This document shows, one piece after another, positions 1-64,000 of a stretch of 64,000 bases of DNA; positions within the stretch are counted from its first letter, which is position 1, and each line of letters begins with the position of its first letter. The DNA comes from Nitrobacteraceae bacterium AZCC 2146 (GTDB lineage: Bacteria; Pseudomonadota; Alphaproteobacteria; Rhizobiales; Xanthobacteraceae), in assembly GCA_036924855.1 (NCBI GenBank), contig JBAGRP010000001.1, positions 6,312,001 through 6,376,000 on the forward strand, in the 5' to 3' direction. The notes beneath the pieces were generated by a model. The model worked only from the letters and a program-made list of their open reading frames with translations. It was not told where the DNA came from and ran no database searches. The translations under genes and the position numbers were made by a program.

Positions 1-21
1 AATCGCAGCGGAGGAATGAGC

Positions 22-555
22 ATGACGAAAATTGCATCCTTGCTGATGGTGATCGTTGCGGCAGTGCTCGCCGTCCTGGGCGGCAAAGTCATTTCCGCGC
101 AGGACAAGTACACTGTGCAAGTGCCGAACGGTCTCGCGTTCTCTGACTTCAGGGGCTATGAAGACTGGCAGGTTGTCTCCATCGCCCAGACGGACGAAGT
201 GCTCAAGGTGATCGTTGCCAATCCCGCGATGATCGCGGCGTACAAGGCCGGCGTTCCCGGCAACGGCGGGAAATTCCCCGACGGGTCCAGGATTGCCAAG
301 ATCCAGTGGACGCCGAAAAAGAGTACGGAGGCCCCGTTCTCCGTGAATGTGCCGGACACTCTGAAAGACCTTTTCTTCATCGAAAAGGATGACGCGAGAT
401 TTCCGGCCAGCGGCGGATGGGGATACGCCTTGTTCAATTATAGCGCGGCGTCCGACACGTTCACGCCCGACGGGAGCGGCACCGATTGCGGGCATGTCTG
501 CCATAAAGCCGTGGCCGCAAACGATTACATTTTTCACCCATACCAGAAGCGGTGA
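22..555 (+). CDS. Cytochrome P460-like periplasmic protein
   Basis: The protein is about 177 residues. It has an N-terminal hydrophobic signal segment (about residues 4-24) ending near an Ala-Gln cleavage site, and the overall pattern of the cytochrome P460 family, whose members bind a c-type heme and oxidise small nitrogen compounds or act in stress. The C-terminal heme site reads C-G-H-V-C-H, so it is C-x3-C-H, one residue longer than the usual C-x2-C-H. I chose ATG 22 because GGAGG at 10-14 is seven bases upstream; an ATG at 16 lies too close. The gene sits at the window edge, so upstream partners cannot be seen. Substrate is unknown. Confidence 0.75.
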   Translation: MTKIASLLMVIVAAVLAVLGGKVISAQDKYTVQVPNGLAFSDFRGYEDWQVVSIAQTDEVLKVIVANPAMIAAYKAGVPGNGGKFPDGSRIAKIQWTPKKSTEAPFSVNVPDTLKDLFFIEKDDARFPASGGWGYALFNYSAASDTFTPDGSGTDCGHVCHKAVAANDYIFHPYQKR

Positions 556-607
556 ACGGGCCGGGGATTGCGCCACCAGCCTGGTACGAGCTGATCGACG
601 CTTGTCC

Positions 608-678
608 GCTTGTGGCAGATACTGTTGAAAAAGTCGAAAATGGAGCGCCTCCAAAAATCTCGCGAGCGCGGGTTCGCT
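608..678 (+). repeat. Dispersed repeat R2, copy 1
   Basis: This segment (core TACTGTTGAAAAAGTCGAAA, then a spacer and AAAATCTCGC) recurs in the same orientation at 43968-44037. In both places a gene fragment missing its 5' part starts directly after it. It has no coding content of its own. The identity of the element is not known to me. Confidence 0.7.
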
Positions 679-679
679 G

Positions 680-889
680 ATGTGCCTTGAATGGCAGGGC
701 AAGTTTCAGGGCCATGACGTCGCCGGCGTGACGATCCTTTGTCGCAATGACCAGGGCCTGATCGACGCAATCCAGCTCTTCCACAGCTCCTATGAGCAGG
801 TCGTTGCCTTCTCGGCGGAGCTGGCGCGGCGCCTCGAGGGCAAGCTCGTCCCGCTGCCCGAGCCGACCGATATGGCGGCAGGCCGTTGA
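680..889 (+). pseudogene. NTF2/SnoaL-like protein, C-terminal fragment
   Basis: The 69-residue reading frame resembles the C-terminal strands of SnoaL/NTF2-like small-molecule enzymes (a G-K-x-x-G-H-D-V-A-G-V strand followed by a D-x-x-G-x-I turn). Intact members are about 130-150 residues, so roughly half is missing. The break coincides with dispersed repeat R2 immediately upstream. There is no convincing ribosome binding site before the first ATG. I regard it as a gene remnant; family assignment is by pattern only. Confidence 0.45.
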
Positions 890-922
890 AACGCTTGGCG
901 AGTCCGGTGCGGCTCACCTCGT

Positions 923-2191
923 CTAAGCGCTGGTGACACAGCGCCGCGTGATGTGGTTGATTTCCAGCGCACCCACCTGCCGCATGATCGTGATGAACTC
1001 ATCGTCCAGGATCTGGAGCACACGGTCCACGCCGGCCTCGCCGAACGACGCCAGGCCCCACACGTACGGCCGGCCAATGCCGACGGCCGTGGCGCCCAAG
1101 GCGAGCGCCTTCAGGACATCGGTGCCGCGGCGTACGCCCCCGTCGATGAGCACCGGGACGCGGCCGCCCACCGAATCCACCACCTCTGCCAGCACACCGA
1201 TCGTCGCCTGCCCGCTCTCTTCCGCGCGCCCGCCGTGGTTGGAGACGATAAGGCCGTCCACGCCGTGGCGCATCGCCTCCTTGGCGTCCTCACCCGTCAT
1301 GATGCCCTTAAGCACGAGCTTGCCCTTGACGATCCCGCGCAGGCGATCGATGAATTCCCACGTCATCCCGGTACCGTAGAGGTTCGTGACTTTGGAAACG
1401 TCGATGTCCGAGAAGTTGGCCTTGCGGCTGACCTCGTTGGTGAAGCCCGGTGTGTGACAGCCCGAGCACTCGCGCAGGTCCTGGCGCCGCTCGCGGAACA
1501 GGGTTTCGGTGTTGCGGCCGCCCTGGCGGTCGACCGTGAGGACGATCGCCGTGGAGCCCGCGCTCTCGGCGCGCTCCACGAGCGCCCGCGTCACGTTCCA
1601 GTCGTCGGTCGGATACAACATGAACCAGGCGGGCCGGCCGTGCGCCTTGTTGACGTCGACGATGCTCGCGTTATCGACCGTAGAGAGAATCATCTGATGG
1701 TTGCGCTTAGCAGCGGCGCGCGCCACGGTGACCCCCGCCTCGGGATCGTAGGCGCCGAGGCTGCTGACCGGGCAAATGAAGATGGGGCTGGCCCAGGTTT
1801 CGCCGAAGATCTTCACGCTGGTGTCGATGTTTCGCGCATCAATGAGACGCTGGACGCGGATGTTGTACTTCGCGTAGGCAGTGTGGTTGGCGTCGCGCGT
1901 CACGTCGCCGTCTACACCGCTCTGGAGGTAGCCCCAGTGCGCCGGCGCGTCCTGGCTGAGCACGGCCTTCTTCGCCGCCGGCTCGAACTCAAACACGTCC
2001 AGCGCATCGGCCGGAGCGGTGATGATGCCGTCCGGGCCGAACGCTCTTCGAGAGCCGCGCAGCACGTCGTAGCTCTGCGCGAGTGCTTGATGCGAGTTAG
2101 CCGTCAACAGGGTGGCGATCGTACCGAGAGAAGTCGCCGTGAGAAGAGGACTGCCGGCGAAAAAGCGCAGGAGTTGGCGGCGCGCGATCAT
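923..2191 (-). CDS. Exported FMN-dependent alpha-hydroxy-acid dehydrogenase with CxxCH motif
   Basis: This belongs to the FMN-dependent alpha-hydroxy-acid dehydrogenase/oxidase family (lactate, glycolate and mandelate enzymes). From ATG 2191 it is 422 residues and begins with a twin-arginine signal (A-R-R-Q-L-L-R-F followed by a hydrophobic stretch), fitting export after FMN loading. Family active-site residues are visible: Lys295 in LVLKGI, catalytic His319 in VSNHGG, and the D-G-G-x-R-R-G phosphate loop near 350-355. Unusually, residues 242-246 read C-S-G-C-H, a c-type heme attachment motif, in the loop region before the C-terminal half of the barrel. An in-frame ATG at 2266 would add 25 residues; neither start has a strong RBS. 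The likely role is periplasmic 2-hydroxy-acid oxidation; substrate unknown. Confidence 0.85.
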   Translation of the reverse strand: MIARRQLLRFFAGSPLLTATSLGTIATLLTANSHQALAQSYDVLRGSRRAFGPDGIITAPADALDVFEFEPAAKKAVLSQDAPAHWGYLQSGVDGDVTRDANHTAYAKYNIRVQRLIDARNIDTSVKIFGETWASPIFICPVSSLGAYDPEAGVTVARAAAKRNHQMILSTVDNASIVDVNKAHGRPAWFMLYPTDDWNVTRALVERAESAGSTAIVLTVDRQGGRNTETLFRERRQDLRECSGCHTPGFTNEVSRKANFSDIDVSKVTNLYGTGMTWEFIDRLRGIVKGKLVLKGIMTGEDAKEAMRHGVDGLIVSNHGGRAEESGQATIGVLAEVVDSVGGRVPVLIDGGVRRGTDVLKALALGATAVGIGRPYVWGLASFGEAGVDRVLQILDDEFITIMRQVGALEINHITRRCVTSA

Positions 2192-2390
2192 GGTCCGCTC
2201 TGAAACTTCCGACGCCCCAACTGCACTTGTCGCCTTCGCCAGCGTCCTACGCGAGAGACCTGTCATCGTGTTCTTTCGAATGCGAATGAGCGCCGCAGGT
2301 TGGGCCGATTGGTCTGCATCGTCGTCACTTCGGTGTCTTCAGGTAGGCGATGACATTTTGGCGATATCATGACCATCTTGGTCCCATGTA

Positions 2391-2640
2391 TTCATCAACG
2401 ATGGCCCGACTGGACCTCGGCTGGAATGACCGCGGGAATCGATCTCGTTCTGGCGTTGATCGACAATGATCTCGGTCCCGATACCGCGAAAACGGTCGCC
2501 AGGCTTTTGGTCATGAACCAGCGTCGGCTGGGCGGACAAAAGCAGCATTCCGCACTCCTCGACATGACGCCGAAATCTGATCGCATCGAGTTAGTTCTGG
2601 CGCACATGGCGATCGGCATCACTTTGATGTTTAGCTCGCT
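2391..2640 (+). pseudogene. GlxA/AraC-type transcriptional regulator remnant
   Basis: The translation W-T-S-A-G-M-T-A-G-I-D-L followed by a VARLLVMNQRR.GGQKQHSALL pattern is the linker between the DJ-1/PfpI domain and the AraC helix-turn-helix in GlxA-family regulators. The preceding residues F-I-N-D-G-P are read in another frame, so there is a frameshift near 2408. After about 2610 the expected HTH region is unreadable because of stops. Only some 70 residues of a normally 320-residue protein survive. Confidence 0.65.
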
Positions 2641-2732
2641 CGTCAGCCTGCGGGCTAAGCAGGTGGGCTTACTCTTGGATCGCTTACCTTGGTCTCCGAC
2701 TATCAATCGAAAATGCCGCAAGCTCCTAAGGC

Positions 2733-3029
2733 TTACTCCGGAGGAGTGTCTTCTTTGCGGAACTTCGGCGTCGCTGTCTCGTCGTAGCCACTTCGGCTGC
2801 TGTAGAACATGAGAACCATCAAGCCGCAGCCGATGACTAAGGAGAAAATAGTACCAAGCGCGAGCGCGATCCAGCCATGGATCGACATCTGAGCATCCTC
2901 AGCAGACGTCCATGCCATCATGCTCCACACAATTGCAAAAAGAAGCATGGCGAAAAGCGCGGCGAGCAGCAGAGTTTGACCCAGTCCAAAATTTCGGGGT
3001 TTTGTGGTTCGGTCGACAGGATCATTCAT
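2733..3029 (-). CDS. Small two-helix membrane protein
   Basis: The 98-residue protein has two clear hydrophobic segments (about residues 18-40 and 53-75) joined by a short polar loop. The N-terminus is polar (M-N-D-P-V-D-R) and the C-terminus is charged and Pro/Glu rich. No enzymatic motif is visible and I do not recognise a named family. It lies between the GlxA-type remnant and the convergently placed 3' end region of the LysM gene, and is not obviously part of an operon. Composition and codon use look native. Confidence 0.6.
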   Translation of the reverse strand: MNDPVDRTTKPRNFGLGQTLLLAALFAMLLFAIVWSMMAWTSAEDAQMSIHGWIALALGTIFSLVIGCGLMVLMFYSSRSGYDETATPKFRKEDTPPE

Positions 3030-3218
3030 TTTTCAATCCTTTCTCCATGCGCTCTCCGGCCCTCGATCTGGCGGAGGGCGGAGACAAATCCTCCGTGCCA
3101 CCAAGCTTGTCGGTCTTGATCGCGAGAAGACCTCTGATGACCAAGCACGGCATCGATCGCACAGTATCGCTTGGTGTGGTCCAAGTTCGGGGTATCAAGG
3201 CGGTGCTATCGCGGCGCG

Positions 3219-4406
3219 TCACTGCGTCGGAAGGACAAGGATCTGACCAGGATAAATCAGATTGGGATTGCGGATCTGTTCCCGGTTTGCCTTGTAAATG
3301 ACGGCGTAGCGCGTGCCCGCGCCGTAGGTTTCCCGGCTGAGGCGCCAGAGGCTGTCGCCGCGAGAGACGGTGGTAGTCACGATCTTTTGCACGATCACGG
3401 TAGAGGGCGAACCTTCGTCTATTCGGACGGTCGAGAAGGCGGCGGCCAGCTGCGGCTGTTGTGCAGCGGCAATGTCAGGACGCTTTGACGCTGTGGCCTG
3501 TGCCGGCACGGACGCGGTGGTGGCCACCGTCTCGGGAACGTTGAACGGTACCTCGGCGCGTGCGCGCACCGCGCCGGAATTCGACCCCATCTCGTCCAGC
3601 CTGACGCGGTAGTTGCCTGGCGCCACGCCTTCATTGATCGTGACCGCAAAACGTCCATCCGAACCGGCCGTTACCGACGCAACAAAGCTGTTGTTCAGAT
3701 AAAGCCTCACCGCGGCACCAGGACTCGCCTGGCCGCTCACATGGAGCTTTCCGCCCGGCTCGGTATCGACCGCCTCCACAACCACTCCCGCTGCCACAGG
3801 CTTTGGAGTTGCCGGCTGCGATAGCACGATGGTGGGTTTGTTTGGCGTCATCAGCGCCACCACCGGCCGGTCGATCGGACTCGGATCAAGCACCACCGCC
3901 ACACTCTGTTTGGACATGACCTGTCTGCCGTCCGGCTGTTTGGCACGTAGCATGAGGTCGTAAGTGCCCGAGGGAAGCCGGGGCGGGACCATAACGAATT
4001 GACCGGATTGATCTGCGACCGCGCGATCATGCAACTCGCCGTTGCGTAGAAGTTCTACCGTTGCGCCCGGGGTGGTTCGACCCGCGATCACCGCTTCGCC
4101 TGTCGGCTCAATACGGGCAATGTCGAACGCCGGCACGCCGTCGTCGCTGTCCGGCTGAACAGCCGATCCGGCCAGCGCGGCCGCCACGGCGGTTGCCTTT
4201 GCCTCTGCCGCTTCGAGTGCGGCAGCCGGACCTTGATTTTGTGCGCCCGATGCCGGCCTTGAGACCGCCGACGCGGCGGTTGCGGCCTTGGGGGCAACCG
4301 CCGGCTCGCGACGGACGTGTTGGATGGCGAAGCCAAGCGCCAGACCACAGGCGGCGACAAACGCCACGGACGGCACGACCATTCGGCTCATCGATGTGGC
4401 AGTCAT
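3219..4406 (-). CDS. LysM-domain, Ig-like repeat envelope protein
   Basis: The protein (395 residues from ATG 4406) begins with a membrane-spanning signal-anchor (V-V-P-S-V-A-F-V-A-A-C-G), followed by an Ala/Pro-rich stretch. Two or three beta-rich Ig/carboxypeptidase-like segments come next (T-P-G-A-T-V-E-L-L-R-N-G and G-A-A-V-R-L-Y-L-N-N-S-F). A single C-terminal LysM domain occupies about the last 50 residues (V-S-R-G-D-S-L-W ... I-Y-P-G-Q-I-L-V-L-P). LysM binds peptidoglycan, so the protein is probably periplasmic and wall bound. GGAG eight bases before 4406 supports this start over ATG 4445. The gene is monocistronic as far as can be seen. Confidence 0.8.
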   Translation of the reverse strand: MTATSMSRMVVPSVAFVAACGLALGFAIQHVRREPAVAPKAATAASAVSRPASGAQNQGPAAALEAAEAKATAVAAALAGSAVQPDSDDGVPAFDIARIEPTGEAVIAGRTTPGATVELLRNGELHDRAVADQSGQFVMVPPRLPSGTYDLMLRAKQPDGRQVMSKQSVAVVLDPSPIDRPVVALMTPNKPTIVLSQPATPKPVAAGVVVEAVDTEPGGKLHVSGQASPGAAVRLYLNNSFVASVTAGSDGRFAVTINEGVAPGNYRVRLDEMGSNSGAVRARAEVPFNVPETVATTASVPAQATASKRPDIAAAQQPQLAAAFSTVRIDEGSPSTVIVQKIVTTTVSRGDSLWRLSRETYGAGTRYAVIYKANREQIRNPNLIYPGQILVLPTQ

Positions 4407-4480
4407 AGAGTTGCTCCGTTGACCGGAACGTAAGCTCGTAAGCACTCTACACTGTTATTGGGCGAAGTGGATACACAAGC

Positions 4481-4729
4481 GTGGCATTCGGCACCTTGAT
4501 CGGCCCCAGCGCCGCCGGCTTCGCCTTCGACCTCAACCACAGCTACACGCTGCCGATTGTCGCCAGCGCCTGCGCGAACGGCGGCAAAGTCTCGATAAAG
4601 GCCCAAATTCCTGTCGGCGCGGAAGAGACGATCGCCGGCGCCTTGGTCAAGGCGTTGTTTGGGCAAGCGGGCGACATCATGAATGCCCTCGCTCGGAAGA
4701 ACCAGACCGGTGGCCATGCAGCGAACTAA
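4481..4729 (+). pseudogene. MFS transporter C-terminal fragment
   Basis: The first 30 residues (F-G-T-L-I-G-P-S-A-A-G-F-A-F-D, then H-S-Y-T-L-P-I) match the end of a major-facilitator permease around helices 10-11. The following 50 residues do not look membranous and I do not recognise them. No upstream helices exist because the adjacent sequence is the 5' region of the divergent LysM gene. I therefore treat this as a rearranged remnant. A 39-codon signal-peptide-like frame (4716-4835) overlaps its end and stops at TAG; it may be the truncated start of a lost exported protein. Confidence 0.45.
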
Positions 4730-4980
4730 ATTGACGTCGGTGATGCTCTCGATTGCGCTGCCTGCTGGCGGGCTCGCGCAGGACGCGCCGAGATACTCCT
4801 TCGTGAGACCGACAGCCGACCTTCACCATCCTTAGTGCAACAGTTGCTGACGGCTCTTGATGTAGCGCTTGGAACGCCAGGCCTGGGGTTTCGACTCGCG
4901 AGACACCATCCGCTTCGGGAACGTCGACTATTGATGCTGTGGATGGTTGTTGAAGTTTCGCAAAGGCTTGAGAGCGCTCG

Positions 4981-5952
4981 CTAGTTCTCGATCCAAACAG
5001 TCATGCCCGGCTCAAGGCCTGCCGGCTCTAGCTGCGGGTCGAGGCGCAAGCGCAGCGTGTTGCGGTCATGATCCCCAATTACCCGCTCGGCTTGCCAGGT
5101 GGCGAACGTTCCGAGCGGCCGCAGTTCGGTGATGACGGCTTTGATCGTGCCATCGGCACCGTTCCGCATTACGCTCACTGGTTCTCCGATCGTGAGACCG
5201 CCGAGATGATCTTCGCGCGCGTTGAACGAAAGCCATTGCTTGCCTACCGCCTCGACCATCAGGATCGGTTGACCTGCGCGAACATTCTCGCCGACCTCTG
5301 CGGCGATGACGCTGACCACACCGTTGGCTGGAGCACGCAAGATCATCTTTTCAAGACGGCGCGCAAGCACGGTGACCGCGGCGGCCGCGGACTGCACCTG
5401 CGCGTCGGCGATCGCGCGTTCCTCCCGGGTCGGGCCCGCCACGGCCGCATCGTAATTTGCCTGGGCCTTCGCCACATCGGCGCGTGCGCTTGCAGCATCG
5501 TTTTCGACCTGGTCAAGCGCCTGCTGGGACTCAAAACTCTGGCGTGCCAGCGTGCTGGTTCTTGTGAGCTGGGCCTGCAAGTAGTCGAGGCGGGCACCCG
5601 CCTTGGCGATTGCAGCCTTCAGAGAATCGATCTGTTCACGACGCACGCCGGCATAGACGTTGTTGCGGCTCGCAGTTGCCGATGCCAGCGCGGCACGCGC
5701 CTGGTCCGCTTGTGCCGTCAGCTCCACCGCGGAGAGCCTCGCCAGAACGTCGCCCGCGTGCACCTGGGCTCCCTTCTCGACCGCAATCGACACGAGTTGG
5801 CCGTCCACCTCCGGCTCCACCCTGACTTGGGTCGCCCGGACGACGCCCACAATTATGGCCGCCGATCCGGAATGACGCACGGAATAGATCAGCGCGCCCG
5901 CGGCAAGCACGAGTGCGATCGCAACAATGGCGGCGACCTTAACTCTGCGCAT
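4981..5952 (-). CDS. HlyD-family membrane fusion protein
   Basis: This is a 323-residue periplasmic adaptor of the HlyD/EmrA type. It has an N-terminal transmembrane anchor (V-K-V-A-A-I-V-A-I-A-L-V-L), a first biotinyl-lipoyl half (E-P-E-V-D-G-Q-L-V ... V-H-A-G-D-V-L), a long helical hairpin of about 110 residues, the second lipoyl half (A-P-A-N-G-V-V) and a beta-barrel domain. It links an inner-membrane exporter to an outer-membrane channel. ATG 5952 is preferred to 5976 because AGAGGA stands about eight bases upstream. The start overlaps the end of the ABC-2 permease gene by 14 bases, showing an operon. No TolC-like gene is nearby. Confidence 0.88.
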   Translation of the reverse strand: MRRVKVAAIVAIALVLAAGALIYSVRHSGSAAIIVGVVRATQVRVEPEVDGQLVSIAVEKGAQVHAGDVLARLSAVELTAQADQARAALASATASRNNVYAGVRREQIDSLKAAIAKAGARLDYLQAQLTRTSTLARQSFESQQALDQVENDAASARADVAKAQANYDAAVAGPTREERAIADAQVQSAAAAVTVLARRLEKMILRAPANGVVSVIAAEVGENVRAGQPILMVEAVGKQWLSFNAREDHLGGLTIGEPVSVMRNGADGTIKAVITELRPLGTFATWQAERVIGDHDRNTLRLRLDPQLEPAGLEPGMTVWIEN

Positions 5953-8269
5953 GTCTCTGTCCTCTCTTGACGGCAAACGCCGAGATCACGGCGAGCGCGA
6001 AATAGGCCAGGGTCAGACACCACAGTCCGAGCCAATCATGCGCGACCTCCCAGATGCTGGCACCCAGCTGGTTGATGCGCACGAGGCCATCAATCGCGAA
6101 GTCGGCGGGAAACATCCGACCCAACGCGATGGCCGCGTCGGGGATTGCTTCGCGCGGCCATGCGAAGCCGGCGGTGAAAAACTGAGGCAGGCTGGTTGCA
6201 AGCAGGAGGAGGGTTGCGTTTTCCGGCCGTGTGAACCAGGCCCCGATGGCCTGTCCCATGAAGCTCGTCGCCAGCAAAAAGACGGTCGCGAGCGCGAAGA
6301 TTTGGGGGAGATGCCCGAGCGTCGAAAAGCCGTAGATGCGCGGCAGCACGACGAGATAAAGCGCAAGCGCCGGAAAGTAGATGGTCAGATGGGCGATGCC
6401 GCGGCCGAGCACGCCGGCGAACGCTCCGCCGCCGCTCGCCAGCGCAGTGCCGGTCAACATCGCAGCACCGATCAGGAGTGTTTGCTGCAGGATCAGCACA
6501 AACGCCGCCGGGACGATGTAGCTCGCATAGCCGCCGACCGGGTTGAAGATCGGCTGCAGCAAGACGTCGGCCGGGCTCGTGCTCGCCAATTTCGCCTTGA
6601 CGAGGCTTCCGTCCGAGCGCGCGCCTCGCGAAACGAGTTCGGACGTCAATGCTCCGACGGCCGTGGCGACCCCGCTTGCGGTCGACCTGAATACGAACAA
6701 ATAGGTGCCATCCGCGTAGACCGGGATGTGAGCGGTGATGCCCTTGAGCACGTCGCGCTCGGTGCCTGCGGGGATTTCGACGGCGGCAAAGGCCTTGCCA
6801 CGATCGATCGCGGTGCGCGCCTCGGCAAGTGTGCGGACGCGAACCGCAACGCTCAATGCGCCACTCGCATCCAGCGTCTCGACGATCTGGCGGCTGAGAT
6901 CGCTGAGATCATTGTCGACGACCGCGATGGGAAGCTTGCGAAGGATCTGGTTCAGATAGGGTTGCGGATAATAAATGCCGTAAACCAGGGGAGCCAGGAA
7001 CAGCACGCTGAAGGCGCTGCGCGCTCTGAGCACGCGCCGCCACTCCGCCACGAAGGCGCCGCCGATACCTCGCGGCGTGCGGGCGATTTCTGGTTGCTCG
7101 GCTGGCCGTGCCGTCTCAAACCGGCCCTTGCGCTTGAGGCTCGCCATGCGCAGCAACGCGAGACCGGCAAAGAGTACCGCCAGACCAGCGAGCGCCGCGA
7201 AAGGAACGGCGGATTCCGGGACCGGCAATCCCCGCGCCGCTTGTCCCAGCAGGACGGCCATGTACCAGCGCAGCGGCAAGATCGTACTCCAGACCTGCGC
7301 AAAGGCATTCATGCCGACCGTGGGAAAGCCGACGCCTGCGTAGCCGAATGCAGGAGAGGCAAAGAGGCCCGCAAGTCCGAGCCCGGTCGGCAAGTCGCCA
7401 ACCAGCAGCTGCAGCAAGGCGCCTACCGACAAATAGGCAATGATCAGAAGGGAGCCGGCGGCGACCATCAACGGCAGGTCTCCCCTGAAGGGGATTTGCA
7501 GCACGCCCTCCAGGAAAAGCGGCTCGGCCAGCATGATCAGGAAGAAGATGCCGAACAGCGGCGCGAGCTTGCCGGCCAGCGCGACGACCGGATCGCCTCC
7601 GGCGCTTTCGAGCCAGGCCCGCGCGTCGCGACGGCGGAATTCAGAGCCGACGGAATAGCCCGCGGCGAGCGTGATCACCACATGGATGATCGTCGGCAGC
7701 AACGCACGGAGCAGGAACTGCGCATAGTTCTTTTGCGGGTTGACAAGCGCGATGGTCTCCGCGGCGAGCGCTCCCATGGAAGCCGGTGCGGGGGCGGCGC
7801 GCTTGGCGGGGGCGGCCACGGACGCCGCCGCCGACAGCGCATCGCTCAGTCCCGAGGACGCAATGCCGGCCGCTGTCAGGAACTGCTGGTTATAGAACCC
7901 GACGACCTGAGGACGGCGTTCGGCCTTCAGGTCGCGCTCGAAATCCGGCGGGATATGGATTGCCGATATCGCCTTGCCCGACCTTATGTCCTGCACGGCC
8001 GTCGACAGCGTACCGGAGCGGTCGACGATTTTCAGGCTCGGCGAGGCCGCGACGTATTCCACCAGGGCACGCGAGGCGTCCGACCTGTCTTCGTCGACGA
8101 CCGTGACCCCGAGCCCGCGTATGACCGGATGGCTGAAGACGGTCGTCAGAACCACGAACGCAAACAGCGGCACGCCGAAGATCAGAAGCAGCGCCACGCG
8201 ATCGTGAAACAGCCAGTGGCACTCGCGCCGCGCGACCCGCCAAAATCCCGGCTTCGGCGCCGGCTTCAT
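5939..8269 (-). CDS. ABC-2 permease, tandem-fused double unit
   Basis: The 776-residue protein contains two complete ABC-2 type permease units in one chain. Each unit starts with a cytoplasmic W/R-rich segment, a single transmembrane helix and a large periplasmic domain (V-T-V-V-D-E-D-R-S-D and I-A-V-V-D-N-D-L-S-D respectively), then five further helices. The units are similar to each other, indicating duplication and fusion. No Walker motifs occur, so the ATPase must be supplied elsewhere. The ATG overlaps the TGA of the upstream truncated HlyD gene (ATGA), and its end overlaps the downstream HlyD gene, so all three are co-transcribed. The likely role is export of a hydrophobic compound. Confidence 0.85.
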   Translation of the reverse strand: MKPAPKPGFWRVARRECHWLFHDRVALLLIFGVPLFAFVVLTTVFSHPVIRGLGVTVVDEDRSDASRALVEYVAASPSLKIVDRSGTLSTAVQDIRSGKAISAIHIPPDFERDLKAERRPQVVGFYNQQFLTAAGIASSGLSDALSAAASVAAPAKRAAPAPASMGALAAETIALVNPQKNYAQFLLRALLPTIIHVVITLAAGYSVGSEFRRRDARAWLESAGGDPVVALAGKLAPLFGIFFLIMLAEPLFLEGVLQIPFRGDLPLMVAAGSLLIIAYLSVGALLQLLVGDLPTGLGLAGLFASPAFGYAGVGFPTVGMNAFAQVWSTILPLRWYMAVLLGQAARGLPVPESAVPFAALAGLAVLFAGLALLRMASLKRKGRFETARPAEQPEIARTPRGIGGAFVAEWRRVLRARSAFSVLFLAPLVYGIYYPQPYLNQILRKLPIAVVDNDLSDLSRQIVETLDASGALSVAVRVRTLAEARTAIDRGKAFAAVEIPAGTERDVLKGITAHIPVYADGTYLFVFRSTASGVATAVGALTSELVSRGARSDGSLVKAKLASTSPADVLLQPIFNPVGGYASYIVPAAFVLILQQTLLIGAAMLTGTALASGGGAFAGVLGRGIAHLTIYFPALALYLVVLPRIYGFSTLGHLPQIFALATVFLLATSFMGQAIGAWFTRPENATLLLLATSLPQFFTAGFAWPREAIPDAAIALGRMFPADFAIDGLVRINQLGASIWEVAHDWLGLWCLTLAYFALAVISAFAVKRGQRHAQS

Positions 8270-9012
8270 TGCCGTGTCCGCCAGTCGAGATAGGCGCTCA
8301 TTCCCGGTCGCAGCTCGGGCACCGGCTGGACCGGATAGGCGCGGATCGAAAACGTCCGCAAGTCGAAATCGCCGGAAGCACGCGTGGCCCGCCAGCTCGC
8401 ATATTCGCCCTTGGTCGCAATAAGCTTGACCTCGACCGTGACACCGCGGTCAGCGAGGGCCGGAATATGGACGTCGAATCGATCGCCGACCTTCAATCCC
8501 TTGACCAGATCCTCGCGAAGATCGAAGTGGATCCAGAGGTCGGTCAGATCGATCAAGGTAACGAGCGGTACGCCCGGCGACACATACTCGCCCGGCTCCA
8601 CGTTGCGCTGATAGACCTGCGAGGCAACGGGAGCGTAGACCCGGAGCTGATCGATGATCGATTGAACGCTCTGGATATCGGCATTGGCCTTTTCGACGCT
8701 GGTCCTGGCAATAGCCCGCTCTTCCTGTGTGTAGCCGTTGACGGCCTGGTCGTAGGCTGATTTGGCCTGATCGACTGCGCGTTCACTTTCGTGCAGCGCA
8801 TCAGTCACTTGGTCGAGGCGGGCTTGCGGCGCGTTGCCTTGCTCGGTCAATGTATGAGTGCGATCAAAAGTCTTCTGCGCCAGCACCAGCGCCGCCTGCG
8901 CGCGCTCCATTTCCGCTTTCCGTGCAGCAATGGCTTCCGCCCGTGTCCCGGCGAGTACGTTGGCAAGCTGGGCCTCCGCAACAGCCCTTGCCGGGCACTT
9001 TTCGGACGTCAC
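8266..9012 (-). pseudogene. HlyD-family membrane fusion protein, 5'-truncated by a repeat
   Basis: The reading frame encodes the helical hairpin, second lipoyl half (Y-A-P-V-A-S-Q-V-Y-Q-R-N-V-E-P-G-E-Y) and beta-barrel of an HlyD adaptor. The membrane anchor and first lipoyl half (about 90-100 residues) are absent. The only available start (M-T-S-E-K-C-P) is encoded by dispersed repeat R1 copy A, whose edge is at 8994, so the repeat replaced the true 5' end. Without an anchor the protein is unlikely to function. The stop overlaps the start of the double permease. A second, intact HlyD gene closes the operon. Confidence 0.75.
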
Positions 9013-9092
9013 AATGGACTCAGGAATATCTGCTGTTGGAACAAGAGCGGAAGTCGTGCTTGCGTGGCCCGATCTCCGAGTCTGACCCGAAG
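8994..9092 (+). repeat. Dispersed repeat R1, copy A
   Basis: About 95 bases from GGCACTTTTCGGACGTCA to GAGTCTGACCCGAAGC recur at 37925-38010 and 43017-43120. The blocks CTGCTGTT and AAGAGCGGAAGT are conserved in all three copies. This copy replaces the 5' end of the HlyD gene at 8266-9012. Similar short repeats are abundant in Bradyrhizobium genomes; the identification with them is from memory. Confidence 0.85.
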
Positions 9093-9329
9093 CAGAAATT
9101 GCAATCGTTCGCGGCGAGGTAACCTACTGGCGAGGTGATAGGGACTTCGATTCCGATCGCTTGCGGGTTCGATTAGAGACGGCCGGCGAGCGTTAGGTCC
9201 GCGCTTTCAAAGTTGATGTCTGACTTCACGAATCTTCTGCCGCGAGGCGCAGCCCTCAGCTCCAGCTCACCGCCGCGAGTGGCTCGACGGTGGTTGCCGA
9301 ACCGGCTCACGCCGGTTCGGCAACGGCGA
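9093..9329. other. Non-coding gap with hairpin
   Basis: The segment between repeat R1 copy A and the alpha/beta hydrolase gene holds no supportable gene. Its only structural feature is the hairpin at 9293-9324. Confidence 0.5.
9293..9324 (-). terminator. Terminator-like hairpin after the hydrolase gene
   Basis: A perfect 14-bp inverted repeat (GTTGCCGAACCGGC / GCCGGTTCGGCAAC) with a TCAC loop lies five bases beyond the stop of the minus-strand hydrolase gene. There is no T-run, so it could act as an mRNA 3' end stabiliser or a weak terminator. Confidence 0.65.
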
Positions 9330-10325
9330 TCACGACCGTATGAAAGCGAGCAAGTCGGAATTGATCACGTCTGCATTCGTTGTGCACATGCCGTGCGGAA
9401 AGCCGGGATAGACTTTGAGCGTGCTGCTCTTGAGAAACTTGGCCTGAAGCAGTGCGGCGTCCTTGTAGGGTACGACCTGGTCCTCGTCGCCTTGCATGAT
9501 GAGCGTCGGCACCTTGATCGCTTTCAGATCTTCCGTCTGGTCGGTCTCCGAGAAGGCCTTGATGCCGTCATAATGAGCCTTGGCGCCACCCGTCATGCCC
9601 TGGCGCCACCAATTCTGGATAATTCCCTGCGAAACCTTCGCACCCGAGCGATTGAAGCCATAAAACGGACCGGATGCCACATCGAGATAGAACTGCGACC
9701 GGTTGGCGGCCAGCGCCTTGCGGAAGCCATCGAACACCTCAATCGGGGTCCCGTCGGGATTTTTGTCGGTCTTGAGCATGAGCGGCGGAACAGCGCTGAT
9801 CAGAACGGCTTTGGCGACGCGACCCTGAGGCTCACCATACTTCGCGACATAACGTGCCACTTCGCCGCCGCCGGTGGAGTGGCCGATATGGACGGCCTTG
9901 CGGAGATCGAGATGCTCGGCGACCGCAGCCGCATCGGCGGCGTAGTGATCCATGTCGTGCCCGTCGCTGACCTGCGTCGAGCGGCCGTGGCCGCGGCGAT
10001 CATGGGCGACGACCCGGAAGCCTTGGGCGACGAAGAACAACATCTGAGCGTCCCAGTCATCCGAGCTGAGCGGCCAGCCATGATGAAAGACGAGGGGCTG
10101 CGCCGTCTTCGGCCCCCAATCCTTGTAGAATATCTGCGTCCCGTCTTTGGTCGTTACAAATGTCATGCTCTCGGCTCCTTTTGTCTGGGCAGCAGTTTTA
10201 TGGGTAGATTGGGCGGTCGCGGTGCTGAGGGAAAACAACGGAGCCGCAGCCGCGACAGCACTTGCTACAAGAGCCGTCCGCCGGGAGATCAAACTCTCCC
10301 TATCCCCTGCGTCCTTCGATTTCAT
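9330..10325 (-). CDS. Tat-exported alpha/beta hydrolase (non-heme haloperoxidase-like)
   Basis: This 331-residue protein carries a Tat signal ([10 protein letters not shown] followed by A-T-A-Q at about 36-39) and an alpha/beta-hydrolase domain of the cofactor-free chloroperoxidase/esterase type. Seen residues include the oxyanion motif H-H-G-W-P, the nucleophile elbow G-H-S-T-G-G-G (Ser150), the acid in G-D-E-D-Q-V-V-P and the base in F-P-H-G-M. Family members hydrolyse esters or lactones and can show perhydrolase activity. AAGGAGG stands four bases before ATG 10325, making it a better start than ATG 10328 or 10379. A hairpin follows the stop. Confidence 0.85.
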
Positions 10326-10935
10326 CATGCCTCCTTGTTCGGGGGCGAACGCGAACTTCGAAAACCCCTGAAACTTCAAAACGCGCGCTTTCGGACTGGT
10401 CCGAGGCCGTGGCGGGCCCCGGTTCCATCCATTCCTTCACTGCGGGGTTGTAATGTTTCCCCGCTGCACACGCTAGTCTGAGCTAGGCACAACTCGCAAA
10501 AGGGAGCAGTTTTGTTCAAGTGGCGATCGAATTGGATGACTTCAGCGTTTGCATGCTCTTCCCGGCGCCGGTGGCATTTCATGGTTTGCAGCGGAAACGC
10601 CCAATGGCCGACAGATTTTTAAATGACGCGCGCTCGTTCAATGGCGTGTCCAGCGATGACGCGATGGCAAGTGGATTTGCGATAGTCCGCTTTGCCTGTG
10701 AGCAGTCGCATTTGGCAGGTCAGGTATTGGCACTTTTGCGAAGTGCCGAATGGCTCTGAGATTGTCTGCTCGTCGGGGTAGATCGGAAGTAGGCGGCATC
10801 CTCTCAGAACGACGCGAATGATCCAAGGCGGACATTGGGCCCACCAGCGTCTCAAGCTGATTGTGTGCCATTTCTCGCTCGCCGCCCAGTCGTGTGATCT
10901 ACCATTGCAGAAGGCATGGCCCCTTCGGAGGGCAT
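10326..10935. other. Long intergenic region
   Basis: This stretch of about 600 bases separates the divergent hydrolase gene from the metal-related operon. A GTG frame of 79 codons at 10520-10759 has an AAGGGAG upstream but no recognisable family, and I do not call it. The part from about 10730 to 10870 resembles a degraded dispersed repeat. No clear promoter could be assigned. Confidence 0.4.
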
Positions 10936-11055
10936 ATGCGACGGCGCGATTTTTATCGCCCTTCTCGGAGGTGCGGCTGCGCGGCTTGTCGCGGCGCCGG
11001 CAATCTCGACAAGCGTTGGGGCGAGTGGTACGACACCCACAGCGTTTTGGGGAAA
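10936..11055 (+). pseudogene. ABC substrate-binding protein signal-peptide remnant
   Basis: ATG 10936 opens M-R-R-R-D-F. After dropping one base the next residues read I-A-L-L-G-G-A-A-A-R-L-V-A-A-P-A, the very characteristic signal peptide of a large family of rhizobial ABC transporter substrate-binding proteins. A one-base frameshift after the phenylalanine codon destroys it, and the mature protein is missing. The remnant runs into the DUF2946 gene start. Confidence 0.5.
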
Positions 11056-11058
11056 ATC

Positions 11059-11445
11059 ATGCGACGGCGGCTGGAAGCCTATATTCCAATCGTACTGCTT
11101 GCGATCTTGGTGCAATTGATTGCGCCGATCGCTTCGTTTCGCGTCGTCGCCAACGCGGTTTCCGACCCGCTTTATATGGATATGGCGTCGATCTGTTCGG
11201 GAATGACGTCCCCTCAGGATGACTTACAGACCGCTCCCGCCAAGACGCAGGATCATAACGGCAATTGCTGTGCGGTTTGTGCGGCTGGCCACGGCGGCGC
11301 CGCCACCGTCGATCCGCCGCCGCTGGCTTTCGTAACCCTGCAGCGCCAGTACCAGCTTGTCGCGTGGCTGGAAGCCGCTGAACGGATGCCGGCCCTCAGG
11401 GTCGGCTCAAATACGCAAGCGCGCGCCCCGCCGTCCATTTCCTGA
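11059..11445 (+). CDS. DUF2946-family small exported protein
   Basis: The 128-residue protein starts M-R-R-R-L-E-A-Y-I-P and has one hydrophobic N-terminal segment (I-V-L-L-A-I-L-V-Q-L-I-A-P-I), as in DUF2946 proteins, which are often found beside TonB receptors and copper genes. A cluster N-G-N-C-C-A-V-C-A-A-G-H near residues 75-85 could bind metal. GGGGA before ATG 11059 supports this start; the frame is open further upstream but that part belongs to the preceding remnant. It is followed by the TonB receptor gene, in the same direction and probably the same transcript. Confidence 0.7.
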   Translation: MRRRLEAYIPIVLLAILVQLIAPIASFRVVANAVSDPLYMDMASICSGMTSPQDDLQTAPAKTQDHNGNCCAVCAAGHGGAATVDPPPLAFVTLQRQYQLVAWLEAAERMPALRVGSNTQARAPPSIS

Positions 11446-11536
11446 CCTAGCACACATTCGAGTCGGTGCGGCAAAAGCCGTGTCGGTTGATGCAGTCGAG
11501 TCAAGCCGGCCTCCGCGCCGGTGTCAGGATTACCCT

Positions 11537-13936
11537 ATGTTTCCTTATCGTGCCTTGAGTAGCGCTAGCACCGTCGTGCTTTGCAGCGCGCTGTCCTCTT
11601 TTTCTACGAAGTCCAACGCTCAGAAGGCAGAACAGACACTGCCGCCGGTGACTATCGAGGCCCCACGGGTGGCCCGCGCCAAGCCTGCCGCGCAGAGGCC
11701 GAGAGCACGCTCATCTTCAGCCAGTCGGTCGACGAGGCAGATCGCCGCTGCCCCTAACCCGACTATATCGACGCAGGGCAAGACCATTGCAGCAAGCGCC
11801 GCGCGCGGTTCGCTCAATCAGGCCCCGGCCGGACAGACCGCGACAACCATCGATCAAAGCCAGTTTGAAAACAGACCGTCGTTTTCGGTGAGCGACGTGT
11901 TGCGCGACAGTCCCGGCATTTCGGTGAAGCAGGGCAATGGGCCTCGCGATTTCGGCATTTCCATTCGCGGATCCAACGCGCGCAACGGCTTCGGCATTCG
12001 CAACCTGGTGATCTTCGACGATGGTTTCCCAGTTACGCAGCCTGACGGTCTTTCCCGCAGCGACCTGATCGACCCCCGTGCCTATGGTGCCATCGATGTC
12101 ATCAGGGGGCCGTCATCGGCACTCTATGGCAATTATGCCACCGGGGGCGCGCTGAACTTTCGCACGCGACCGGGAGGCACCATTGACGGAGTCGAGTACG
12201 GCGTGGATGGCGGAAGCTTCGGCTATCTCAACAACTATCTTGCCGCTGGCAAGAAAGTCGGCAATTTCGAAGCCTCGCTGTTTGCGAGCGATGCACGCGG
12301 CGATGGCTTCATCGGCAATAGCTGGTTCAATACCCAGACGGTGAATTTCCTCGGGACGCTTCAGGCGACCCCCGACGATCGCTTAACGGTTAAGTTTATC
12401 AACAATGACCTGAGCATTCGGCTTCCGATCCGGTCGTCGCTCAACCAGTTTTACCAAAACCCGTTCCAGCAGGGCTGCACCACGGGCGCAACGGCAGCAC
12501 CCGGCTGTGGCACGGTGACGTTGTTCAACAACGGTTTCAACACTGCTGCGGGCACTGACAGGGAAACTGCAGTCCAGGCTGGGCTCGGCCGCAACAACCG
12601 CCGAACGATCGTCGGTGGCCGCTGGGAGCATGATTTCGACAACACGACGACCTGGCGAAATCAGTTCGTATTTGACGACAGAAACATCAGCCAGCCGACC
12701 GGGTCTACCAGCGCGATCGGCGACTTTCCGTCCTACAATTACATGACGGACATCACCAAGCGGGGAGACATCCTCGGGATGGATTCGACCACCTTTATCG
12801 GTGGCTTCTACAATTCGCTGACGGCGTCCAGCGACACCCGAAACGTGATGCCGGGCGGAAACGCGACGTTAGGCCGGCTGTCGAGCAACCTTTTCAGCGA
12901 TACCACGAATTACGGACTCCGCGCGCGCGAAGAACTAAGGCTGACGCCGTCATTGACGGCGGTTGCCGGCATCGGGTGGGAAACAACCCTTCTGAAGGGC
13001 TTGAATACGGCGTACACCTACACGGGAGCGGCGGGCGTCACGACAACTGCGATCACAACCGCCGACAGGCAGTTCCAGAATACGGCGCCCGAATTGGCGC
13101 TCCTATACAAATTGAACAACGAGTGGCTTCTCCGTGCGCGAGCAGCCACGGGCTACGGAACGCCTCAGGTCTCAAACCTATTCGTGCTCCCGAGCGGTCT
13201 ATCCGGAAATAATACCCAGCTCGATACGCAAAAGAACCTGGGTTACGATCTGGGCTTCGACTGGACGCCGAACAACGCGGTCAAACTCAGTGCAACTGGT
13301 TTTTATGAGTTCTTCCGCAACGAACTCGTCAGCCAAGCGACACCCTTAGCCGGCATCAGTTACACGTTCAACGCGCCAAGATCTGAGCATCGCGGGGCGG
13401 AGCTTGCCGCGGACTGGAAGTTCTACCCCGGCTGGCGGTTCACGGCGGCTTATACGTATCTCGATGAAGTCTATACCGAATACACGGAGAACATCACTAA
13501 CGGCGCGGTCTTCAGCTTCAATCGGGCGGGAAACAAAATCCCCGGCATCTCGCCGAACGAACTGACAACACGGCTCGGCTATGACGAAATGTCGGGGCGG
13601 CTGGCGGGGCTCGGCGCGTTCGTCGAGGTCCAGTGGAAAGACTCCTTCTACATGGACAACGCCAACCTGTTGAAGGCGCCTGGCTATGAACTGGTCAACC
13701 TCAATGTGCACTATAAGACAGACCTTGCTTCTGACTACTTCAGGGCGTTGAGCCTGTATCTTGAGGTCAGAAACGTGTTTGACCGGACGTATGTCGCTTC
13801 CGCCAACAACATAGGGAACTCGGTCACGGCCGCCGGGATTCAAAACCCGGCGAGTATCCTGACGAATACGACGGGTTCGATCTACGCCGGGTCGCCACGT
13901 GCCTTCGTTGCCGGCATGAAGGTCGCGTTCAAATGA
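11537..13936 (+). CDS. TonB-dependent outer-membrane receptor
   Basis: The 799-residue protein has a signal peptide (cleavage near S-N-A-Q-K) and a Pro/Ala-rich linker. A plug domain follows (S-V-S-D-V-L-R-D-S-P-G-I-S-V-K, then I-R-G-S-N-A-R-N-G, then V-I-R-G-P-S-S-A-L-Y-G-N-Y-A-T-G-G-A-L-N-F). A 22-strand barrel ends in a terminal Phe-Lys with the usual aromatic pattern (A-F-V-A-G-M-K-V-A-F-K). It imports a scarce ligand using TonB energy; the gene context suggests a metal chelate. ATG 11537 is chosen because it opens the signal peptide. Its TGA overlaps an ATG of the next frame (ATGA), indicating translational coupling. Confidence 0.92.
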   Translation: MFPYRALSSASTVVLCSALSSFSTKSNAQKAEQTLPPVTIEAPRVARAKPAAQRPRARSSSASRSTRQIAAAPNPTISTQGKTIAASAARGSLNQAPAGQTATTIDQSQFENRPSFSVSDVLRDSPGISVKQGNGPRDFGISIRGSNARNGFGIRNLVIFDDGFPVTQPDGLSRSDLIDPRAYGAIDVIRGPSSALYGNYATGGALNFRTRPGGTIDGVEYGVDGGSFGYLNNYLAAGKKVGNFEASLFASDARGDGFIGNSWFNTQTVNFLGTLQATPDDRLTVKFINNDLSIRLPIRSSLNQFYQNPFQQGCTTGATAAPGCGTVTLFNNGFNTAAGTDRETAVQAGLGRNNRRTIVGGRWEHDFDNTTTWRNQFVFDDRNISQPTGSTSAIGDFPSYNYMTDITKRGDILGMDSTTFIGGFYNSLTASSDTRNVMPGGNATLGRLSSNLFSDTTNYGLRAREELRLTPSLTAVAGIGWETTLLKGLNTAYTYTGAAGVTTTAITTADRQFQNTAPELALLYKLNNEWLLRARAATGYGTPQVSNLFVLPSGLSGNNTQLDTQKNLGYDLGFDWTPNNAVKLSATGFYEFFRNELVSQATPLAGISYTFNAPRSEHRGAELAADWKFYPGWRFTAAYTYLDEVYTEYTENITNGAVFSFNRAGNKIPGISPNELTTRLGYDEMSGRLAGLGAFVEVQWKDSFYMDNANLLKAPGYELVNLNVHYKTDLASDYFRALSLYLEVRNVFDRTYVASANNIGNSVTAAGIQNPASILTNTTGSIYAGSPRAFVAGMKVAFK

Positions 13937-13965
13937 CCGACAGGTGCTGCGGAGGGAGTATGGCC

Positions 13966-15177
13966 ATGCTTCGAAGAGGTTTGCTCGGGACGATCGCTTT
14001 TGCGCTTTGGCAAACCGCTGCATACGGGCAAATGAGCCACCAGCACGCCTCGGAAACGGCGTGCGAGGAGACGGTATTGCGCTGCGCATCGAAGGTGACG
14101 CCTACCTTCGGTCCTGACGGAATGCTGTGGCTGGCCTGGATGGCGGGCGGCCAGATATCCGTCGCGAGTTCAAAGGACGGTGGCCACAGCTTTTCGACGC
14201 CGGTTCAGGTGGCCAAAGAGCGTCTCAACCTGGATTGGGGCCCCGATGCGCGTCCCAAGATTGTCGTCGATGGCAAAGGCGGCATCGCTTTGGCGTTTTC
14301 GATCTTCAGGGACAAGGCTTTCAATGGCCAGGTACTTTATACACGGTCGGCGGACGGAGGTCAGAGCTTTGCGGCGTTGCGACCGATCACGTCAAACAAC
14401 GAAAGCCAACGGTTCGAAGCGCTAGGCCTTGATGCAGACGGGTCGGTGTTTGCGGCCTGGCTCGACAAGCGCAACCGTGTTCCCGCGCAGCAGAATGGTC
14501 AGAAATACGAAGGCGCGGGCCTGTTCTTTGCGTCGTCGAAAGACGGCGGCGCAACTTATTCCGAAGCCCGACTAGTGACGGACAACACCTGTGAGTGCTG
14601 CCGCCTCGGTTTGGCATTCGCCGGGCCCGGCCACCCGGTCGTTGTGTTCCGAAATATTTTTGAAGGCAGTGTTCGGGATCACGCGATCGTAACGTTTTCC
14701 GATCCGGTGACCCCCGGCGAAGTTCGCCGCGTCAGCAAGGATGAGTGGCAGATAGCTGCGTGTCCTCATCACGGGCCCAGTCTGGCAATCTCAGCGTCAG
14801 GAACCTATCATGTGACGTGGTACACCAACGGGAAGGTGCGCAAGGGCCTGTTTTATGCGCGCTCGCAAGACGAGGGCAGGACCTTTTCCGAGCCGCTTCC
14901 GATCGGCCAGTCTGATCGCAATCCCACCCGCCCTTACGTCGTTGCGGGGCCGCGTGGCACGACGATCGTCTGGAAGGAGTTTGATGGCGAGAAGACGACG
15001 GTCAATCTGATGACGTCCCATGATGACGGCAAAAGCTGGTCGAAGCCGACCGCGGTCGCCACAACAACAGACACCTCCGATCACCCGCTGCTGGTCAGCG
15101 ATGGACAGAAAACTTTTCTTTCCTGGATGACCAAGGCCGACGGGTATCGTATTCAGCCGATCGAGGATGCGCCATGA
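13966..15177 (+). CDS. Asp-box (sialidase-like) beta-propeller, Cys/His-rich, exported
   Basis: The 403-residue protein has a signal peptide (L-L-G-T-I-A-F-A-L-W-Q-T-A-A-Y-G-Q) and five Asp-box repeats (S-S-K-D-G-G-H-S-F, S-A-D-G-G-Q-S-F, S-S-K-D-G-G-A-T-Y, S-Q-D-E-G-R-T-F, S-H-D-D-G-K-S-W), typical of sialidase-fold propellers. It lacks an obvious sialidase Arg triad. Instead it carries M-S-H-Q-H near the mature N-terminus, a C-E-C-C motif and a C-P-H-H motif, suggesting metal binding. GGAGGG at 13951-13956 supports ATG 13966; ATG 13933 overlapping the receptor stop is also open. The stop overlaps the thioredoxin-like gene. Confidence 0.75.
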   Translation: MLRRGLLGTIAFALWQTAAYGQMSHQHASETACEETVLRCASKVTPTFGPDGMLWLAWMAGGQISVASSKDGGHSFSTPVQVAKERLNLDWGPDARPKIVVDGKGGIALAFSIFRDKAFNGQVLYTRSADGGQSFAALRPITSNNESQRFEALGLDADGSVFAAWLDKRNRVPAQQNGQKYEGAGLFFASSKDGGATYSEARLVTDNTCECCRLGLAFAGPGHPVVVFRNIFEGSVRDHAIVTFSDPVTPGEVRRVSKDEWQIAACPHHGPSLAISASGTYHVTWYTNGKVRKGLFYARSQDEGRTFSEPLPIGQSDRNPTRPYVVAGPRGTTIVWKEFDGEKTTVNLMTSHDDGKSWSKPTAVATTTDTSDHPLLVSDGQKTFLSWMTKADGYRIQPIEDAP

Positions 15178-15674
15178 GACGTCATTTGCTTGCTGCGATA
15201 TTCCTTATCGCCTTTCTCGCTCCGGCGCCGGGTTCCGAGACGCCGTCGCAACTCAAGCCATTCGTGCGGGGAAGCTGGCAGGACGTTCTGCGCTCGCACG
15301 CAGGCCGGCCGACGCTTGTGCATTTTTGGGGCGTAACTTGCGGCCCCTGCAAGATCGAACTGCCGGTGCTTGGGCAATTCATGAAAGATCATGCCGTGAT
15401 CGATGTGGTGACGATCAGCGCGGATCTCGTTCCGGATCTGCCCGGCGCCACCCGGTCGATGCTGGAAACAGCCGGGCTCTGGTCCGCGGAGAACTGGATT
15501 TTCAGCGATGGATTTGTCGAACGCCTGCGATTCGAAATCGACCCGACCTGGCAAGGCGATATCCCTCGCACCATCCTCATCTCGCGCGAGGGAGCCATCA
15601 CCACGATTGAAGGGTCAGTCGAAGTGAAGGACCTCGAAAAATGGTCCGATCAGCAACTAGCCACAACGAGATGA
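15174..15674 (+). CDS. TlpA/ScsD-like periplasmic thioredoxin
   Basis: The 166-residue protein has a signal peptide and a thioredoxin fold with the redox motif C-G-P-C at residues 56-59 in H-F-W-G-V-T-C-G-P-C-K. The cis-proline is in the R-T-I-L-I strand region (G-D-I-P-R-T). Such membrane-side thioredoxins reduce or shuffle disulfides of periplasmic proteins, in some bacteria for copper tolerance. It is the last gene of the coupled operon (its ATG overlaps the preceding TGA). Its natural partner may be the cysteine-rich propeller next door. That partnership is inference. Confidence 0.8.
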   Translation: MRRHLLAAIFLIAFLAPAPGSETPSQLKPFVRGSWQDVLRSHAGRPTLVHFWGVTCGPCKIELPVLGQFMKDHAVIDVVTISADLVPDLPGATRSMLETAGLWSAENWIFSDGFVERLRFEIDPTWQGDIPRTILISREGAITTIEGSVEVKDLEKWSDQQLATTR

Positions 15675-15999
15675 GGACAAGAGATCGCGGCCGATGTGAT
15701 GATCAATTGAAAGCGATCTGAGTTTGAGGCTAGGGCGCGGGACGGTTCGTCGTTGCACACAATGCTCGGCACCCCGAAAGACAGCAACCAGCGACGTTGC
15801 TTGCTTAAGGTGATTGAATACGGCTGCGACTTCCGAGTTTGGCACAAATGCGAAGTGGCGACCGACACCGCAGACGTCCGATTATTGGGGTGGACCGGAA
15901 GTGCCGGCCGAAGGGCAAATCCTCACCTTTGACCCAACCCGGACATACACCGAATAGCAGCTGTCATTCGGCCTGCAATATTGCCCCCCTGAGCCGGGG
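15675..15999. other. Intergenic, repeat-like sequence
   Basis: There is no supported gene between the thioredoxin-like gene and the left end of the IS21 element. The part around 15830-15960 has the flavour of the short dispersed repeats of this genus, but no second copy could be aligned within the window. Confidence 0.4.
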
Positions 16000-18412
16000 G
16001 ATCGGCGTCCAAAATTGACCCCCTACAGGTTGGTCTGTTGCGCTGCCTGCTTTGTAACGAAGCAGGTGGTCGGAGATGCTGATCGTGGAGACGATTGCCC
16101 GGATTAGGCGCGAGCACTTCATCAAGGGCAAGACGATCAAGGAGATCGCCCGGGATCTGAAGGTGTCGCGGAACACGGTGCGGAAGGTTCTGAGGTCGGG
16201 TGAGACCTCATTCGAGTACGAGCGTGTGGTCCAGCCGCGTCCGAAGCCGGGACGATGGGCAGCAGAGCTCGACGGGTTGCTGGCGGCAAATGCAGCCAAG
16301 GCCGCTCGAGAGCAGCTGACGTTGATCCGGATCTTTGAAGAGCTGCGAGGGCGCGGTTATGACGGTGGTTACGACGCTGTGCGGCGTTACGCCAGACGGT
16401 GGAGTGGGGAACGCGGACAATCGACGGCTGCAGCCTACGTCCCGCTGAGCTTTGCGCCGGGAGAAGCCTATCAGTTCGACTGGAGCCATGAGGTCGTCCT
16501 GCTCAATGGCGTGACGGTGATCGTGAAGGCCGCCCATGTCCGGCTCTGCCACAGCCGCATGCTGTTTGTGCGGGCTTATCCGCGCGAGACGCAGGAGATG
16601 GTGTTCGACGCCCACGACCGGGCGTTCGCTTTGTTCAAGGGCACCTGCGGACGCGGCATCTACGACAACATGAAGACTGCAGTGGAGACGATCTTCGTCG
16701 GCAAGGGTCGTCTCTACAACCGCCGCTTCATGCAGATGTGCAGCCATTACCTGGTTGATCCGGTCGCCTGCACGCCAGCGTCGGGCTGGGAGAAGGGTCA
16801 GGTCGAGAACCAGGTCGGGCTTGTCCGCGAACGCTTCTTCACACCGCGACTGCGGTTCAAAACCCTCGACGAGTTGAACGCCTGGCTGCTGGACAAATGC
16901 ATCGCGTACGCCAAGGCGCACCGGCACCCGGAACTGAGCGAACAGACAGTCTGGGAGGTGTTCGAAGCCGAGCGGCCAAAGCTCGTTCCTTATGCCGGCC
17001 GGTTCGATGGATTCCATGCGGTGCTGGCATCGGTCTCGAAGACCTGTCTGGTGCGCTTCGACAACAACAAGTACTCGGTGACGGCCAGCGCAGTCGGGCG
17101 GCCTGTCGAGGTTCATGCCTATGCCGATCGCATCGTGATCCGCCAGGACGGACGCATCGTTGCCGAGCATCCGCGCTCGTTCGGCCGCGGCGAGACCACC
17201 TACGATCCCTGGCATTACGTGCCAGTGCTGGCTCGCAAACCCGGCGCCTTGCGCAACGGCGCTCCCTTCAAAGACTGGGTGCTGCCGGCGGCCATTGAAC
17301 GTGTACGGCGCAAGCTCGCCGGCGCCGACGATGGCAATCGGCAGATGGTCGACATCCTCAACGCAGTTCTGACTGACGGTCTGCCGGCCGTCGAGGTGGC
17401 CTGTGCCGAAGCGATCGCCCACGGCGTCCATTCCGCCGATGTCGTTCTCAACATCCTGGCCCGCCAGCGTGATCCTGCGCCGCCAGCCAATATCCTCACA
17501 CCGGCTGCGCTGACATTGCGCCATGCGCCAATCGCTGACTGTGCCCGTTACGACAACCTCAGGAGAACCATCTGATGGAACGCACTCAACTCTTCGACCT
17601 CATGGGTGAGCTCAAGCTCTACGGCATGAAGGCCGCCTTCGACGAGATCATGGCGACCGCCATCAAGCGCCAGCACGAACCCCAGCGCATTGTTGGCGAC
17701 CTGCTCAATGCCGAGATCAATGAGAAGCAGGCCCGCTCGATCAAGTACCAGCTCACCATCGCCAAGCTGCCGCTTGCCAAGGACCTTGAGGACTTCCAGT
17801 TCGAGGGCACACCCATCAACCAGACGCTGGTCAATGATCTCGCCGGCGGCGGGTTCATCGCCCAGCAACGCAATGCCGTTCTGGTCGGCGGTACCGGCAC
17901 CGGCAAGACCCATCTCGCCATCGCAATCGCCAGAAGCTGCATTCGTTCCGGTGCCCGCGGCCGCTTCTACAACGTGGTTGACCTCGTCAACCGCCTAGAG
18001 ACTGAGACCCGCAACGGACGGCAGGGCCGTATCGCCGAGCATTTGACCCGGATGGACTTCATCGTCCTCGACGAACTCGGCTATCTGCCGTTCGCGCAAT
18101 CCGGCGGCCAACTACTGTTCCACCTCGTCAGCCGGCTCTACGAGCGAACGTCCATCGTCGTCACCACTAATCTCGCGTTCGGAGAATGGCCCAGCGTGTT
18201 CGGCGACGCCAAAATGACAACGGCGCTGCTCGACCGCTTGACCCACCATTGCGACATCGTCGAGACCGGCAACGACAGCTGGCGATTCAAAAACCGCGAC
18301 GACGATCAAGCAACCCGCGCTCGTGTCGTCTCCGCAATCCCGGCCAGCTCCGACGACACGAGCGCTACCGCTAAACCGACTCGCTCAAAGGGGTCAAAAT
18401 TGGACGCCGATC
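16000..18412 (+). mobile_element. IS21-family insertion sequence
   Basis: The element carries istA and istB between inverted ends. The left end at 16000-16023 (GATCGGCGTCCAAAATTGAC and following Cs) is mirrored by the right end at 18390-18412, which read on the other strand gives GATCGGCGTCCAATTTTGAC. An IS3 element begins at the very next base. Both genes are open, so the IS may be active. Confidence 0.88.
16076..17575 (+). CDS. istA: IS21 transposase IstA
   Basis: The 499-residue DDE transposase has an N-terminal helix-turn-helix ([22 protein letters not shown]). A retroviral-integrase-like core follows with Asp in Y-Q-F-D-W-S-H-E, Asp in G-I-Y-D-N-M-K and Glu in G-Q-V-E-N-Q-V-G. The C-terminal domain binds the IS ends. 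It cuts and joins the element together with IstB. Length is normal for the family. GGTCGGAG precedes the ATG. The stop codon overlaps the istB start (TGATG), as usual for IS21. Confidence 0.95.
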
Positions 18413-18453
18413 TGGAGTGGGCCCTCCGGGGTGGACAGGTTAGCTTTCAGTAA
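17575..18453 (+). CDS. istB: IS21 helper ATPase IstB
   Basis: The 292-residue AAA+ protein is related to DnaC. It has Walker [12 protein letters not shown] near residues 103-113, Walker [10 protein letters not shown], and a sensor region [11 protein letters not shown]. It promotes strand transfer by IstA and target choice. The last dozen residues are encoded beyond the IS right end, in the left end of the neighbouring IS3 element, so the natural C-terminus was altered by that insertion. The core domain is complete. Confidence 0.93.
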
Positions 18454-18489
18454 TTGACCGGACGGCCGGGCTTTCAGAGGATGAAGGCC

Positions 18490-18840
18490 ATGGCAAAGCA
18501 CCGAACCCACAGCGTCGAGTTCAAACGGCAGGTGTCGCAGGAGTATCTGAGCGGCGAGACGCTGCACGGGCTCGCGAAGCGGCACAATGTCTCCCGTAAC
18601 CTGATCCGCATCTGGGTCGAAAAGTATCAGGCAGGCGCGCTCGACGAGGACGTCGCTTCCGCCGATTTACTCCAGACTTACGAAGCGCGAATCGCCGCGC
18701 TCGAGCGCCTCGTTGGCAAGCAGGCTCTCGAACTGGAGTTTCTAAAGGGGGCTCTTCGGCCACGACCTCGGCCGAGAAGCGAGACCACATCCGCTATTGT
18801 CGGCCCCGCGGCATCAGCGTTGCCGAGGGATGCAGGCTGA
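18490..18840 (+). CDS. IS3 OrfA (helix-turn-helix, leucine zipper)
   Basis: This small protein (about 116 residues from ATG 18490) has an IS3-type helix-turn-helix ([35 protein letters not shown]). A coiled segment ends in L-E-F-L-K-G-A-L. It binds the element ends and regulates transposition. The run CTAAAGGGGG at 18742-18751 lies where the frame of OrfB becomes open, so a -1 programmed frameshift is likely to give the OrfAB transposase. ATG codons at 18454 and 18481 are alternatives. Confidence 0.82.
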
Positions 18841-19637
18841 TGGGAATGGCCCGCTCCACTTTCTACGACGAACCGATCCGTGCGGCCGACGACACAGCCA
18901 TCGTCGCGGCGATGGCTGTGATCTGCGACGAGTTCGAGCACTATGGCTGGCGCCGGGTCCAAGCCGCCCTCAGGCAGCAAGGCGTGGTCGTCAATCACAA
19001 GAAGGTCCGCCGTCTCATGCGCGAGCATGACCTCCAACCGAGAATGCGACGCCGCTTCACGACAACGACCGATAGCGATCACGACCAGCCGATCTTTCCC
19101 AACCGTGCCGAGACCGTGGCCTTGGACGGACCCGACCAGCTTTGGGTCGCCGACATCACCTACGTCCCAATCGTCGGTAGCTTCGTCTATGTCGCCGTCA
19201 TTCTTGATGCCTGGTCCCGGCGCGTCGTAGGCTATGCCATCAGTCGCTCCATCGACGCGCGGTTGACGCTCGCTGCCCTTTCTGTCGCGATCGAGAAGCG
19301 ACAGCCGCCGCCTGGCTGCGTCCATCATTCCGATCGCGGATCCCAATACGCTGCCAAGATCTACCGCGACTACCTTGCCGAGCACTGCATCAAAGGATCC
19401 ATGGGTCGGCGAGGAAATCCGTACGACAACGCCAAGGCCGAAAGCTTCATGAAGACGCTGAAGGTTGAGGGCGTTTATCCAATGGCGTTCGAGACCCTCG
19501 CCGACGTTGTCGAGAATCTTCCCAAATTCATTGACTACGTCTACAACACCCGAAGGCTACACTCAGCTCTCGGCTATATCAGCCCCGCACAATTTGAGAA
19601 GCAACACGCCCGGCAGACGGTCAATCCAGCGGCCTGA
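18840..19637 (+). CDS. IS3 OrfB (DDE transposase)
   Basis: The 265-residue rve-type catalytic protein has Asp in W-V-A-D-I-T-Y, Asp in H-S-D-R-G-S-Q-Y and Glu in N-A-K-A-E-S-F, so the DDE triad is complete. Its frame stays open upstream of the ATG ([10 protein letters not shown]), as expected if it is made mainly as an OrfAB fusion through frameshifting. The HTH_21 segment ([11 protein letters not shown]) is present. The element appears intact and potentially active. Confidence 0.93.
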
Positions 19638-19772
19638 ACCTGTCCGCCCCGAGGGGCCCACTCCAATCTGGGGTCAAATTTGAGCACGATGACGTAATTG
19701 CGGTCGGCGCTCGCGGCACGAAAGCTCCGTTAGTATAGAGCTCTCGCAGTCAAATGAGTCGGAGGAGCTGTC

Positions 19773-20405
19773 ATGAAGCAATACGTCGGACTGGATGTCT
19801 CGCAAAAAGATACCGCGGTATGCGTGGTCTGCTAAGTCTGATCCCGGCGCTCTGACCCACCTGCTTCGTAAACATGCCCCACTGGCGGAGCGCATTGGTT
19901 TTGAGACCGGCGCGATGGCGAGCTGGTTATGGCACGAGCTTCGTAGAGTCGAGCTTCCTGTCGTTTGCATCGATGCGCGGCATGCACACGCGGCCCTGTC
20001 GGTACGTATGAACAAGAGCGATCAAAATGACGCTCGAGGCCTTGCGGAACTGGTGCGGGTCGGTTGGTATCGAGAAGTCAAGGTTAAGAGCGAGGAAAGT
20101 CAGAAGATCCGCGCGATACTCGTCGCGCGATCCCGGCTCGTGTCCATGCGGCGGGACATCGAGAACCAGGTCCGCAGTCTGATCAAGGAATGTGGGTTGC
20201 TATTCCCTCGCGCCATCGGCCAACAGTTCCGCAATCACGTCAGCGAGCTATTGGGTGAAGACCATCAGCTCCTCAGCGTAATCGCGCCGCTCCTGTCGAT
20301 TCATGAGCATATCTGTCAGCAGCAGAGCAAGTTCGACGACGAGGTTCGCCGGTTGGCAAAGTCGGACGAGACGACGCGTCGCCTGATGACGGTTCCTGGT
20401 GTCGG
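19773..20405 (+). pseudogene. IS110 transposase, N-terminal part (DEDD domain)
   Basis: The start [19 protein letters not shown] is the RuvC-like DEDD domain of IS110 transposases. It then hits a stop at 19833; the continuation ([12 protein letters not shown]) is in another frame. Compared with relatives about a dozen codons are missing at this point, so a small deletion inactivated the gene. The frame then runs through [12 protein letters not shown] to V-P-G-V-G, where the recombinase element begins. The element was therefore probably dead, or died, in addition to being interrupted. Confidence 0.82.
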
Positions 20406-20872
20406 CGCGACAACTTCATAATGCTCACTATCAGTTGCGTGAGACGATTATCCGTTACCGATTTCATCCCCGTTACGGGCAAACGGTCATCGTGACCAGT
20501 CGCCATCGCCGTGGTAACGACGTCGCTGTGACCATCCGTCAGCCCGATGGCACACTGGCGCAGCTGCCGATCTGGATGACGGAGGATTCGGCGGAGGCGA
20601 TGGTGGTGACGGAGATTCCACTTCTGCCGCTGGCGCATCTGCGTGAGCTCCGTCTCGAGCTCGATACCTGCCTAAGCTTGTTGCACGACGATTCCCGTCG
20701 TGAAGGAGACAAGCATGACGCGTCGGCAACAATATCAACGCCAATCCGACCTCTTCGTGCCCAAGACGCCACTGGTACCGATGACAGCGTCCGAGCGGGC
20801 GAAGCTATTGCCACTGGTGAGCGCGCTTTTGTCGGAAATACTCAGTGTCGTCGCAGTGACGGAGGCAGGTGA
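20399..20872 (+). CDS. DUF5372-like accessory protein of recombinase element
   Basis: The frame encodes [16 protein letters not shown] followed by [16 protein letters not shown], which resembles DUF5372 proteins that travel with serine recombinases in Rhizobiales. The only start is a GTG at 20399, which lies in IS110 sequence and spans the left junction, so the start may have been different before insertion. The first 110 residues look conserved. The tail overlaps the next small gene by about 150 bases, and the TGA overlaps the recombinase start. Function is unknown. Confidence 0.6.
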
Positions 20873-20888
20873 TGAAGATCACGCCTGA
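20715..20888 (+). CDS. Small accessory protein of recombinase element
   Basis: The 57-residue frame starts [15 protein letters not shown] after a good GAAGGAGA ribosome binding site. It has a Leu-rich helical second half ([13 protein letters not shown]). Small proteins of this kind (Gln/Arg-rich start, Leu-rich end) are commonly found just before recombinases in related elements. It overlaps both its neighbours in other frames. I cannot assign a function; a directionality or accessory role would be a guess. Confidence 0.5.
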   Translation: MTRRQQYQRQSDLFVPKTPLVPMTASERAKLLPLVSALLSEILSVVAVTEAGDEDHA

Positions 20889-22941
20889 TCATCTGGCGCG
20901 GGGCGCCTTCATCTACATTCGGCAATCCACCGTCGACCAGCTTGCCAACAATCATGAGAGCCGACGGCGTCAATATGGCCTTGCTGATCGTGCTCGAGCT
21001 CTCGGCTGGACGGATGTGACAGTCATTGATGACGATCTTGGTCGCTCGGGTTCGGGCGTCAGCCGTCCGGGATTCGAGAGGCTGCTTGCAGCGATCTGTG
21101 AAGGCCGCGTTGGTGCCGTGTTTTCGATCGAGGCGTCGCGCCTGGCGCGCAACGGACGCGACTGGCACACTCTGATCGAATTTTGCGGCTTGGTCGGCAC
21201 GGTGATCGTCGATGAGGATGGAACGTATGAACCACGCCATCCGAACGACCGGCTATTGCTGGGCATGAAGGGGACGATGAGCGAGCTCGAACTGTCGCTC
21301 CTGCGGGCCCGTTCGATGGAAGCCCTGAAGCAGAAGGCACGACGGGGCGAGCTGTTCTTCTCGGTAGCCGTTGGCTATGTAAAAGTAGGCCGCGACAAAA
21401 TCGAAATGGATCCCGACCTGCGCGTGCGTGAGGCGATTGGGCTGGTCTTCGCCCGGTTTGCCGAGATGCAAAGCATCCGCCAAGTGTTTTTGTCGCTTCG
21501 AGGTGACCAGATCGCGCTGCCGTATATCGACCCCAAAGTCTCGGGACAACATCAGGTGATGTGGAAGCTACCGGTCTACACGTCGGTGAGCAATCTTCTC
21601 ACCAATCCTGTTTATGCTGGTGCTTACGCCTTTGGCCGAACCGGAAGTCGGATGACAATCGAAAATGGCCGCAAGCGAATCGTTCGCGGCCGCCGCAAAG
21701 ATCGCTCAGATTGGGCGGTCTTGCTCGTCGAGCATCACGAGGGCTATTTGTCCTGGGCAGACTTTGAAAGGAATCAACGGCTGATCGCTGACAACGCCAA
21801 TGGTAAGGGCATGATGGTGCGCGGACCGGTGCGCAAGGGGGAGGCTTTGCTCGCCGGCCTGCTGCGCTGTGGTCATTGCGGCCGCCGGCTGCTTGTTAGC
21901 TACAATGGCACCAAGGGCGATGTCGGCCGCTATAATTGTGACGCGACCCGGAGCAATCCCGGTGCTGGTCCCTGTATCTCATTCGGCGCTTTGCGGGTCG
22001 ATGAGGCGGTGGGAGCCGAGATTGTGCGGTTGCTGCAGCCGCTCGGTGTTGAAGCAGCCATCCAAGCGATCACACAATGCGAGCACCAGTCTGGCGAAAA
22101 ACAACGCCAGATCGAGTTGGCGCTCGAGCAGGCGCGATACGAGGCAACCAGGGCACGCCGACAGTATGATACGGTCGACCCTGATAATCGTCTGGTCGCT
22201 GGCGAACTCGAGCGGCGGTGGAATGCCGCCCTTGCGGCCGTACGCGCACTCGAGGAGGAAATGGAGGCGCTGCTTCGACAGCGGCCGGCGACCTTGAGTG
22301 CAGAGGAGCGCAAGCGTCTGCTGCAAATGGGGGCTGACCTGGAGGCTGCTTGGCATCATCCGGCGGCCACTGCCGTCACGCGTAAGCGTATCATCCGAGT
22401 CGTGTTGCGTGAGGTGGTAGCCTGCGTCGAGGATGACCAGATTCATTTATTGTTGCATTGGCAGGGCGGCGATCATACCCGCCTGATGGTGAGAAAGAAC
22501 CGGAGGGGACAAACACGGTGGGCCGTCGAGCCCGAGACGGTGGAATTGATCCGCGCCTGCGCGCGATTGATGCCTGACAAAGCCATTGCCGGCATGCTCA
22601 ACCGGACAGGTAAGCGAACAGGCCGATTGAATGGATGGACACAGTCGCGTGTGCGGGGCTTCCGCAACACGCACGGCATCTCGGTCTACAGGGATGGCGA
22701 ATGGGCCGAGCGCGGCGAAGTCACGTTGCCTGAAGCAGCCAGGATGCTCAATCTGAGCCCCCTGACGGTGCTACGCCAGATACGCGCCGGCGTCATTCCC
22801 GCCAAGCAATATTGTGCAGGCGCACCCTGGGTAATCAAACGACGGGATATCGAAGATCAGCATGTGATCGAGCGCGTCAGGGCGTGCTGCAAAAGCCCGT
22901 CATCATCAAATCCAAATCAAAAGACCTTTGTCTTTCAATAA
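20872..22941 (+). CDS. Large serine recombinase with C-terminal HTH
   Basis: The 689-residue large serine recombinase has a resolvase catalytic domain (nucleophile Ser19 in Y-I-R-Q-S-T, arginine motif E-A-S-R-L-A-R-N) and the Recombinase domain (P-V-Y-T-S-V-S-N-L-L-T-N-P-V-Y-A-G-A-Y). A zinc ribbon (C-G-H-C-G-R-R-L ... Y-N-C ... G-P-C) and a long coiled coil (about 400-480) follow. After the usual end there is an additional region with an excisionase/MerR-like HTH (T-L-P-E-A-A-R-M-L-N-L-S-P-L-T-V-L-R-Q-I-R-A-G-V-I-P). GGAGG at 20861-20865 supports ATG 20872. It presumably integrated the element at the GG in the IS110 gene. Confidence 0.92.
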   Translation: MKITPDHLARGAFIYIRQSTVDQLANNHESRRRQYGLADRARALGWTDVTVIDDDLGRSGSGVSRPGFERLLAAICEGRVGAVFSIEASRLARNGRDWHTLIEFCGLVGTVIVDEDGTYEPRHPNDRLLLGMKGTMSELELSLLRARSMEALKQKARRGELFFSVAVGYVKVGRDKIEMDPDLRVREAIGLVFARFAEMQSIRQVFLSLRGDQIALPYIDPKVSGQHQVMWKLPVYTSVSNLLTNPVYAGAYAFGRTGSRMTIENGRKRIVRGRRKDRSDWAVLLVEHHEGYLSWADFERNQRLIADNANGKGMMVRGPVRKGEALLAGLLRCGHCGRRLLVSYNGTKGDVGRYNCDATRSNPGAGPCISFGALRVDEAVGAEIVRLLQPLGVEAAIQAITQCEHQSGEKQRQIELALEQARYEATRARRQYDTVDPDNRLVAGELERRWNAALAAVRALEEEMEALLRQRPATLSAEERKRLLQMGADLEAAWHHPAATAVTRKRIIRVVLREVVACVEDDQIHLLLHWQGGDHTRLMVRKNRRGQTRWAVEPETVELIRACARLMPDKAIAGMLNRTGKRTGRLNGWTQSRVRGFRNTHGISVYRDGEWAERGEVTLPEAARMLNLSPLTVLRQIRAGVIPAKQYCAGAPWVIKRRDIEDQHVIERVRACCKSPSSSNPNQKTFVFQ

Positions 22942-22973
22942 CGTAGTGAGATGGGCAATATGACGTGGGATCA

Positions 22974-23339
22974 GGAGTGGTGACGGCTCTAACGTTCCGC
23001 CATACGATCGATGACCCGTCCCGCTTCCGATCGGCCTCGACAGTCGGCGCGTATCTCGGCCTTACACCTCGGCGCAACCAATCTGGGGAAACTGACACAA
23101 GTGGCAAGATATCGCGATGGGGCGATCGGCTTCTCCGAACTTACCTGTACGAGGCGGCGACCGTTCTGCTTTATCGGACAAAGAAATGGTCCTCCCTCAA
23201 GGCCTGGGGAATGAAACTCGCTAAGCGAATCGGCATGAAGAAGGCGAAGGTCGCCATTGCTCGCAAGATCGCCGTTATCCTTCACTGCATCTGGGTCGAT
23301 GGCACGTCGTTCGACTGGGGCCAGGCCAAGCCGGCCTGA
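22974..23339 (+). pseudogene. IS110 transposase, C-terminal part (Transposase_20 domain)
   Basis: After the right junction the frame reads [17 protein letters not shown] then [14 protein letters not shown]. This is the Transposase_20 domain of IS110 proteins with its conserved serine region ([11 protein letters not shown]). It is the exact continuation of the part ending at 20405. On its own it has no start signal and cannot give a functional enzyme. Confidence 0.88.
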
Positions 23340-23926
23340 ACGCATCTTGAAGTTTCCTGGCCCGGTCCGCCGGGCTGGCGATGTCCCGCTGGGACGGTGG
23401 TTGTGGTGACCTCGGTCAATCGGCTGGTGGCGGCTCGTCCGCACTCCGCTGTACACGTTGAGGCACCCGACCCGGACATCATCATGAGGCGCTTGGCGAC
23501 CTCGGAAAGGACCATGACCCCAGCGATGGCATCACCGTGCCGAGATTTTTCGGCGAAGGCTGACCGATCCAATACCGAGCTGCATGTGCCAGCCGCGCTC
23601 GCCCCGTCTCCACAACCCCGACCAGTTCCGACGGGGCGAGCGCTACCAGCTTTGCTGGGAGTGGACCTAAGGGTGCTTGACAAAAATTCGCAATTAAAGG
23701 GCCGATTGACAATTGAAAATCTGATTCGGGAATCCAGTTGCGCCCATCAATCGCAAAAATCTGCCAAAGTAGTGATAGTCCTATTGCGCGATGTTCGGCA
23801 ATGACGGCTTCTGGGAGACAGCGGACATTCGCCGACTAGCCCTGATAGCGTGGCGTAAGCAGATTTGCGCTCGCTTTGGAGGTGGTCAATTCCGAACTGC
23901 CTTTGCCGAGCCGTTGCAGCGGCCCG
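23340..23926. other. Intergenic region right of IS110
   Basis: About 590 bases without a supportable gene. It includes the presumed right end of the IS110 element and unrelated sequence before the convergent end of the dehydrogenase gene. An A/T-richer patch at about 23680-23780 stands out but has no open frame. Confidence 0.4.
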
Positions 23927-24868
23927 CTAGGAGACCGCCGCGTTGGCTTCGAGCCAAGTGGCAATATTGGCCGCAGCATCTGCATAGAAAGTGCGATAGA
24001 GGTCCTCGGTGACGTAGCCGAGGTGAGGCGTCGCGAGGACGTTGTCCAGCTTGCGGAAGGGGTGATCGGGAGGCAACGGCTCCACGTCGAATACATCGAC
24101 CGCTGCACCGGCGATCCGGCGTGCTTGCATCGCTTCGGTCAGGGCCGCCTCGTCGACGATCGGACTACGAGATGTGTTGACGAGTCTCGCCGTCGGCTTC
24201 ATCAGGGCGAACTCGGGCGCCCCGATCAGCCCTTTGGTGCGACTACTCAGGACGAGATGGACCGTGATGACATCCGCCTCGCGGAACAGTGTCTGCTTGT
24301 CGACGAGGGTGGCACCGGCGCCGCTGGCCTTCTCCTCGGTCAGGTTCTGGCTCCAGGCGATCACCTTCATGCCGAAGGCGAGGCCTATGCGCGCGACTTC
24401 TCTTCCGATGTTGCCCAACCCGACGACGCCAAGGTTCTTGCCTCGCAGGTTCGAGCCGAGGCTCGTCTGCCACCCACCCGCCTTGAGCGAGGCGGCCTCC
24501 CGGTCGATGCCTCGCATGCTGGCCAGTATCAGCGACCAGGTGAACTCGATGGTCGGAGTGGAATCGTAGCCGGTCGCGGTGACCGCGATGCCAAGATCGG
24601 CCGCGGTCTGGGTGTTGATGGAGGCGTTTCGCGGTCCTGTCGAGGCTATCAGTTTGAGGTTCGGCAGCTGCTGCAAGATCTCCGTCGGAAGCGGAGTGCG
24701 TTCGCGCATGACGCACACCACGTCGAACGGCCGCAACCGCTCGACAACTGCCGAGGGATCGGCGACGTGGTCGTTGAACACGGTGATCTCGGCGTGCCGC
24801 CGGACCGCAGACCAGTCGGCAAGCCGCAGCGCGACGTTCTGGTAGTCGTCGAGGATCGCAACGTTCAT
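23927..24868 (-). CDS. D-2-hydroxyacid dehydrogenase family protein
   Basis: This 313-residue NAD(P)-dependent dehydrogenase has the Rossmann motif G-L-G-N-I-G-R-E-V-A near residue 150 and the catalytic Arg (V-N-T-S-R-S), Glu (D-V-F-D-V-E-P-L-P) and His (T-P-H-L-G-Y) of the formate/glycerate dehydrogenase family. It reduces a 2-keto acid or oxidises a D-2-hydroxy acid; substrate unknown. It is the last gene of a five-gene minus-strand operon (AhpD-like, GST, cupin, hydrolase, dehydrogenase); only 12 bases separate it from the hydrolase stop. Confidence 0.9.
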   Translation of the reverse strand: MNVAILDDYQNVALRLADWSAVRRHAEITVFNDHVADPSAVVERLRPFDVVCVMRERTPLPTEILQQLPNLKLIASTGPRNASINTQTAADLGIAVTATGYDSTPTIEFTWSLILASMRGIDREAASLKAGGWQTSLGSNLRGKNLGVVGLGNIGREVARIGLAFGMKVIAWSQNLTEEKASGAGATLVDKQTLFREADVITVHLVLSSRTKGLIGAPEFALMKPTARLVNTSRSPIVDEAALTEAMQARRIAGAAVDVFDVEPLPPDHPFRKLDNVLATPHLGYVTEDLYRTFYADAAANIATWLEANAAVS

Positions 24869-24880
24869 CGGTACCCTCCG

Positions 24881-25705
24881 TTAGCGTTCGGCGGCAAAGA
24901 ACTCGGCCAGAGCTCCAGCTACCGCTTTCGGGTCATTCTCCATCGGAATGTGGCCGGCCGACTTGATCCGAACCAGCATTGTTTCCGGGATCTCCCGCGC
25001 GTAGCGTTCGGCATAGTCGACCGTCTGAAATGGGTCGTCCTCGCCCCACACCAGGAGCTTCGGCGTCCTGGATTGGAGCAGGGCCGGCAGCATCTCCATG
25101 GTGTAGCGGTGGTCGGCCGCGCCCGCGAGCGCAAGCCACGAGCGGGCAACCCTCGGGTCCGTCCAGGGCTCAAGATATTCGCTGATCTCGGCTTTGCTTG
25201 CGGGACGTCCGAGCGCCTTTACGACGGACACGCGACGCGCGGCGAGAACATCGTCCCGTGTCGTGGCGGCGGCCACCGCCGGATCCCGGAAGCGGGCAAC
25301 ACCGGGTACGGGCCACGAATCGTACATGATGCCGTTCACCACGGCCAAGCGTGGCACCTCCACCTCCTTTGCGAGCATCAGATGCTGCGCCACGCCTCCG
25401 CCTATGTCGTGGCCAGCGACCATGACCGGCCCCCTGTGCCCGAGCGCTTCGAGGAAACGTAGCAGCCAGGCGGAAAGATGCGGGACCGAAGCCTCGCTTA
25501 CAGTGAGCTCACCTCCAGAGCGCCCGAAGCCGGGGAAGTCGACCGCGACTGGGCGAAGGCCGGCGGCGGCGATGCCGTCGAGCACGGGCTGCCAGACGCG
25601 ACTCCAATAGGTGCCATGAAGCAGGAGCACCAAGGGGCCGCCTTCACCGGCGGTGAGATAGCTGATCGGAACGCCGACTACGTCGACTGTCTCGCGCCTC
25701 GTCAT
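24881..25705 (-). CDS. Alpha/beta hydrolase (Asp-nucleophile type)
   Basis: The 274-residue hydrolase has the oxyanion motif L-L-H-G-T, an aspartate nucleophile in A-G-H-D-I-G-G-G (Asp100), the acid in W-G-E-D-D-P-F and the base in S-A-G-H-I-P-M. An Asp nucleophile is typical of epoxide hydrolases and dehalogenases rather than esterases. The start ATG 25705 overlaps the TGA of the cupin gene (ATGA), so the two are translationally coupled. Together with the neighbouring GST and cupin dioxygenase-like gene it may process an aromatic or electrophilic compound. Confidence 0.88.
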   Translation of the reverse strand: MTRRETVDVVGVPISYLTAGEGGPLVLLLHGTYWSRVWQPVLDGIAAAGLRPVAVDFPGFGRSGGELTVSEASVPHLSAWLLRFLEALGHRGPVMVAGHDIGGGVAQHLMLAKEVEVPRLAVVNGIMYDSWPVPGVARFRDPAVAAATTRDDVLAARRVSVVKALGRPASKAEISEYLEPWTDPRVARSWLALAGAADHRYTMEMLPALLQSRTPKLLVWGEDDPFQTVDYAERYAREIPETMLVRIKSAGHIPMENDPKAVAGALAEFFAAER

Positions 25706-26268
25706 CGGACGATCTTCCTGACATGATCCTTGCCGAGCCCGATGGCTTCGTAGTGCCTGATCGCGTGCTCCAGCTTGGTGAAAACGTCTTCGTATCCGAG
25801 CGCCTCGCCGTAGGGATCGACGTAGGTGTACCCGCCGGTCACGTGAAAGAGCGTGGCCATCTCCTTGACGTCGTCCGGAACGACGAGAGTGTGCGTCTCG
25901 CCGGGCGGCTCGAATGCGTAGTCGCCTGGGGTCGCGGTCCAGTCGTGCTCGAGGTAGCGCCATCTTCCGCGCAGCGTGAAGGCATGCACCGGTCCGGAAT
26001 GGCGGTGGCGCGACAGCACGCCGGAGGACCGAACCCGCAGGATGTTGATGTAGTACCCCTGGCTCACGTTCAGCACGAGCGGTCTGAACGCGACAGTGTC
26101 CGACTGCGGGACCCATTCGCGTTCGTCGCCGTCAAGCTCCAATGCGGAGCCGACGAATACATCCGGCACCATGCTTGCGGGCTGAGGTTTCTGATACGCG
26201 ATCTTGCTCTGATCGACGGACCGGCGCTCGGGCGCCTGCTGTTGCTCCGATGAAGGCGTGGTCGTCAT
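25702..26268 (-). CDS. Cupin protein, 2,4'-dihydroxyacetophenone dioxygenase-like
   Basis: The 188-residue single-domain cupin has a metal-binding pattern R-H-R-H-S-G-P-V-H-A-F-T with a later P-G-E-T-H-T-L. The second half contains G-G-Y-T-Y-V-D-P-Y-G. The pattern fits the 2,4'-dihydroxyacetophenone dioxygenase family, non-heme iron enzymes that cleave a C-C bond in the side chain of hydroxyacetophenones. GGAGG five bases before ATG 26268 fixes the start; a TTG at 26280 is in frame but poor. The specific substrate cannot be read from sequence. Confidence 0.78.
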   Translation of the reverse strand: MTTTPSSEQQQAPERRSVDQSKIAYQKPQPASMVPDVFVGSALELDGDEREWVPQSDTVAFRPLVLNVSQGYYINILRVRSSGVLSRHRHSGPVHAFTLRGRWRYLEHDWTATPGDYAFEPPGETHTLVVPDDVKEMATLFHVTGGYTYVDPYGEALGYEDVFTKLEHAIRHYEAIGLGKDHVRKIVR

Positions 26269-26320
26269 CTTGCCCTCCAATATGCAAATGGGACGTAGGG
26301 AGATTTGCGGCTCTTTCTCG

Positions 26321-27025
26321 TCAAACGGCCAGCGCTGTTGTTGCGGTCTGGCCGAACAGGATCTTCTTCCCTTCTTCCGTGACGGTGGGGCGGCTCGAGT
26401 ACGGCTCGCCTTTCGCGTAGGCCCGCTGCGTCCCGGGGCGCGCGCGCACCGTGGCGAACCAGCGCCGCAGGTTCGGGAAGTCGTCCAGATTCTGCTGCTG
26501 GCGCTTCCAGGGAACGATCCACGGATAGGAAGTCATGTCGGCAATGCTGTAGCCGTCGCCGGCGATGAACGTGCGGTGTTCGAGATGACGATTGAGGACG
26601 CCGTAGAGACGGTTTGTCTCCTTCACGTAGCGCTCGATCGCGTAAGGAATTTTGCTCGGCGCGTAGAGCCCGAAGTGATGGTTCTGTCCGGCCATCGGCC
26701 CTAACCCGCCCACTTGCCAGAACAGCCACTCGGTGGCGGTCTTACGGCCGCGGACGTCCTTCGGCAGGAAGCGACCGGTCTTCTCGGCCAGGTACAACAG
26801 GATGGCTCCCGACTCGAACACGCTGATCGGTTCGCCGCCGTCGGCCGGCGCGGTATCGATGATCGCCGGCATGCGGTTGTTCGGCGAGATGGCGAGGAAG
26901 TCGGGCCTGAACTGATCGCCGGCGCTGATGTCAACCGGGTGGATCGTGTAGTCCAGTCCGGCTTCCTCCAAGAACATCGTGATCTTGTGGCCGTTCGGCG
27001 TAGGCCAGTAGTAGAGGTCGATCAT
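26321..27025 (-). CDS. Glutathione S-transferase (YfcG/nu-like)
   Basis: The 234-residue cytosolic GST has the nu-class start I-D-L-Y-Y-W-P-T-P-N-G-H-K-I-T-M-F-L-E-E. It has the glutathione-binding N-R-M-P-A-I and E-S-G-A-I-L-L-Y-L segments and the C-terminal helical domain with G-D-G-Y-S-I-A-D-M. YfcG-type enzymes act as disulfide-bond oxidoreductases and can conjugate or reduce electrophiles. GAGGAG eight bases before ATG 27025 supports this start over 27088. It is the second gene of the five-gene operon. Confidence 0.9.
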   Translation of the reverse strand: MIDLYYWPTPNGHKITMFLEEAGLDYTIHPVDISAGDQFRPDFLAISPNNRMPAIIDTAPADGGEPISVFESGAILLYLAEKTGRFLPKDVRGRKTATEWLFWQVGGLGPMAGQNHHFGLYAPSKIPYAIERYVKETNRLYGVLNRHLEHRTFIAGDGYSIADMTSYPWIVPWKRQQQNLDDFPNLRRWFATVRARPGTQRAYAKGEPYSSRPTVTEEGKKILFGQTATTALAV

Positions 27026-27109
27026 TTCGGTCTCCTCGGCTTGTCCGCCAAGTGCAGGGCTGCGTAGGCCGCTCCTGCCCGGAGGCAAGGGGCGGGGCCC
27101 GGTCGCCGA

Positions 27110-27685
27110 TCAGGCGGCAGCCTTCAGCTTGCCCGGGGCGGCCCATTCGGCGCCCTTCATGAATGGATCGTTGGGCGTCTGCGCGAGATGGTTGGTGTAG
27201 TTCGAAATGAGCTTGGTCGCGGCGAGCACGAGGACGTCGAGCACCGCACGATTGTCGTATCCGGCGGCCTTGAAGGCTGAAACGTCGGCCTCGCTCACGA
27301 AGCCACGCTGACGGGTAATCTTGGCTGCGAACTGGCGCAGCGCCTCGAGCTTGGCGTCCTCAATCGGCCTGCCCTCGCGCACGGCCGCGATCGCCGAGTC
27401 CTCCACCTTCGCCATCTTCGAGAGATTAGTGTGACCGGCCATGCAGTAGGTGCACTCGTTCTCGTAGATGATGGCGAGATAGGCGATGTTGCGCTCCTGC
27501 GGGGTGAAGCCTGTCTTTTCCGCAATTCCCCACAGGGTGCTGTAGGCCTCGAGCGCGGCGGGGCTCTCGGCTAATACGCGGTGAAGGTTGGGCACGAAGC
27601 CCCAGGTCTTTTGAACGCCGTTTAGAATCTCGGCCGAGGCCGGCGGTGCACCGGAGGTGTCGTGAAGCGTGAAGTCGTTGATCAT
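27110..27685 (-). CDS. AhpD-like carboxymuconolactone decarboxylase-family protein
   Basis: The 191-residue all-helical protein has the AhpD redox motif E-C-T-Y-C-M-A-G-H (Cys78, Cys81, His85). Such proteins are alkylhydroperoxidase-like thiol enzymes. AAAGGAGAG before ATG 27685 fixes the start; further upstream open frame is not needed. It heads the minus-strand operon with GST, cupin, hydrolase and dehydrogenase genes. A second AhpD-like gene at 36388-36924 has its C-x2-C-x3-H at exactly the same residue numbers. Confidence 0.87.
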   Translation of the reverse strand: MINDFTLHDTSGAPPASAEILNGVQKTWGFVPNLHRVLAESPAALEAYSTLWGIAEKTGFTPQERNIAYLAIIYENECTYCMAGHTNLSKMAKVEDSAIAAVREGRPIEDAKLEALRQFAAKITRQRGFVSEADVSAFKAAGYDNRAVLDVLVLAATKLISNYTNHLAQTPNDPFMKGAEWAAPGKLKAAA

Positions 27686-27959
27686 TTGCGCTCTCCTTTT
27701 GGCAAGAATCGAAGTGACTTCCGCACCCTGCTTCATTCCCCCTCGCATCGGCAGAGATGCCGAAGTGATATGAATCATTCCCCCAAAGAATAGGTCAGGC
27801 AATCGGAAAATGAGTAAGGGGGCCTCCCCCATTCGCCCCGCCGGCACCATTCCAGGCCAGAATAAAAGCTATGCCTGCATCGAAGCTGGTTGGCATGGAT
27901 CGCGCGTCATAGGAGGGGGGCTGTGCACGAAGGCGCAGGGTTGAAACGCAGGAATTGCT

Positions 27960-28787
27960 ATGGTTCTCCTCGTGACGAGCGCCTCAGGCGCGAACGGTGC
28001 GGGTTACGGCAGGCTGCTGGCGTTCGGTGAGGCCGGAGAACTGCTCAGACCGTTCAGCGAGGATGCTCGGATCGTCGATCCGCGCGGACTCGGCGTCGAT
28101 GGGGCTTTGCTCTTTCTCAACAGTGGGTCGAACCGGATTCTGGCGCTCGACGGCAAGGGTCGTGTGGTGCGCGAGAGCGGCGCGATAGCCGGGTTGAACC
28201 CGGGCGGCGGCAACTTCAGACCCGGTGGCCGGTACTATGTTGGATTGCGCGCTGCACGGACCATCATGGCGTTTGCGCCGACGCTCGATGGGCAGGGCGA
28301 CCCTGAGCTTCCGTCCGCGGTGGTCCCGTTTCCGCGCGGGTTTGCATTCGACCAGGACGACGCTCTCTTTCTCGCGTCCGGCATCGGTCCGGGCGGCGAA
28401 GGCGACAACACCATTTTGGCGTTTGGTCCGGAACGGAGGATCAAGTCGTCCTGGAAGGTCGAGGATCCGGAGCTCGGCCCGCTCGACCTCGTAATCGCGC
28501 CGAACGGAAACGTAGTCGTCAGCAGCGAGCATCCGTTCGGAGCTCCGGATGCGGTGACAACCATCCGCGAATACGATCGGACCGATGGTCGTCTCGTTCG
28601 CATCCTCGCTCCGAATCGCGGGACCGGATTCAGGAAGCCGCGCGGCCTACGCTTCGGGCCGGATGGCAAGCTCTACTGCGTGGCTCAAGACGAAGTCGTC
28701 GTCTTTGATTTCGTGAGCGGCAAATGCCTGGGCGCGGTTGTCAGGCTACCGGGCCTCAACGGCCAGGCTGTGATCTTCTTTGGATAA
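27960..28787 (+). CDS. NHL/SMP-30-like beta-propeller protein
   Basis: The 275-residue protein is made of repeated strands of the type R-G-L-G-V-D-G-A-L-L-F-L-N, R-G-F-A-F-D-Q-D-D-A-L-F-L-A and R-G-L-R-F-G-P-D-G-K-L-Y-C, the pattern of six-bladed NHL/gluconolactonase-like propellers. No signal peptide is evident. It may be a lactonase or a scaffold. It diverges from the AhpD-like operon and is followed after 11 bases by the dehalogenase-like gene, so they probably form one transcript with the gene at 29719. Confidence 0.7.
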   Translation: MVLLVTSASGANGAGYGRLLAFGEAGELLRPFSEDARIVDPRGLGVDGALLFLNSGSNRILALDGKGRVVRESGAIAGLNPGGGNFRPGGRYYVGLRAARTIMAFAPTLDGQGDPELPSAVVPFPRGFAFDQDDALFLASGIGPGGEGDNTILAFGPERRIKSSWKVEDPELGPLDLVIAPNGNVVVSSEHPFGAPDAVTTIREYDRTDGRLVRILAPNRGTGFRKPRGLRFGPDGKLYCVAQDEVVVFDFVSGKCLGAVVRLPGLNGQAVIFFG

Positions 28788-28798
28788 GGAGAAAAGGA

Positions 28799-29722
28799 AT
28801 GGATGCATCGGGAGGAGCGCAGAGGTTCGCGCATGAGCAATGGCCATACGAGCCTAAATTTATGCGCGTCAACGACTGGCGCATGCACTACATCGACGAG
28901 GGCGCCGGCGATCCGGTGGTTCTCCTTCACGGCAATCCGGCATGGGGCTTTCTATACCGGAAATTCGTGAAGCCGCTGACCGCGGCGGGCAGGCGCGTGA
29001 TCGTTCCGGACATGATCGGCTTCGGCCTGTCCGAGAAGCCCGTCCGCGAACAGGCTCACAGCCTCGATGGCCACATCGCAAATCTCACCAGCTTGCTGCG
29101 GCAATTGGACGTGCGCAACGCTACGATGGTTTGCCACGACTGGGGAGGTCCGACAGGTCTTGGATTTGCGTTGTCCAATCGCAACCGCGTCCGCGCCCTG
29201 GTGATCATGAGCACATGGGCTTGGCCGCTGCCTCCGGCGGAATTCCACAACCGGATATTCCCGTGGCGCATGATGCATGCGCCTGTCGTCGGTCCGTATC
29301 TTCTCGGGCGCTACAACGCGCTTGCAGGTCGCGGGATGTACCTTTCCGTGGTCGACCGCGAGAAGTTCAGGGCCGAGGCTCAGAGCGTCTACGAAGGCAT
29401 GTTGCCGGATCCGGGGTCGCGTCTTCTCACGTGGACCTGGCCGCGCTGGATACCGCTGGACGAGAGCGCGCGCGGCTTCGCGCGTTTCGAATGGCTCGAG
29501 CGCGAACTGAGGAAGTCGAAATTCCCGACGCTTCTGGTCTGGGGCAGAGAGGACGAGGTGTTCGACCACAAGACGTTCGCGACCCGTTTCAAGGAGCTGC
29601 TGCCTCACGCCGAAGGGCCCGAACTGGTGACGGGGCGACACTTCCTCCAAGAGGACTCGGGTGCCGAGATCGCCGAGAAGATCAATCGTTTCCTGGACCG
29701 CATCGATGGGAGGCAGTCATGA
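28799..29722 (+). CDS. Haloalkane dehalogenase-like alpha/beta hydrolase
   Basis: The 307-residue protein has the features of haloalkane dehalogenases. These are H-G-N-P-A-W with the halide-binding Asn46, nucleophile Asp114 followed by the halide-binding Trp115 in C-H-D-W-G-G-P, the acid in W-G-R-E-D-E-V-F-D and the base in G-R-H-F-L-Q-E-D-S-G. The acid follows strand 7, as in subfamily HLD-I. AAGGAGAAAAGGA precedes ATG 28799. Its TGA overlaps the ATG of the next gene. True halide substrate is unproven; some relatives are epoxide hydrolases. Confidence 0.82.
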   Translation: MDASGGAQRFAHEQWPYEPKFMRVNDWRMHYIDEGAGDPVVLLHGNPAWGFLYRKFVKPLTAAGRRVIVPDMIGFGLSEKPVREQAHSLDGHIANLTSLLRQLDVRNATMVCHDWGGPTGLGFALSNRNRVRALVIMSTWAWPLPPAEFHNRIFPWRMMHAPVVGPYLLGRYNALAGRGMYLSVVDREKFRAEAQSVYEGMLPDPGSRLLTWTWPRWIPLDESARGFARFEWLERELRKSKFPTLLVWGREDEVFDHKTFATRFKELLPHAEGPELVTGRHFLQEDSGAEIAEKINRFLDRIDGRQS

Positions 29723-30120
29723 CGCAGATTGAAGTCGTGGAGGCGCCCCGCCTCGACGGCAAAAGAAGGGCGCTGGTGCTGACGGAGGACCGCGTCGGAC
29801 ACTACCCCGAATTCCGCGAGTTCTTCGTCCGGCGCTTTGCCCTCGATTCGAACGGCCTGGCACGGCCCGGGTATGTGCAGGCTCCCTCGGGAATGGTCTA
29901 CGCGCTCGTGTTCATCGGAAGGAGCGGAGAGCCGTTTCCGGATGGCATCGAGATCTACGCTCTGTCGGATGCGTTGGAGCCATTGAACGAAGCGGACGTC
30001 GAAACCGATCTCTGGGCATTGCTGAGGTGGATTATCGAGGGCGTCGGCGGCGAATGGCGGGTCGAGGACCTGGACGCGACGGGAAGGCTGTACCAGCTGG
30101 CTGCCGCCGGAGCAGGATAG
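29719..30120 (+). CDS. Protein of unknown function, coupled to dehalogenase-like gene
   Basis: The 133-residue soluble protein (M-T-Q-I-E-V-V-E-A-P) is translationally coupled to the preceding hydrolase (ATGA overlap; GGAGG before the ATG). It is acidic with no Cys and no obvious catalytic motif. Segments such as L-V-L-T-E-D-R-V-G-H-Y-P-E-F and W-A-L-L-R-W-I-I-E-G-V-G-G-E-W are not assignable to a family I know. Coupling suggests a partner or regulator role for the hydrolase; this is inference. Confidence 0.7.
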   Translation: MTQIEVVEAPRLDGKRRALVLTEDRVGHYPEFREFFVRRFALDSNGLARPGYVQAPSGMVYALVFIGRSGEPFPDGIEIYALSDALEPLNEADVETDLWALLRWIIEGVGGEWRVEDLDATGRLYQLAAAGAG

Positions 30121-30151
30121 CGGAGCAGCGGCGCTCGCGCCCTCGTCAAAT

Positions 30152-31324
30152 TCACTCGGCTGCGAGCGCCCTATACTCCGTGGCTTCGTGGAGGATGACC
30201 CCCGAGAGCGGATCGAACTGACCGACCCAGGGCTCGCGCGCGAGCACGCCCTTGGTGTGGGCGTAGCCCGCCTCCCAACGCTGTCTGATGCCGTCGGGAC
30301 TGAAATCGACGTCCTTGGTATGATCTTCGTGCGAGAGCTGCGGAGCCAGCAGCTGCACCACGTGCATCCGGGTCTGGCACCCGTAACTCATCAATTCGCG
30401 CACCTCCGGCCTGTCGCGCTCGGCGTCCGGCAATCGCGCTGCGAGCTCGTTGATGACATGGCGCAGCCGGTGCGCCTGCTGGTGGCGCGTGATCTGGCTG
30501 GCGATCCGGCTGGAATACTGCACGTCCTTGTGGCGGTTGAGGACCTCCGCCATGGTGGTCGGCTCGCCCCCAACGGGATTCCACAGGTGGACGGTGAAGA
30601 TGAGGGAGTCCCTGCGCGGATTATCGTCAAGCACCACTTCGGTCGGTGTGTTGGAGAGGATGCCGCCGTCCCAGTACAGTTCGCCGTTGACGCGCACCGC
30701 GGGGAATGCGGGCGGCAGCGCGCCGGACGCCATGATGTGCTTCACGTCCAGCTTGCAGCGGCGGCTGTCGAAATACGTCATTTGGCTGGTCCGCACGTGC
30801 GCGGCCCCGACCGTGAGACGCGGGCTTCCCCGGTTGATCAGGTCGAAGTCGACGAGTTCGGAAAGAGTGGCCTGAAGCGGCGCCGTCGAGTAGTAGCCGG
30901 CGTGGTCGGGGCCTAACGGATAGCCATCGCCGGCATGGGCGAGCGGGTTGGGCGTGAAGAAGCCGGGTATGCCGTGCGTCAGGGTCGTCCAGTAGGACCA
31001 TTTGTCGCCGAATCCAGGCAGGACGCTGCGGAAGTCCCACTGGGAGGCGCGCTGCATCCTGCTCCAGAATTCGTTGAGGCGCGCCAGCCGGTCCTGCGGC
31101 GCGTTTCCGGCGATCAGGCTGGCGTTGATCGCCCCGATGGACGTGCCGACGATCCAGTCCGGCTCGACGCCGGCTTCCTGCAGTGCCTGGTAGACGCCCG
31201 CCTGATAGGATCCCAATGCGCCGCCCCCCTGCAGCACGAGTACGACCTGGCCGGGGAGGCTGGCCCGGCCCGATGTGCGGCTCTGCGCGGTAGCCGCTGT
31301 CCGACGTTCGATCGGTCGTTGCAT
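30152..31324 (-). CDS. Patatin-like phospholipase
   Basis: The 390-residue protein has the patatin catalytic elements: the oxyanion loop Q-G-G-G-A-L-G at 32-38, nucleophile Ser62 in G-T-S-I-G, and the dyad Asp219 in W-D-G-G. A C-terminal extension of about 120 residues follows, as in DUF3734-containing members. It hydrolyses acyl lipids; some relatives act in polyhydroxyalkanoate or membrane turnover. GGAGG stands upstream of the ATG. It converges with the gene at 29719. Confidence 0.9.
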   Translation of the reverse strand: MQRPIERRTAATAQSRTSGRASLPGQVVLVLQGGGALGSYQAGVYQALQEAGVEPDWIVGTSIGAINASLIAGNAPQDRLARLNEFWSRMQRASQWDFRSVLPGFGDKWSYWTTLTHGIPGFFTPNPLAHAGDGYPLGPDHAGYYSTAPLQATLSELVDFDLINRGSPRLTVGAAHVRTSQMTYFDSRRCKLDVKHIMASGALPPAFPAVRVNGELYWDGGILSNTPTEVVLDDNPRRDSLIFTVHLWNPVGGEPTTMAEVLNRHKDVQYSSRIASQITRHQQAHRLRHVINELAARLPDAERDRPEVRELMSYGCQTRMHVVQLLAPQLSHEDHTKDVDFSPDGIRQRWEAGYAHTKGVLAREPWVGQFDPLSGVILHEATEYRALAAE

Positions 31325-31425
31325 TCGAGGCCTCCTTCCGCTTGCCGGAATGCGCTTACTACGCCCGATTCAATGCCCTGGCGAGGTGCTGTCAATCGCG
31401 GTAGACGCCAGTGGCCCGCGCCCGT

Positions 31426-31659
31426 TCATCCCCGGCCATAGAAGATGCAGCGCAGCAGCATCTCCAGATGCGGCGCTGCGATGATGGCGAGGCTCGCCAC
31501 CGCGCTGCCCGTCATCGCATAGGCGAACAGAACGTCTCTTGCCGTCGCGCTCAGGGTCTGGACGGTTTCGATGGCAACGGCCTTCGCGCGGGTCATGCGG
31601 ATCGAGCCTGCACCGGCGCTCCGGACCGGCATCGCGATCTGGTGTTCATGGGTGCTCAT
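31426..31659 (-). CDS. Small hypothetical protein divergent from LysR gene
   Basis: The 77-residue protein (M-S-T-H-E-H-Q-I-A-M-P-V) is supported by a strong AAAGGAGAG ribosome binding site before ATG 31659. It has a hydrophobic C-terminal half (D-V-L-F-A-Y-A-M-T-G-S-A-V-A-S-L-A-I-I) that could be a membrane helix. It is divergent from the LysR-family regulator, which may control it. I do not recognise a family. Confidence 0.55.
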   Translation of the reverse strand: MSTHEHQIAMPVRSAGAGSIRMTRAKAVAIETVQTLSATARDVLFAYAMTGSAVASLAIIAAPHLEMLLRCIFYGRG

Positions 31660-31767
31660 TACTTCTCTCCTTTGCCGGGCAACCTCGGATGCGTGGAGAG
31701 ATGGCCAATTCTCGCGCGGCATGGCAGATAGGGCGGGGCGATAGCGCTCATTCCTGCGGAGAATAGG

Positions 31768-32649
31768 ATGGATCGTCTGGCTTCGATGGAGACGTTCGTG
31801 CGGGTGGTCGAAACGGGGTCCTTCTCCGGAGCGGCCCGGCAGCTTCGGGTGGGACAACCGGCGGTCTCGAAGTCGGTCGCGCAGCTGGAGGAGTATCTCG
31901 GGGTCAAGCTGCTGACGCGCTCGACCCGCGGCCTCACCCCGACGGAGGCCGGGCTCGGTTATCTCGAGCGTGCCAGGCGCGCCCTCGAGGAAGCGGCCGA
32001 AGCCGAGGTCGCCGCGCGGGGAGCCGGCGCCGGACTGAAAGGCAGATTGCGCATCTGCGCCGCCGTCACCTTCGCCCGCATCCATCTCATTCCGCTGTTG
32101 CCGCAATTCATGGCGCAGAATCCGGACCTAGACTTGGAGGTCGTTCTGGACGACCGGCAGATCGACCTCGTCCAGGAGGGCATCGACGTGGCGCTTCGGA
32201 TGGGAAAGATGATGGACTCGGCGCTGACCGCTCGACGTATCGCAAGATGCAAGCGCCTCGTGCTGGGGACGCCTGCCTACTTCGATCGCGCCGGCACGCC
32301 AACCACGCCAAGCGAGCTGAGCAAACATCAGGCCGTCGTCTATCTCCAGGGAGAGGGCAGCGTTTGGTCGTTCCGGCGCGAGACTTCCGAATTGGCGGTG
32401 ACCGTTCAAAGCAGATTGCGGGTGACTGCTGCGGAAGGCGTAAGAGCTGCGGTGCTCGCCGATGTAGGCCTCACCATCGCGTCGGAGTGGATGTTCAGCC
32501 CTGAACTACGATCGGGCGCGGTCCGTGCGGTCCTGTCGGAATGGAGTCTTCCCGCGCTCGACCTGTGGGCAGTGCTTCCGACCGGGCGCGCAGCAACGGC
32601 CAAGGCGCGGGCGTTCGTGGATTTCTTCGATCGTACGTTCAACGCATAG
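31768..32649 (+). CDS. LysR-family transcriptional regulator
   Basis: The 293-residue regulator has an N-terminal winged HTH (F-V-R-V-V-E-T-G-S-F-S-G-A-A-R-Q-L-R-V-G-Q-P-A-V) and a periplasmic-binding-like effector domain. GGAGAATAGG precedes the ATG. The target is probably the divergent small gene and/or neighbouring stress genes, as is usual for LysR regulators; no clear T-N11-A box could be pinned in the 108-base gap. Its inducer is unknown. Confidence 0.92.
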   Translation: MDRLASMETFVRVVETGSFSGAARQLRVGQPAVSKSVAQLEEYLGVKLLTRSTRGLTPTEAGLGYLERARRALEEAAEAEVAARGAGAGLKGRLRICAAVTFARIHLIPLLPQFMAQNPDLDLEVVLDDRQIDLVQEGIDVALRMGKMMDSALTARRIARCKRLVLGTPAYFDRAGTPTTPSELSKHQAVVYLQGEGSVWSFRRETSELAVTVQSRLRVTAAEGVRAAVLADVGLTIASEWMFSPELRSGAVRAVLSEWSLPALDLWAVLPTGRAATAKARAFVDFFDRTFNA

Positions 32650-32812
32650 CGAGAAAGCTGACCGACGTCGCGGGCGTGAGCGCGTGCGCAGCCGCCCGAT
32701 GAGACGAACGGGCATGTCTTCGATCCCGGGCGGCATTCAGCGCTTCGCCTCAATGAGTACGGTGACACGCAACGGAGAGCTCATCCCGAGCCTCCTGCCA
32801 AGGAGTGTCGCC

Positions 32813-33160
32813 ATGTCCCGCATCTCGGTCCTGAAGCGCTCAATCAGCACGGCCGCCGCAGGTCTCGTCTTTGTCGGCCTGCTTTCGCCGGCAAATGCAA
32901 CCTATCAGCGCGATGCTGTCAGCGTCTTTCCCGATTTGCCGATCGGCGCGACTGCAGATCATGCCGACGTCAAGGCGGCGGTTGCAAGGAGCCGGTCCAT
33001 AGTACTGACCTCGCACCTGCCCTGGCTTGCTCCGGTCGGCCATCGGCAACCGCTCCGGGCCAACGTCCCCCAATCGGAGGCCATCTCGGCATGGGAGCGC
33101 CAGCAACTGCAGTTCGACCAGGAGCAGGACCGCAAGCTGATTATCTGCCGCGGGTGCTGA
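32813..33160 (+). CDS. Small exported protein of unknown function
   Basis: The 115-residue protein has a signal peptide (S-I-S-T-A-A-A-G-L-V-F-V-G-L-L-S-P-A-N-A) and a mature part rich in Ala, Arg and Gln ending in C-R-G-C. AAGGAG ahead of ATG 32813 supports this start although the frame is open further upstream. No known domain was recognised. It lies between the LysR regulator and the peroxiredoxin, both in the same direction. Confidence 0.55.
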   Translation: MSRISVLKRSISTAAAGLVFVGLLSPANATYQRDAVSVFPDLPIGATADHADVKAAVARSRSIVLTSHLPWLAPVGHRQPLRANVPQSEAISAWERQQLQFDQEQDRKLIICRGC

Positions 33161-33312
33161 CCCGGTGGGCCGTGGTCATTCCCAGGCGGAATAATCCCTA
33201 GTCCAACGGCCCAGCTACCCGGCACAGCCATCTCCTTTAGCTTCCTGCGTGTGACTTCAACGAAACGGGCGGCGCCGCCGTCCTCCACGCAAAGGCCCAA
33301 AGGAGAACCGTC

Positions 33313-33987
33313 ATGTCGCTTCAAGCCAAGCTCGACGCTTTCAAAACCGATTTCGAGGCCGGAAAGCCGCCCTACAGTGTCCCTCGATCGGTCATCGAGA
33401 CGATGCACCGCGCCACCGCAGAACTGATCGAATCAGGGGCCGCCCAACGCGTCAAGAAGGCCGGCGATGTAGCGCCGTCCTTCTCGCTGAAGGATCCGGA
33501 AGGCAACGTCGTCAACTCGTCGGATCTGCTGAAACGCGGCCCGTTGGTGCTCAGCTTCTATCGCGGCGTATGGTGCCCGTACTGCAACATGGAGCTGCAG
33601 GCGCTCGAAGCCGCCAAGCCGGAATTCGACAAGTATGGCGCATCTCTCATCGCCATCTCGCCGCAGACCGCCCCGAACAGCCGCAAGTCGGTGCGCCAGA
33701 ACAAGCTCGGCTTCCCGATCCTCTCGGACGTGAAGGGCAGGGTCGGCGCCGCATTCGGACTGCGCTTCAATCTGCCCGACTACCTGGTCGAGCTCTACAA
33801 GCAGTTGAAGAACGATCTGCCGACGTTCAACGACGATCCGAGTTGGACGCTGCCGATGCCGGCCCGCTACGTCATCGGACAGGACGGCGTGATCCTCTAC
33901 TCCGAAGTGAACCCCGACTACACCCGCCGGCCCGACCCTGAAGACATGATCCCGGTCCTCCAGCGGGCGGCCGTCGTCAAGGCGTGA
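33313..33987 (+). CDS. Peroxiredoxin-like (AhpC/TSA) protein
   Basis: The 224-residue thioredoxin-fold protein has an N-terminal helical extension (1-50) and an AhpC/TSA domain with Y-R-G-V-W-C-P-Y-C (Cys88 and Cys91). The spacing C-x2-C is that of peroxiredoxin-like proteins with a resolving Cys close by, suggesting a thiol peroxidase or disulfide reductase. AAAGGAG precedes the ATG. It is followed by an Old Yellow Enzyme gene 90 bases downstream. Confidence 0.88.
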   Translation: MSLQAKLDAFKTDFEAGKPPYSVPRSVIETMHRATAELIESGAAQRVKKAGDVAPSFSLKDPEGNVVNSSDLLKRGPLVLSFYRGVWCPYCNMELQALEAAKPEFDKYGASLIAISPQTAPNSRKSVRQNKLGFPILSDVKGRVGAAFGLRFNLPDYLVELYKQLKNDLPTFNDDPSWTLPMPARYVIGQDGVILYSEVNPDYTRRPDPEDMIPVLQRAAVVKA

Positions 33988-34076
33988 CGGCGCATGAGGC
34001 GGCCGGTGGGGCGCAACTTCGTCGCGACCACCGGCCGCCGTCTTTCCCAACCAAGGCTATTCAAAGGAAGAGTGTG

Positions 34077-35180
34077 ATGAGCAAGCTGTTCTCGACGGCC
34101 GAAGTCGGTCCCTACCGGTTGTCCCATCGTGTGGTGATGGCTCCGTTGACGCGAATGCGGTCTGATCCGGGCGATATTCCGAGCGACCTCATGGTCGAAT
34201 ACTACACCCAGCGCGCCTCCGACGGCGGTCTGATCGTCTCCGAAGCGACGCCGGTCTCGATCCGCGGCAACGGTTATGCGGGGGCGCCCGGCGTCTACTC
34301 GGATAGTCAGATCGCCGGATGGCGGCGCGTCACCGACGCGGTCCACGCCAAGGGCGGCCGCATCTTCCAGCAGTTGTGGCATGTCGGACGGCAGTCGCAT
34401 GTCGACCTGCAGCCGAACGGTGAAGCGCCGGTCGCGCCTTCTGCCATTGCGGCAGAGGGCTACGCTTACACCAAGCGCGGCGAAGCCCCGTTCTCGATCC
34501 CGCGCGCCCTCGAACTGCATGAGATCCCGGGTATCATCGAGGAGTTTCGATCCGGTGCCGAGCGCGCGCTGCGTGCGGGTTTCGACGGCGTCGAGATTCA
34601 CGGCGCGAACGGCTACCTGCCCGATCAATTCCTGCAGGACGGGACCAACAAGCGCACGGACGAGTACGGCGGCCCGATCGAAAATCGCGCGCGCTTCCTG
34701 CTCGAGGTGACGCAGGCGGCCATCTCCGCCTGGGGTGCCGATCGTGTGGGCGTGCGCATCTCGCCAAGCGGCACGTACGGATCCATGTCGGACAGCAATC
34801 CGCCCGTAACCTTCGGCTACGTGGCGACGGAGCTGGATCGCCTGAGCATCGCCTACCTCCACGTCGTCGAGCCGCGCATCAAGGGCACCGAGGAGATCTC
34901 GCATGGCCAGGCGCCGATCGCCACCCAGCATCTGCGGCCGAAGTTCTCGCGGACCCTGATCGCGGCAGGCGGCTTCGGACCGGATTCGGCGGAGGCCATC
35001 GTCGCGGCCGGCGACGCCGACCTCGTCGCATTCGGCCGCCATTTCATCTCCAACCCGGATCTACCCGCACGGCTGCGCAAGGGCCTGCCGCTCAACCGTT
35101 ACGACCGGACGACCTTTTATGGCGGCGACGCGCGCGGCTACGTCGACTACCCGGCCGCCGAGGTCGCATCGGCAGCCTGA
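34077..35180 (+). CDS. Old Yellow Enzyme-family alkene reductase
   Basis: The 367-residue FMN TIM barrel has the OYE residues Thr25 (A-P-L-T-R-M-R), His175/Asn178 (H-G-A-N) and Tyr180 (H-G-A-N-G-Y-L). The F-L-Q-D-G-T-N-K-R-T-D-E-Y-G-G-P motif and the C-terminal F-G-R-H-F-I-S-N-P-D-L-P complete the pattern. It reduces activated C=C bonds of enones, nitroesters or quinone-like electrophiles using NAD(P)H. AAAGGAAG precedes ATG 34077. It probably belongs to the peroxiredoxin transcript and fits the electrophile-stress theme. Confidence 0.93.
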   Translation: MSKLFSTAEVGPYRLSHRVVMAPLTRMRSDPGDIPSDLMVEYYTQRASDGGLIVSEATPVSIRGNGYAGAPGVYSDSQIAGWRRVTDAVHAKGGRIFQQLWHVGRQSHVDLQPNGEAPVAPSAIAAEGYAYTKRGEAPFSIPRALELHEIPGIIEEFRSGAERALRAGFDGVEIHGANGYLPDQFLQDGTNKRTDEYGGPIENRARFLLEVTQAAISAWGADRVGVRISPSGTYGSMSDSNPPVTFGYVATELDRLSIAYLHVVEPRIKGTEEISHGQAPIATQHLRPKFSRTLIAAGGFGPDSAEAIVAAGDADLVAFGRHFISNPDLPARLRKGLPLNRYDRTTFYGGDARGYVDYPAAEVASAA

Positions 35181-35197
35181 CCGGCCGCTCGCCTCTA

Positions 35198-36256
35198 TCA
35201 TCTCTCGGCCAGCGAGGGCGCACCGTCGCCCCTCGCTGGCCTACGCTCGTCAGTCGGATCCGCTTCGGCGGTCTTCGCCGTCTTCGCGTCGGTGGGTGCT
35301 GCAGGCCTTGCGAAGACCTCTCGGCCGGACGGCTCCTGTGTCTTGCGCCATTGGGCGGGAGTGATGCCCATGTGGCTCTTGAAGGCGCGCTGGAACGCCG
35401 CTTCGGATTGATAGCCTACCGCCTCCGCCACGGCGCCCGTGGAAAGGGACGATCTCTTCAGTTCGTTCGCTGCGAGCGTCATCCGGATGTCAGTCAGGAG
35501 ATCGGTGGGCGATCGCCCGAGCTTCTCCTGGAATTGGCGAACAAGTGTTGCTCTCGACATGTTGCACAGACGCGCAAGGTCCGGCAGCGACCATGCCCGC
35601 GCAGGTTCGTTAAACAGAGCGGCCACTGCAGGTGCGAGGCGGGGATGACCGGCGAGCGCAAGGAGACCGCGCGGCGCGTCTTCGGTCTCGCTCGCGAGGC
35701 GCAGCACGAGCGCGAACATCGCTGTCGAGAGCGCGTTTAGCATCGCGCGGCCGCCCAGGTGATCGTCTGCGGACTCGCCCCGCATTAGAGAAACGATGCC
35801 TGCAAGCTGCGCAGCAGTCTCTTCCTGTCCGGCGTGAGCGCCGGCATGCACGACCAGGTGCGGCGGCAGATAGCTGCGCAGCAGGCGGTCGTGCGGGGGA
35901 GCGATGGCGAAGTGTCCGCACAAGAGGTCGAGCCGTTCGTCGGAGCCCAGGTTTTCGCTGATCGTGAAGTTGAGGGACGCGCGGTTGCGGGCCGGCAGGG
36001 GCACTGCCCCGCCGCCGTCGTGCATGATGTGCCGTGGGTTGCCGGGAAGCAGAAGGATGTCGCCGGCCTTCAGCTGCAACGGTCGGCCCCCGGCCGGGTC
36101 CTCCAGCGTCGCGGAGCCGGCGAGCACGGCATGGTACGGGATTTCGTTCGCCTCGCCCGGCCCTTGGTCGATGCGCCAGGGCGCGCCGTAGGAGCAGCGC
36201 AAGTCCAGCCGCCCGCGCACCGGCATCATCTCGAACAGCCGGCTGAGCCAATCCAT
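35198..36256 (-). CDS. AraC-family regulator with cupin sensor domain
   Basis: The 352-residue regulator has an N-terminal cupin (G-D-I-L-L-L-P-G-N-P-R-H-I-M-H-D) and a C-terminal double HTH (L-A-R-L-C-N-M-S-R-A-T-L-V-R-Q-F-Q-E, then V-A-E-A-V-G-Y-Q-S-E-A-A-F-Q-R-A-F). AGGAGG five bases before ATG 36256 fixes the start. It diverges from the AhpD-like/DUF417 gene pair and probably controls it, in a layout seen for reactive-chlorine or electrophile sensors. The effector is not known. Confidence 0.9.
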   Translation of the reverse strand: MDWLSRLFEMMPVRGRLDLRCSYGAPWRIDQGPGEANEIPYHAVLAGSATLEDPAGGRPLQLKAGDILLLPGNPRHIMHDGGGAVPLPARNRASLNFTISENLGSDERLDLLCGHFAIAPPHDRLLRSYLPPHLVVHAGAHAGQEETAAQLAGIVSLMRGESADDHLGGRAMLNALSTAMFALVLRLASETEDAPRGLLALAGHPRLAPAVAALFNEPARAWSLPDLARLCNMSRATLVRQFQEKLGRSPTDLLTDIRMTLAANELKRSSLSTGAVAEAVGYQSEAAFQRAFKSHMGITPAQWRKTQEPSGREVFARPAAPTDAKTAKTAEADPTDERRPARGDGAPSLAER

Positions 36257-36387
36257 GGCGACCTCCTGAAAGCGTCCAACATGAGACGATGAAGCATATA
36301 GTCGAGATCTGGCGACATTCAAAGTCTCAAGGCGAGGTCATATCCTCACTCCGCAATCGTTCACCAACCCAACGAAGGAGTGCCACC

Positions 36388-36924
36388 ATGTCCCGTCTTT
36401 CAGTCCCCAACCTCGAATCCGACGCCGGCGCGTCGGGCCAGGTCTATGCCCAGATCAAGAAGGCCATCGGCAGCGTGCCGAACACCTTCGCGGCCATCGC
36501 CGCCCACGGCCCCGCCGCCCTCAAGTCGGTCCTCGCCGCCGACGCCGTGCTCGCTGCGGGCAGCCTGACCAAGCGCGATCAGGAGGTCATCAAGCTCGTC
36601 ATCAGCGCCGCCGGGGGCTGCGACTACTGCGTGGCTGCCCACAACCATCTCGCCCAGCTCGCCGGGCTGAAGCCCGAGGTGCTCAAGCAGATCCGCGAGG
36701 GGCAGCCCACCGGCGACGCCAGGCGCGATGCGCTGGTCGGCTTCGTCCGCAAGCTCGCGCACTCCAGCGGCACCGTCAGTGACGAGGATTTCGCCGCGAT
36801 CAAGGCGGCGGGCTACAGCGACGCCCAGCTGGTGGAGATCAGCCTGGCTTTCGCGACCACCGTCTTCACCAACGTCTTCAACCGCATCAACGACACCGAG
36901 ATCGACTTCCCCGCAGTCGCGTGA
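36388..36924 (+). CDS. AhpD-like carboxymuconolactone decarboxylase-family protein
   Basis: The 178-residue protein has the AhpD motif G-C-D-Y-C-V-A-A-H (Cys78, Cys81, His85) in an all-helical fold, as in alkylhydroperoxidase-type proteins. GAAGGAG before ATG 36388 marks the start. It diverges from the cupin-AraC regulator and is followed after 44 bases by the DUF417 membrane gene, so the pair is likely one AraC-controlled operon for peroxide or electrophile defence. Confidence 0.9.
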   Translation: MSRLSVPNLESDAGASGQVYAQIKKAIGSVPNTFAAIAAHGPAALKSVLAADAVLAAGSLTKRDQEVIKLVISAAGGCDYCVAAHNHLAQLAGLKPEVLKQIREGQPTGDARRDALVGFVRKLAHSSGTVSDEDFAAIKAAGYSDAQLVEISLAFATTVFTNVFNRINDTEIDFPAVA

Positions 36925-36968
36925 AGCTGACCGCACTCCGTCAAATCTTCAATGAAAGGACCACGACT

Positions 36969-37475
36969 ATGACTACGCTTGCCAATACCACCCAAAGTAC
37001 ATTCGTCCGCGCCCTTCACAGGTCCGGCCTGCTTGCGGAGGATCTCGACTACCACATCGTCCGCGCGTCGATGGTGATCATGTTCTTATTCTTCGGCTAC
37101 CAGAAGTGGTTTCCGTACGAGTTCGAAAGACTGGTCCCGTTCATCAGCAACGGGCCGCTGATCTGGTGGCTCTATCCCGTGTTCGGCCACGCCGGCGCCA
37201 GCTATTTCCTGGGCGTCTCGGAGTTGACCTTCGGGTCCCTACTGCTTGCAGGCTTCTGGGACAAGCGGCTCGGCGTTCTTGGCGCCTTGGGCTCGACTGG
37301 CACCTTCATCGCGACGGTCACCATCATTCCGTTCATGCCGGAGGGCTGGGACGTCGCCGCAGGAGGCTTCCCTGCGATGACGGGCAACGTGCCCTTCCTG
37401 ATGAAGGACGTCGTTCTGCTCGCCGTCTCGCTCTACCTCCTGAGGCAGGACCTGGTTCGCCTGACGCGACAATAA
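36969..37475 (+). CDS. DUF417-family membrane protein (RclC/YkgB-like)
   Basis: The 168-residue protein has four hydrophobic helices. The first includes M-V-I-M-F-L-F-F-G-Y-Q-K-W-F and the segment F-I-S-N-G-P-L-I-W-W-L-Y-P-V-F-G is a hallmark of DUF417, the family of RclC, a reactive-chlorine-response inner-membrane protein. GAAAGGA precedes ATG 36969. Placement behind an AhpD-like gene and next to a cupin-AraC regulator agrees with a redox-stress role. The gene ends before two hairpins. Confidence 0.88.
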   Translation: MTTLANTTQSTFVRALHRSGLLAEDLDYHIVRASMVIMFLFFGYQKWFPYEFERLVPFISNGPLIWWLYPVFGHAGASYFLGVSELTFGSLLLAGFWDKRLGVLGALGSTGTFIATVTIIPFMPEGWDVAAGGFPAMTGNVPFLMKDVVLLAVSLYLLRQDLVRLTRQ

Positions 37476-37504
37476 GGTGGCACTCTGCTGCTGATGGCGA
37501 TGCG

Positions 37505-37557
37505 TCGCCGGCGAGCTTCCCGCTCGCCGGCGATTGCGCGTTCGGCAATGCCGAACG
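37505..37557 (+). terminator. Two consecutive hairpins after the DUF417 gene
   Basis: A perfect 12-bp stem TCGCCGGCGAGC / GCTCGCCGGCGA with loop TTCCC (37505-37533) is followed by a 9-bp stem CGTTCGGCA / TGCCGAACG (37539-37557). They lie 30 bases beyond the stop and probably end the transcript. No long T-run follows. Confidence 0.65.
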
Positions 37558-37924
37558 GGTGCGGCGGAGAATATGTTGAGGCCTGTCCAGAGGATCTTGA
37601 ACCTTGCATGTCGCCGCGAGACGATCGCGCCTTTCGAGGGTTGGGGGAACGATCAAACGCAAACGGCGGGCCGCCTCAGGCTGCGAGCAATTGCTCGGTC
37701 GGTCAGCTCGATGTTCGGAAGAGCATGGAGCGTTACAGCAAGCGGTTCGAGCGCGCAACGCAGCACTGAAACGGGTTCGTGGTGGTTGACGCCTAGAACT
37801 CCGCGGCGATCAAACTGTTCGCGCCTCCGGGTCTGGCAATTCCCATGTGATGCACTTGGTGAGCCAAGGTCAGCTTTCGAACAGAAAGCTGATGAGGGTC
37901 ACGCGATCAGCTATTTCCGACACT
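37558..37924. other. Intergenic region before repeat R1 copy B
   Basis: No gene is supported in these 370 bases. Several short open frames lack ribosome binding sites and family resemblance. Confidence 0.4.
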
Positions 37925-38010
37925 GGCACTTTTCGGACGTCACAACCGGACTCAGGGATGTCTGCTGTTGCAGCAAGAGCGGAAGTCGTGATTGCGTCGC
38001 CCGACTTCCG
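37925..38010 (+). repeat. Dispersed repeat R1, copy B (cut by IS1182)
   Basis: This copy matches copies A and C from GGCACTTTTCGGACGTCA to GCCCGACTTCCG, then stops where copies A and C continue AGTCTGACCC. The IS1182 left end starts six bases later, so the IS has inserted in or next to the repeat. Confidence 0.85.
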
Positions 38011-38015
38011 TTTTT

Positions 38016-39618
38016 GACCGATTGTGTTGATTTAGTTTGCGGTTGATCAACGTTGGCCGGCGTGATTCCATCCTTGTGTTGCTTTGCGGAGGGGCAGGAC
38101 GATGATGGGGATGCAGACGTCGCCGGCACGGCTGTTCTACGATTTCTGCCTCGATGACCACGTTCCCGGCGATCACCTGCTTCGTCGCATCGACCAGTTC
38201 CTCGAACTTGAGACGGTGCGCTCGGAACTAAAGCCGTTCTACAGCACCATTGGCCGCCCCTCGATTGATCCTGAGCTGATGATGCGGATGCTGATCGTCG
38301 GCTATTGCATGGGCATCCGATCCGAACGGCGGCTGTGCGATGAGGTCCATCTCAACCTGGCCTATCGCTGGTTTTGTCGTCTGGGGCTCGACGGCAAGGT
38401 GCCGGACCACTCCACCTTCTCGCGCAACCGCCATGGCCGGTTCCGGCAGAGTGATATCCTGCGGCATTTGTTCGAGGCGGTGGTGGGGCGGTGCCTGCGC
38501 GAAGGTCTTGTTGGCGGTGAGGGGTTCGCGGTGGACGCGAGCCTGATCGCAGCCGATGCCAACAAGCAGCGGTCCATCCCCGGAGATCAGTGGCGGGTCG
38601 ATGACCTTGGCGCCGATGCCGGGCAGGCTGTTCGCGAGTATCTGGCAACCCTGGACGATGCTGCTTTCGGCGCTGCCAGCGAGGTGACGCCGAAGTTCAT
38701 CTCGCCTTCGGATCCAGCCGCGCAGTGGACCGGCGCCCATAAGGGGCACGCCTTCTTCGCCTACGCAACCAACTACCTGATCGACACGGAGAACGCTGTC
38801 ATTCTCGACGTCGAAGCCAGCCGAGCCATCCGCCAGGCGGAGGTCGGAGCCTCACGCACTATGATCGATCGAACCACCAAACGCTTTGGCCTCAGGCCCC
38901 GGTACCTTGCTGCCGACAGCGCCTATGGCTCGGCTGCGAACCTGGCCTGGCTGGTCAAGGAGCGGCAGATCGAACCGCACATCCCGGTGTTCGACAAGTC
39001 CAACCGGACCGACGGCACCTTCTCGCGATCCGACTTCGTCTTCGACGCTGAACGCAACCACTACACCTGCCCACAGGGCAATTTGCTGGTGCAGTTCAGG
39101 CGAACCTTCGCGACGCCGCGCTCGGGCATCACCAAAGACGGAACGCGGCTATACCGATCGAGCAAGTCTGATTGCCAGGGCTGCGCCCTCAAGGCGAAGT
39201 GCTGTCCGAACACGCCGCAGCGCAAAGTGCCGCGTGACCTCGACGAAGATGCTCGTGATGTCGTCCGAGCTCTGGCAAACACGCCGGCCTACGAACGTTC
39301 GCGGCATCGCCGGAAGAAGATCGAGATGCTGTTCGCCCATCTCAAGCGCATCCTTAGACTCGGTCGCCTCAGATTGCGCGGCCCCAACGGCGCACGAGAC
39401 GAATTCCTCCTCGCCGCCACCGCCCAAAACCTGAGAAAGCTCGCAAAGCTTCGACCGATGCCGGCCGTCTGCCCTCTGGGGGCATGACGATGCACACGAT
39501 CAAGGGGCTGAGGCCTCCATGAACGGCCCGGATTAGAAACATCGCCTCTATAAATAGACGTGGGACCGGAAAGGACCGGCTCGAATGCAACGCGGCGACT
39601 AAATCAACAATATCGACC
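38016..39618 (+). mobile_element. IS1182-family insertion sequence
   Basis: A single transposase gene is flanked by imperfect inverted repeats. The left end (38016-38036) ends in TGTTGATTTAGT and the right end (39598-39618) read on the other strand ends in the same TTGTTGATTTAGT (17 of 21 positions match). The element looks intact. Confidence 0.8.
38102..39487 (+). CDS. IS1182-family transposase
   Basis: The 461-residue transposase starts M-M-G-M-Q-T-S-P-A-R-L-F-Y and has the conserved helical DUF772 domain (G-R-P-S-I-D-P-E-L-M-M-R-M-L-I-V-G-Y). The catalytic core follows (F-A-V-D-A-S-L-I-A-A-D-A-N, then L-A-A-D-S-A-Y-G-S) and a Cys-rich segment (C-Q-G-C-A-L-K-A-K-C-C). The C-terminal glutamate region is R-R-K-K-I-E-M-L-F-A-H-L-K. 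GGAGGGGCAGG precedes ATG 38102. Full length, so probably functional. Confidence 0.93.
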   Translation: MMGMQTSPARLFYDFCLDDHVPGDHLLRRIDQFLELETVRSELKPFYSTIGRPSIDPELMMRMLIVGYCMGIRSERRLCDEVHLNLAYRWFCRLGLDGKVPDHSTFSRNRHGRFRQSDILRHLFEAVVGRCLREGLVGGEGFAVDASLIAADANKQRSIPGDQWRVDDLGADAGQAVREYLATLDDAAFGAASEVTPKFISPSDPAAQWTGAHKGHAFFAYATNYLIDTENAVILDVEASRAIRQAEVGASRTMIDRTTKRFGLRPRYLAADSAYGSAANLAWLVKERQIEPHIPVFDKSNRTDGTFSRSDFVFDAERNHYTCPQGNLLVQFRRTFATPRSGITKDGTRLYRSSKSDCQGCALKAKCCPNTPQRKVPRDLDEDARDVVRALANTPAYERSRHRRKKIEMLFAHLKRILRLGRLRLRGPNGARDEFLLAATAQNLRKLAKLRPMPAVCPLGA

Positions 39619-40004
39619 CCAACCGGACATTAGACCGAGCCGCAATCCGGCCTCCCCCCTCCTCAAAGTGAGGACCGCACGATCGGACCGTGCTATTCTT
39701 GAACAGGCTCCCTCTCGCAGAGGATTTGAATTCGACGGCCACAAGGCATGGTTGCGTGCGGCGCGGGCTGCCCTGCGGCTCACCGGTTGGCTTTCGGTCC
39801 TCTTCGTCGCCCTTGGCCTTCGACGGCCTTCGGTAGTAAACTGGACGCGCTCTGTTGGACGATGATGTCGTCTTCGACCCAGTACGGACTGGCAATAGAC
39901 CTGAATGCGAAAGGCATAGGGCGCACTCAACGCTGAAATCCGAAAAATCGTGCCTTTCCGAAAAATCGTGCTAAGCGTCCTGCGATACATTGTGGGGAAG
40001 CACG
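39619..40004. other. Intergenic region
   Basis: Between the IS1182 right end and the small frame at 40005 there is no supportable gene. The repeated short motif A-A-A-A-A-T-C-G-T-G (twice around 39943-39970) is visible. The promoter of the following large regulator gene presumably lies here. Confidence 0.4.
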
Positions 40005-40154
40005 ATGTCGCTTTCTCTTACGGTGCGCCAAGGTCTTTTTCTTGCCGAGGATGTCTCCGCGGTGGTTCGCATCACACAACCACAGTTCGTCAAGACGGCG
40101 TTCGCCGGCGCTGCGTTCGACCGAGACCTGGCCTTCGCTTCGATCGTTGCTTGA
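40005..40154 (+). CDS. Possible 49-residue leader peptide
   Basis: ATG 40005 follows GGGGAAG at a good distance and opens a 49-residue frame (M-S-L-S-L-T-V-R-Q-G-L-F-L) ending 15 bases before the large regulator gene. The position and RBS suggest a co-transcribed small gene or leader. There is no homology I can name, so it may also be chance. Confidence 0.35.
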   Translation: MSLSLTVRQGLFLAEDVSAVVRITQPQFVKTAFAGAAFDRDLAFASIVA

Positions 40155-40169
40155 GGGACGCTATCACCT

Positions 40170-43007
40170 ATGGACGCTGTATCCTTTGGGCCATTCCGGC
40201 TGTATCCAGCGCAACGTCTTCTTGAAAAAGGGGAAGACCCCGTCAAGCTGGGCGCCAGAGCTTTCGATATTCTATTGGCGTTGGTCGAACGCGCCGGAGA
40301 AGTGGTCGCTCACAAGGATCTCATTGCCAAGGTTTGGCCGAACGTCATTGTGGAAGAAATCAGTCTCCGCGTGCACATCGCTTCTCTGCGCAAAGCGCTC
40401 GATGGAGGACAATCCGGCGGGCGTTACATCACCAACGTGACTGGCCGCGGTTATTGTTTTAGCGCCCCTGTTTCGTACGAACGCTCCACGCCGGATGTCA
40501 AATCGCCGCTCGACACACCGATCTATAATCTTCCCCAACGTTTGGCTCACATGCGAGGGCGCGACGATACCGTCCGGTTCATCAGCGAAAAGCTCGTCAC
40601 CGAGCGTTTCATCACCATCGTTGGGCACGGCGGCATGGGCAAGACAACCGTCGCGCTGTCCGTTGCGCATGCGCTGTTGACCGAATTCAGCGGTGCTGTG
40701 TGTTTTGCGGACCTTGGGACGATCAGTGATCCGCGCCTACTTGCGGGCACCGTGGCGTCAGCGTTTGGCCTTCCCGTACAATCGGAAGATCCAATCCCCG
40801 CCCTCGTTGCTCACATTGGAGGAAAGCGGACACTTCTCGTACTCGATAGTTCCGAACATCTAATCACCGAGGTAGCCGCAATGGCGCAGAGGCTTTTTGA
40901 AGAGGCTCCGAGTCTGCACATTTTGGCAACGAGCCGTGAAGCGCTGCGCGCGCATGGGGAACACGTTTATCGGCTGTCGCCACTCGATAGCCCGCCTGAT
41001 CGCCAAGACATTACGGCGGACGAAGCGCTCGCGTTTCCGGCCGTACAAGTATTTCTTGAACGCGTAGCGGCCAACGGAATGCCGATACAGTTGACCGACG
41101 AAGACGCTCCGATTGTCGGAAGCATTTGCCGTAAACTCGGTGGCGTGGCGCTGGCCATCGAGCTCACGGCCGGTCGGGTTGAAGCATATGGCATACGGCG
41201 CACTGCGGAGCTGCTCGACAGCCAATTCTCTCTGCTTTGGCCAGGACGCCGGACTGCGCCGCCCAGACATCAGACCCTGAACGCAACGCTGGATTGGAGC
41301 TATAACCTGCTTTCCGATCTCGAACGGCTGGTGCTGCGACGATTGTCCGTATTCGTCGGCGGCTTCACCCTCGACGTCGCGCAGAAGATTGTCGGAACGC
41401 CCGATCTCGAAGAGGCCAAGGTCCATAACGCGATCGCGGAGTTGGTCGCAAAATCGCTTACCTCAACTGATATGTCTAGGCCGATCCCGCGCTATCGACT
41501 GCTCGATACCACACGTACCTATGCCTCCACAAAACTGAGCGATACTGGCGAAAGCGAGCTGTTAAGGCGGCGACATGCCCTTTGTTATCGCAACATTCTC
41601 GAGAACGCGGCGGATCAGGAGACTGTCTATCAAGACCATGCCGGCATAGCCGCCACAGACGTCGATAACATCCGGGCCGCACTGAATTGGGCCTTTGGCC
41701 CAAGCGGCGATCCATCGGTCGGCGTCGACTTGGCGGCTTATTCGGCATCTCTATGGTATGGCAAAGCGCTTTTGACCGAGTATCGCCACTGGGCAGAAGT
41801 AGCAGCGGCCGCGGCAGCAGCGGATACGGGCACTCCTCCAACGCAAAAACAGCTCTCCATACAGATGGCGCTCGCAAGTACCGTGCTGTTTACGAACGGT
41901 GCATCGGATCAGGTCAAAGTGTTCGGGGCCAAGGCCTTGGAGCTGGCTATCAGTCTTAACGATATAAAGGGGGAAGTATCCGCATATTTGGCCCTTTGGG
42001 GACAAGCGGTGCGGACGCCTTACTATCAAGAGGCATTAGACATTGCAGAAAGATGTGCCGACACGGCCAAGAAGATTGCCGATCCTGGACTCAGGTCGAT
42101 GGCGGAGTGGATGCTCGGCATAACCAAGCATCGCCTAGGATGTCATACGGAGGCCCGCCTGCATCTTCAGCGTTCGCTCTATACCGACACCGAAACATCC
42201 CGGCACGCGCAGCTCAGGCAAGTCGGCTATGATCGCCGTACCGACACCCTTGCTACGCTTTCCAATCTGCTTTGGCTTCAGGGATTGCCCAAGCAGGCGG
42301 AGAGAATGGGTGCGCGTGCGATCGAGACCGCAACGACGCTTGGTTTCCCCGTTCCCATTAGCGTGGCGAAGGCGTGGACCATCCTTAACAGATATCTATC
42401 GGGAATCGATATCGATGCCATCGAAAATGACGCGCTCGAACTTGCGGAGCATGGGAGAGCCCATGCTGCCGGCGGCTATCAGGGGATTGGTCTTTGTATA
42501 TTGGGGTTGTGCCAGGCCCAACGGGGGCAATATGACGACGCGCCGATGCTCGTCAGCGAAGGTCTCAAACTGCTTGCGGACGGCCAGTATGGAATCTTCC
42601 ATTCGGCGTTCCGTACGGAACTCATCCTGGCCGCAATCAATGCGGACCGGTACAACGACGCTTCAACCTGGATGGCGAAGATCGATGCGGAAGACCAGGG
42701 CCCCGAGCATTGGTGGACACCTGAAATCCTTCGCGCGAGGGGTGCACTTGCGCTGGGCGTGGATAAAGATGTCGCTAAAGCAGAAAGCCTATTTCTGCAA
42801 TCGATTGCGCTCGCGCAGAAGCAGGGGGCTCTTGCCTGGGAGTTGAGGACAGCGCTGGCTTTGAGTGAACTTTGGGCAAGCCGAGGTCGGGGGAAAGATG
42901 CGCTGACTCTGCTGCCCGCCATTTGTGACCGGTTCACTGAAGGGATCGAAACGGCAAATTTGTCGAAAGCTCAGCATCTCCTCGGCGATCTAAGATCGTC
43001 TGCTTAG
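40170..43007 (+). CDS. Winged-helix / STAND-type ATPase / TPR regulator
   Basis: The 945-residue protein joins an OmpR-type winged helix (residues 5-98, with L-R-V-H-I-A-S-L-R-K-A-L and G-R-G-Y-C-F), a STAND/NB-ARC-like NTPase (Walker A V-G-H-G-G-M-G-K-T-T at 151-160; Walker B T-L-L-V-L-D-S-S-E-H) and a long TPR-like helical region (about 450-940). Such proteins are transcription regulators that change state on ligand or nucleotide binding; some STAND NTPases are immune sensors. A paralogue with the same layout but a frameshift lies at 56193-59046. Repeat R1 copy C begins ten bases after its stop. The regulated genes are unknown. Confidence 0.88.
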   Translation: MDAVSFGPFRLYPAQRLLEKGEDPVKLGARAFDILLALVERAGEVVAHKDLIAKVWPNVIVEEISLRVHIASLRKALDGGQSGGRYITNVTGRGYCFSAPVSYERSTPDVKSPLDTPIYNLPQRLAHMRGRDDTVRFISEKLVTERFITIVGHGGMGKTTVALSVAHALLTEFSGAVCFADLGTISDPRLLAGTVASAFGLPVQSEDPIPALVAHIGGKRTLLVLDSSEHLITEVAAMAQRLFEEAPSLHILATSREALRAHGEHVYRLSPLDSPPDRQDITADEALAFPAVQVFLERVAANGMPIQLTDEDAPIVGSICRKLGGVALAIELTAGRVEAYGIRRTAELLDSQFSLLWPGRRTAPPRHQTLNATLDWSYNLLSDLERLVLRRLSVFVGGFTLDVAQKIVGTPDLEEAKVHNAIAELVAKSLTSTDMSRPIPRYRLLDTTRTYASTKLSDTGESELLRRRHALCYRNILENAADQETVYQDHAGIAATDVDNIRAALNWAFGPSGDPSVGVDLAAYSASLWYGKALLTEYRHWAEVAAAAAAADTGTPPTQKQLSIQMALASTVLFTNGASDQVKVFGAKALELAISLNDIKGEVSAYLALWGQAVRTPYYQEALDIAERCADTAKKIADPGLRSMAEWMLGITKHRLGCHTEARLHLQRSLYTDTETSRHAQLRQVGYDRRTDTLATLSNLLWLQGLPKQAERMGARAIETATTLGFPVPISVAKAWTILNRYLSGIDIDAIENDALELAEHGRAHAAGGYQGIGLCILGLCQAQRGQYDDAPMLVSEGLKLLADGQYGIFHSAFRTELILAAINADRYNDASTWMAKIDAEDQGPEHWWTPEILRARGALALGVDKDVAKAESLFLQSIALAQKQGALAWELRTALALSELWASRGRGKDALTLLPAICDRFTEGIETANLSKAQHLLGDLRSSA

Positions 43008-43016
43008 TCCGCTGTT

Positions 43017-43120
43017 GGCACTTTTCGGACGTCATAACCGGACTCAGGAATATCTGCTGTTGCAGCAAGAGCGGAAGTTGTGATTGCGTCGCCCGACTTC
43101 CGAGTCTGACCCTGAGCGGA
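43017..43120 (+). repeat. Dispersed repeat R1, copy C
   Basis: It matches copies A and B through CTGCTGTTGCAGCAAGAGCG and continues into CGAGTCTGACCCTGAGCGGA like copy A. It starts only ten bases after the stop of the winged-helix/NTPase gene. Confidence 0.85.
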
Positions 43121-43274
43121 AGTCCTTTCCCAAACAGTCTGAAAATGGATCAGCTCTGCTGACGCTCCCTCGCTCGCTGGGCTCCGCGCAACACGGGGCT
43201 GCTTAGTGTTGAAGTCTTCTTGCTCAAGTGTTCCTCAAGATATAGCCTGCTTGTGAATCGGCGTAGCCTTTGAT

Positions 43275-43379
43275 CCCCGATCGGCGCCCAAGGCTAACCC
43301 CACCCGAGGCAACATAAGCGCTGTAAATTACTCCAGATTTTGCCATGGCACGGGGGTCAGTGTTGGACGCCGATCGGGG
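43275..43379. mobile_element. Short IS21-end element (MITE-like)
   Basis: The two ends CCCCGATCGGCGCCCAAGG (43275) and ...TTGGACGCCGATCGGGG (to 43379) are inverted relative to each other and resemble the ends of the IS21 at 16000-18412 (GATCGGCGTCCAA). Only about 55 bases separate them, so this is an internally deleted, non-autonomous derivative. It abuts and truncates the IS630 gene to its right. Confidence 0.68.
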
Positions 43380-43380
43380 T

Positions 43381-43812
43381 CAACATTCGGAGCCGAAACA
43401 CAGCTGGAGGACGCTGACCTTCCTCGCTGCTCTGCGTCATGACCGTATCGAAGCCCCTTGCGTGATCGACGGCCCGATCAACGGCGAAAGCTTCCTGGCC
43501 TATGTCGAGCAGGTTCTGGTGCCTGCGCTTAAGCCCGGCGACATCGTCATCATCGACAATCTCGGCAGCCACAAAGGCAAGGCCGTGCGCCGGGCCATCC
43601 GAGCCGCTGGCGCCAAGCTGTTCTTCCTGCCGCCCTACAGTCCAGACCTCAACCCGATCGAACAGGTCTTCGCCAAGCTAAAGACCTTGCTTCGTAAGGC
43701 TGCAGAACGCACCACTGAGGCTGTTTGGCGGCGGATCGGAGCCTTGCTCGCTTACTTCACACCGCTCGAATGCGCCAACTACTTCGCTAACGCTGGATAC
43801 GCTTCAGCATGA
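43381..43812 (+). pseudogene. IS630-family transposase, C-terminal fragment
   Basis: From [11 protein letters not shown] the frame encodes the DDE_3 core of IS630 transposases with the second Asp ([11 protein letters not shown]) and the Glu in [11 protein letters not shown]. The first catalytic Asp and the N-terminal HTH are missing because the left side is replaced by the IS21-end element; the frame's ATG (43345) belongs to that element. Only about 140 of some 330 residues remain. Confidence 0.85.
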
Positions 43813-43967
43813 AACAATCATGCTCTAGAACGCTTTCGACGTTCTCGGCGAGGATCGTCTCTCGGGTCTTCGCGCTATTCCATTCATCAGCTTTAAAAAA
43901 TAATTCAACGTTTATCTTTGACGCGTCAACCGAGCGCTCCAGACGATCGTATCATGTTGCGAACGGC

Positions 43968-44037
43968 CGCGTGTGGCGGATACTGTTGAAAAGGTCGAAA
44001 ATCTATCGGTCAACAAAATCTCGCTAAAACCCGCGTT
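43968..44037 (+). repeat. Dispersed repeat R2, copy 2
   Basis: It shares TACTGTTGAAAAGGTCGAAA and CAAAATCTCGC with copy 1 at 608-678, in the same orientation. A 5'-truncated kinase fragment starts at its right edge, mirroring the situation at copy 1. Confidence 0.7.
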
Positions 44038-44263
44038 CGATCTCTCCAGCGATGCCGGCGGCTCGGATTGATCGTCCACGGGCTCGTAACCAATGCCGCG
44101 AAGCATGCGTGCTTCGAGGCGCGGACCGGAGAAATCAAGATTGTCCTGCCAACAGCCGTCCGGCGCGCAGGCGAAGCTCATCATCAATCATTTGACGCAT
44201 GATGCCGCGTCGCGCACGCAATCGAAAGCCGGATTGCGCGGGTGCGAGATTCTCACCGAGCAG
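44035..44263 (+). pseudogene. HWE/HisKA_2 histidine kinase remnant
   Basis: The frame L-Q-R-C-R-R-L-G-L-I-V-H-G-L-V-T-N-A-A-K-H-A is the N-box of an HWE-type histidine kinase ATPase domain (normally V-H-E-L-V-T-N-A). The next strand (G-E-I-K-I-V-L) follows, after which frame is lost; a G-box-like end (G-C-E-I-L-T-E-Q-L-A-G) can be read in another frame, running into the converging gene on the opposite strand. Everything upstream of the N-box is missing at repeat R2. Confidence 0.65.
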
Positions 44264-45196
44264 CTAGCTGGGCCGGGGGATGCCAAAGAGCGCGCTCGCA
44301 TCGTTGCGTCCGAGTCCAAGAATGGCATTCAGCTTTTTCCTCGTGAGGAGGGGCGCGTTCGCCCGTCGCCGTTCATCGTGATTGCCTCCATTGTGCAGGA
44401 AAAGAGCATGAACATGGCCGGCCGAACGTTTTCCCCCGTATTGAAAAGCGTTCTCAAGATACGCAGACGGATCAGCCTGCTCTTCGATGAGAAACCGCAT
44501 CAGGGAGACCGCATACACGCTGCCGTCTTGCAGGAGGAGAAGGTGTTCATCCAACGCCGTAACCAGTCTGTGCGTGCAGGCAATAAGGGTCGAGAGGTCC
44601 GATAGATTGGGTGGTTCACCTGCGTCAAACCTGGCAATCGCTGCAGCAATGTCCGCTCCCCCATGTTCTTTCTTGAAGAAGCCTGCCTTGGCGAGCAGCC
44701 CCTTCCGCGCTTTATGCGAGAGAGTATCCTTCGAACTTCGATGGACAAATCGGTTTCGCCATGTCGCCAGCAGTTCAATCGCAAAGACGTACTGCGCGGG
44801 CACCACCTTCGGATAGTGGCCACATAGGGAAGCTACGCGCTCAAAGAGGGTAGGCCGTCGTTCGAGCTTGGGGCGCCGGCGGCCATTCAGGTCGTCGTGT
44901 AGCCCTTCCGCGACGAGGCCTGGTATACGCGTAAGCACCCGCAAGTAGCGATCAAGCCCGTCTACGACTGCGACTATGGTGCTTCGTAGCGTGAAATGCC
45001 GCGTCTCGATCCATTCCGCGTTGGCCGCCGGCAGCGTCCAGGGCAGGACAAGGTCGGGTGGTCGCACGGGCGTTGCTGTTTTTAATGTCTCCAACGCCAC
45101 AAGCTGCGTATTCAAGAAACGGTTTGCATTGCCCGAGACCTGCCGGAACGCCATGAGGGCCGGAGTTATTTCAAAGGATAACGATGCTTCGCTCAT
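44264..45196 (-). CDS. HEPN-motif protein 1 (unknown function, candidate defence)
   Basis: The protein is 310 residues from ATG 45196 (322 from a GTG at 45232). It is mostly helical. Residues 147-152 (from ATG) read R-N-R-F-V-H within L-L-A-T-W-R-N-R-F-V-H-R-S-S, the R-N-x3-H signature of HEPN ribonucleases. The surrounding V-F-A-I-E-L-L-A-T-W helix is compatible with a HEPN fold. It lies 160 bases downstream of a second protein with the same signature and in the same direction. I do not recognise a named family. HEPN proteins are often toxins or abortive-infection nucleases; that role here is inference. Confidence 0.65.
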   Translation of the reverse strand: MSEASLSFEITPALMAFRQVSGNANRFLNTQLVALETLKTATPVRPPDLVLPWTLPAANAEWIETRHFTLRSTIVAVVDGLDRYLRVLTRIPGLVAEGLHDDLNGRRRPKLERRPTLFERVASLCGHYPKVVPAQYVFAIELLATWRNRFVHRSSKDTLSHKARKGLLAKAGFFKKEHGGADIAAAIARFDAGEPPNLSDLSTLIACTHRLVTALDEHLLLLQDGSVYAVSLMRFLIEEQADPSAYLENAFQYGGKRSAGHVHALFLHNGGNHDERRRANAPLLTRKKLNAILGLGRNDASALFGIPRPS

Positions 45197-45356
45197 ATTC
45201 TTCTTTGCCGTGCCATGCCAAAGTCCGAGCACCGGTATCGCTCGCGTGTCCCGGCGATCGCGTGCTCGTGGATAGGCTCCCGGCGAGCAATGACCTGCTC
45301 ACTATCGCGGAGCACGTACCGCATCTTACCACGGCCGTCCGCAGCCTAAAGCTGTA

Positions 45357-46694
45357 TTAGAGCGCTGTACCCGCAAATTTCGCACCAGGCGGGAAGACCG
45401 CGTCATGGTATCCGCCGACATGCGAGATATACCGGCCCTTGTAGCCAATAGCCGTGAACAGGAAGCGAACTGCCACTTCCCGTACGATCGTGACATGCGT
45501 CCAAAGATCGGCATCCGTGTCCTGGGCATCTTCGTAATATTGTCCCCGGTGGACGACTTTGTCGCGTGCCCGCTTCGCCGCTTTCAGGCTGGCCGGGTCG
45601 ATACCATCGAGCGGAATTTTCCAGCGCGCGGCGAGAAGCTCAAGTTTACACAGCAGCGAACGCCGGTTCAGGTCGGCCAGCTTCTCGTTGAGTTCGCGTG
45701 AGGCATCATCCGCCAGCGCCGCCGCCCATTTCCCGAGGCACGCCTTTATCACAGAGAGAAGCACGCGCCGCGTCTTGTCGAATTGCGCGCGTGGCAGGAT
45801 CAAGGCTTCGCCGGGCTCAACGTTTGAATCGATCAAGTTTTCGAGCGCCGTCGTCGCATTTACGAGCCGCATCTCGTTATAAGTAGCCTCCATCGCAAAC
45901 CATTCGATCGCGAAGAACAGATGCTTCACCACGATAGGCGGAGAGAAATGCGACCGGACGGCGGCCGCAAAAATGGCGTCATGCGCGAGGAAGTGGAAGA
46001 CAGCCATGGTACCGTTTCTCTGGCGCATTTGCGACCAGACCGTGACTTTGCTCTCGGTGCCGGCGATGTATTCAATAATCGGTGCGCGCAAGAGCGATGC
46101 CGTCGCGAAAGACATGATCCGCCGGACATGTTCGAGAAGCTTTTCACTTTCGGTGCGCCACTGGGCAGCGTCGGGCGGAGGTTCGGCCGCTTGAACGACC
46201 AGCCAGCCATCCGCAGCATCGTCTTCGTTGTTGGCTTCGTGGGGGCCATTCATTTCCATGCGGCCCAAGGCACATTCAGCGTGGAGGGAGCCGAAGTTCC
46301 TAAAGCCCTTGAGTCGCATGCGTAGCGCGGGTAGCGGGAATGGCTCCTTCAGGGTGTAGCGGAGAACGGCCTTTTGGCATCGCGCTTCCGAAGTGAAGCG
46401 CGTGCCTGACGCATCGGAGGCCGTGCCCAGACTGGAAAAGAATAAATGCTCGGTTTCGAACCTTGCGCCGTCTTCCGACAAGGCCTTGAACGAAAAATGG
46501 ACGATGTCGCCCCTGTCGTCGTGCCAGGCAGTGAGGATGAATCGCGATTGGGCCGAAAGCGGGATAGGGGCGAACTCAAAGATCAGCTCACCGGAGGAAT
46601 CGATGCTGATCGTGGCCGAGGCTTCAACCGATTCCGCCCCCAGCGAAAACGTGCCTAAAAATAGCTTCGGTTCGGCGAGGGGTGTTCCTGTCAT
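45357..46694 (-). CDS. HEPN-motif protein 2, ApeA-like layout (candidate defence)
   Basis: The 445-residue protein has an N-terminal beta-rich half (L-F-L-G-T-F-S-L-G ... F-I-L-T-A-W-H-D-D-R-G-D-I-V) and a helical C-terminal half. Residues 377-382 are R-D-K-V-V-H in A-K-R-A-R-D-K-V-V-H-R-G-Q-Y-Y, the R-D-x3-H motif of HEPN nucleases. A beta-rich sensor followed by a C-terminal HEPN domain is the layout of ApeA-type abortive-infection proteins; direct similarity could not be tested. The RBS is weak (AGAGACGAG). It precedes HEPN protein 1 in the same direction and probably shares its transcript. Confidence 0.7.
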   Translation of the reverse strand: MTGTPLAEPKLFLGTFSLGAESVEASATISIDSSGELIFEFAPIPLSAQSRFILTAWHDDRGDIVHFSFKALSEDGARFETEHLFFSSLGTASDASGTRFTSEARCQKAVLRYTLKEPFPLPALRMRLKGFRNFGSLHAECALGRMEMNGPHEANNEDDAADGWLVVQAAEPPPDAAQWRTESEKLLEHVRRIMSFATASLLRAPIIEYIAGTESKVTVWSQMRQRNGTMAVFHFLAHDAIFAAAVRSHFSPPIVVKHLFFAIEWFAMEATYNEMRLVNATTALENLIDSNVEPGEALILPRAQFDKTRRVLLSVIKACLGKWAAALADDASRELNEKLADLNRRSLLCKLELLAARWKIPLDGIDPASLKAAKRARDKVVHRGQYYEDAQDTDADLWTHVTIVREVAVRFLFTAIGYKGRYISHVGGYHDAVFPPGAKFAGTAL

Positions 46695-46964
46695 GACTCG
46701 TCTCTAGCTGGCGAAGCCCGTTCGGTCCTGTGCGCCTTCGCTCACACCACTAATCGATCGAATCCATGCGCCAATTTTTGCGTTGTGCGCGGCAGTCTAT
46801 CGGGCCCTCGGCTCGGGATTTGTAAGGAAAGAGTGGAAAACTATCCAGTCTTCAATTGGCCAGGAAATGGAAATTGATCCAATTAATTTGTGGGGGACAA
46901 CCGCGAGCCGACGGTCTGAACAAATTCTCGAAATCATTATTGTCGACTCGCGGTCGAACCGCTC

Positions 46965-47648
46965 CTAGCGAAGCGCGCCAGTTGGCTGCTTAATTTTGGA
47001 CATGAACCGCCTGCACAGATAGCGGTTTGGGTCTTGGATCTTTTGGTTGACGTACAAATAAACTAGCGTGTTGGTGAAGTAAGATTGCTTCCAATTGTCT
47101 TCGAGCGCCTCCGTGTACGGGCAGACCGAATTATAAAACGTGATCATGCTTTCGCGCATGCTGTTGGAAATGGTCTGATCATCGCAGGCAGTTTGCTGAA
47201 TGCATCGCGTCACGACTTCGAAAAATTCTTCAATTTTGATAATATTGTCTGTTGCGGCTTCCTTGTCCTTTTCTTTGATTGCCTCCACAATCAGAGGTCG
47301 CGCGACTTCAAACAGATTCGCGAAACCGGAATCTTCGTTTGGATCGTAACCGGGGATTTGGGTCTTAGCCTTTTGCACAGCGTTGTATTGAGTGATCCGA
47401 TACTGTCCAACAAGACGGTACAAGTCGAGATCGATATACTTAGTCACAAATTGCGCGGAAAGGTTGACTGCGTTGTTGCGATCGGCGTCCTTGATTTGTT
47501 GAACGGTGAAGAAGAAGCCAACGCCCACCAAGGCCGCTTGGGCCCAGGTTGCAAGCGACGCATTGTTTAAAACGGAGGCGAATCCTCTGACGATGGACCA
47601 TAACAATGCTTTAAAGCCCATCCAAGCAATTAGCACCCGGGGGGGCAT
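46965..47648 (-). CDS. Membrane-anchored protein of unknown function
   Basis: The 227-residue protein has one clear transmembrane helix (L-A-T-W-A-Q-A-A-L-V-G-V-G-F-F-F-T-V) at about residues 32-50. A Gln/Asn-containing helical cytoplasmic or periplasmic part follows (N-L-S-A-Q-F-V-T-K-Y-I-D-L-D-L-Y-R), with some resemblance to DUF4760-like proteins. Four Cys residues lie in the second half. The start is uncertain (no clear RBS; ATG 47621 possible). The base composition is visibly A/T-richer than the rest of the window, indicating transfer. It is 270 bases upstream of the HEPN gene pair and in the same direction. Confidence 0.6.
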   Translation of the reverse strand: MPPRVLIAWMGFKALLWSIVRGFASVLNNASLATWAQAALVGVGFFFTVQQIKDADRNNAVNLSAQFVTKYIDLDLYRLVGQYRITQYNAVQKAKTQIPGYDPNEDSGFANLFEVARPLIVEAIKEKDKEAATDNIIKIEEFFEVVTRCIQQTACDDQTISNSMRESMITFYNSVCPYTEALEDNWKQSYFTNTLVYLYVNQKIQDPNRYLCRRFMSKIKQPTGALR

Positions 47649-48309
47649 GCGGGATATTGGTCAGGTTGGCTGCTTCTTGGAAAGGCGGACACCGAGCTGC
47701 TAAAAACCAGCGCCAAAGCAATAATTCCAAAACAAACAAAAATTGCGAGGTAAACCCGGGTCATGATCAAAACCCCTGACTGTTTGAAAACTTTAAATAG
47801 CATATCCAAAAAAATGGTGTTTCAAGGCCTCGGCCTAGCGCCTTTTGGTCGTTCGCGGGATAATTTCAAGAGTGCAACGTGATATTTCGATCAAGCTAAC
47901 TCTCAAGAATCTGACGCTCGACGACCGTGCCAAACCATCAATCAGGAAACGATCCGCTCGCTGCTTTGTATTCGGCCAGTACAGCAGAAATCCACCAACC
48001 TGCGACCCGTCTGTCTCGATTCTAGGCTGGCTAGAAAATGGCAAATTCTTAGCCAGTCGCGTGGGTCGACAATCTGACTGGGCTGATTGCTTGTCGCACA
48101 CAATCTCAAGCGATCTTGCCAGAGGCATGTTGGTCAAGGATTGCAAGCATACGGCTGCCTAGCTGAAGCGCCGAGATTTGGCGCACTGTGCTGCGCGCGT
48201 CGCGCTTCGACTTCATCCGGCCTTCAACCTCAACCTAGGGACCAGGACCGCGGTCGAAGGCCGCCGGTCTTTTCCCTATGTTTGTTCATGCCGATTGCGT
48301 AATCACCAA
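47649..48309. other. A/T-rich intergenic region
   Basis: About 660 bases with no confident gene. Two mutually antisense frames at 47835-48162 (about 105 codons each) lack good starts and recognisable families. The low G+C matches the preceding membrane gene, so this may be the edge of the acquired island. Confidence 0.4.
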
Positions 48310-48590
48310 GGTGATGGGCTGAAGGACGATCCCCTGGTTATTAAGCTGGGTCGCACGCTTAAACTGTCTAATTCAGCGGCTGGCCGGATATTTCTAGCTC
48401 ACTCCGACGCGGATTCTGTGCGTAGGTTGCTCGCTGCCGAAATCGAACGTGGAGAGCGACCGCCGCTACGGCTAGAAAGCTTCGGCATGAGGTCCAGGAG
48501 CAAGGCTATGCGAGGGCCCACAGCTTGGCGTATGCCGGGCTCGGAGACAGAGGCGTTGTTTCTCGCTCCCCGTTCGTTGGCATAATCTGC
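48310..48590 (+). pseudogene. IclR-family regulator remnant (effector domain)
   Basis: L-G-R-T-L-K-L-S-N-S-A-A-G-R-I-F-L-A-H is the start of an IclR effector domain. About 45 residues later and one frame away one reads E-V-Q-E-Q-G-Y-A-R-A-H-S, the next conserved IclR segment, so a frameshift lies near 48480. The DNA-binding half is missing. It stands close to the AAHS/IclR catabolic locus and may be an older regulator of it. Confidence 0.55.
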
Positions 48591-48794
48591 TCTAGAGGTG
48601 CGCGCGTGCGATCACTCTTGAGGCTCGAGAAGGGGTCGATTGTTTCACCTTCTCGACAAGTCATCCAGCATCGATAATATGATGCGGCCGGTGACATACC
48701 GTTGAAATCCCATTTAGTGCTGAATCGCGGTTATATGCCCTTTCAATTTCCGACACACGAAGTGTGGTTTCGGGTCCGCGCTTAGCAGTCATAC

Positions 48795-50159
48795 TCAGGA
48801 AACGCGTCGTGAACTCCGACCCGCTAGTCGATTTAACGCGAACGCTGCGACGCAAGCGCATAGAGCCGGGATTGCCGCTGTCATGAACAGGGTTTCCACA
48901 CCAACATGGTTGGCGATCATGATGCCGCCGACCAGTGGACCGACGATGGATCCGGCGCGCCCGATGCCCAGGGCCCAACCGACGCCGGTGGAACGCATTG
49001 TTGTTGGATAATAGGTCGCCGTCAGCGCGTTGGAGGCGATTTGCCCGCCGACGATGCAGAAGCCGGCGCAGAAAATTGCCAACGTGGCGAGCGCGATCGA
49101 ATGACCGGAGAAGCCGATCCCGGTGATGGCGACTGCCGCGATCAGATAGGTCATCGCCAAGGCACGGAACGAGAAGCGATCGATGAAGTTGCCGAGCGTG
49201 AAAGTCCCGATCACCCCGCCCACCTGCAGCATCGCGCCGATCGCCGCGGCCATCGATATGGAGGCGCCGAGATCGTTGAGCACGGTGGGAAGCCAGTTCG
49301 ACAGCAGATAGAGATCAAGCAGGCTCATGAAGAAGACCACCCAGAACAACAGCGTGGTTGCCGTCCGGCCTTCCTTGAACAAATGTGCTACGGGAATGCC
49401 CACCAGTTTCGGCTCGTTGACGACGAAGCGCGTGGCCGGCGCAAACGACGCCGTCGGCGCGATTTTCTTCAGCAAATTGCCCGTCTCTGCATTGTCGCGT
49501 CCGGTGAGGGCGAGGAAGCGGATCGACTCCGGCAGCATCTTTGCGAGGAACGGCGCGTAGAGCAGCGGTGCAACGCCGCCGATCAGGAAAATCGATCGCC
49601 AACCGAACATCGGAATTAGGGCAGCTGCCAACAATCCGCCAAGCGCGGCGCCGACGGAAAATCCGCAGAACATCGCCATCACCATGGTGGCGCGACGGCG
49701 ATGCGGGCTGAATTCCGATGTCAGTGCAACCGCGTTCGGCATTGCGCCGCCCAGCCCGAGGCCGGTCACGAAACGAATTCCGATCAGCCAGTAGATGTCA
49801 TGTACGAAGACGGTGGCGAGGGTGCCGATTCCGAATGCCACGGAGCTGAGCAGGATGATCCGTTTGCGGCCGATGCGATCCGCGATCGGCCCGAAGATCA
49901 ACGCACCGATCATCAAGCCAAAAAGTCCCGCGCTGAACACGGGTCCCAATGCGCCGCGCCCGAGGTTCCATTCCCGCGCGATCTCCGGCGCGACATAGCC
50001 GATCGCCTGGGTATCGAAGCCATCGATGAACAATACCGCGGCGCACAGGATCAGCAGGCGGATCTGAAACCGGCCGACCGGCTGAGCGTCGATAAAGCCG
50101 GCGACCTCGATGGTGTGATCCGGCGAGACGCCGGCTGCGGGTGTTGTATTGATTGCCAC
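48795..50159 (-). CDS. Aromatic acid:H+ symporter-family MFS transporter
   Basis: The 454-residue, 12-helix MFS permease has the AAHS signatures D-G-F-D-T-Q-A-I-G-Y in helix 1, G-P-I-A-D-R-I-G-R-K-R between helices 2 and 3, and a second such loop (G-N-F-I-D-R-F). AAHS members import aromatic acids such as 4-hydroxybenzoate, protocatechuate or benzoate. The best start is GTG 50159, preceded by GGGGGG. It diverges from the IclR gene, and an IclR-type palindrome lies 55 bases upstream of its start, so it is likely regulated together with the hydroxylase operon. Confidence 0.9.
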   Translation of the reverse strand: MAINTTPAAGVSPDHTIEVAGFIDAQPVGRFQIRLLILCAAVLFIDGFDTQAIGYVAPEIAREWNLGRGALGPVFSAGLFGLMIGALIFGPIADRIGRKRIILLSSVAFGIGTLATVFVHDIYWLIGIRFVTGLGLGGAMPNAVALTSEFSPHRRRATMVMAMFCGFSVGAALGGLLAAALIPMFGWRSIFLIGGVAPLLYAPFLAKMLPESIRFLALTGRDNAETGNLLKKIAPTASFAPATRFVVNEPKLVGIPVAHLFKEGRTATTLLFWVVFFMSLLDLYLLSNWLPTVLNDLGASISMAAAIGAMLQVGGVIGTFTLGNFIDRFSFRALAMTYLIAAVAITGIGFSGHSIALATLAIFCAGFCIVGGQIASNALTATYYPTTMRSTGVGWALGIGRAGSIVGPLVGGIMIANHVGVETLFMTAAIPALCACVAAFALNRLAGRSSRRVS

Positions 50160-50213
50160 TCGATCCCCCCAAGACCACCCCGGCGGCAAAAGCCGGAGTG
50201 AAATAAAATGCAA

Positions 50214-50232
50214 AATCTCTTATATTGAGATT
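50214..50232. promoter_or_regulatory. Putative IclR operator 1
   Basis: The imperfect palindrome AATCTCTTATATTGAGATT lies between the divergent transporter and IclR genes. A near-identical palindrome lies in front of the hydroxylase gene (51149-51167). Shared consensus AATCTC-N7-GAGATT supports binding by one dimeric regulator, most simply the IclR protein encoded between them. Confidence 0.7.
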
Positions 50233-50356
50233 ATTCTGTACTATGCGCCGAGCGGGCGCGGTATTTCAAGGTTGATCTTGTTCGGATCGGGAAAACTATC
50301 TGCTGTAAGCCTGCGCAAGCGTGGCCGTGGGCCAGGCGGCGCTCGAAACTGAAGCG

Positions 50357-51145
50357 ATGTCAGACCATGTGGATGCGAGTATGAAGCCCACCAACAGCCT
50401 GGAAAGGGTGCTGGCGGTCCTCGAGGTTTTTTCCGAGGAGCGGCTCGAATGGATGCCCGAGGAACTGATGCAGGAGCTCGGCTACAGCCGGCCGACGCTC
50501 TATCGCTATCTGAAGACCCTGAAAGATGCCGGCTTCCTGATGTCGACGCGCAATTCCGGAGTGACACTCGGTCCGAAAATCGTCGAAATGGATTATCTGG
50601 CGCGCCGATCGGACGTGCTGGTGCTGCACGGCCTGCCATATCTCAAGGAACTGACGGGGGCTTATTCCTGCACGGCCATGCTGCTGCGCTGGTACGGTAA
50701 CAAGATCCTCTGTGTGGCCTCCGAATCGTCGACCAAAAATCCGGTCAGCTCCTACCCAAGGGGGCGGCCCATGCCACTGGGGCGCGGCGCGATTGCGCGC
50801 TCGATCATGGCGTTTCTGCCTCGTCCCCGGCTGCTGCCCTTGATCGAACGCAACCTCGACGATCTGCGCTCGGTTGGCCTCGGCGATAGCACGCAGGACG
50901 TTCTGAAGAGCCTGAAAAAGGTACGCAAGGCTGGGTTTTCCGTGGCTTATGGCGAGGTCACGCCTGGCGCGGTCGGCATTGCCGCGCCGATCCTTGATGA
51001 TCGCCGCTATCCGATCGCCAGCATCTGCGTCACCATCGCCGGCAATCTGGTGACGGGAGCGGAGATCGATGAGGTCAGCGCCAGAGTGGGCCGCGTGGCG
51101 CTGCAAATCGCGACCGAACAGACTTCCGCAAGGCGGGATATTTAG
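50357..51145 (+). CDS. IclR-family transcriptional regulator
   Basis: The 262-residue protein has an N-terminal winged HTH (A-V-L-E-V-F-S-E-E-R, then Y-S-R-P-T-L-Y-R-Y-L-K-T-L) and an IclR effector domain (R-P-M-P-L-G-R-G-A-I-A-R-S ... A-I/V-G-I-A-A-P-I-L-D). IclR proteins commonly control aromatic catabolism. It is divergent from the transporter and directly upstream of the hydroxylase gene. Palindromes on both sides of it (50214 and 51149) suggest it controls transporter, itself and the operon. ATG 50357 is used; an upstream GTG is possible. Confidence 0.92.
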   Translation: MSDHVDASMKPTNSLERVLAVLEVFSEERLEWMPEELMQELGYSRPTLYRYLKTLKDAGFLMSTRNSGVTLGPKIVEMDYLARRSDVLVLHGLPYLKELTGAYSCTAMLLRWYGNKILCVASESSTKNPVSSYPRGRPMPLGRGAIARSIMAFLPRPRLLPLIERNLDDLRSVGLGDSTQDVLKSLKKVRKAGFSVAYGEVTPGAVGIAAPILDDRRYPIASICVTIAGNLVTGAEIDEVSARVGRVALQIATEQTSARRDI

Positions 51146-51148
51146 AAA

Positions 51149-51167
51149 AATCTCATATAATGAGATT
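51149..51167. promoter_or_regulatory. Putative IclR operator 2
   Basis: The palindrome AATCTCATATAATGAGATT starts four bases after the IclR stop and 117 bases before the hydroxylase start. It differs from operator 1 at only a few central positions. A TTGACT hexamer begins five bases downstream, so the operator may overlap or flank the operon promoter. Confidence 0.72.
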
Positions 51168-51283
51168 ATCCTTGACTTTGGGGTTGCCTATTCTCATTTT
51201 CTGGGCGCGGCCGCCGTATCGGCCGACCGTCCAATTGCTGATCTGCGAGGGGCGACACAGCCCTCGCCAACCGACAAAGAAAA

Positions 51284-52879
51284 ATGAACACGCCCAGTGA
51301 ATCCCGCACGCAGGTTGTCATCGTTGGAGGCGGCCCGGTCGGCCTCGGGCTCGCAATCGAGCTTGGTCAGCGCGGCATCCGCTGCGTCCTGGTTGAGCGC
51401 TACGTTAGTCCGCAGCCGATTCCGAAAGGTCAAAATCTGACCCAGCGAACGCTGGAGCATTTTTATTTTTGGGGCGCGGAGCCTGAACTTCGTGCCGCGC
51501 GGACCATTCCACGCGACTACGGCATCGGCGGCATGACTTCCTACGGCACGCTGCTAAGTGGCTATAAATATGACTGGCTGCAGCGCGAACTGGTGCGGCC
51601 GTATTATTTCACGGACAATGAGCGGTTGCCGCAATATGCGACCGAAGCCGTGCTGCGGCACCGGGTAAGCCAACTGCAAAGCGTGGAGACGGTTTATGGT
51701 TGGGGTGCGGAAAGTCTCGAGCAGGACGCACACGGCGCGCAAGTGGTCATTGCCGAACGCAAAGGCGACCGCCGTCGCGTCGTGCAGGCCGACTATGTGG
51801 TCGGCTGCGACGGCAGCCGCTCGTTGGTCCGCGAAGCCGCCGGAATCACGCAGACCATGTCCGATCATGACCGGCTAATGGTACTGCTGGTTTTTCGTTC
51901 GACCGGACTACACAAATTGCTGGAGCGGTTTCCGAACAAATCTTTCTACAATGTGCTGCATCCGGATCTGAAGGGCTACTGGCAGTTCTTTGGTCGCGTC
52001 GATCTCGGCACCACCTGGTTTTTTCATGCGCCTGTGCCGCTCGGCACAACCAAAGATAATTTCGATTTCCGAAGCTATCTCCACTCGGCGGTCGGCGAGG
52101 AATTCGACGTTGAATTCGAACACACCGGATTCTGGGATCTGCGCGTCGCCACCGCGGATCAGTATCGCAAGGGGCGCGTTTTTATCGCCGGCGATGCCGC
52201 GCACAGCCATCCGCCTTATGGCGGCTACGGTATTAATACGGGCCTCGAAGACGTCGCCAACCTTGGCTGGAAGCTCGCCGCGGCGCTGCAAGGCTGGGCT
52301 GCACCGAGTCTACTCGACTCTTACGGCGAGGAGCGACGACCGGTATTTGCCTCGACGGCACGCGACTTCATCGAAAAAGCCATCAAGAGCGATAAGGAAT
52401 TTCTCGTCGCATTCGATCCCGCGATCGACAAGAATGCTTTCGAGGCCGAATGGTTGGCGCGTTCATCGGGCGCGCGTTCCGAGGTTAATTCGTTTGAACC
52501 GAATTATGAAGGTTCTTCGCTTGTCGCAGGGCCGCCCGGTAGCGTCTGTAGCGCGATCGGATCGCATGAATTCGCGGCACGGGCCGGTCATCATCTGGCG
52601 CCACGTCAGCTTGCTTCCGGCCGCAATGTTTTCGAGGAACTGGGCACCGGCTTCACGCTGATCGATCTCGGCGCAGCCGAGTCCGCCGTTGCGGAGCTCA
52701 AACGCACGGCCGAAGCGAGCGGCGTGCCGCTCAGGGTTGTCCGGGACGACCGCGTCGAGAGCCGCGAGTTCTACAAGGCGACCCTGATTCTGGTTCGGCC
52801 CGACCAATTTATTGCGTGGGTCTCCGATGACGGTGCGAAAGTCCCGGCTGATGTCATAAGCCGCGCTGTCGGTGGCTAA
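51284..52879 (+). CDS. FAD-dependent aromatic monooxygenase (PHBH/PheA type)
   Basis: The 531-residue group-A flavin hydroxylase has the FAD motif V-I-V-G-G-G-P-V-G-L-G, the DG motif V-G-C-D-G-S-R-S, and the GD motif F-I-A-G-D-A-A-H-S-H-P-P. A C-terminal thioredoxin-like domain is present, as in phenol and 3-(3-hydroxyphenyl)propionate hydroxylases. It inserts oxygen into an aromatic ring using NAD(P)H. It is the first gene of an IclR-flanked operon continued by the ThDP enzyme and a Bug-type binding protein. The substrate cannot be told. Confidence 0.92.
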   Translation: MNTPSESRTQVVIVGGGPVGLGLAIELGQRGIRCVLVERYVSPQPIPKGQNLTQRTLEHFYFWGAEPELRAARTIPRDYGIGGMTSYGTLLSGYKYDWLQRELVRPYYFTDNERLPQYATEAVLRHRVSQLQSVETVYGWGAESLEQDAHGAQVVIAERKGDRRRVVQADYVVGCDGSRSLVREAAGITQTMSDHDRLMVLLVFRSTGLHKLLERFPNKSFYNVLHPDLKGYWQFFGRVDLGTTWFFHAPVPLGTTKDNFDFRSYLHSAVGEEFDVEFEHTGFWDLRVATADQYRKGRVFIAGDAAHSHPPYGGYGINTGLEDVANLGWKLAAALQGWAAPSLLDSYGEERRPVFASTARDFIEKAIKSDKEFLVAFDPAIDKNAFEAEWLARSSGARSEVNSFEPNYEGSSLVAGPPGSVCSAIGSHEFAARAGHHLAPRQLASGRNVFEELGTGFTLIDLGAAESAVAELKRTAEASGVPLRVVRDDRVESREFYKATLILVRPDQFIAWVSDDGAKVPADVISRAVGG

Positions 52880-52885
52880 GGTTAC

Positions 52886-52909
52886 ACCGCGCGGCGAAAG
52901 CCGCGCGGT
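52886..52909 (+). promoter_or_regulatory. Intercistronic hairpin with GAAA tetraloop
   Basis: A perfect 10-bp stem ACCGCGCGGC / GCCGCGCGGT closed by a GNRA loop (GAAA) starts seven bases after the hydroxylase stop and is followed by an A-rich stretch. It could be an mRNA-processing or stability element, or a partial terminator lowering expression of the downstream genes. Confidence 0.5.
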
Positions 52910-52967
52910 TCCCTATAAAAAGAAAACAAGCCGAAATTCGGCACAGGAAACACAGGGAATCAAGGGC

Positions 52968-54701
52968 ATGAGCCGTCATAGTGCTGCGCATTATTTCCTC
53001 GAAGGTCTCGTCGACCTCGGCGTCGAATTCATCTTCGCCAATCTCGGCACCGACCACGTCTCCTTGATCGAGGAGATTGCGCGCTGGGATCGCGAGGGCC
53101 GCAAGCATCCCGAGATCATTCTCTGTCCGCATGAGATCGTCGCCGTTCACATGGCCGGCGGCTACGCGCTGGCAACGGGACGAGGACAGGCGGTATTCGT
53201 GCATGTCGATGCCGGAACCGCCAATGCCTGCATGGCGATCCAGAATTTGTTTCGCTACCGATTGCCCGTGATGTTGTTCGCTGGCCGTGCGCCCTACACC
53301 CTGCACGGCGAGTTGACGGGATCGCGCGATACCTACGTGCATTTCGTCCAGGATCCCTTCGACATCGCCAGTATCGTGCGGCCCTACGTCAAATGGGAAT
53401 ATTCGCTGCCGTCCGGCATCGTGGTGAAGGAGGCGCTGACCCGCGCCGGCGCCTTCATGCATAGCGATCCGCCGGGGCCCGTCTATATGATGCTGCCACG
53501 CGAGACGCTGGCCGAAGAATGGGACGAGGCGCAGATGCCAGCCTATCATCCTGCGCGCTATGGCTGCGTGACGGTCGGCGGCATCGATCAGGCGCGCGTC
53601 GACACCATTGCCACCCGACTGATGGAGGCGGAAAACCCGATTGCGCTGACGGCCTATCTCGGTCGCAAGGCAGAGGCCGTCACAGCGCTGGAAAATCTGG
53701 CGCTTGCCTGCGGCATTCGGATCGCGGAGTTCAATTCGATCGATCTCAATATTTCTCAGGATTCGCCTTGTTTCGCTGGCTTCGATGCGTTGCCGTTGCT
53801 CGAGCAGGCCGATGTCGGGTTGTTGCTCGACACCGACGTTCCCTTTGTACCACAATACGCCAAGCGCGTCGAAGCGATCGACTGGATCCAGATCGACGTG
53901 GACCCGTTGAAGTCGGATTTTCCGATGTGGGGATTCCCCACGGACATCCGCGTGCAGGCCGATTGCGCCACGGTACTGCGGCAGGTGCTCGAGGCGGTCG
54001 AAGCGCGCGCCGATGACGGCTTTCGCAAACGCGTCGCCAATCGCATCGCAAGTTGGGGTGCCGCGCGCGACGCCGTCGCCAAACGCCGCACGACCGCCGC
54101 TGCTAACAAGGGCGTGCCGGGCGCGCTCAGCGCGGCCTACTTGTTTGCCACTCTGAACGGCAAACTTTCCCAGGATGATATCGTCGTCAACGAAGCAATA
54201 CGTAATGCGCCGCTGGTGCAGGAACAGATCCATCGCACACAGCCGCACAGCTATGTCGGACTCGCTGGGGGCGGGCTTGGCTTCAGCGGCGGCATGGCCC
54301 TGGGGCTGAAGCTGGCGCAGCCGGAGCGGCGTGTCGTGCAGATCATCGGCGATGGCGCGTTTCATTTCTCCTCGCCGGACTCGGTGTTCGCCGTTGCTCA
54401 GCAATACCAAATTCCGATCCTGACCGTGGTGCTCGACAATGGCGGCTGGCAGGCGGTCAAATCGTCGGTGCAGCGGGTTTATCCGAAGGGGGTTGCCGCC
54501 GAGACTAATTCGTTCCAGTCACAGCTAAGGTCAGGCCGGCAGGGCGAACAGCGCCGTTTTTCGGACATCGGGCGTGCTTTCGGGGCCCATGGCGAACTCG
54601 TCAGCAGACCGGATGAACTTACTGCGGCAATCGATCGCTGTCTTGCCTCGGTCGATGGCGGCATCGCCGCGGTGCTGCATGTTCAGATTACGCCGCTGTA
54701 G
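52968..54701 (+). CDS. Thiamine-diphosphate enzyme (benzoylformate decarboxylase/ALS-like)
   Basis: The 577-residue ThDP enzyme has the three usual domains: N-terminal PYR (H-E-I-V-A-V-H-M-A-G-G-Y-A with the cofactor-activating Glu), middle domain and C-terminal PP domain (I-I-G-D-G-A-F-H-F-S-S-P-D-S ... V-V-L-D-N). Family members decarboxylate or ligate 2-keto acids. Its place after an aromatic hydroxylase suggests a 2-keto acid intermediate is processed. ATG 52968 is used (AGGGAATC upstream). Annotated relatives are generally just called ThDP-requiring proteins, so the reaction is open. Confidence 0.9.
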   Translation: MSRHSAAHYFLEGLVDLGVEFIFANLGTDHVSLIEEIARWDREGRKHPEIILCPHEIVAVHMAGGYALATGRGQAVFVHVDAGTANACMAIQNLFRYRLPVMLFAGRAPYTLHGELTGSRDTYVHFVQDPFDIASIVRPYVKWEYSLPSGIVVKEALTRAGAFMHSDPPGPVYMMLPRETLAEEWDEAQMPAYHPARYGCVTVGGIDQARVDTIATRLMEAENPIALTAYLGRKAEAVTALENLALACGIRIAEFNSIDLNISQDSPCFAGFDALPLLEQADVGLLLDTDVPFVPQYAKRVEAIDWIQIDVDPLKSDFPMWGFPTDIRVQADCATVLRQVLEAVEARADDGFRKRVANRIASWGAARDAVAKRRTTAAANKGVPGALSAAYLFATLNGKLSQDDIVVNEAIRNAPLVQEQIHRTQPHSYVGLAGGGLGFSGGMALGLKLAQPERRVVQIIGDGAFHFSSPDSVFAVAQQYQIPILTVVLDNGGWQAVKSSVQRVYPKGVAAETNSFQSQLRSGRQGEQRRFSDIGRAFGAHGELVSRPDELTAAIDRCLASVDGGIAAVLHVQITPL

Positions 54702-54773
54702 CGGCAGAGACCGTCAATCGCCACCAATAAAGTGCACGCCACGATGCACATGACCCAGGGAGGAATTGAAGCC

Positions 54774-55745
54774 ATGAAGAGTCTTTGCCTCATCATGCTC
54801 GTTGCCATTTGCGCCGCTTATTCCAGCCTTACGTACGCCGCCGAGGACGTGAAATATCCGACCCGGGCCATTCACATCGTCGTCGGCTTTACGCCAGGTG
54901 GAGGCAACGACATCATCGCCCGCATCGTCGGGCAGAAGCTGTCCGAAAGCCTCGGCCAGCCGGTGATCATCGACAATAAGCCCGGTGCGGGTGCGATCCT
55001 CGCCACGGAATATGTCGCGCGGGCGGAACCGGACGGTTACACGCTGCTGGTCGGCGCCAGCGGCGCCATGGTAGTCAACCCGGCGGTCTATGAGAAGTTG
55101 AACTACGACACTCTGCGTGACTTCGTTCCTGTTTCCGAACTCGGATCGTTTCCCCTGATCCTGATCGTCAATACAGCATCGCCGTTCAAGTCGGTGTCGG
55201 ACCTTGTCGCTTATTCCAAAGCGAATCCGGATAAGGCGAACTATTCGAGCTCGTCCGCCGCATTTCAGCTGGCAACGGAATTGTTCAAGCAGAAAACCGG
55301 CGCGAAGATGCAGATGATTCCATACAAGGGCGCTAATGATTCCGTGACCGCCGTGATCGCCGGCGAGGTGACTGCGACGATCGCCGATGCCGGCCCGGTG
55401 TCGGGGCAGGTCAATGGCGGCCAGGCCCGCGCGCTCGCAGTTGCGGCGCCGAAGCGGGTGGACGATCTGCCCGATGTGCCGACGATGAAGGAAACGGGCA
55501 CCGACGTCGAAGTGGTGCTGTGGAGTGGTGTTTTCACGCCCAAAGCGACGCCGCCCGCGATCGTCAAGAAGCTGCAAGACGAGTTCATCCGCATTGCGCG
55601 GTTGCCCGACGTCATCTCGCGCCTCAAGCTTCTGAACATCGAGTCGATCGGTAACTCTTCGGAAGAGTTTTCGCGCGTCATCGCAGCCGATCTCGAACGG
55701 TGGGGCGCTGTTGCGCGCGCCGGCAATATCAAGATGGCGCAATAA
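54774..55745 (+). CDS. Bug-family (TTT) periplasmic substrate-binding protein
   Basis: The 323-residue protein has a signal peptide ending near T-Y-A-A-E and the Bug/TctC fold: I-V-V-G-F-T-P-G-G-G-N-D (phosphate-like loop binding a carboxylate), D-N-K-P-G-A-G-A and P-D-G-Y-T-L-L. It captures a carboxylated solute, probably the aromatic acid or a product, but no TctA/TctB membrane genes are adjacent; Bug proteins are often orphan. GGAGG precedes ATG 54774. It follows the ThDP gene by 72 bases in the same direction. Confidence 0.93.
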   Translation: MKSLCLIMLVAICAAYSSLTYAAEDVKYPTRAIHIVVGFTPGGGNDIIARIVGQKLSESLGQPVIIDNKPGAGAILATEYVARAEPDGYTLLVGASGAMVVNPAVYEKLNYDTLRDFVPVSELGSFPLILIVNTASPFKSVSDLVAYSKANPDKANYSSSSAAFQLATELFKQKTGAKMQMIPYKGANDSVTAVIAGEVTATIADAGPVSGQVNGGQARALAVAAPKRVDDLPDVPTMKETGTDVEVVLWSGVFTPKATPPAIVKKLQDEFIRIARLPDVISRLKLLNIESIGNSSEEFSRVIAADLERWGAVARAGNIKMAQ

Positions 55746-55767
55746 TGGTCGCTGGGGAGGCGAGGAC

Positions 55768-56018
55768 ATGACCGAGCGGCTCAAGGCCGATGTTGTGGTG
55801 GGCGGCGCGGGGCGGGTTGACGCTGGATGAATTTGGCCTGGCGTGGCGCCGATGTCGTCGTGCTGGAATTTTATGCGCAGGGCGAGCCGCCGAGCGTCAA
55901 GTCGAACCACGTCTCGGCGCGCTCGATGGAGATATTTCAACGGCTCGGTGCGGCCAGGAAAGTTCGAGATGCCGGTCTGCCGGCCTTCGTTCGGCAATCG
56001 CTCTACGCTCAATTGTGA
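55768..56018 (+). pseudogene. FAD monooxygenase, 5' fragment with frameshift
   Basis: ATG 55768 (GGGGAGG upstream) opens M-T-E-R-L-K-A-D-V-V-V-G-G-A-G; the frame is lost in the glycine loop (stop at about 55828) and resumes in another frame as M-N-L-A-W-R-G-A-D-V-V-V-L-E then S-N-H-V-S-A-R-S-M-E-I-F. This is the N-terminus of a second FAD aromatic hydroxylase; after about residue 85 nothing follows. A second hydroxylase for the same operon has thus been lost. Confidence 0.75.
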
Positions 56019-56192
56019 CAAACCCTAGCCCACACACAGAGTCTTTGTAAGCAATCAACGATCCCATCAAATCATGGATATCGAATCAAGTGGCGGAAGC
56101 AAGAAAGCAGCCTCATCTCATCTTTGATGGTGATGATGTCTATTGTAGAAATTCGTGACCACCTGGCCCGTGCAAAGCCGCACCAGGATTCG

Positions 56193-59046
56193 TCACTTCA
56201 AAAAGTTGAGATAGGCCTTCGCCGCCTTCAAGTCGGCAGTTTCAAAGCCCTCGCTGAAGCGACCGTACACCGACTGCAGAAGGCTGCGCGCCTCGGCGAT
56301 CCGACCTTGATCCTGCTGCAAGCGAGCAAGGCTTGTTGATGTTCGAAGCTCCCATGCAAGGGCGCCCTGCCGGCGCGCCCAGTCGAGCGATTGCAAGAAG
56401 TGCTGCTCGGCCGCCGTCGCCGCCTGTGGCGTACCCTCCCGCAGCAAGAGTTCTCCTTTGATGCGCAGAAGCTCGGCGACGCACCAGCGCTCCTCGTTGC
56501 GCTCGGACCGTGCGAGCGCCTCCTCGATGATCGAGAGCCCTTCGGCAACCTTACCGTCACGACCGAGCGCGTCAGCCATCTCGGCGCGAAATGGGGTGAA
56601 GAGCATGCTAAACGCGTTGTGTGGGACGCTGGCGAACGCGGTGCGCAGAAGCTCCAACCCGGCACCAATGTCGCCGCGCTTGATGAGCAAGACGCTTCCA
56701 AAGCATCGACCCACGAGGCTCTCCAGCGCGTGCCTAGCGGAAAGCTCCAGAAGCGCCTTCGCGTACCGCTCCGTCAAGGTTAGATCACCGACGAGAAGCA
56801 CGACAAGGGCTGACTGAAGGTGGGCATTGGCCTGCGACAGCGGGTGACCGCTGGCGCGAGCGTCGACTACAAGGCGTTCGACGCTACGGATGGCCTGTTC
56901 GGCAAATCCCTGCAGCCAGAGTATTCGGGAGTGATGCGAATGCGCCAACAATCGCTGGTCGTATTGAAACCTGATGATGTGCGACTTCCTGGCGACATAG
57001 CGACCCAGCATGCGCTCGATGTGTCGCCGCGCTTCTTTCAGGTCACCCAGGGCAAGCAGCGCCACGCCGACCAGACGGCTGCCGATTAGCCCGTCGGCAG
57101 GATCGGTCGATTTCGCCGCATAGGTGCAAAATCTTTCGGCCACCGCCAGCGCTGCCCGATAGCGGCCGCTCGTGAAGCAGTCGATCCACAAGCCCCAAAG
57201 CGCTCGTAGGCGATAGTCCGCATCGTCGAGGCTTTCCGCGATCTCAAAGACCCTTGTCCAGGCCGCTAACGTCTCGGGGCATGAGCCCTTCGTCAGAAAC
57301 AGCGCCGCGCCAAGCGCCGCATGCAATTGCATGTTGCGACGTGCGTCTCGGCTCTCGGTGGGCCCGGAAAGCGCCCGCTCGACGCGACCGCGACATTCCT
57401 CCATCAGCGACAAGTGCACCCACAGCGGCACCGCACCCACGGTCAATGCTGCGCCAACTTCGGCGTCGCCGGTCGGCGAGAAGGCCCAGTCCAAAGCCGT
57501 GCGCACCTGTCCGATCTGATGGCCGTAGCGCACCAGCCACCCGGCCGTTGGCAATGTCTCCAGCTCTATTTCGGTGAGTTCAAAGAGATCCTTGTAATAG
57601 TTGGCATGCCGTCGTGCCACCTGCTCGAACTCGCCGCTTTCAGCGAGCTTCGCCAGGGCGTAGGCGCGTGTCGTCTCGTGTAGCCGATGATGCGCAATCG
57701 CACCTCCGGCATCCAAGGCAACCAGAGACTTCGTGACGAGGTTCGCCAGAAAGTGGACCACGTCAGACGCGGCGATCTCGCCACCCGCCGCCGCCAAGCT
57801 CGCCGCCTCCGCCGTAAAGTAGCCGGCAAATACCGCAAGGCGCCGCAAGACCAGGCGTTCCGGCTCAGGCAGCAACTCATAGCTCCAGTCGAGCGTCGCG
57901 CGCAGCGTCTGGTGCCGAGGCAGAGCCGTTCGGCAGCCGCCGGTCAGTATTGCCAAGTGATCACTCAGGCTTGCGGCGACTCTGCTGGAGCCCAAGCGTG
58001 GCGACGTGAGTTGCAGCAAAATCGATGGCCAGTGGAATGCCATCGAGGCGCCGACAGATTTCAGCAATTACTGGAAGGTTTTCTCCATTCGGCAAAAAAT
58101 CCGACTGCAATGCCCTCGTCGTGGCGATGAAGAGCTGCACCGCGCTGTGACCAGGTATGTCGCCGGGTTCCTCATCCTGGGGCGGCACATCCAACGGGGG
58201 AACGCGATAAACATACTCGCCCTCGATCTTCAGGATCTCCCGGCTCGTTGCAAGAATGGTCGTTTGTGGACACCTGCGCACGACTGTTTCCGCCAATCCG
58301 GCGGCTGCGTCGATCACGTGCTCGCAATTGTCGAGAACAAGCAGAAGCCTCTGTGCCCCGATGGACCGGGCGACGGACTCGGCGGAAATCTCGTTGCCAC
58401 CTAATTTCAAGCCGAGGACTCCAGCCACGGCAGTCGGCACCAGACCGGGATCCGACACCGACACCAGTTCAACGAGCCGAACGTCACTCTGGAGGCTCGG
58501 GAACAAGCCACGGGCCACCTCCATTGCCAGCCTGGTTTTCCCAATTCCCCCCGTTCCGGTCAGCGTGACCACCCGATAGGCGGACAGAAGACCGCGCAGA
58601 TGCTGCACGGCATTAGTTCGGCCGACCAGTTCGGATGCCGCCGCAGGCAAGTTGATTTCGAATGGCTCGGCCGGACTTCGCATCGGTTCGAGGTCCATCG
58701 AATCTACTGGCGATGTGCACTCCTGTCGGTATGTCCACGCACCGAGCAGGCGATAGCCCCGACCGGACGCCGTCTTCAGCATTCCGCGATCCGAACCGAG
58801 CGCCTTGCGAATCGCGGATATGTGAAACTGGAGCGTGTTGTCCTCTACGATCGCGCCCGGCCATATGCGAGCCGCGAGGTCATTCTTGGTGACAAGCTCA
58901 CCGGCCGACTGAACCAGAACCTCGACGATTTCGAACGCGCGCCCCCCGATCGGGACAGGCACTCCGCGCGCGCGTAGTTCGCGCCGAGCGAGATCGACCT
59001 CCCACTTGCCCAATTCATATATCAGTCGTCGGCTTTGTGCGCGCAC
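56193..59046 (-). pseudogene. Winged-helix / STAND ATPase / TPR regulator, frameshifted
   Basis: Read from 59046, the first frame gives an OmpR-type winged helix (R-A-F-E-I-V-E-V-L-V-Q-S-A-G-E-L-V), Walker A T-G-T-G-G-I-G-K-T and Walker B L-L-L-V-L-D-N-C-E-H, then stops soon after T-L-G-L-Q-Q. The other frame resumes with V-A-A-S-L-S-D-H-L-A-I-L-T-G-G and runs through a TPR-like region to 56193. Deleting one base (T at 57981, within CTCCAGCAGAGTCGCC on the coding strand) would restore a single protein of about 950 residues, the same layout as the intact gene at 40170. A natural mutation or a sequencing error is possible. Confidence 0.82.
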
Positions 59047-59122
59047 GTCGCGGCCCTTGTTCAGGATACCTCACGCTTTATCAGAATTTGGCGGTGCGCA
59101 AGCCACTACGGTGATCTTGCCC

Positions 59123-60003
59123 CTACAAACCGGTCCATGTTGAGGGCAATCCTTTCGGGCATTGGAGCTGCCCCGTTTTGTGGTCCAAGGCAATTTCTCG
59201 GACTGTTTGAGTTTGTCGTGCGAACTCGCTCGGCGTCAAGTTGCCGAGCGAGGTATGGGGTCTGTTGTTGTTGTAGTGGCACATCCATTCTTCGAGCCGA
59301 TCGATGGCATCAGCCATCGATAGGAACCACGACGCGTTCAGACATTGTGCCCGCCCACGGCCGTTAAAGGCCTCACAAAATGCGTTGTCCGTGGGCTTTC
59401 CGGGTCTGGAGAAGTCGATCTCCACGCCCTTCAGGTGAGCCCACTGCTCGAGCATTCTGCTGGCAAACTCCGGGCCATTGTCGCACCGAACGGTCTTTGG
59501 CTTGCCGCGTTCCCTTGCCAGCCGCTCAAGGACATCGACGACCTGGAAGGCCCTGAAATTCATTCTCGGAACGATCGCAAGCGATTCTCGCGTGTGGCAA
59601 TCAACAACGGTCAAAAGCCGGAACGGGCGGCCGTCGAACAAGGCGTCCGACACGCGCCGGCGATCTCCGGCCGACCCGAGCGGTAGCGCCAGGCCCGCTT
59701 GCGCTTCGGCAATTTCGACCGGATCGAGAGCCCTTCTTCGCGATATAGCCGGTAGGTCCGCTTGTGGTTTAACCGGTAGCCCTCGCGCAGAAGCAACACG
59801 TGGAGACGCCGGTAGCCATAACGGACCCGACTGGCAGCTAAATCTCTCAGCCGGATGCGCAGTTCAGTTCGCGGGTCGCCGCGCGACTTGTAGCGCTGCG
59901 AAGATCGATGGAAGCCAGTCGCTTTGCAGGCCCGCCGCTCGCCGACATCGGAGACCTGCTGCAGATGGCGCACGATCTCACGTCGGACGGCGGGCCTCAC
60001 CAT
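59123..60003 (-). pseudogene. IS3 OrfB transposase with internal deletion
   Basis: The part from 60003 encodes the OrfB N-terminus (V-R-R-E-I-V-R-H-L, then R-V-R-Y-G-Y-R-R-L-H-V-L-L) up to R-P-E-I-A-G-A. The rest, in another frame, begins S-D-A-L-F-D-G-R-P-F-R-L-L-T-V-V-D-C-H-T-R-E-S-L and keeps the second Asp (R-C-D-N-G-P-E-F) and the Glu (A-F-C-E-A-F-N). The segment normally joining them (W-A-M-D-F with the first catalytic Asp) is deleted near 59657. The transposase is therefore inactive. Confidence 0.85.
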
Positions 60004-60010
60004 TAATGGG

Positions 60011-61359
60011 ATGGTCCGCCCCGTCCTCCGGCGTCATCATGCGGCGGTCAAAGCAAAGGAGGTTGCAATGTCTCAACGCAATATACCGCTCCCTGCGACG
60101 GTCTTTGGAATTGATATCGGCAAGAACATCTTCCACGTCGTCGGTTTGAACAGTGACGGCGTCCCCGTCCAGAGGGTTCGTTTCCGGCGCGACACGCTGT
60201 TACAGTTCTTTGAACGCGCAGCACCTGCGGTTGTGGGGATGGAATCATGTGCTGGCTCGCAGTGGGTCGCCCGGAAGATCAAGGCCCTCGGTCACAAGGT
60301 GCGCCTGATCCCGGCGCAATTTGTGAAGCCCTATGTGAAGTCCAACAAGAGTGACATCATCGACGCGGAGGCCATCGCGGAAGCGACCACCCGGCCGACG
60401 ATGCGGTTTGCAGCAATCAAAAGCGAAGAGCAGGCTGACCTTCAGGCCTTGCATCGTGTGCGCGAACAGATGGTCGGCACGCGAACACGTCTGATCAATC
60501 AGATGCGAGCCTTCTGCCTCGAATACGGTATAGCGCTGCGGCAGGGCGCAGGACTGTTCAAGCTCGACATGCCGCAGGTTCTTGAGAATATGTCGAACGA
60601 CCTCTCGCGTGCCATGCGCAAGCTGCTCGGAGACCTGTTTACGGATCTGCGCCAATTGGAACGACGCATCAGCGACGTCACGAAGGAGATCGAGGCCATC
60701 GCCGATCGAGAAGATGTCGCACGTCGACTCATGACAATTCCCGGCATTGGCGCCTTGGGAGCCACCGCACTGCTGGCGGCCATCGGCGGTGGTCGACAAT
60801 TCCAAAAGGCCCGCGATCTTGCTGCCTGGCTTGGCCTCGTCCCGCGAGAATACTCCACCGGAGGCAAGCAAAAGCTTCTCGGCATTAGCAAACGGGGAAA
60901 TCGGTATGTTCGCAAGCTGCTGGTCCACGGCGCACGATCCTGCTTCCGTCATCTGGATCGAACGCGAGATCGTCTCGGAAGCTGGCTTGACGGCCTTCAA
61001 GCCCGAATGCATCCCAATAAAGCTGTCGTCGCACTTGCCGCCAAAATGGCACGGATTGTTTGGGTTGTCCTGACCAAGCCTGGAGCGCTCTACGAACGCA
61101 GAGACCCTGCCTTCACCTGACGTTCCACGGTCGATTGCAAGGCTCGGGAATAGTGATGACGAAACAGTGGATCAACATGCCGTAAGCCCTGTGCAAAAAA
61201 GCGGGCTGCGTGCCCGAACCATTTATTGGGAACGGCGTGTGCGGATCTCATCATGGCCTGGCTGCAAAAACAGCCCACTCGCGAGAGGCCGGATACATTT
61301 ATGCAACTGGAATCGTCATTTACGATGTCGCGAACCCTTGCATGGACGGGGCGGACCAT
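60011..61359 (+). mobile_element. IS110-family element with 15-bp inverted repeats
   Basis: The perfect inverted pair ATGGTCCGCCCCGTC (60011-60025) and GACGGGGCGGACCAT (61345-61359) brackets one transposase gene. Inverted repeats of this size are typical of the IS1111 branch of IS110 elements. About 220 bases between the stop codon and the right repeat are non-coding and could hold the guide (seek/bridge) RNA known in this family. Confidence 0.78.
60068..61120 (+). CDS. IS110-family transposase
   Basis: The 350-residue transposase has the RuvC-like DEDD domain (V-F-G-I-D-I-G-K-N, V-V-G-M-E-S-C-A-G-S, S-N-K-S-D-I-I-D-A-E-A-I) and the C-terminal Transposase_20 domain (T-I-P-G-I-G-A-L-G-A-T-A-L-L-A-A-I-G, then W-L-G-L-V-P-R-E-Y-S-T-G-G-K, and K-R-G-N-R-Y-V-R). 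AAAGGAGG precedes ATG 60068. All motifs are intact, so it may be active. It was inserted at the orfA/orfB junction of the surrounding IS3 element. Confidence 0.94.
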   Translation: MSQRNIPLPATVFGIDIGKNIFHVVGLNSDGVPVQRVRFRRDTLLQFFERAAPAVVGMESCAGSQWVARKIKALGHKVRLIPAQFVKPYVKSNKSDIIDAEAIAEATTRPTMRFAAIKSEEQADLQALHRVREQMVGTRTRLINQMRAFCLEYGIALRQGAGLFKLDMPQVLENMSNDLSRAMRKLLGDLFTDLRQLERRISDVTKEIEAIADREDVARRLMTIPGIGALGATALLAAIGGGRQFQKARDLAAWLGLVPREYSTGGKQKLLGISKRGNRYVRKLLVHGARSCFRHLDRTRDRLGSWLDGLQARMHPNKAVVALAAKMARIVWVVLTKPGALYERRDPAFT

Positions 61360-61625
61360 ACATTTTTTTCGCAGCACGCCCTGCAGCATCGCCTTGTCCA
61401 GTGTCAGATCGGCCACCACCCGCTTCAGCTTCGCGTTCTCGTCCTCAAGTTGTTTCAGGCGACGGACCTCGGCTACGCCCATACCGGCGTAGACTTTCTT
61501 CCACCGATAAAAGGTCGGCTCCGAAATCCCCAGTTTGCGGAAGATCTCCTCGATCGTCGCACCGCTGTCAGCCTGCCTCAGCGCAAAGGCAATCTGCTCT
61601 TCCGAAAGCCGCTTCCCGTTTCATG
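61350..61625 (-). pseudogene. IS3 OrfA, frameshifted and cut
   Basis: After the ATG near 61625 an extra G puts the frame out; the following sequence reads K-R-L-S-E-E-Q-I-A-F-A-L-R-Q, then E-P-T-F-Y-R-W-K-K-V-Y-A-G-M, then L-K-R-V-V-A-D-L-T-L-D-K, a complete IS3 OrfA helix-turn-helix and zipper. It ends at the run of A residues (L-R-K-K) used for frameshifting, directly at the IS110 border. Confidence 0.72.
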
Positions 61626-61829
61626 GCATCTTCCTTACGTCAGGTTCAGAATGCCCGAAAAAATTGCCCTCAACATAAACCGGTGTGTAGTGGCAGGATC
61701 ATATCTTAGACCACCGGATTTCCGCAGTACCTCACCAGGAGAAGGATACGGGACGCTACGAGTTCGCGTCGATACCGAAATTTCTGACTATTTAAGGATA
61801 TTCCTAATTTCCCGGTCGTGAAAGGCCAT

Positions 61830-63046
61830 TCAAACGACACCGACTTTTCGGTGAGAACCTATTAATCGGAGTGAAGGCGCTATCTCAGTTCGATTTCGAC
61901 CCTTGCGTTTGGCGTCATACAACGCACCGTCGGCAGCCCTTATGAGATTTTGTGCATCGAGTCCTGCATTCGGGACCATAGATGCAGCCCCCACACTTAT
62001 TGTAGGAACGATATCGGGCCGGCTCTTCTGTTCAGCACGCAACCTCAGTACGTTCTCGCGAACCCGCTCGGCGATTTGGTAAGCTCCTTCAATGGATTCT
62101 CCCGGCAGCAGAACGGCAAATTCCTCTCCGCCGTACCGTGCACTGAGATCGGCAGGGCGGCCTGCCCCTCGTGCGATGCACCCTGCAATTGCAGCAAGGA
62201 CTCTGTCCCCGGCTTGGTGGCCGTGTTCATCGTTGTATGCTTTGAAGCAATCAATATCGATCATGAGAAAGGAAATCGTAGTTTGCGTACGTCGGGACCG
62301 GAGCCACTCGAGTTCGATGACTTCGTCCAAACGGCGCCTATTGCAAAGCCCCGTCAAACTATCGGTGGTGGCCGTGATAGCAAGCTGATATTCAATTTCG
62401 CCGCGCTGCCGCAACTCGCTCGCCAAGAATCCGACCAGAGCGATATTCATCGCACACAGTACAACAATCAGCGGGCCTAACTCAGCCTTATCGTTCCAGC
62501 GACAACACCAGCGAATGATCCATCCGGGTTCGATATCCGGCGGCTCAAGCTCATAACATGCTCTCCATCGCTCGTGACCCACGGACGGCTGATGTATAAA
62601 CCCACATTATCTCGCTGTTGATGGACCAGGAAAAAATCCCGGTGCGAATGACTGGTTGCGGGAAAATCAGCTAACTGAGAATCGATTGCCACCATTCCCA
62701 CCGCGTCTATTACGAGAATTCCGCCAAGCCCCTTTGCAGTCGCCGCTCGATCGAACAAAACCATCCGACGAACTTCTGAACGGAGGCCGTCGATATCCGG
62801 AAGTTTCAAGCCGTCAATCACCCCTTGAAGCGATAGATCGTACAGTTCGATGTTTCGGGAAATGTCAATTCCGATCGTGGAAACCAAGTTAGTCGCAGCA
62901 TCGAGAGCCTCTTGCCGATCCCTGCGACGCATTTCCCATAAAACATTCGCGAAGATTGCAGACAAGCTTAGCGTGACTATCGTGCCCAGCGCGATCAAAC
63001 GCTTTGCATATGTTGGCTTGCGAATGAGTTGATGATTCGATGACAT
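61830..63046 (-). pseudogene. Membrane GGDEF diguanylate cyclase gene with internal deletion/frameshift
   Basis: The first frame (63046-62477) gives a transmembrane helix and the first half of a PDC/dCache sensor (R-L-I-A-L-G-T-I-V-T-L-S-L, then D-G-L-K-L-P-D-I-D-G-L) and stops after G-T-I-R-L-S. A second frame (62582-61830) gives a transmembrane segment (P-L-I-V-V-L-C-A-M-N-I-A-L-V-G-F-L) and a GGDEF domain (T-D-S-L-T-G-L-C-N-R-R, R-Y-G-G-E-E-F) with an intact I-site R-P-A-D. The second half of the sensor is missing, so a deletion has fused the two parts out of frame. The GGDEF part could still be made if a start exists, which I cannot show. Confidence 0.78.
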
Positions 63047-63380
63047 ACGACAACCTTAACAGTTCAATTAGCGGAGCAGCCAATAGGTATGAACAAGCCT
63101 CGAGCTTAACCCCGCTCAAAACTCTAAGAGTATTGAATGATTTGCCGGGATCCCGATCGGCGCCGATTTAGCTATTTCAACCGACAAATCAGAATGCTGC
63201 ATCAAATCCGAATAGGGTCCAGCTTCGGGGCTTATTCACAATCCATCTTAGCCAAGACGACGCGAAACCGTCCCGGAAATCGAGACACCACCTCAAGATG
63301 ATACGATAGGGGTAATGAATAGTTTAGCCCTCAAAAGAATTCAATTCCGGAGAAGTCGCTCCGGTTACGCAGGATGTCCG
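63047..63380. other. Intergenic region with an IS21-end-like sequence
   Basis: No gene is supported in these 330 bases. At about 63149-63168 the sequence GATCCCGATCGGCGCCGATT resembles the ends of the IS21 element and of the short derivative at 43275, but no partner end was found nearby. Confidence 0.4.
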
Positions 63381-63665
63381 TTATTCATTGAGGGTTTCGT
63401 TAGTTTGGCGCATGCTCCCACTAATTCGACCTAGTTTTTCGTTTTCTAGCATCGCGCGGACTGCAAGCGACGACAGCTTCACAATCAGCTCTCTCAGCTC
63501 CCTGTTCTTGCTCCGCAGAGACAGTAGTTCATCGGACTCGCGATCATTAACCTGTGACCTATGGGGAATCGGTAATGAGCTCGACATTTTCATTCTCCGC
63601 CCTCGCGCAAAATTGCCATACCTACCGCACCTCTTAATTAACTCGACTGCTCTCCTATGCGACAC
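63381..63665 (-). CDS. Small coiled-coil protein of unknown function
   Basis: The 94-residue frame has a basic N-terminus and a helical, probably coiled-coil, region (S-K-N-R-E-L-R-E-L-I-V-K-L-S-S-L). Its start is uncertain: ATG 63665 overlaps the end of the EAL gene, and ATG 63593 or 63587 in M-K-M-S-S-S would give about 70 residues. Position between an EAL gene and a GGDEF gene suggests a link to cyclic-di-GMP signalling, which is inference. Confidence 0.5.
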   Translation of the reverse strand: MSHRRAVELIKRCGRYGNFARGRRMKMSSSLPIPHRSQVNDRESDELLSLRSKNRELRELIVKLSSLAVRAMLENEKLGRISGSMRQTNETLNE

Positions 63666-64000
63666 ATGAATCCTGTACGGGGTACAAATCGAATAAATTG
63701 AGTAGCCGGTCCAACGTCATCGGACGTCCCAGGAAGTAGCCTTGCACTATTTCAACGCCTAACTCCTGCATCACCCTAAGTTCGGAATCCGTCTCCACGC
63801 CCTCCGCTACGATCTGACAATTGGTATCGCGCGCAAATCCGACCATTGCAGATACGAGCGCTCGCCGTGCAGGATCAACATCAATGTGTCTGATCAAACA
63901 CATGTCCAATTTGATAACGTCGGGTGCGAGATGAAGGATGTGTCGAAGGCTGGCATAACCCGCACCAGCATCATCTATAGCCAAACGGACACCAGTGCTC
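63655..64000 (-). CDS. EAL-domain phosphodiesterase, C-terminal part (partial at edge)
   Basis: The gene enters from beyond the right window edge. The visible about 110 residues are the end of an EAL domain: A-I-D-D-A-G-A-G-Y-A-S-L (catalytic Asp-Asp), D-V-I-K-L-D, I-V-A-E-G-V-E-T-D-S-E-L and V-Q-G-Y-F-L-G-R-P. EAL proteins hydrolyse cyclic-di-GMP. Key residues of this half are intact. The N-terminal E-A-L motif lies outside the window. Confidence 0.9.
   Translation of the reverse strand, partial: STGVRLAIDDAGAGYASLRHILHLAPDVIKLDMCLIRHIDVDPARRALVSAMVGFARDTNCQIVAEGVETDSELRVMQELGVEIVQGYFLGRPMTLDRLLNLFDLYPVQDSCVA

Follow-up and report, generated by a model that had tools for sequence, protein, structure and literature searches.

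The HEPN survey PMC3710099 describes ApeA as a protein in which a mostly-beta N-terminal part of about 300 aa precedes a C-terminal HEPN domain with the active motif, and reports it near R-M and other defence genes. One table in a review gives the HEPN family PF18735 for PD-T4-2, PD-T4-5, PD-T7-3 and ApeA (PMC10952713). A 2026 survey of BREX, which in its main text makes no mention of ApeA, places stand-alone HEPN RNases in or beside the BREX core genes, as auxiliary effectors (PMC12839542).

The locus studied here lies in a 64,000-nucleotide stretch of DNA from Nitrobacteraceae bacterium AZCC 2146, the whole of which we call the window. Two neighbouring genes, A and B, each encode a protein with a HEPN motif and lie on the same strand with 160 bp between their reading frames, and a third gene, C, has the same orientation. 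Taken together, our results make it likely that gene B encodes a stand-alone, divergent ApeA-like effector, that gene A was acquired separately and that the adjacency of the two is accidental. The features discussed below are as follows.

43345-43812, plus strand: IS transposase remnant with a DDE_3 domain (Pfam and matches in the same genome)
44264-45196, minus strand: gene A, 310-aa HEPN-fold protein with a C-terminal extension (open reading frame, alignments, structure model)
45357-46694, minus strand: gene B, 445-aa ApeA-like protein (open reading frame, alignments, structure model, PF18739 matches of relatives, dN/dS)
46965-47648, minus strand: gene C, 227-aa protein, DUF4760 (PF15956) (open reading frame, Pfam)
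48714, no strand: apparent right-hand limit of a stretch that is acquired or variable (comparison with genome G008)

Motifs, layout and families of the two HEPN proteins

The loose motif is by itself weak evidence. The pattern R[ND]x3-5H is present in 9 of the 47 open reading frames of at least 150 aa in the window, and among 2000 shuffles it turned up in 25% for A and in 20% for B, while a stricter pattern chosen post hoc, R[ND]x[FVIL][VA]H, picks out A and B only among those 47 frames. Judged from the alignments, it is conservation that lifts the two motifs above chance, and R-x4-6-H, the feature that we used to test membership in the HEPN superfamily, is conserved across both families. The sequence-only reading had placed the genes and their motifs correctly (R-N-R-F-V-H in A and R-D-K-V-V-H at residues 377-382 in B), and both motifs are invariant in the family alignments. 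We conclude that A and B encode RNase-type HEPN proteins with a predicted RNase activity.

In gene B, the motif R377-D-K-V-V-H382 lies at the end of helix 367-383. In the structure model (pLDDT 89.5), the N-terminal half is beta-rich, its strands falling within residues 7-220, and the C-terminal half (238-416) is helical and holds R377-x4-H382, which bears out the ApeA layout that had been proposed for the larger protein; the fold search covered mainly residues 7-224. The B family comprises 250 proteins at E<=0.001 among 7996 candidates scored. In an alignment of 52 sequences (the query and 51 picked from the 119 other listed matches of the 250 found), the invariant columns number 37 and include R377 and H382, and 13 divergent relatives still share 11 invariant columns (M1 included) with R377, H382 and G384.

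The likeness of B to ApeA, a mostly-beta N-terminal part followed by a helical half with the HEPN motif, extends to the defence genes near which ApeA and some relatives of B are found. In contrast to the N-terminal domain of about 300 aa described for ApeA, the beta-rich part of B ends near residue 220. B gave no family match at a meaningful level in Pfam, PADLOC or NCBIfam and matched none of the PADLOC models, and with PF18739 it stayed under detection and did not reach the curated cut-off of 24.4 bits. That cut-off is passed by two relatives, P0115 (25.8) and L017 (27.7), the latter tied to B with an E value of 2.8e-26 at 23% identity. At E<=0.1, 9 of the 52 family members match PF18739; so do five of eight distant relatives, and P0115 alone among seven further relatives scanned to E 10. 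One source labels P0018, which is 65% identical to B, "ApeA N-terminal domain-containing protein", but this protein has no family match in Pfam, and the Pfam family for this domain, which we take to be PF18862, matched none of the B proteins scanned. Among 12 divergent B sequences run against PADLOC, three match the Cas13-ApeA model PDLC01679 (best E 0.0056) and one matches PDLC01680 (E 5.3e-05), and matches of the 52 sequences were scattered, the best being PDC-M61A with two members (E 0.00063). Sequence searches of the PDB gave chance matches alone, searching this genome with PF18739 gave 0 matches, as it did in the control genomes, which makes that search uninformative, and we recognised no paper on the protein family of B in the literature search. 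Since B itself gave no direct match to the models of Pfam or PADLOC and the link runs via its relatives, we call it ApeA-like and not ApeA; the comparison is with the described layout and the relatives' profile matches, not with a characterised ApeA.

Gene A encodes 310 aa from its ATG, or 322 aa if the upstream GTG at 45232 is used. Its motif, R147-N-R-F-V-H152, reads W146-R147-N148-x3-H152 with the preceding W, and the alignment of the whole family found (38 proteins including the query, the closest relatives being 41-84% identical) has seven invariant columns, including W146, R147, N148 and H152. These four residues stay fixed when five full-length relatives are added to six A-family members, and a sixth, shorter relative has identical motif residues in the alignment. 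The closest relatives are known as proteins only and are mostly metagenome-derived; five are also in NCBI. A HEPN fold around this motif, which the sequence-only reading had proposed to look for, is present: the confident model shows a helical, HEPN-like fold, and the eight best VIA-align rows are all HEPN proteins, with matches spanning residues about 10-223. Like B, A has no family match at a meaningful level in Pfam, PADLOC or NCBIfam. The RiboL-PSP-HEPN family PF18735 is weakly matched by 13 of the 38 family members at E<=0.1 (best E 0.0022; one member re-scanned fell far under the curated cut-off), whereas A itself has no match at that cut-off. In close relatives, a C-terminal stretch corresponding to residues about 280-310 is conserved and looks HTH-like by eye, and the C-terminal ends of distant relatives are unlike it.

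We find that A is a separate HEPN protein that is rare among the sampled genomes. The most likely reading, held at lower confidence, is that it is an RNase toxin. Its best structural matches are HEPN toxins from modules of the MntA-HepT type. These matches favour the more specific possibility that A is the HepT-like toxin of a toxin-antitoxin module, with an antitoxin that is either encoded next to it or no longer present, and distant relatives at two loci (L027 and L030) adjoin small genes that look HTH-like by eye. However, A is about twice as long as HepT, no nucleotidyltransferase (the MNT antitoxin) was found adjoining it, and B, C, a 91-aa open reading frame and the transposase piece gave no nucleotidyltransferase family match, so that we regard a HepT-like module as possible but rather unlikely.

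Gene B in other genomes

The closest relative of B whose DNA was examined is an orthologue with 82% protein identity in Bradyrhizobium sp. WSM3983 (L004), and similarity between the window and this locus is confined to gene B (45370-46670). The dN/dS of the pair is about 0.12 (0.106/0.876), indicating that gene B has been maintained by purifying selection. Upstream of the orthologue, at a distance of about 350 bp, are genes with matches to the TRIP13, HORMA, oligonucleotide cyclase and NucC models (L004:4017-9326), a set that we take to be the make-up of a type III CBASS, and the orthologue there may be a second effector or a mere neighbour of the CBASS-type genes. In an uncultured Chlorobiaceae (L005:195-9679), the B-type gene is placed between BrxC and PglX matches, 30 bp before PglX. 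It comes after a gene that by eye looks to be of the AlbA/Schlafen type. This relative within a BREX-type locus resembles the auxiliary HEPN RNases of BREX, whereas the window's own B is outside any BREX locus. At another locus (L011) an ATPase matching the AriA, Old and GajA models adjoins B, and at L010 an ATPase matching the Ppl and mad3 models is one gene away. Defence-type genes, including CBASS and BREX components, are thus near B in four of the eight genome-contig loci, and by eye the other four (L006-L009) have no defence gene.

The further contexts are similarly mixed. By eye, B has no defence-type neighbour in genome G030, and metal-transport- and translation-like genes surround it at L017. 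In G384 a truncated homologue with an open frame of 219 aa (L032:7968-8627) is near nSTAND3 and NERD/NACHT genes, and in G343 (L031) a DUF5677 gene and large genes without a match lie around B. One of the proteins encoded there (L031:4553-9310) has 1140 residues and no Pfam match at E<=0.001; only 18 bases separate its end from the called start of B, and it is a possible operon partner of B in that genome. B is present in eight plasmid records; of the five that were opened, one has an adjoining TrlF family ATPase, one has AbiEii and RES genes, one has DUF262 and patatin-like genes and two have mostly hypothetical or unrelated genes. A single B relative was found in viral contigs (L053), and neither A nor B had a match in phage records. 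The defence-type context of B is frequent, not universal.

Could B then be a HEPN protein that serves RNA processing or housekeeping in the host and has no part in defence? The half of the genome-contig loci and the G030 locus where no defence-type neighbour was seen would fit this. The distribution of the gene, however, is patchy: it is present in three of 391 genomes of the family (one of the three copies being truncated) and in one of 385 of the class. Its presence on eight plasmid records, and relatives that follow CBASS genes or stand between BrxC and PglX, also speak against a housekeeping role, which we consider improbable.

The reading of B as an ApeA-like RNase effector instead draws on motif conservation, architecture, purifying selection and patchy distribution, from which an anti-phage role may be inferred. 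In such an effector, the N-terminal half would sense a phage-induced signal and the HEPN half would dimerise, with the two R-x4-H motifs forming the RNase site; cleavage of RNA would then stop growth or kill the infected cell, that is, act as abortive infection. The family is mostly missed by the current Pfam and PADLOC models even though members sit with BREX or CBASS genes, and adding it to the models for defence genes would recover overlooked ApeA-like effectors. The N-terminal half of B also raises the question of what such sensors recognise.

Genes A, B and C together and apart

The sequence-only reading had gone on to combine the three genes into one system, with A and B as a pair of RNases and C as their membrane partner. 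A single two-HEPN defence system of this kind, with or without C, in which the two proteins might form a heteromeric RNase or act as sensor and effector, would agree with the adjacency of A and B on the same strand at a distance of 160 bp and with motifs that are both intact and conserved. A profile comparison of the two families also puts the motifs in register, but without significance (probabilities 4.1 and 0.6). Against it, A and B coincide only in this genome in everything that was scanned. Among 391 genomes of the family, A is present in three and B in three, among 385 of the class A is present in five and B in one (this genome being counted in each sample), and in both samples the two are found together only here; the 17 genomes of the same genus listed within the family sample have neither, and among 357 genomes of the order A is in this genome only. 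These samples overlap partly, and scoring was limited in each genome to the few top candidates of a first look. Scanning all the loci fetched with both profiles gave the same picture. The stretches fetched around 17 places of B outside this genome (eight in genome contigs, three in further genomes with one truncated copy, five of the eight plasmid records and one viral contig) contain no A or C, and those around six places of A contain no B or C, where the stretches of L006, L007, L016 and L053 end at contig edges. As a more indirect comparison, the longest contigs of the 37 other A proteins have no size in common with those of the 119 further B proteins that were listed out of 250, with 19 of the 37 A contigs reaching 4 kb and many being short. 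A was found in no plasmids, and scans of genome and viral contigs, which used one short motif pattern and are weak, gave none either. A paper on an A-B pair was not recognised in the literature search.

A conserved A-B operon is rejected on these genome samples and locus scans, and a single system of two HEPN proteins is very improbable. A joint system of A, B and C is not supported, and we grade the pairing as unlikely and no firmer because the closest relatives of A are known as proteins only. Since the partner genes are apart in the relatives examined, the two seem to have become neighbours by chance within acquired DNA and do not look like a new two-part system. In this locus, A would be a second HEPN-fold protein, probably a toxin-type RNase, that was acquired separately, and its position beside B would be an accident of an insertion-prone site, not a conserved operon. 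The sequence-only reading had named, as what would speak against it, homologues that are never together and always in housekeeping contexts; the homologues are indeed apart, but those of B are not always in housekeeping contexts. Overall, what had been observed was correct and its interpretation partly so. Also very improbable is a genuine two-HEPN defence module that came together recently and may include C as its membrane component, in which B as an ApeA-like sensor-RNase and A as a toxin-like RNase would act together, in a bacterial group whose close relatives are so far mainly metagenome proteins.

Gene C was tried as a partner of A or B and rejected, as it is absent from every A or B locus fetched outside this genome. 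An hmmsearch of all the loci fetched found a relative of C in this genome's loci only, and plasmids gave none. The match of C to PF15956 scores 25.0 bits and so barely reaches the curated cut-off, which is 25. The single membrane helix that had been assigned to it corresponds to a hydrophobic stretch near residues 31-49, but with a best 19-residue mean hydropathy of 1.49 it is a borderline case of a membrane helix, and residues 5-23 form another stretch with nearly the same score (1.48). Just upstream of C, a short minus-strand open reading frame (47653-47765) that by eye resembles a signal-peptide protein either overlaps the beginning of C or lies directly against it.

Setting in the window

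The description of the three genes as A/T-richer than their surroundings holds clearly for C, with a G+C of 0.485, but A (0.578) and B (0.585) are only slightly under the 0.604 of the window; the flanking genes have 0.573 on the left and 0.600 on the right. The IS debris that had been noted at the flank is real, and the transposase piece at 43345-43812 is matched with about 80% identity at six further listed positions of the same genome. On the other side, genome G008 of the same genus is 96.8% identical to the window over 48714-55886, and its contig continues beyond this for only about 120 bases, which have no match. This suggests that an acquired or variable stretch has its right edge at 48714, a placement that rests on little sequence. 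The earlier idea of an acquired defence island can be kept in part, in that IS remnants adjoin the block, the block ends at the G008 match and some relatives of B are beside defence-type genes.

A search for insertion-end repeats in 42900-49000 gave nothing convincing, and no Rfam families were found in 43000-49000. Promoter and terminator patterns numbered 0 and 5, compared to 2.4 and 4.9 in shuffles. To the left of the transposase remnant, a 945-aa protein is encoded at 40170-43007; Pfam finds in it a Trans_reg_C domain, an NTPase region of the STAND/AAA type and TPR matches, and sequence similar to it by eye recurs at 56193-58067.
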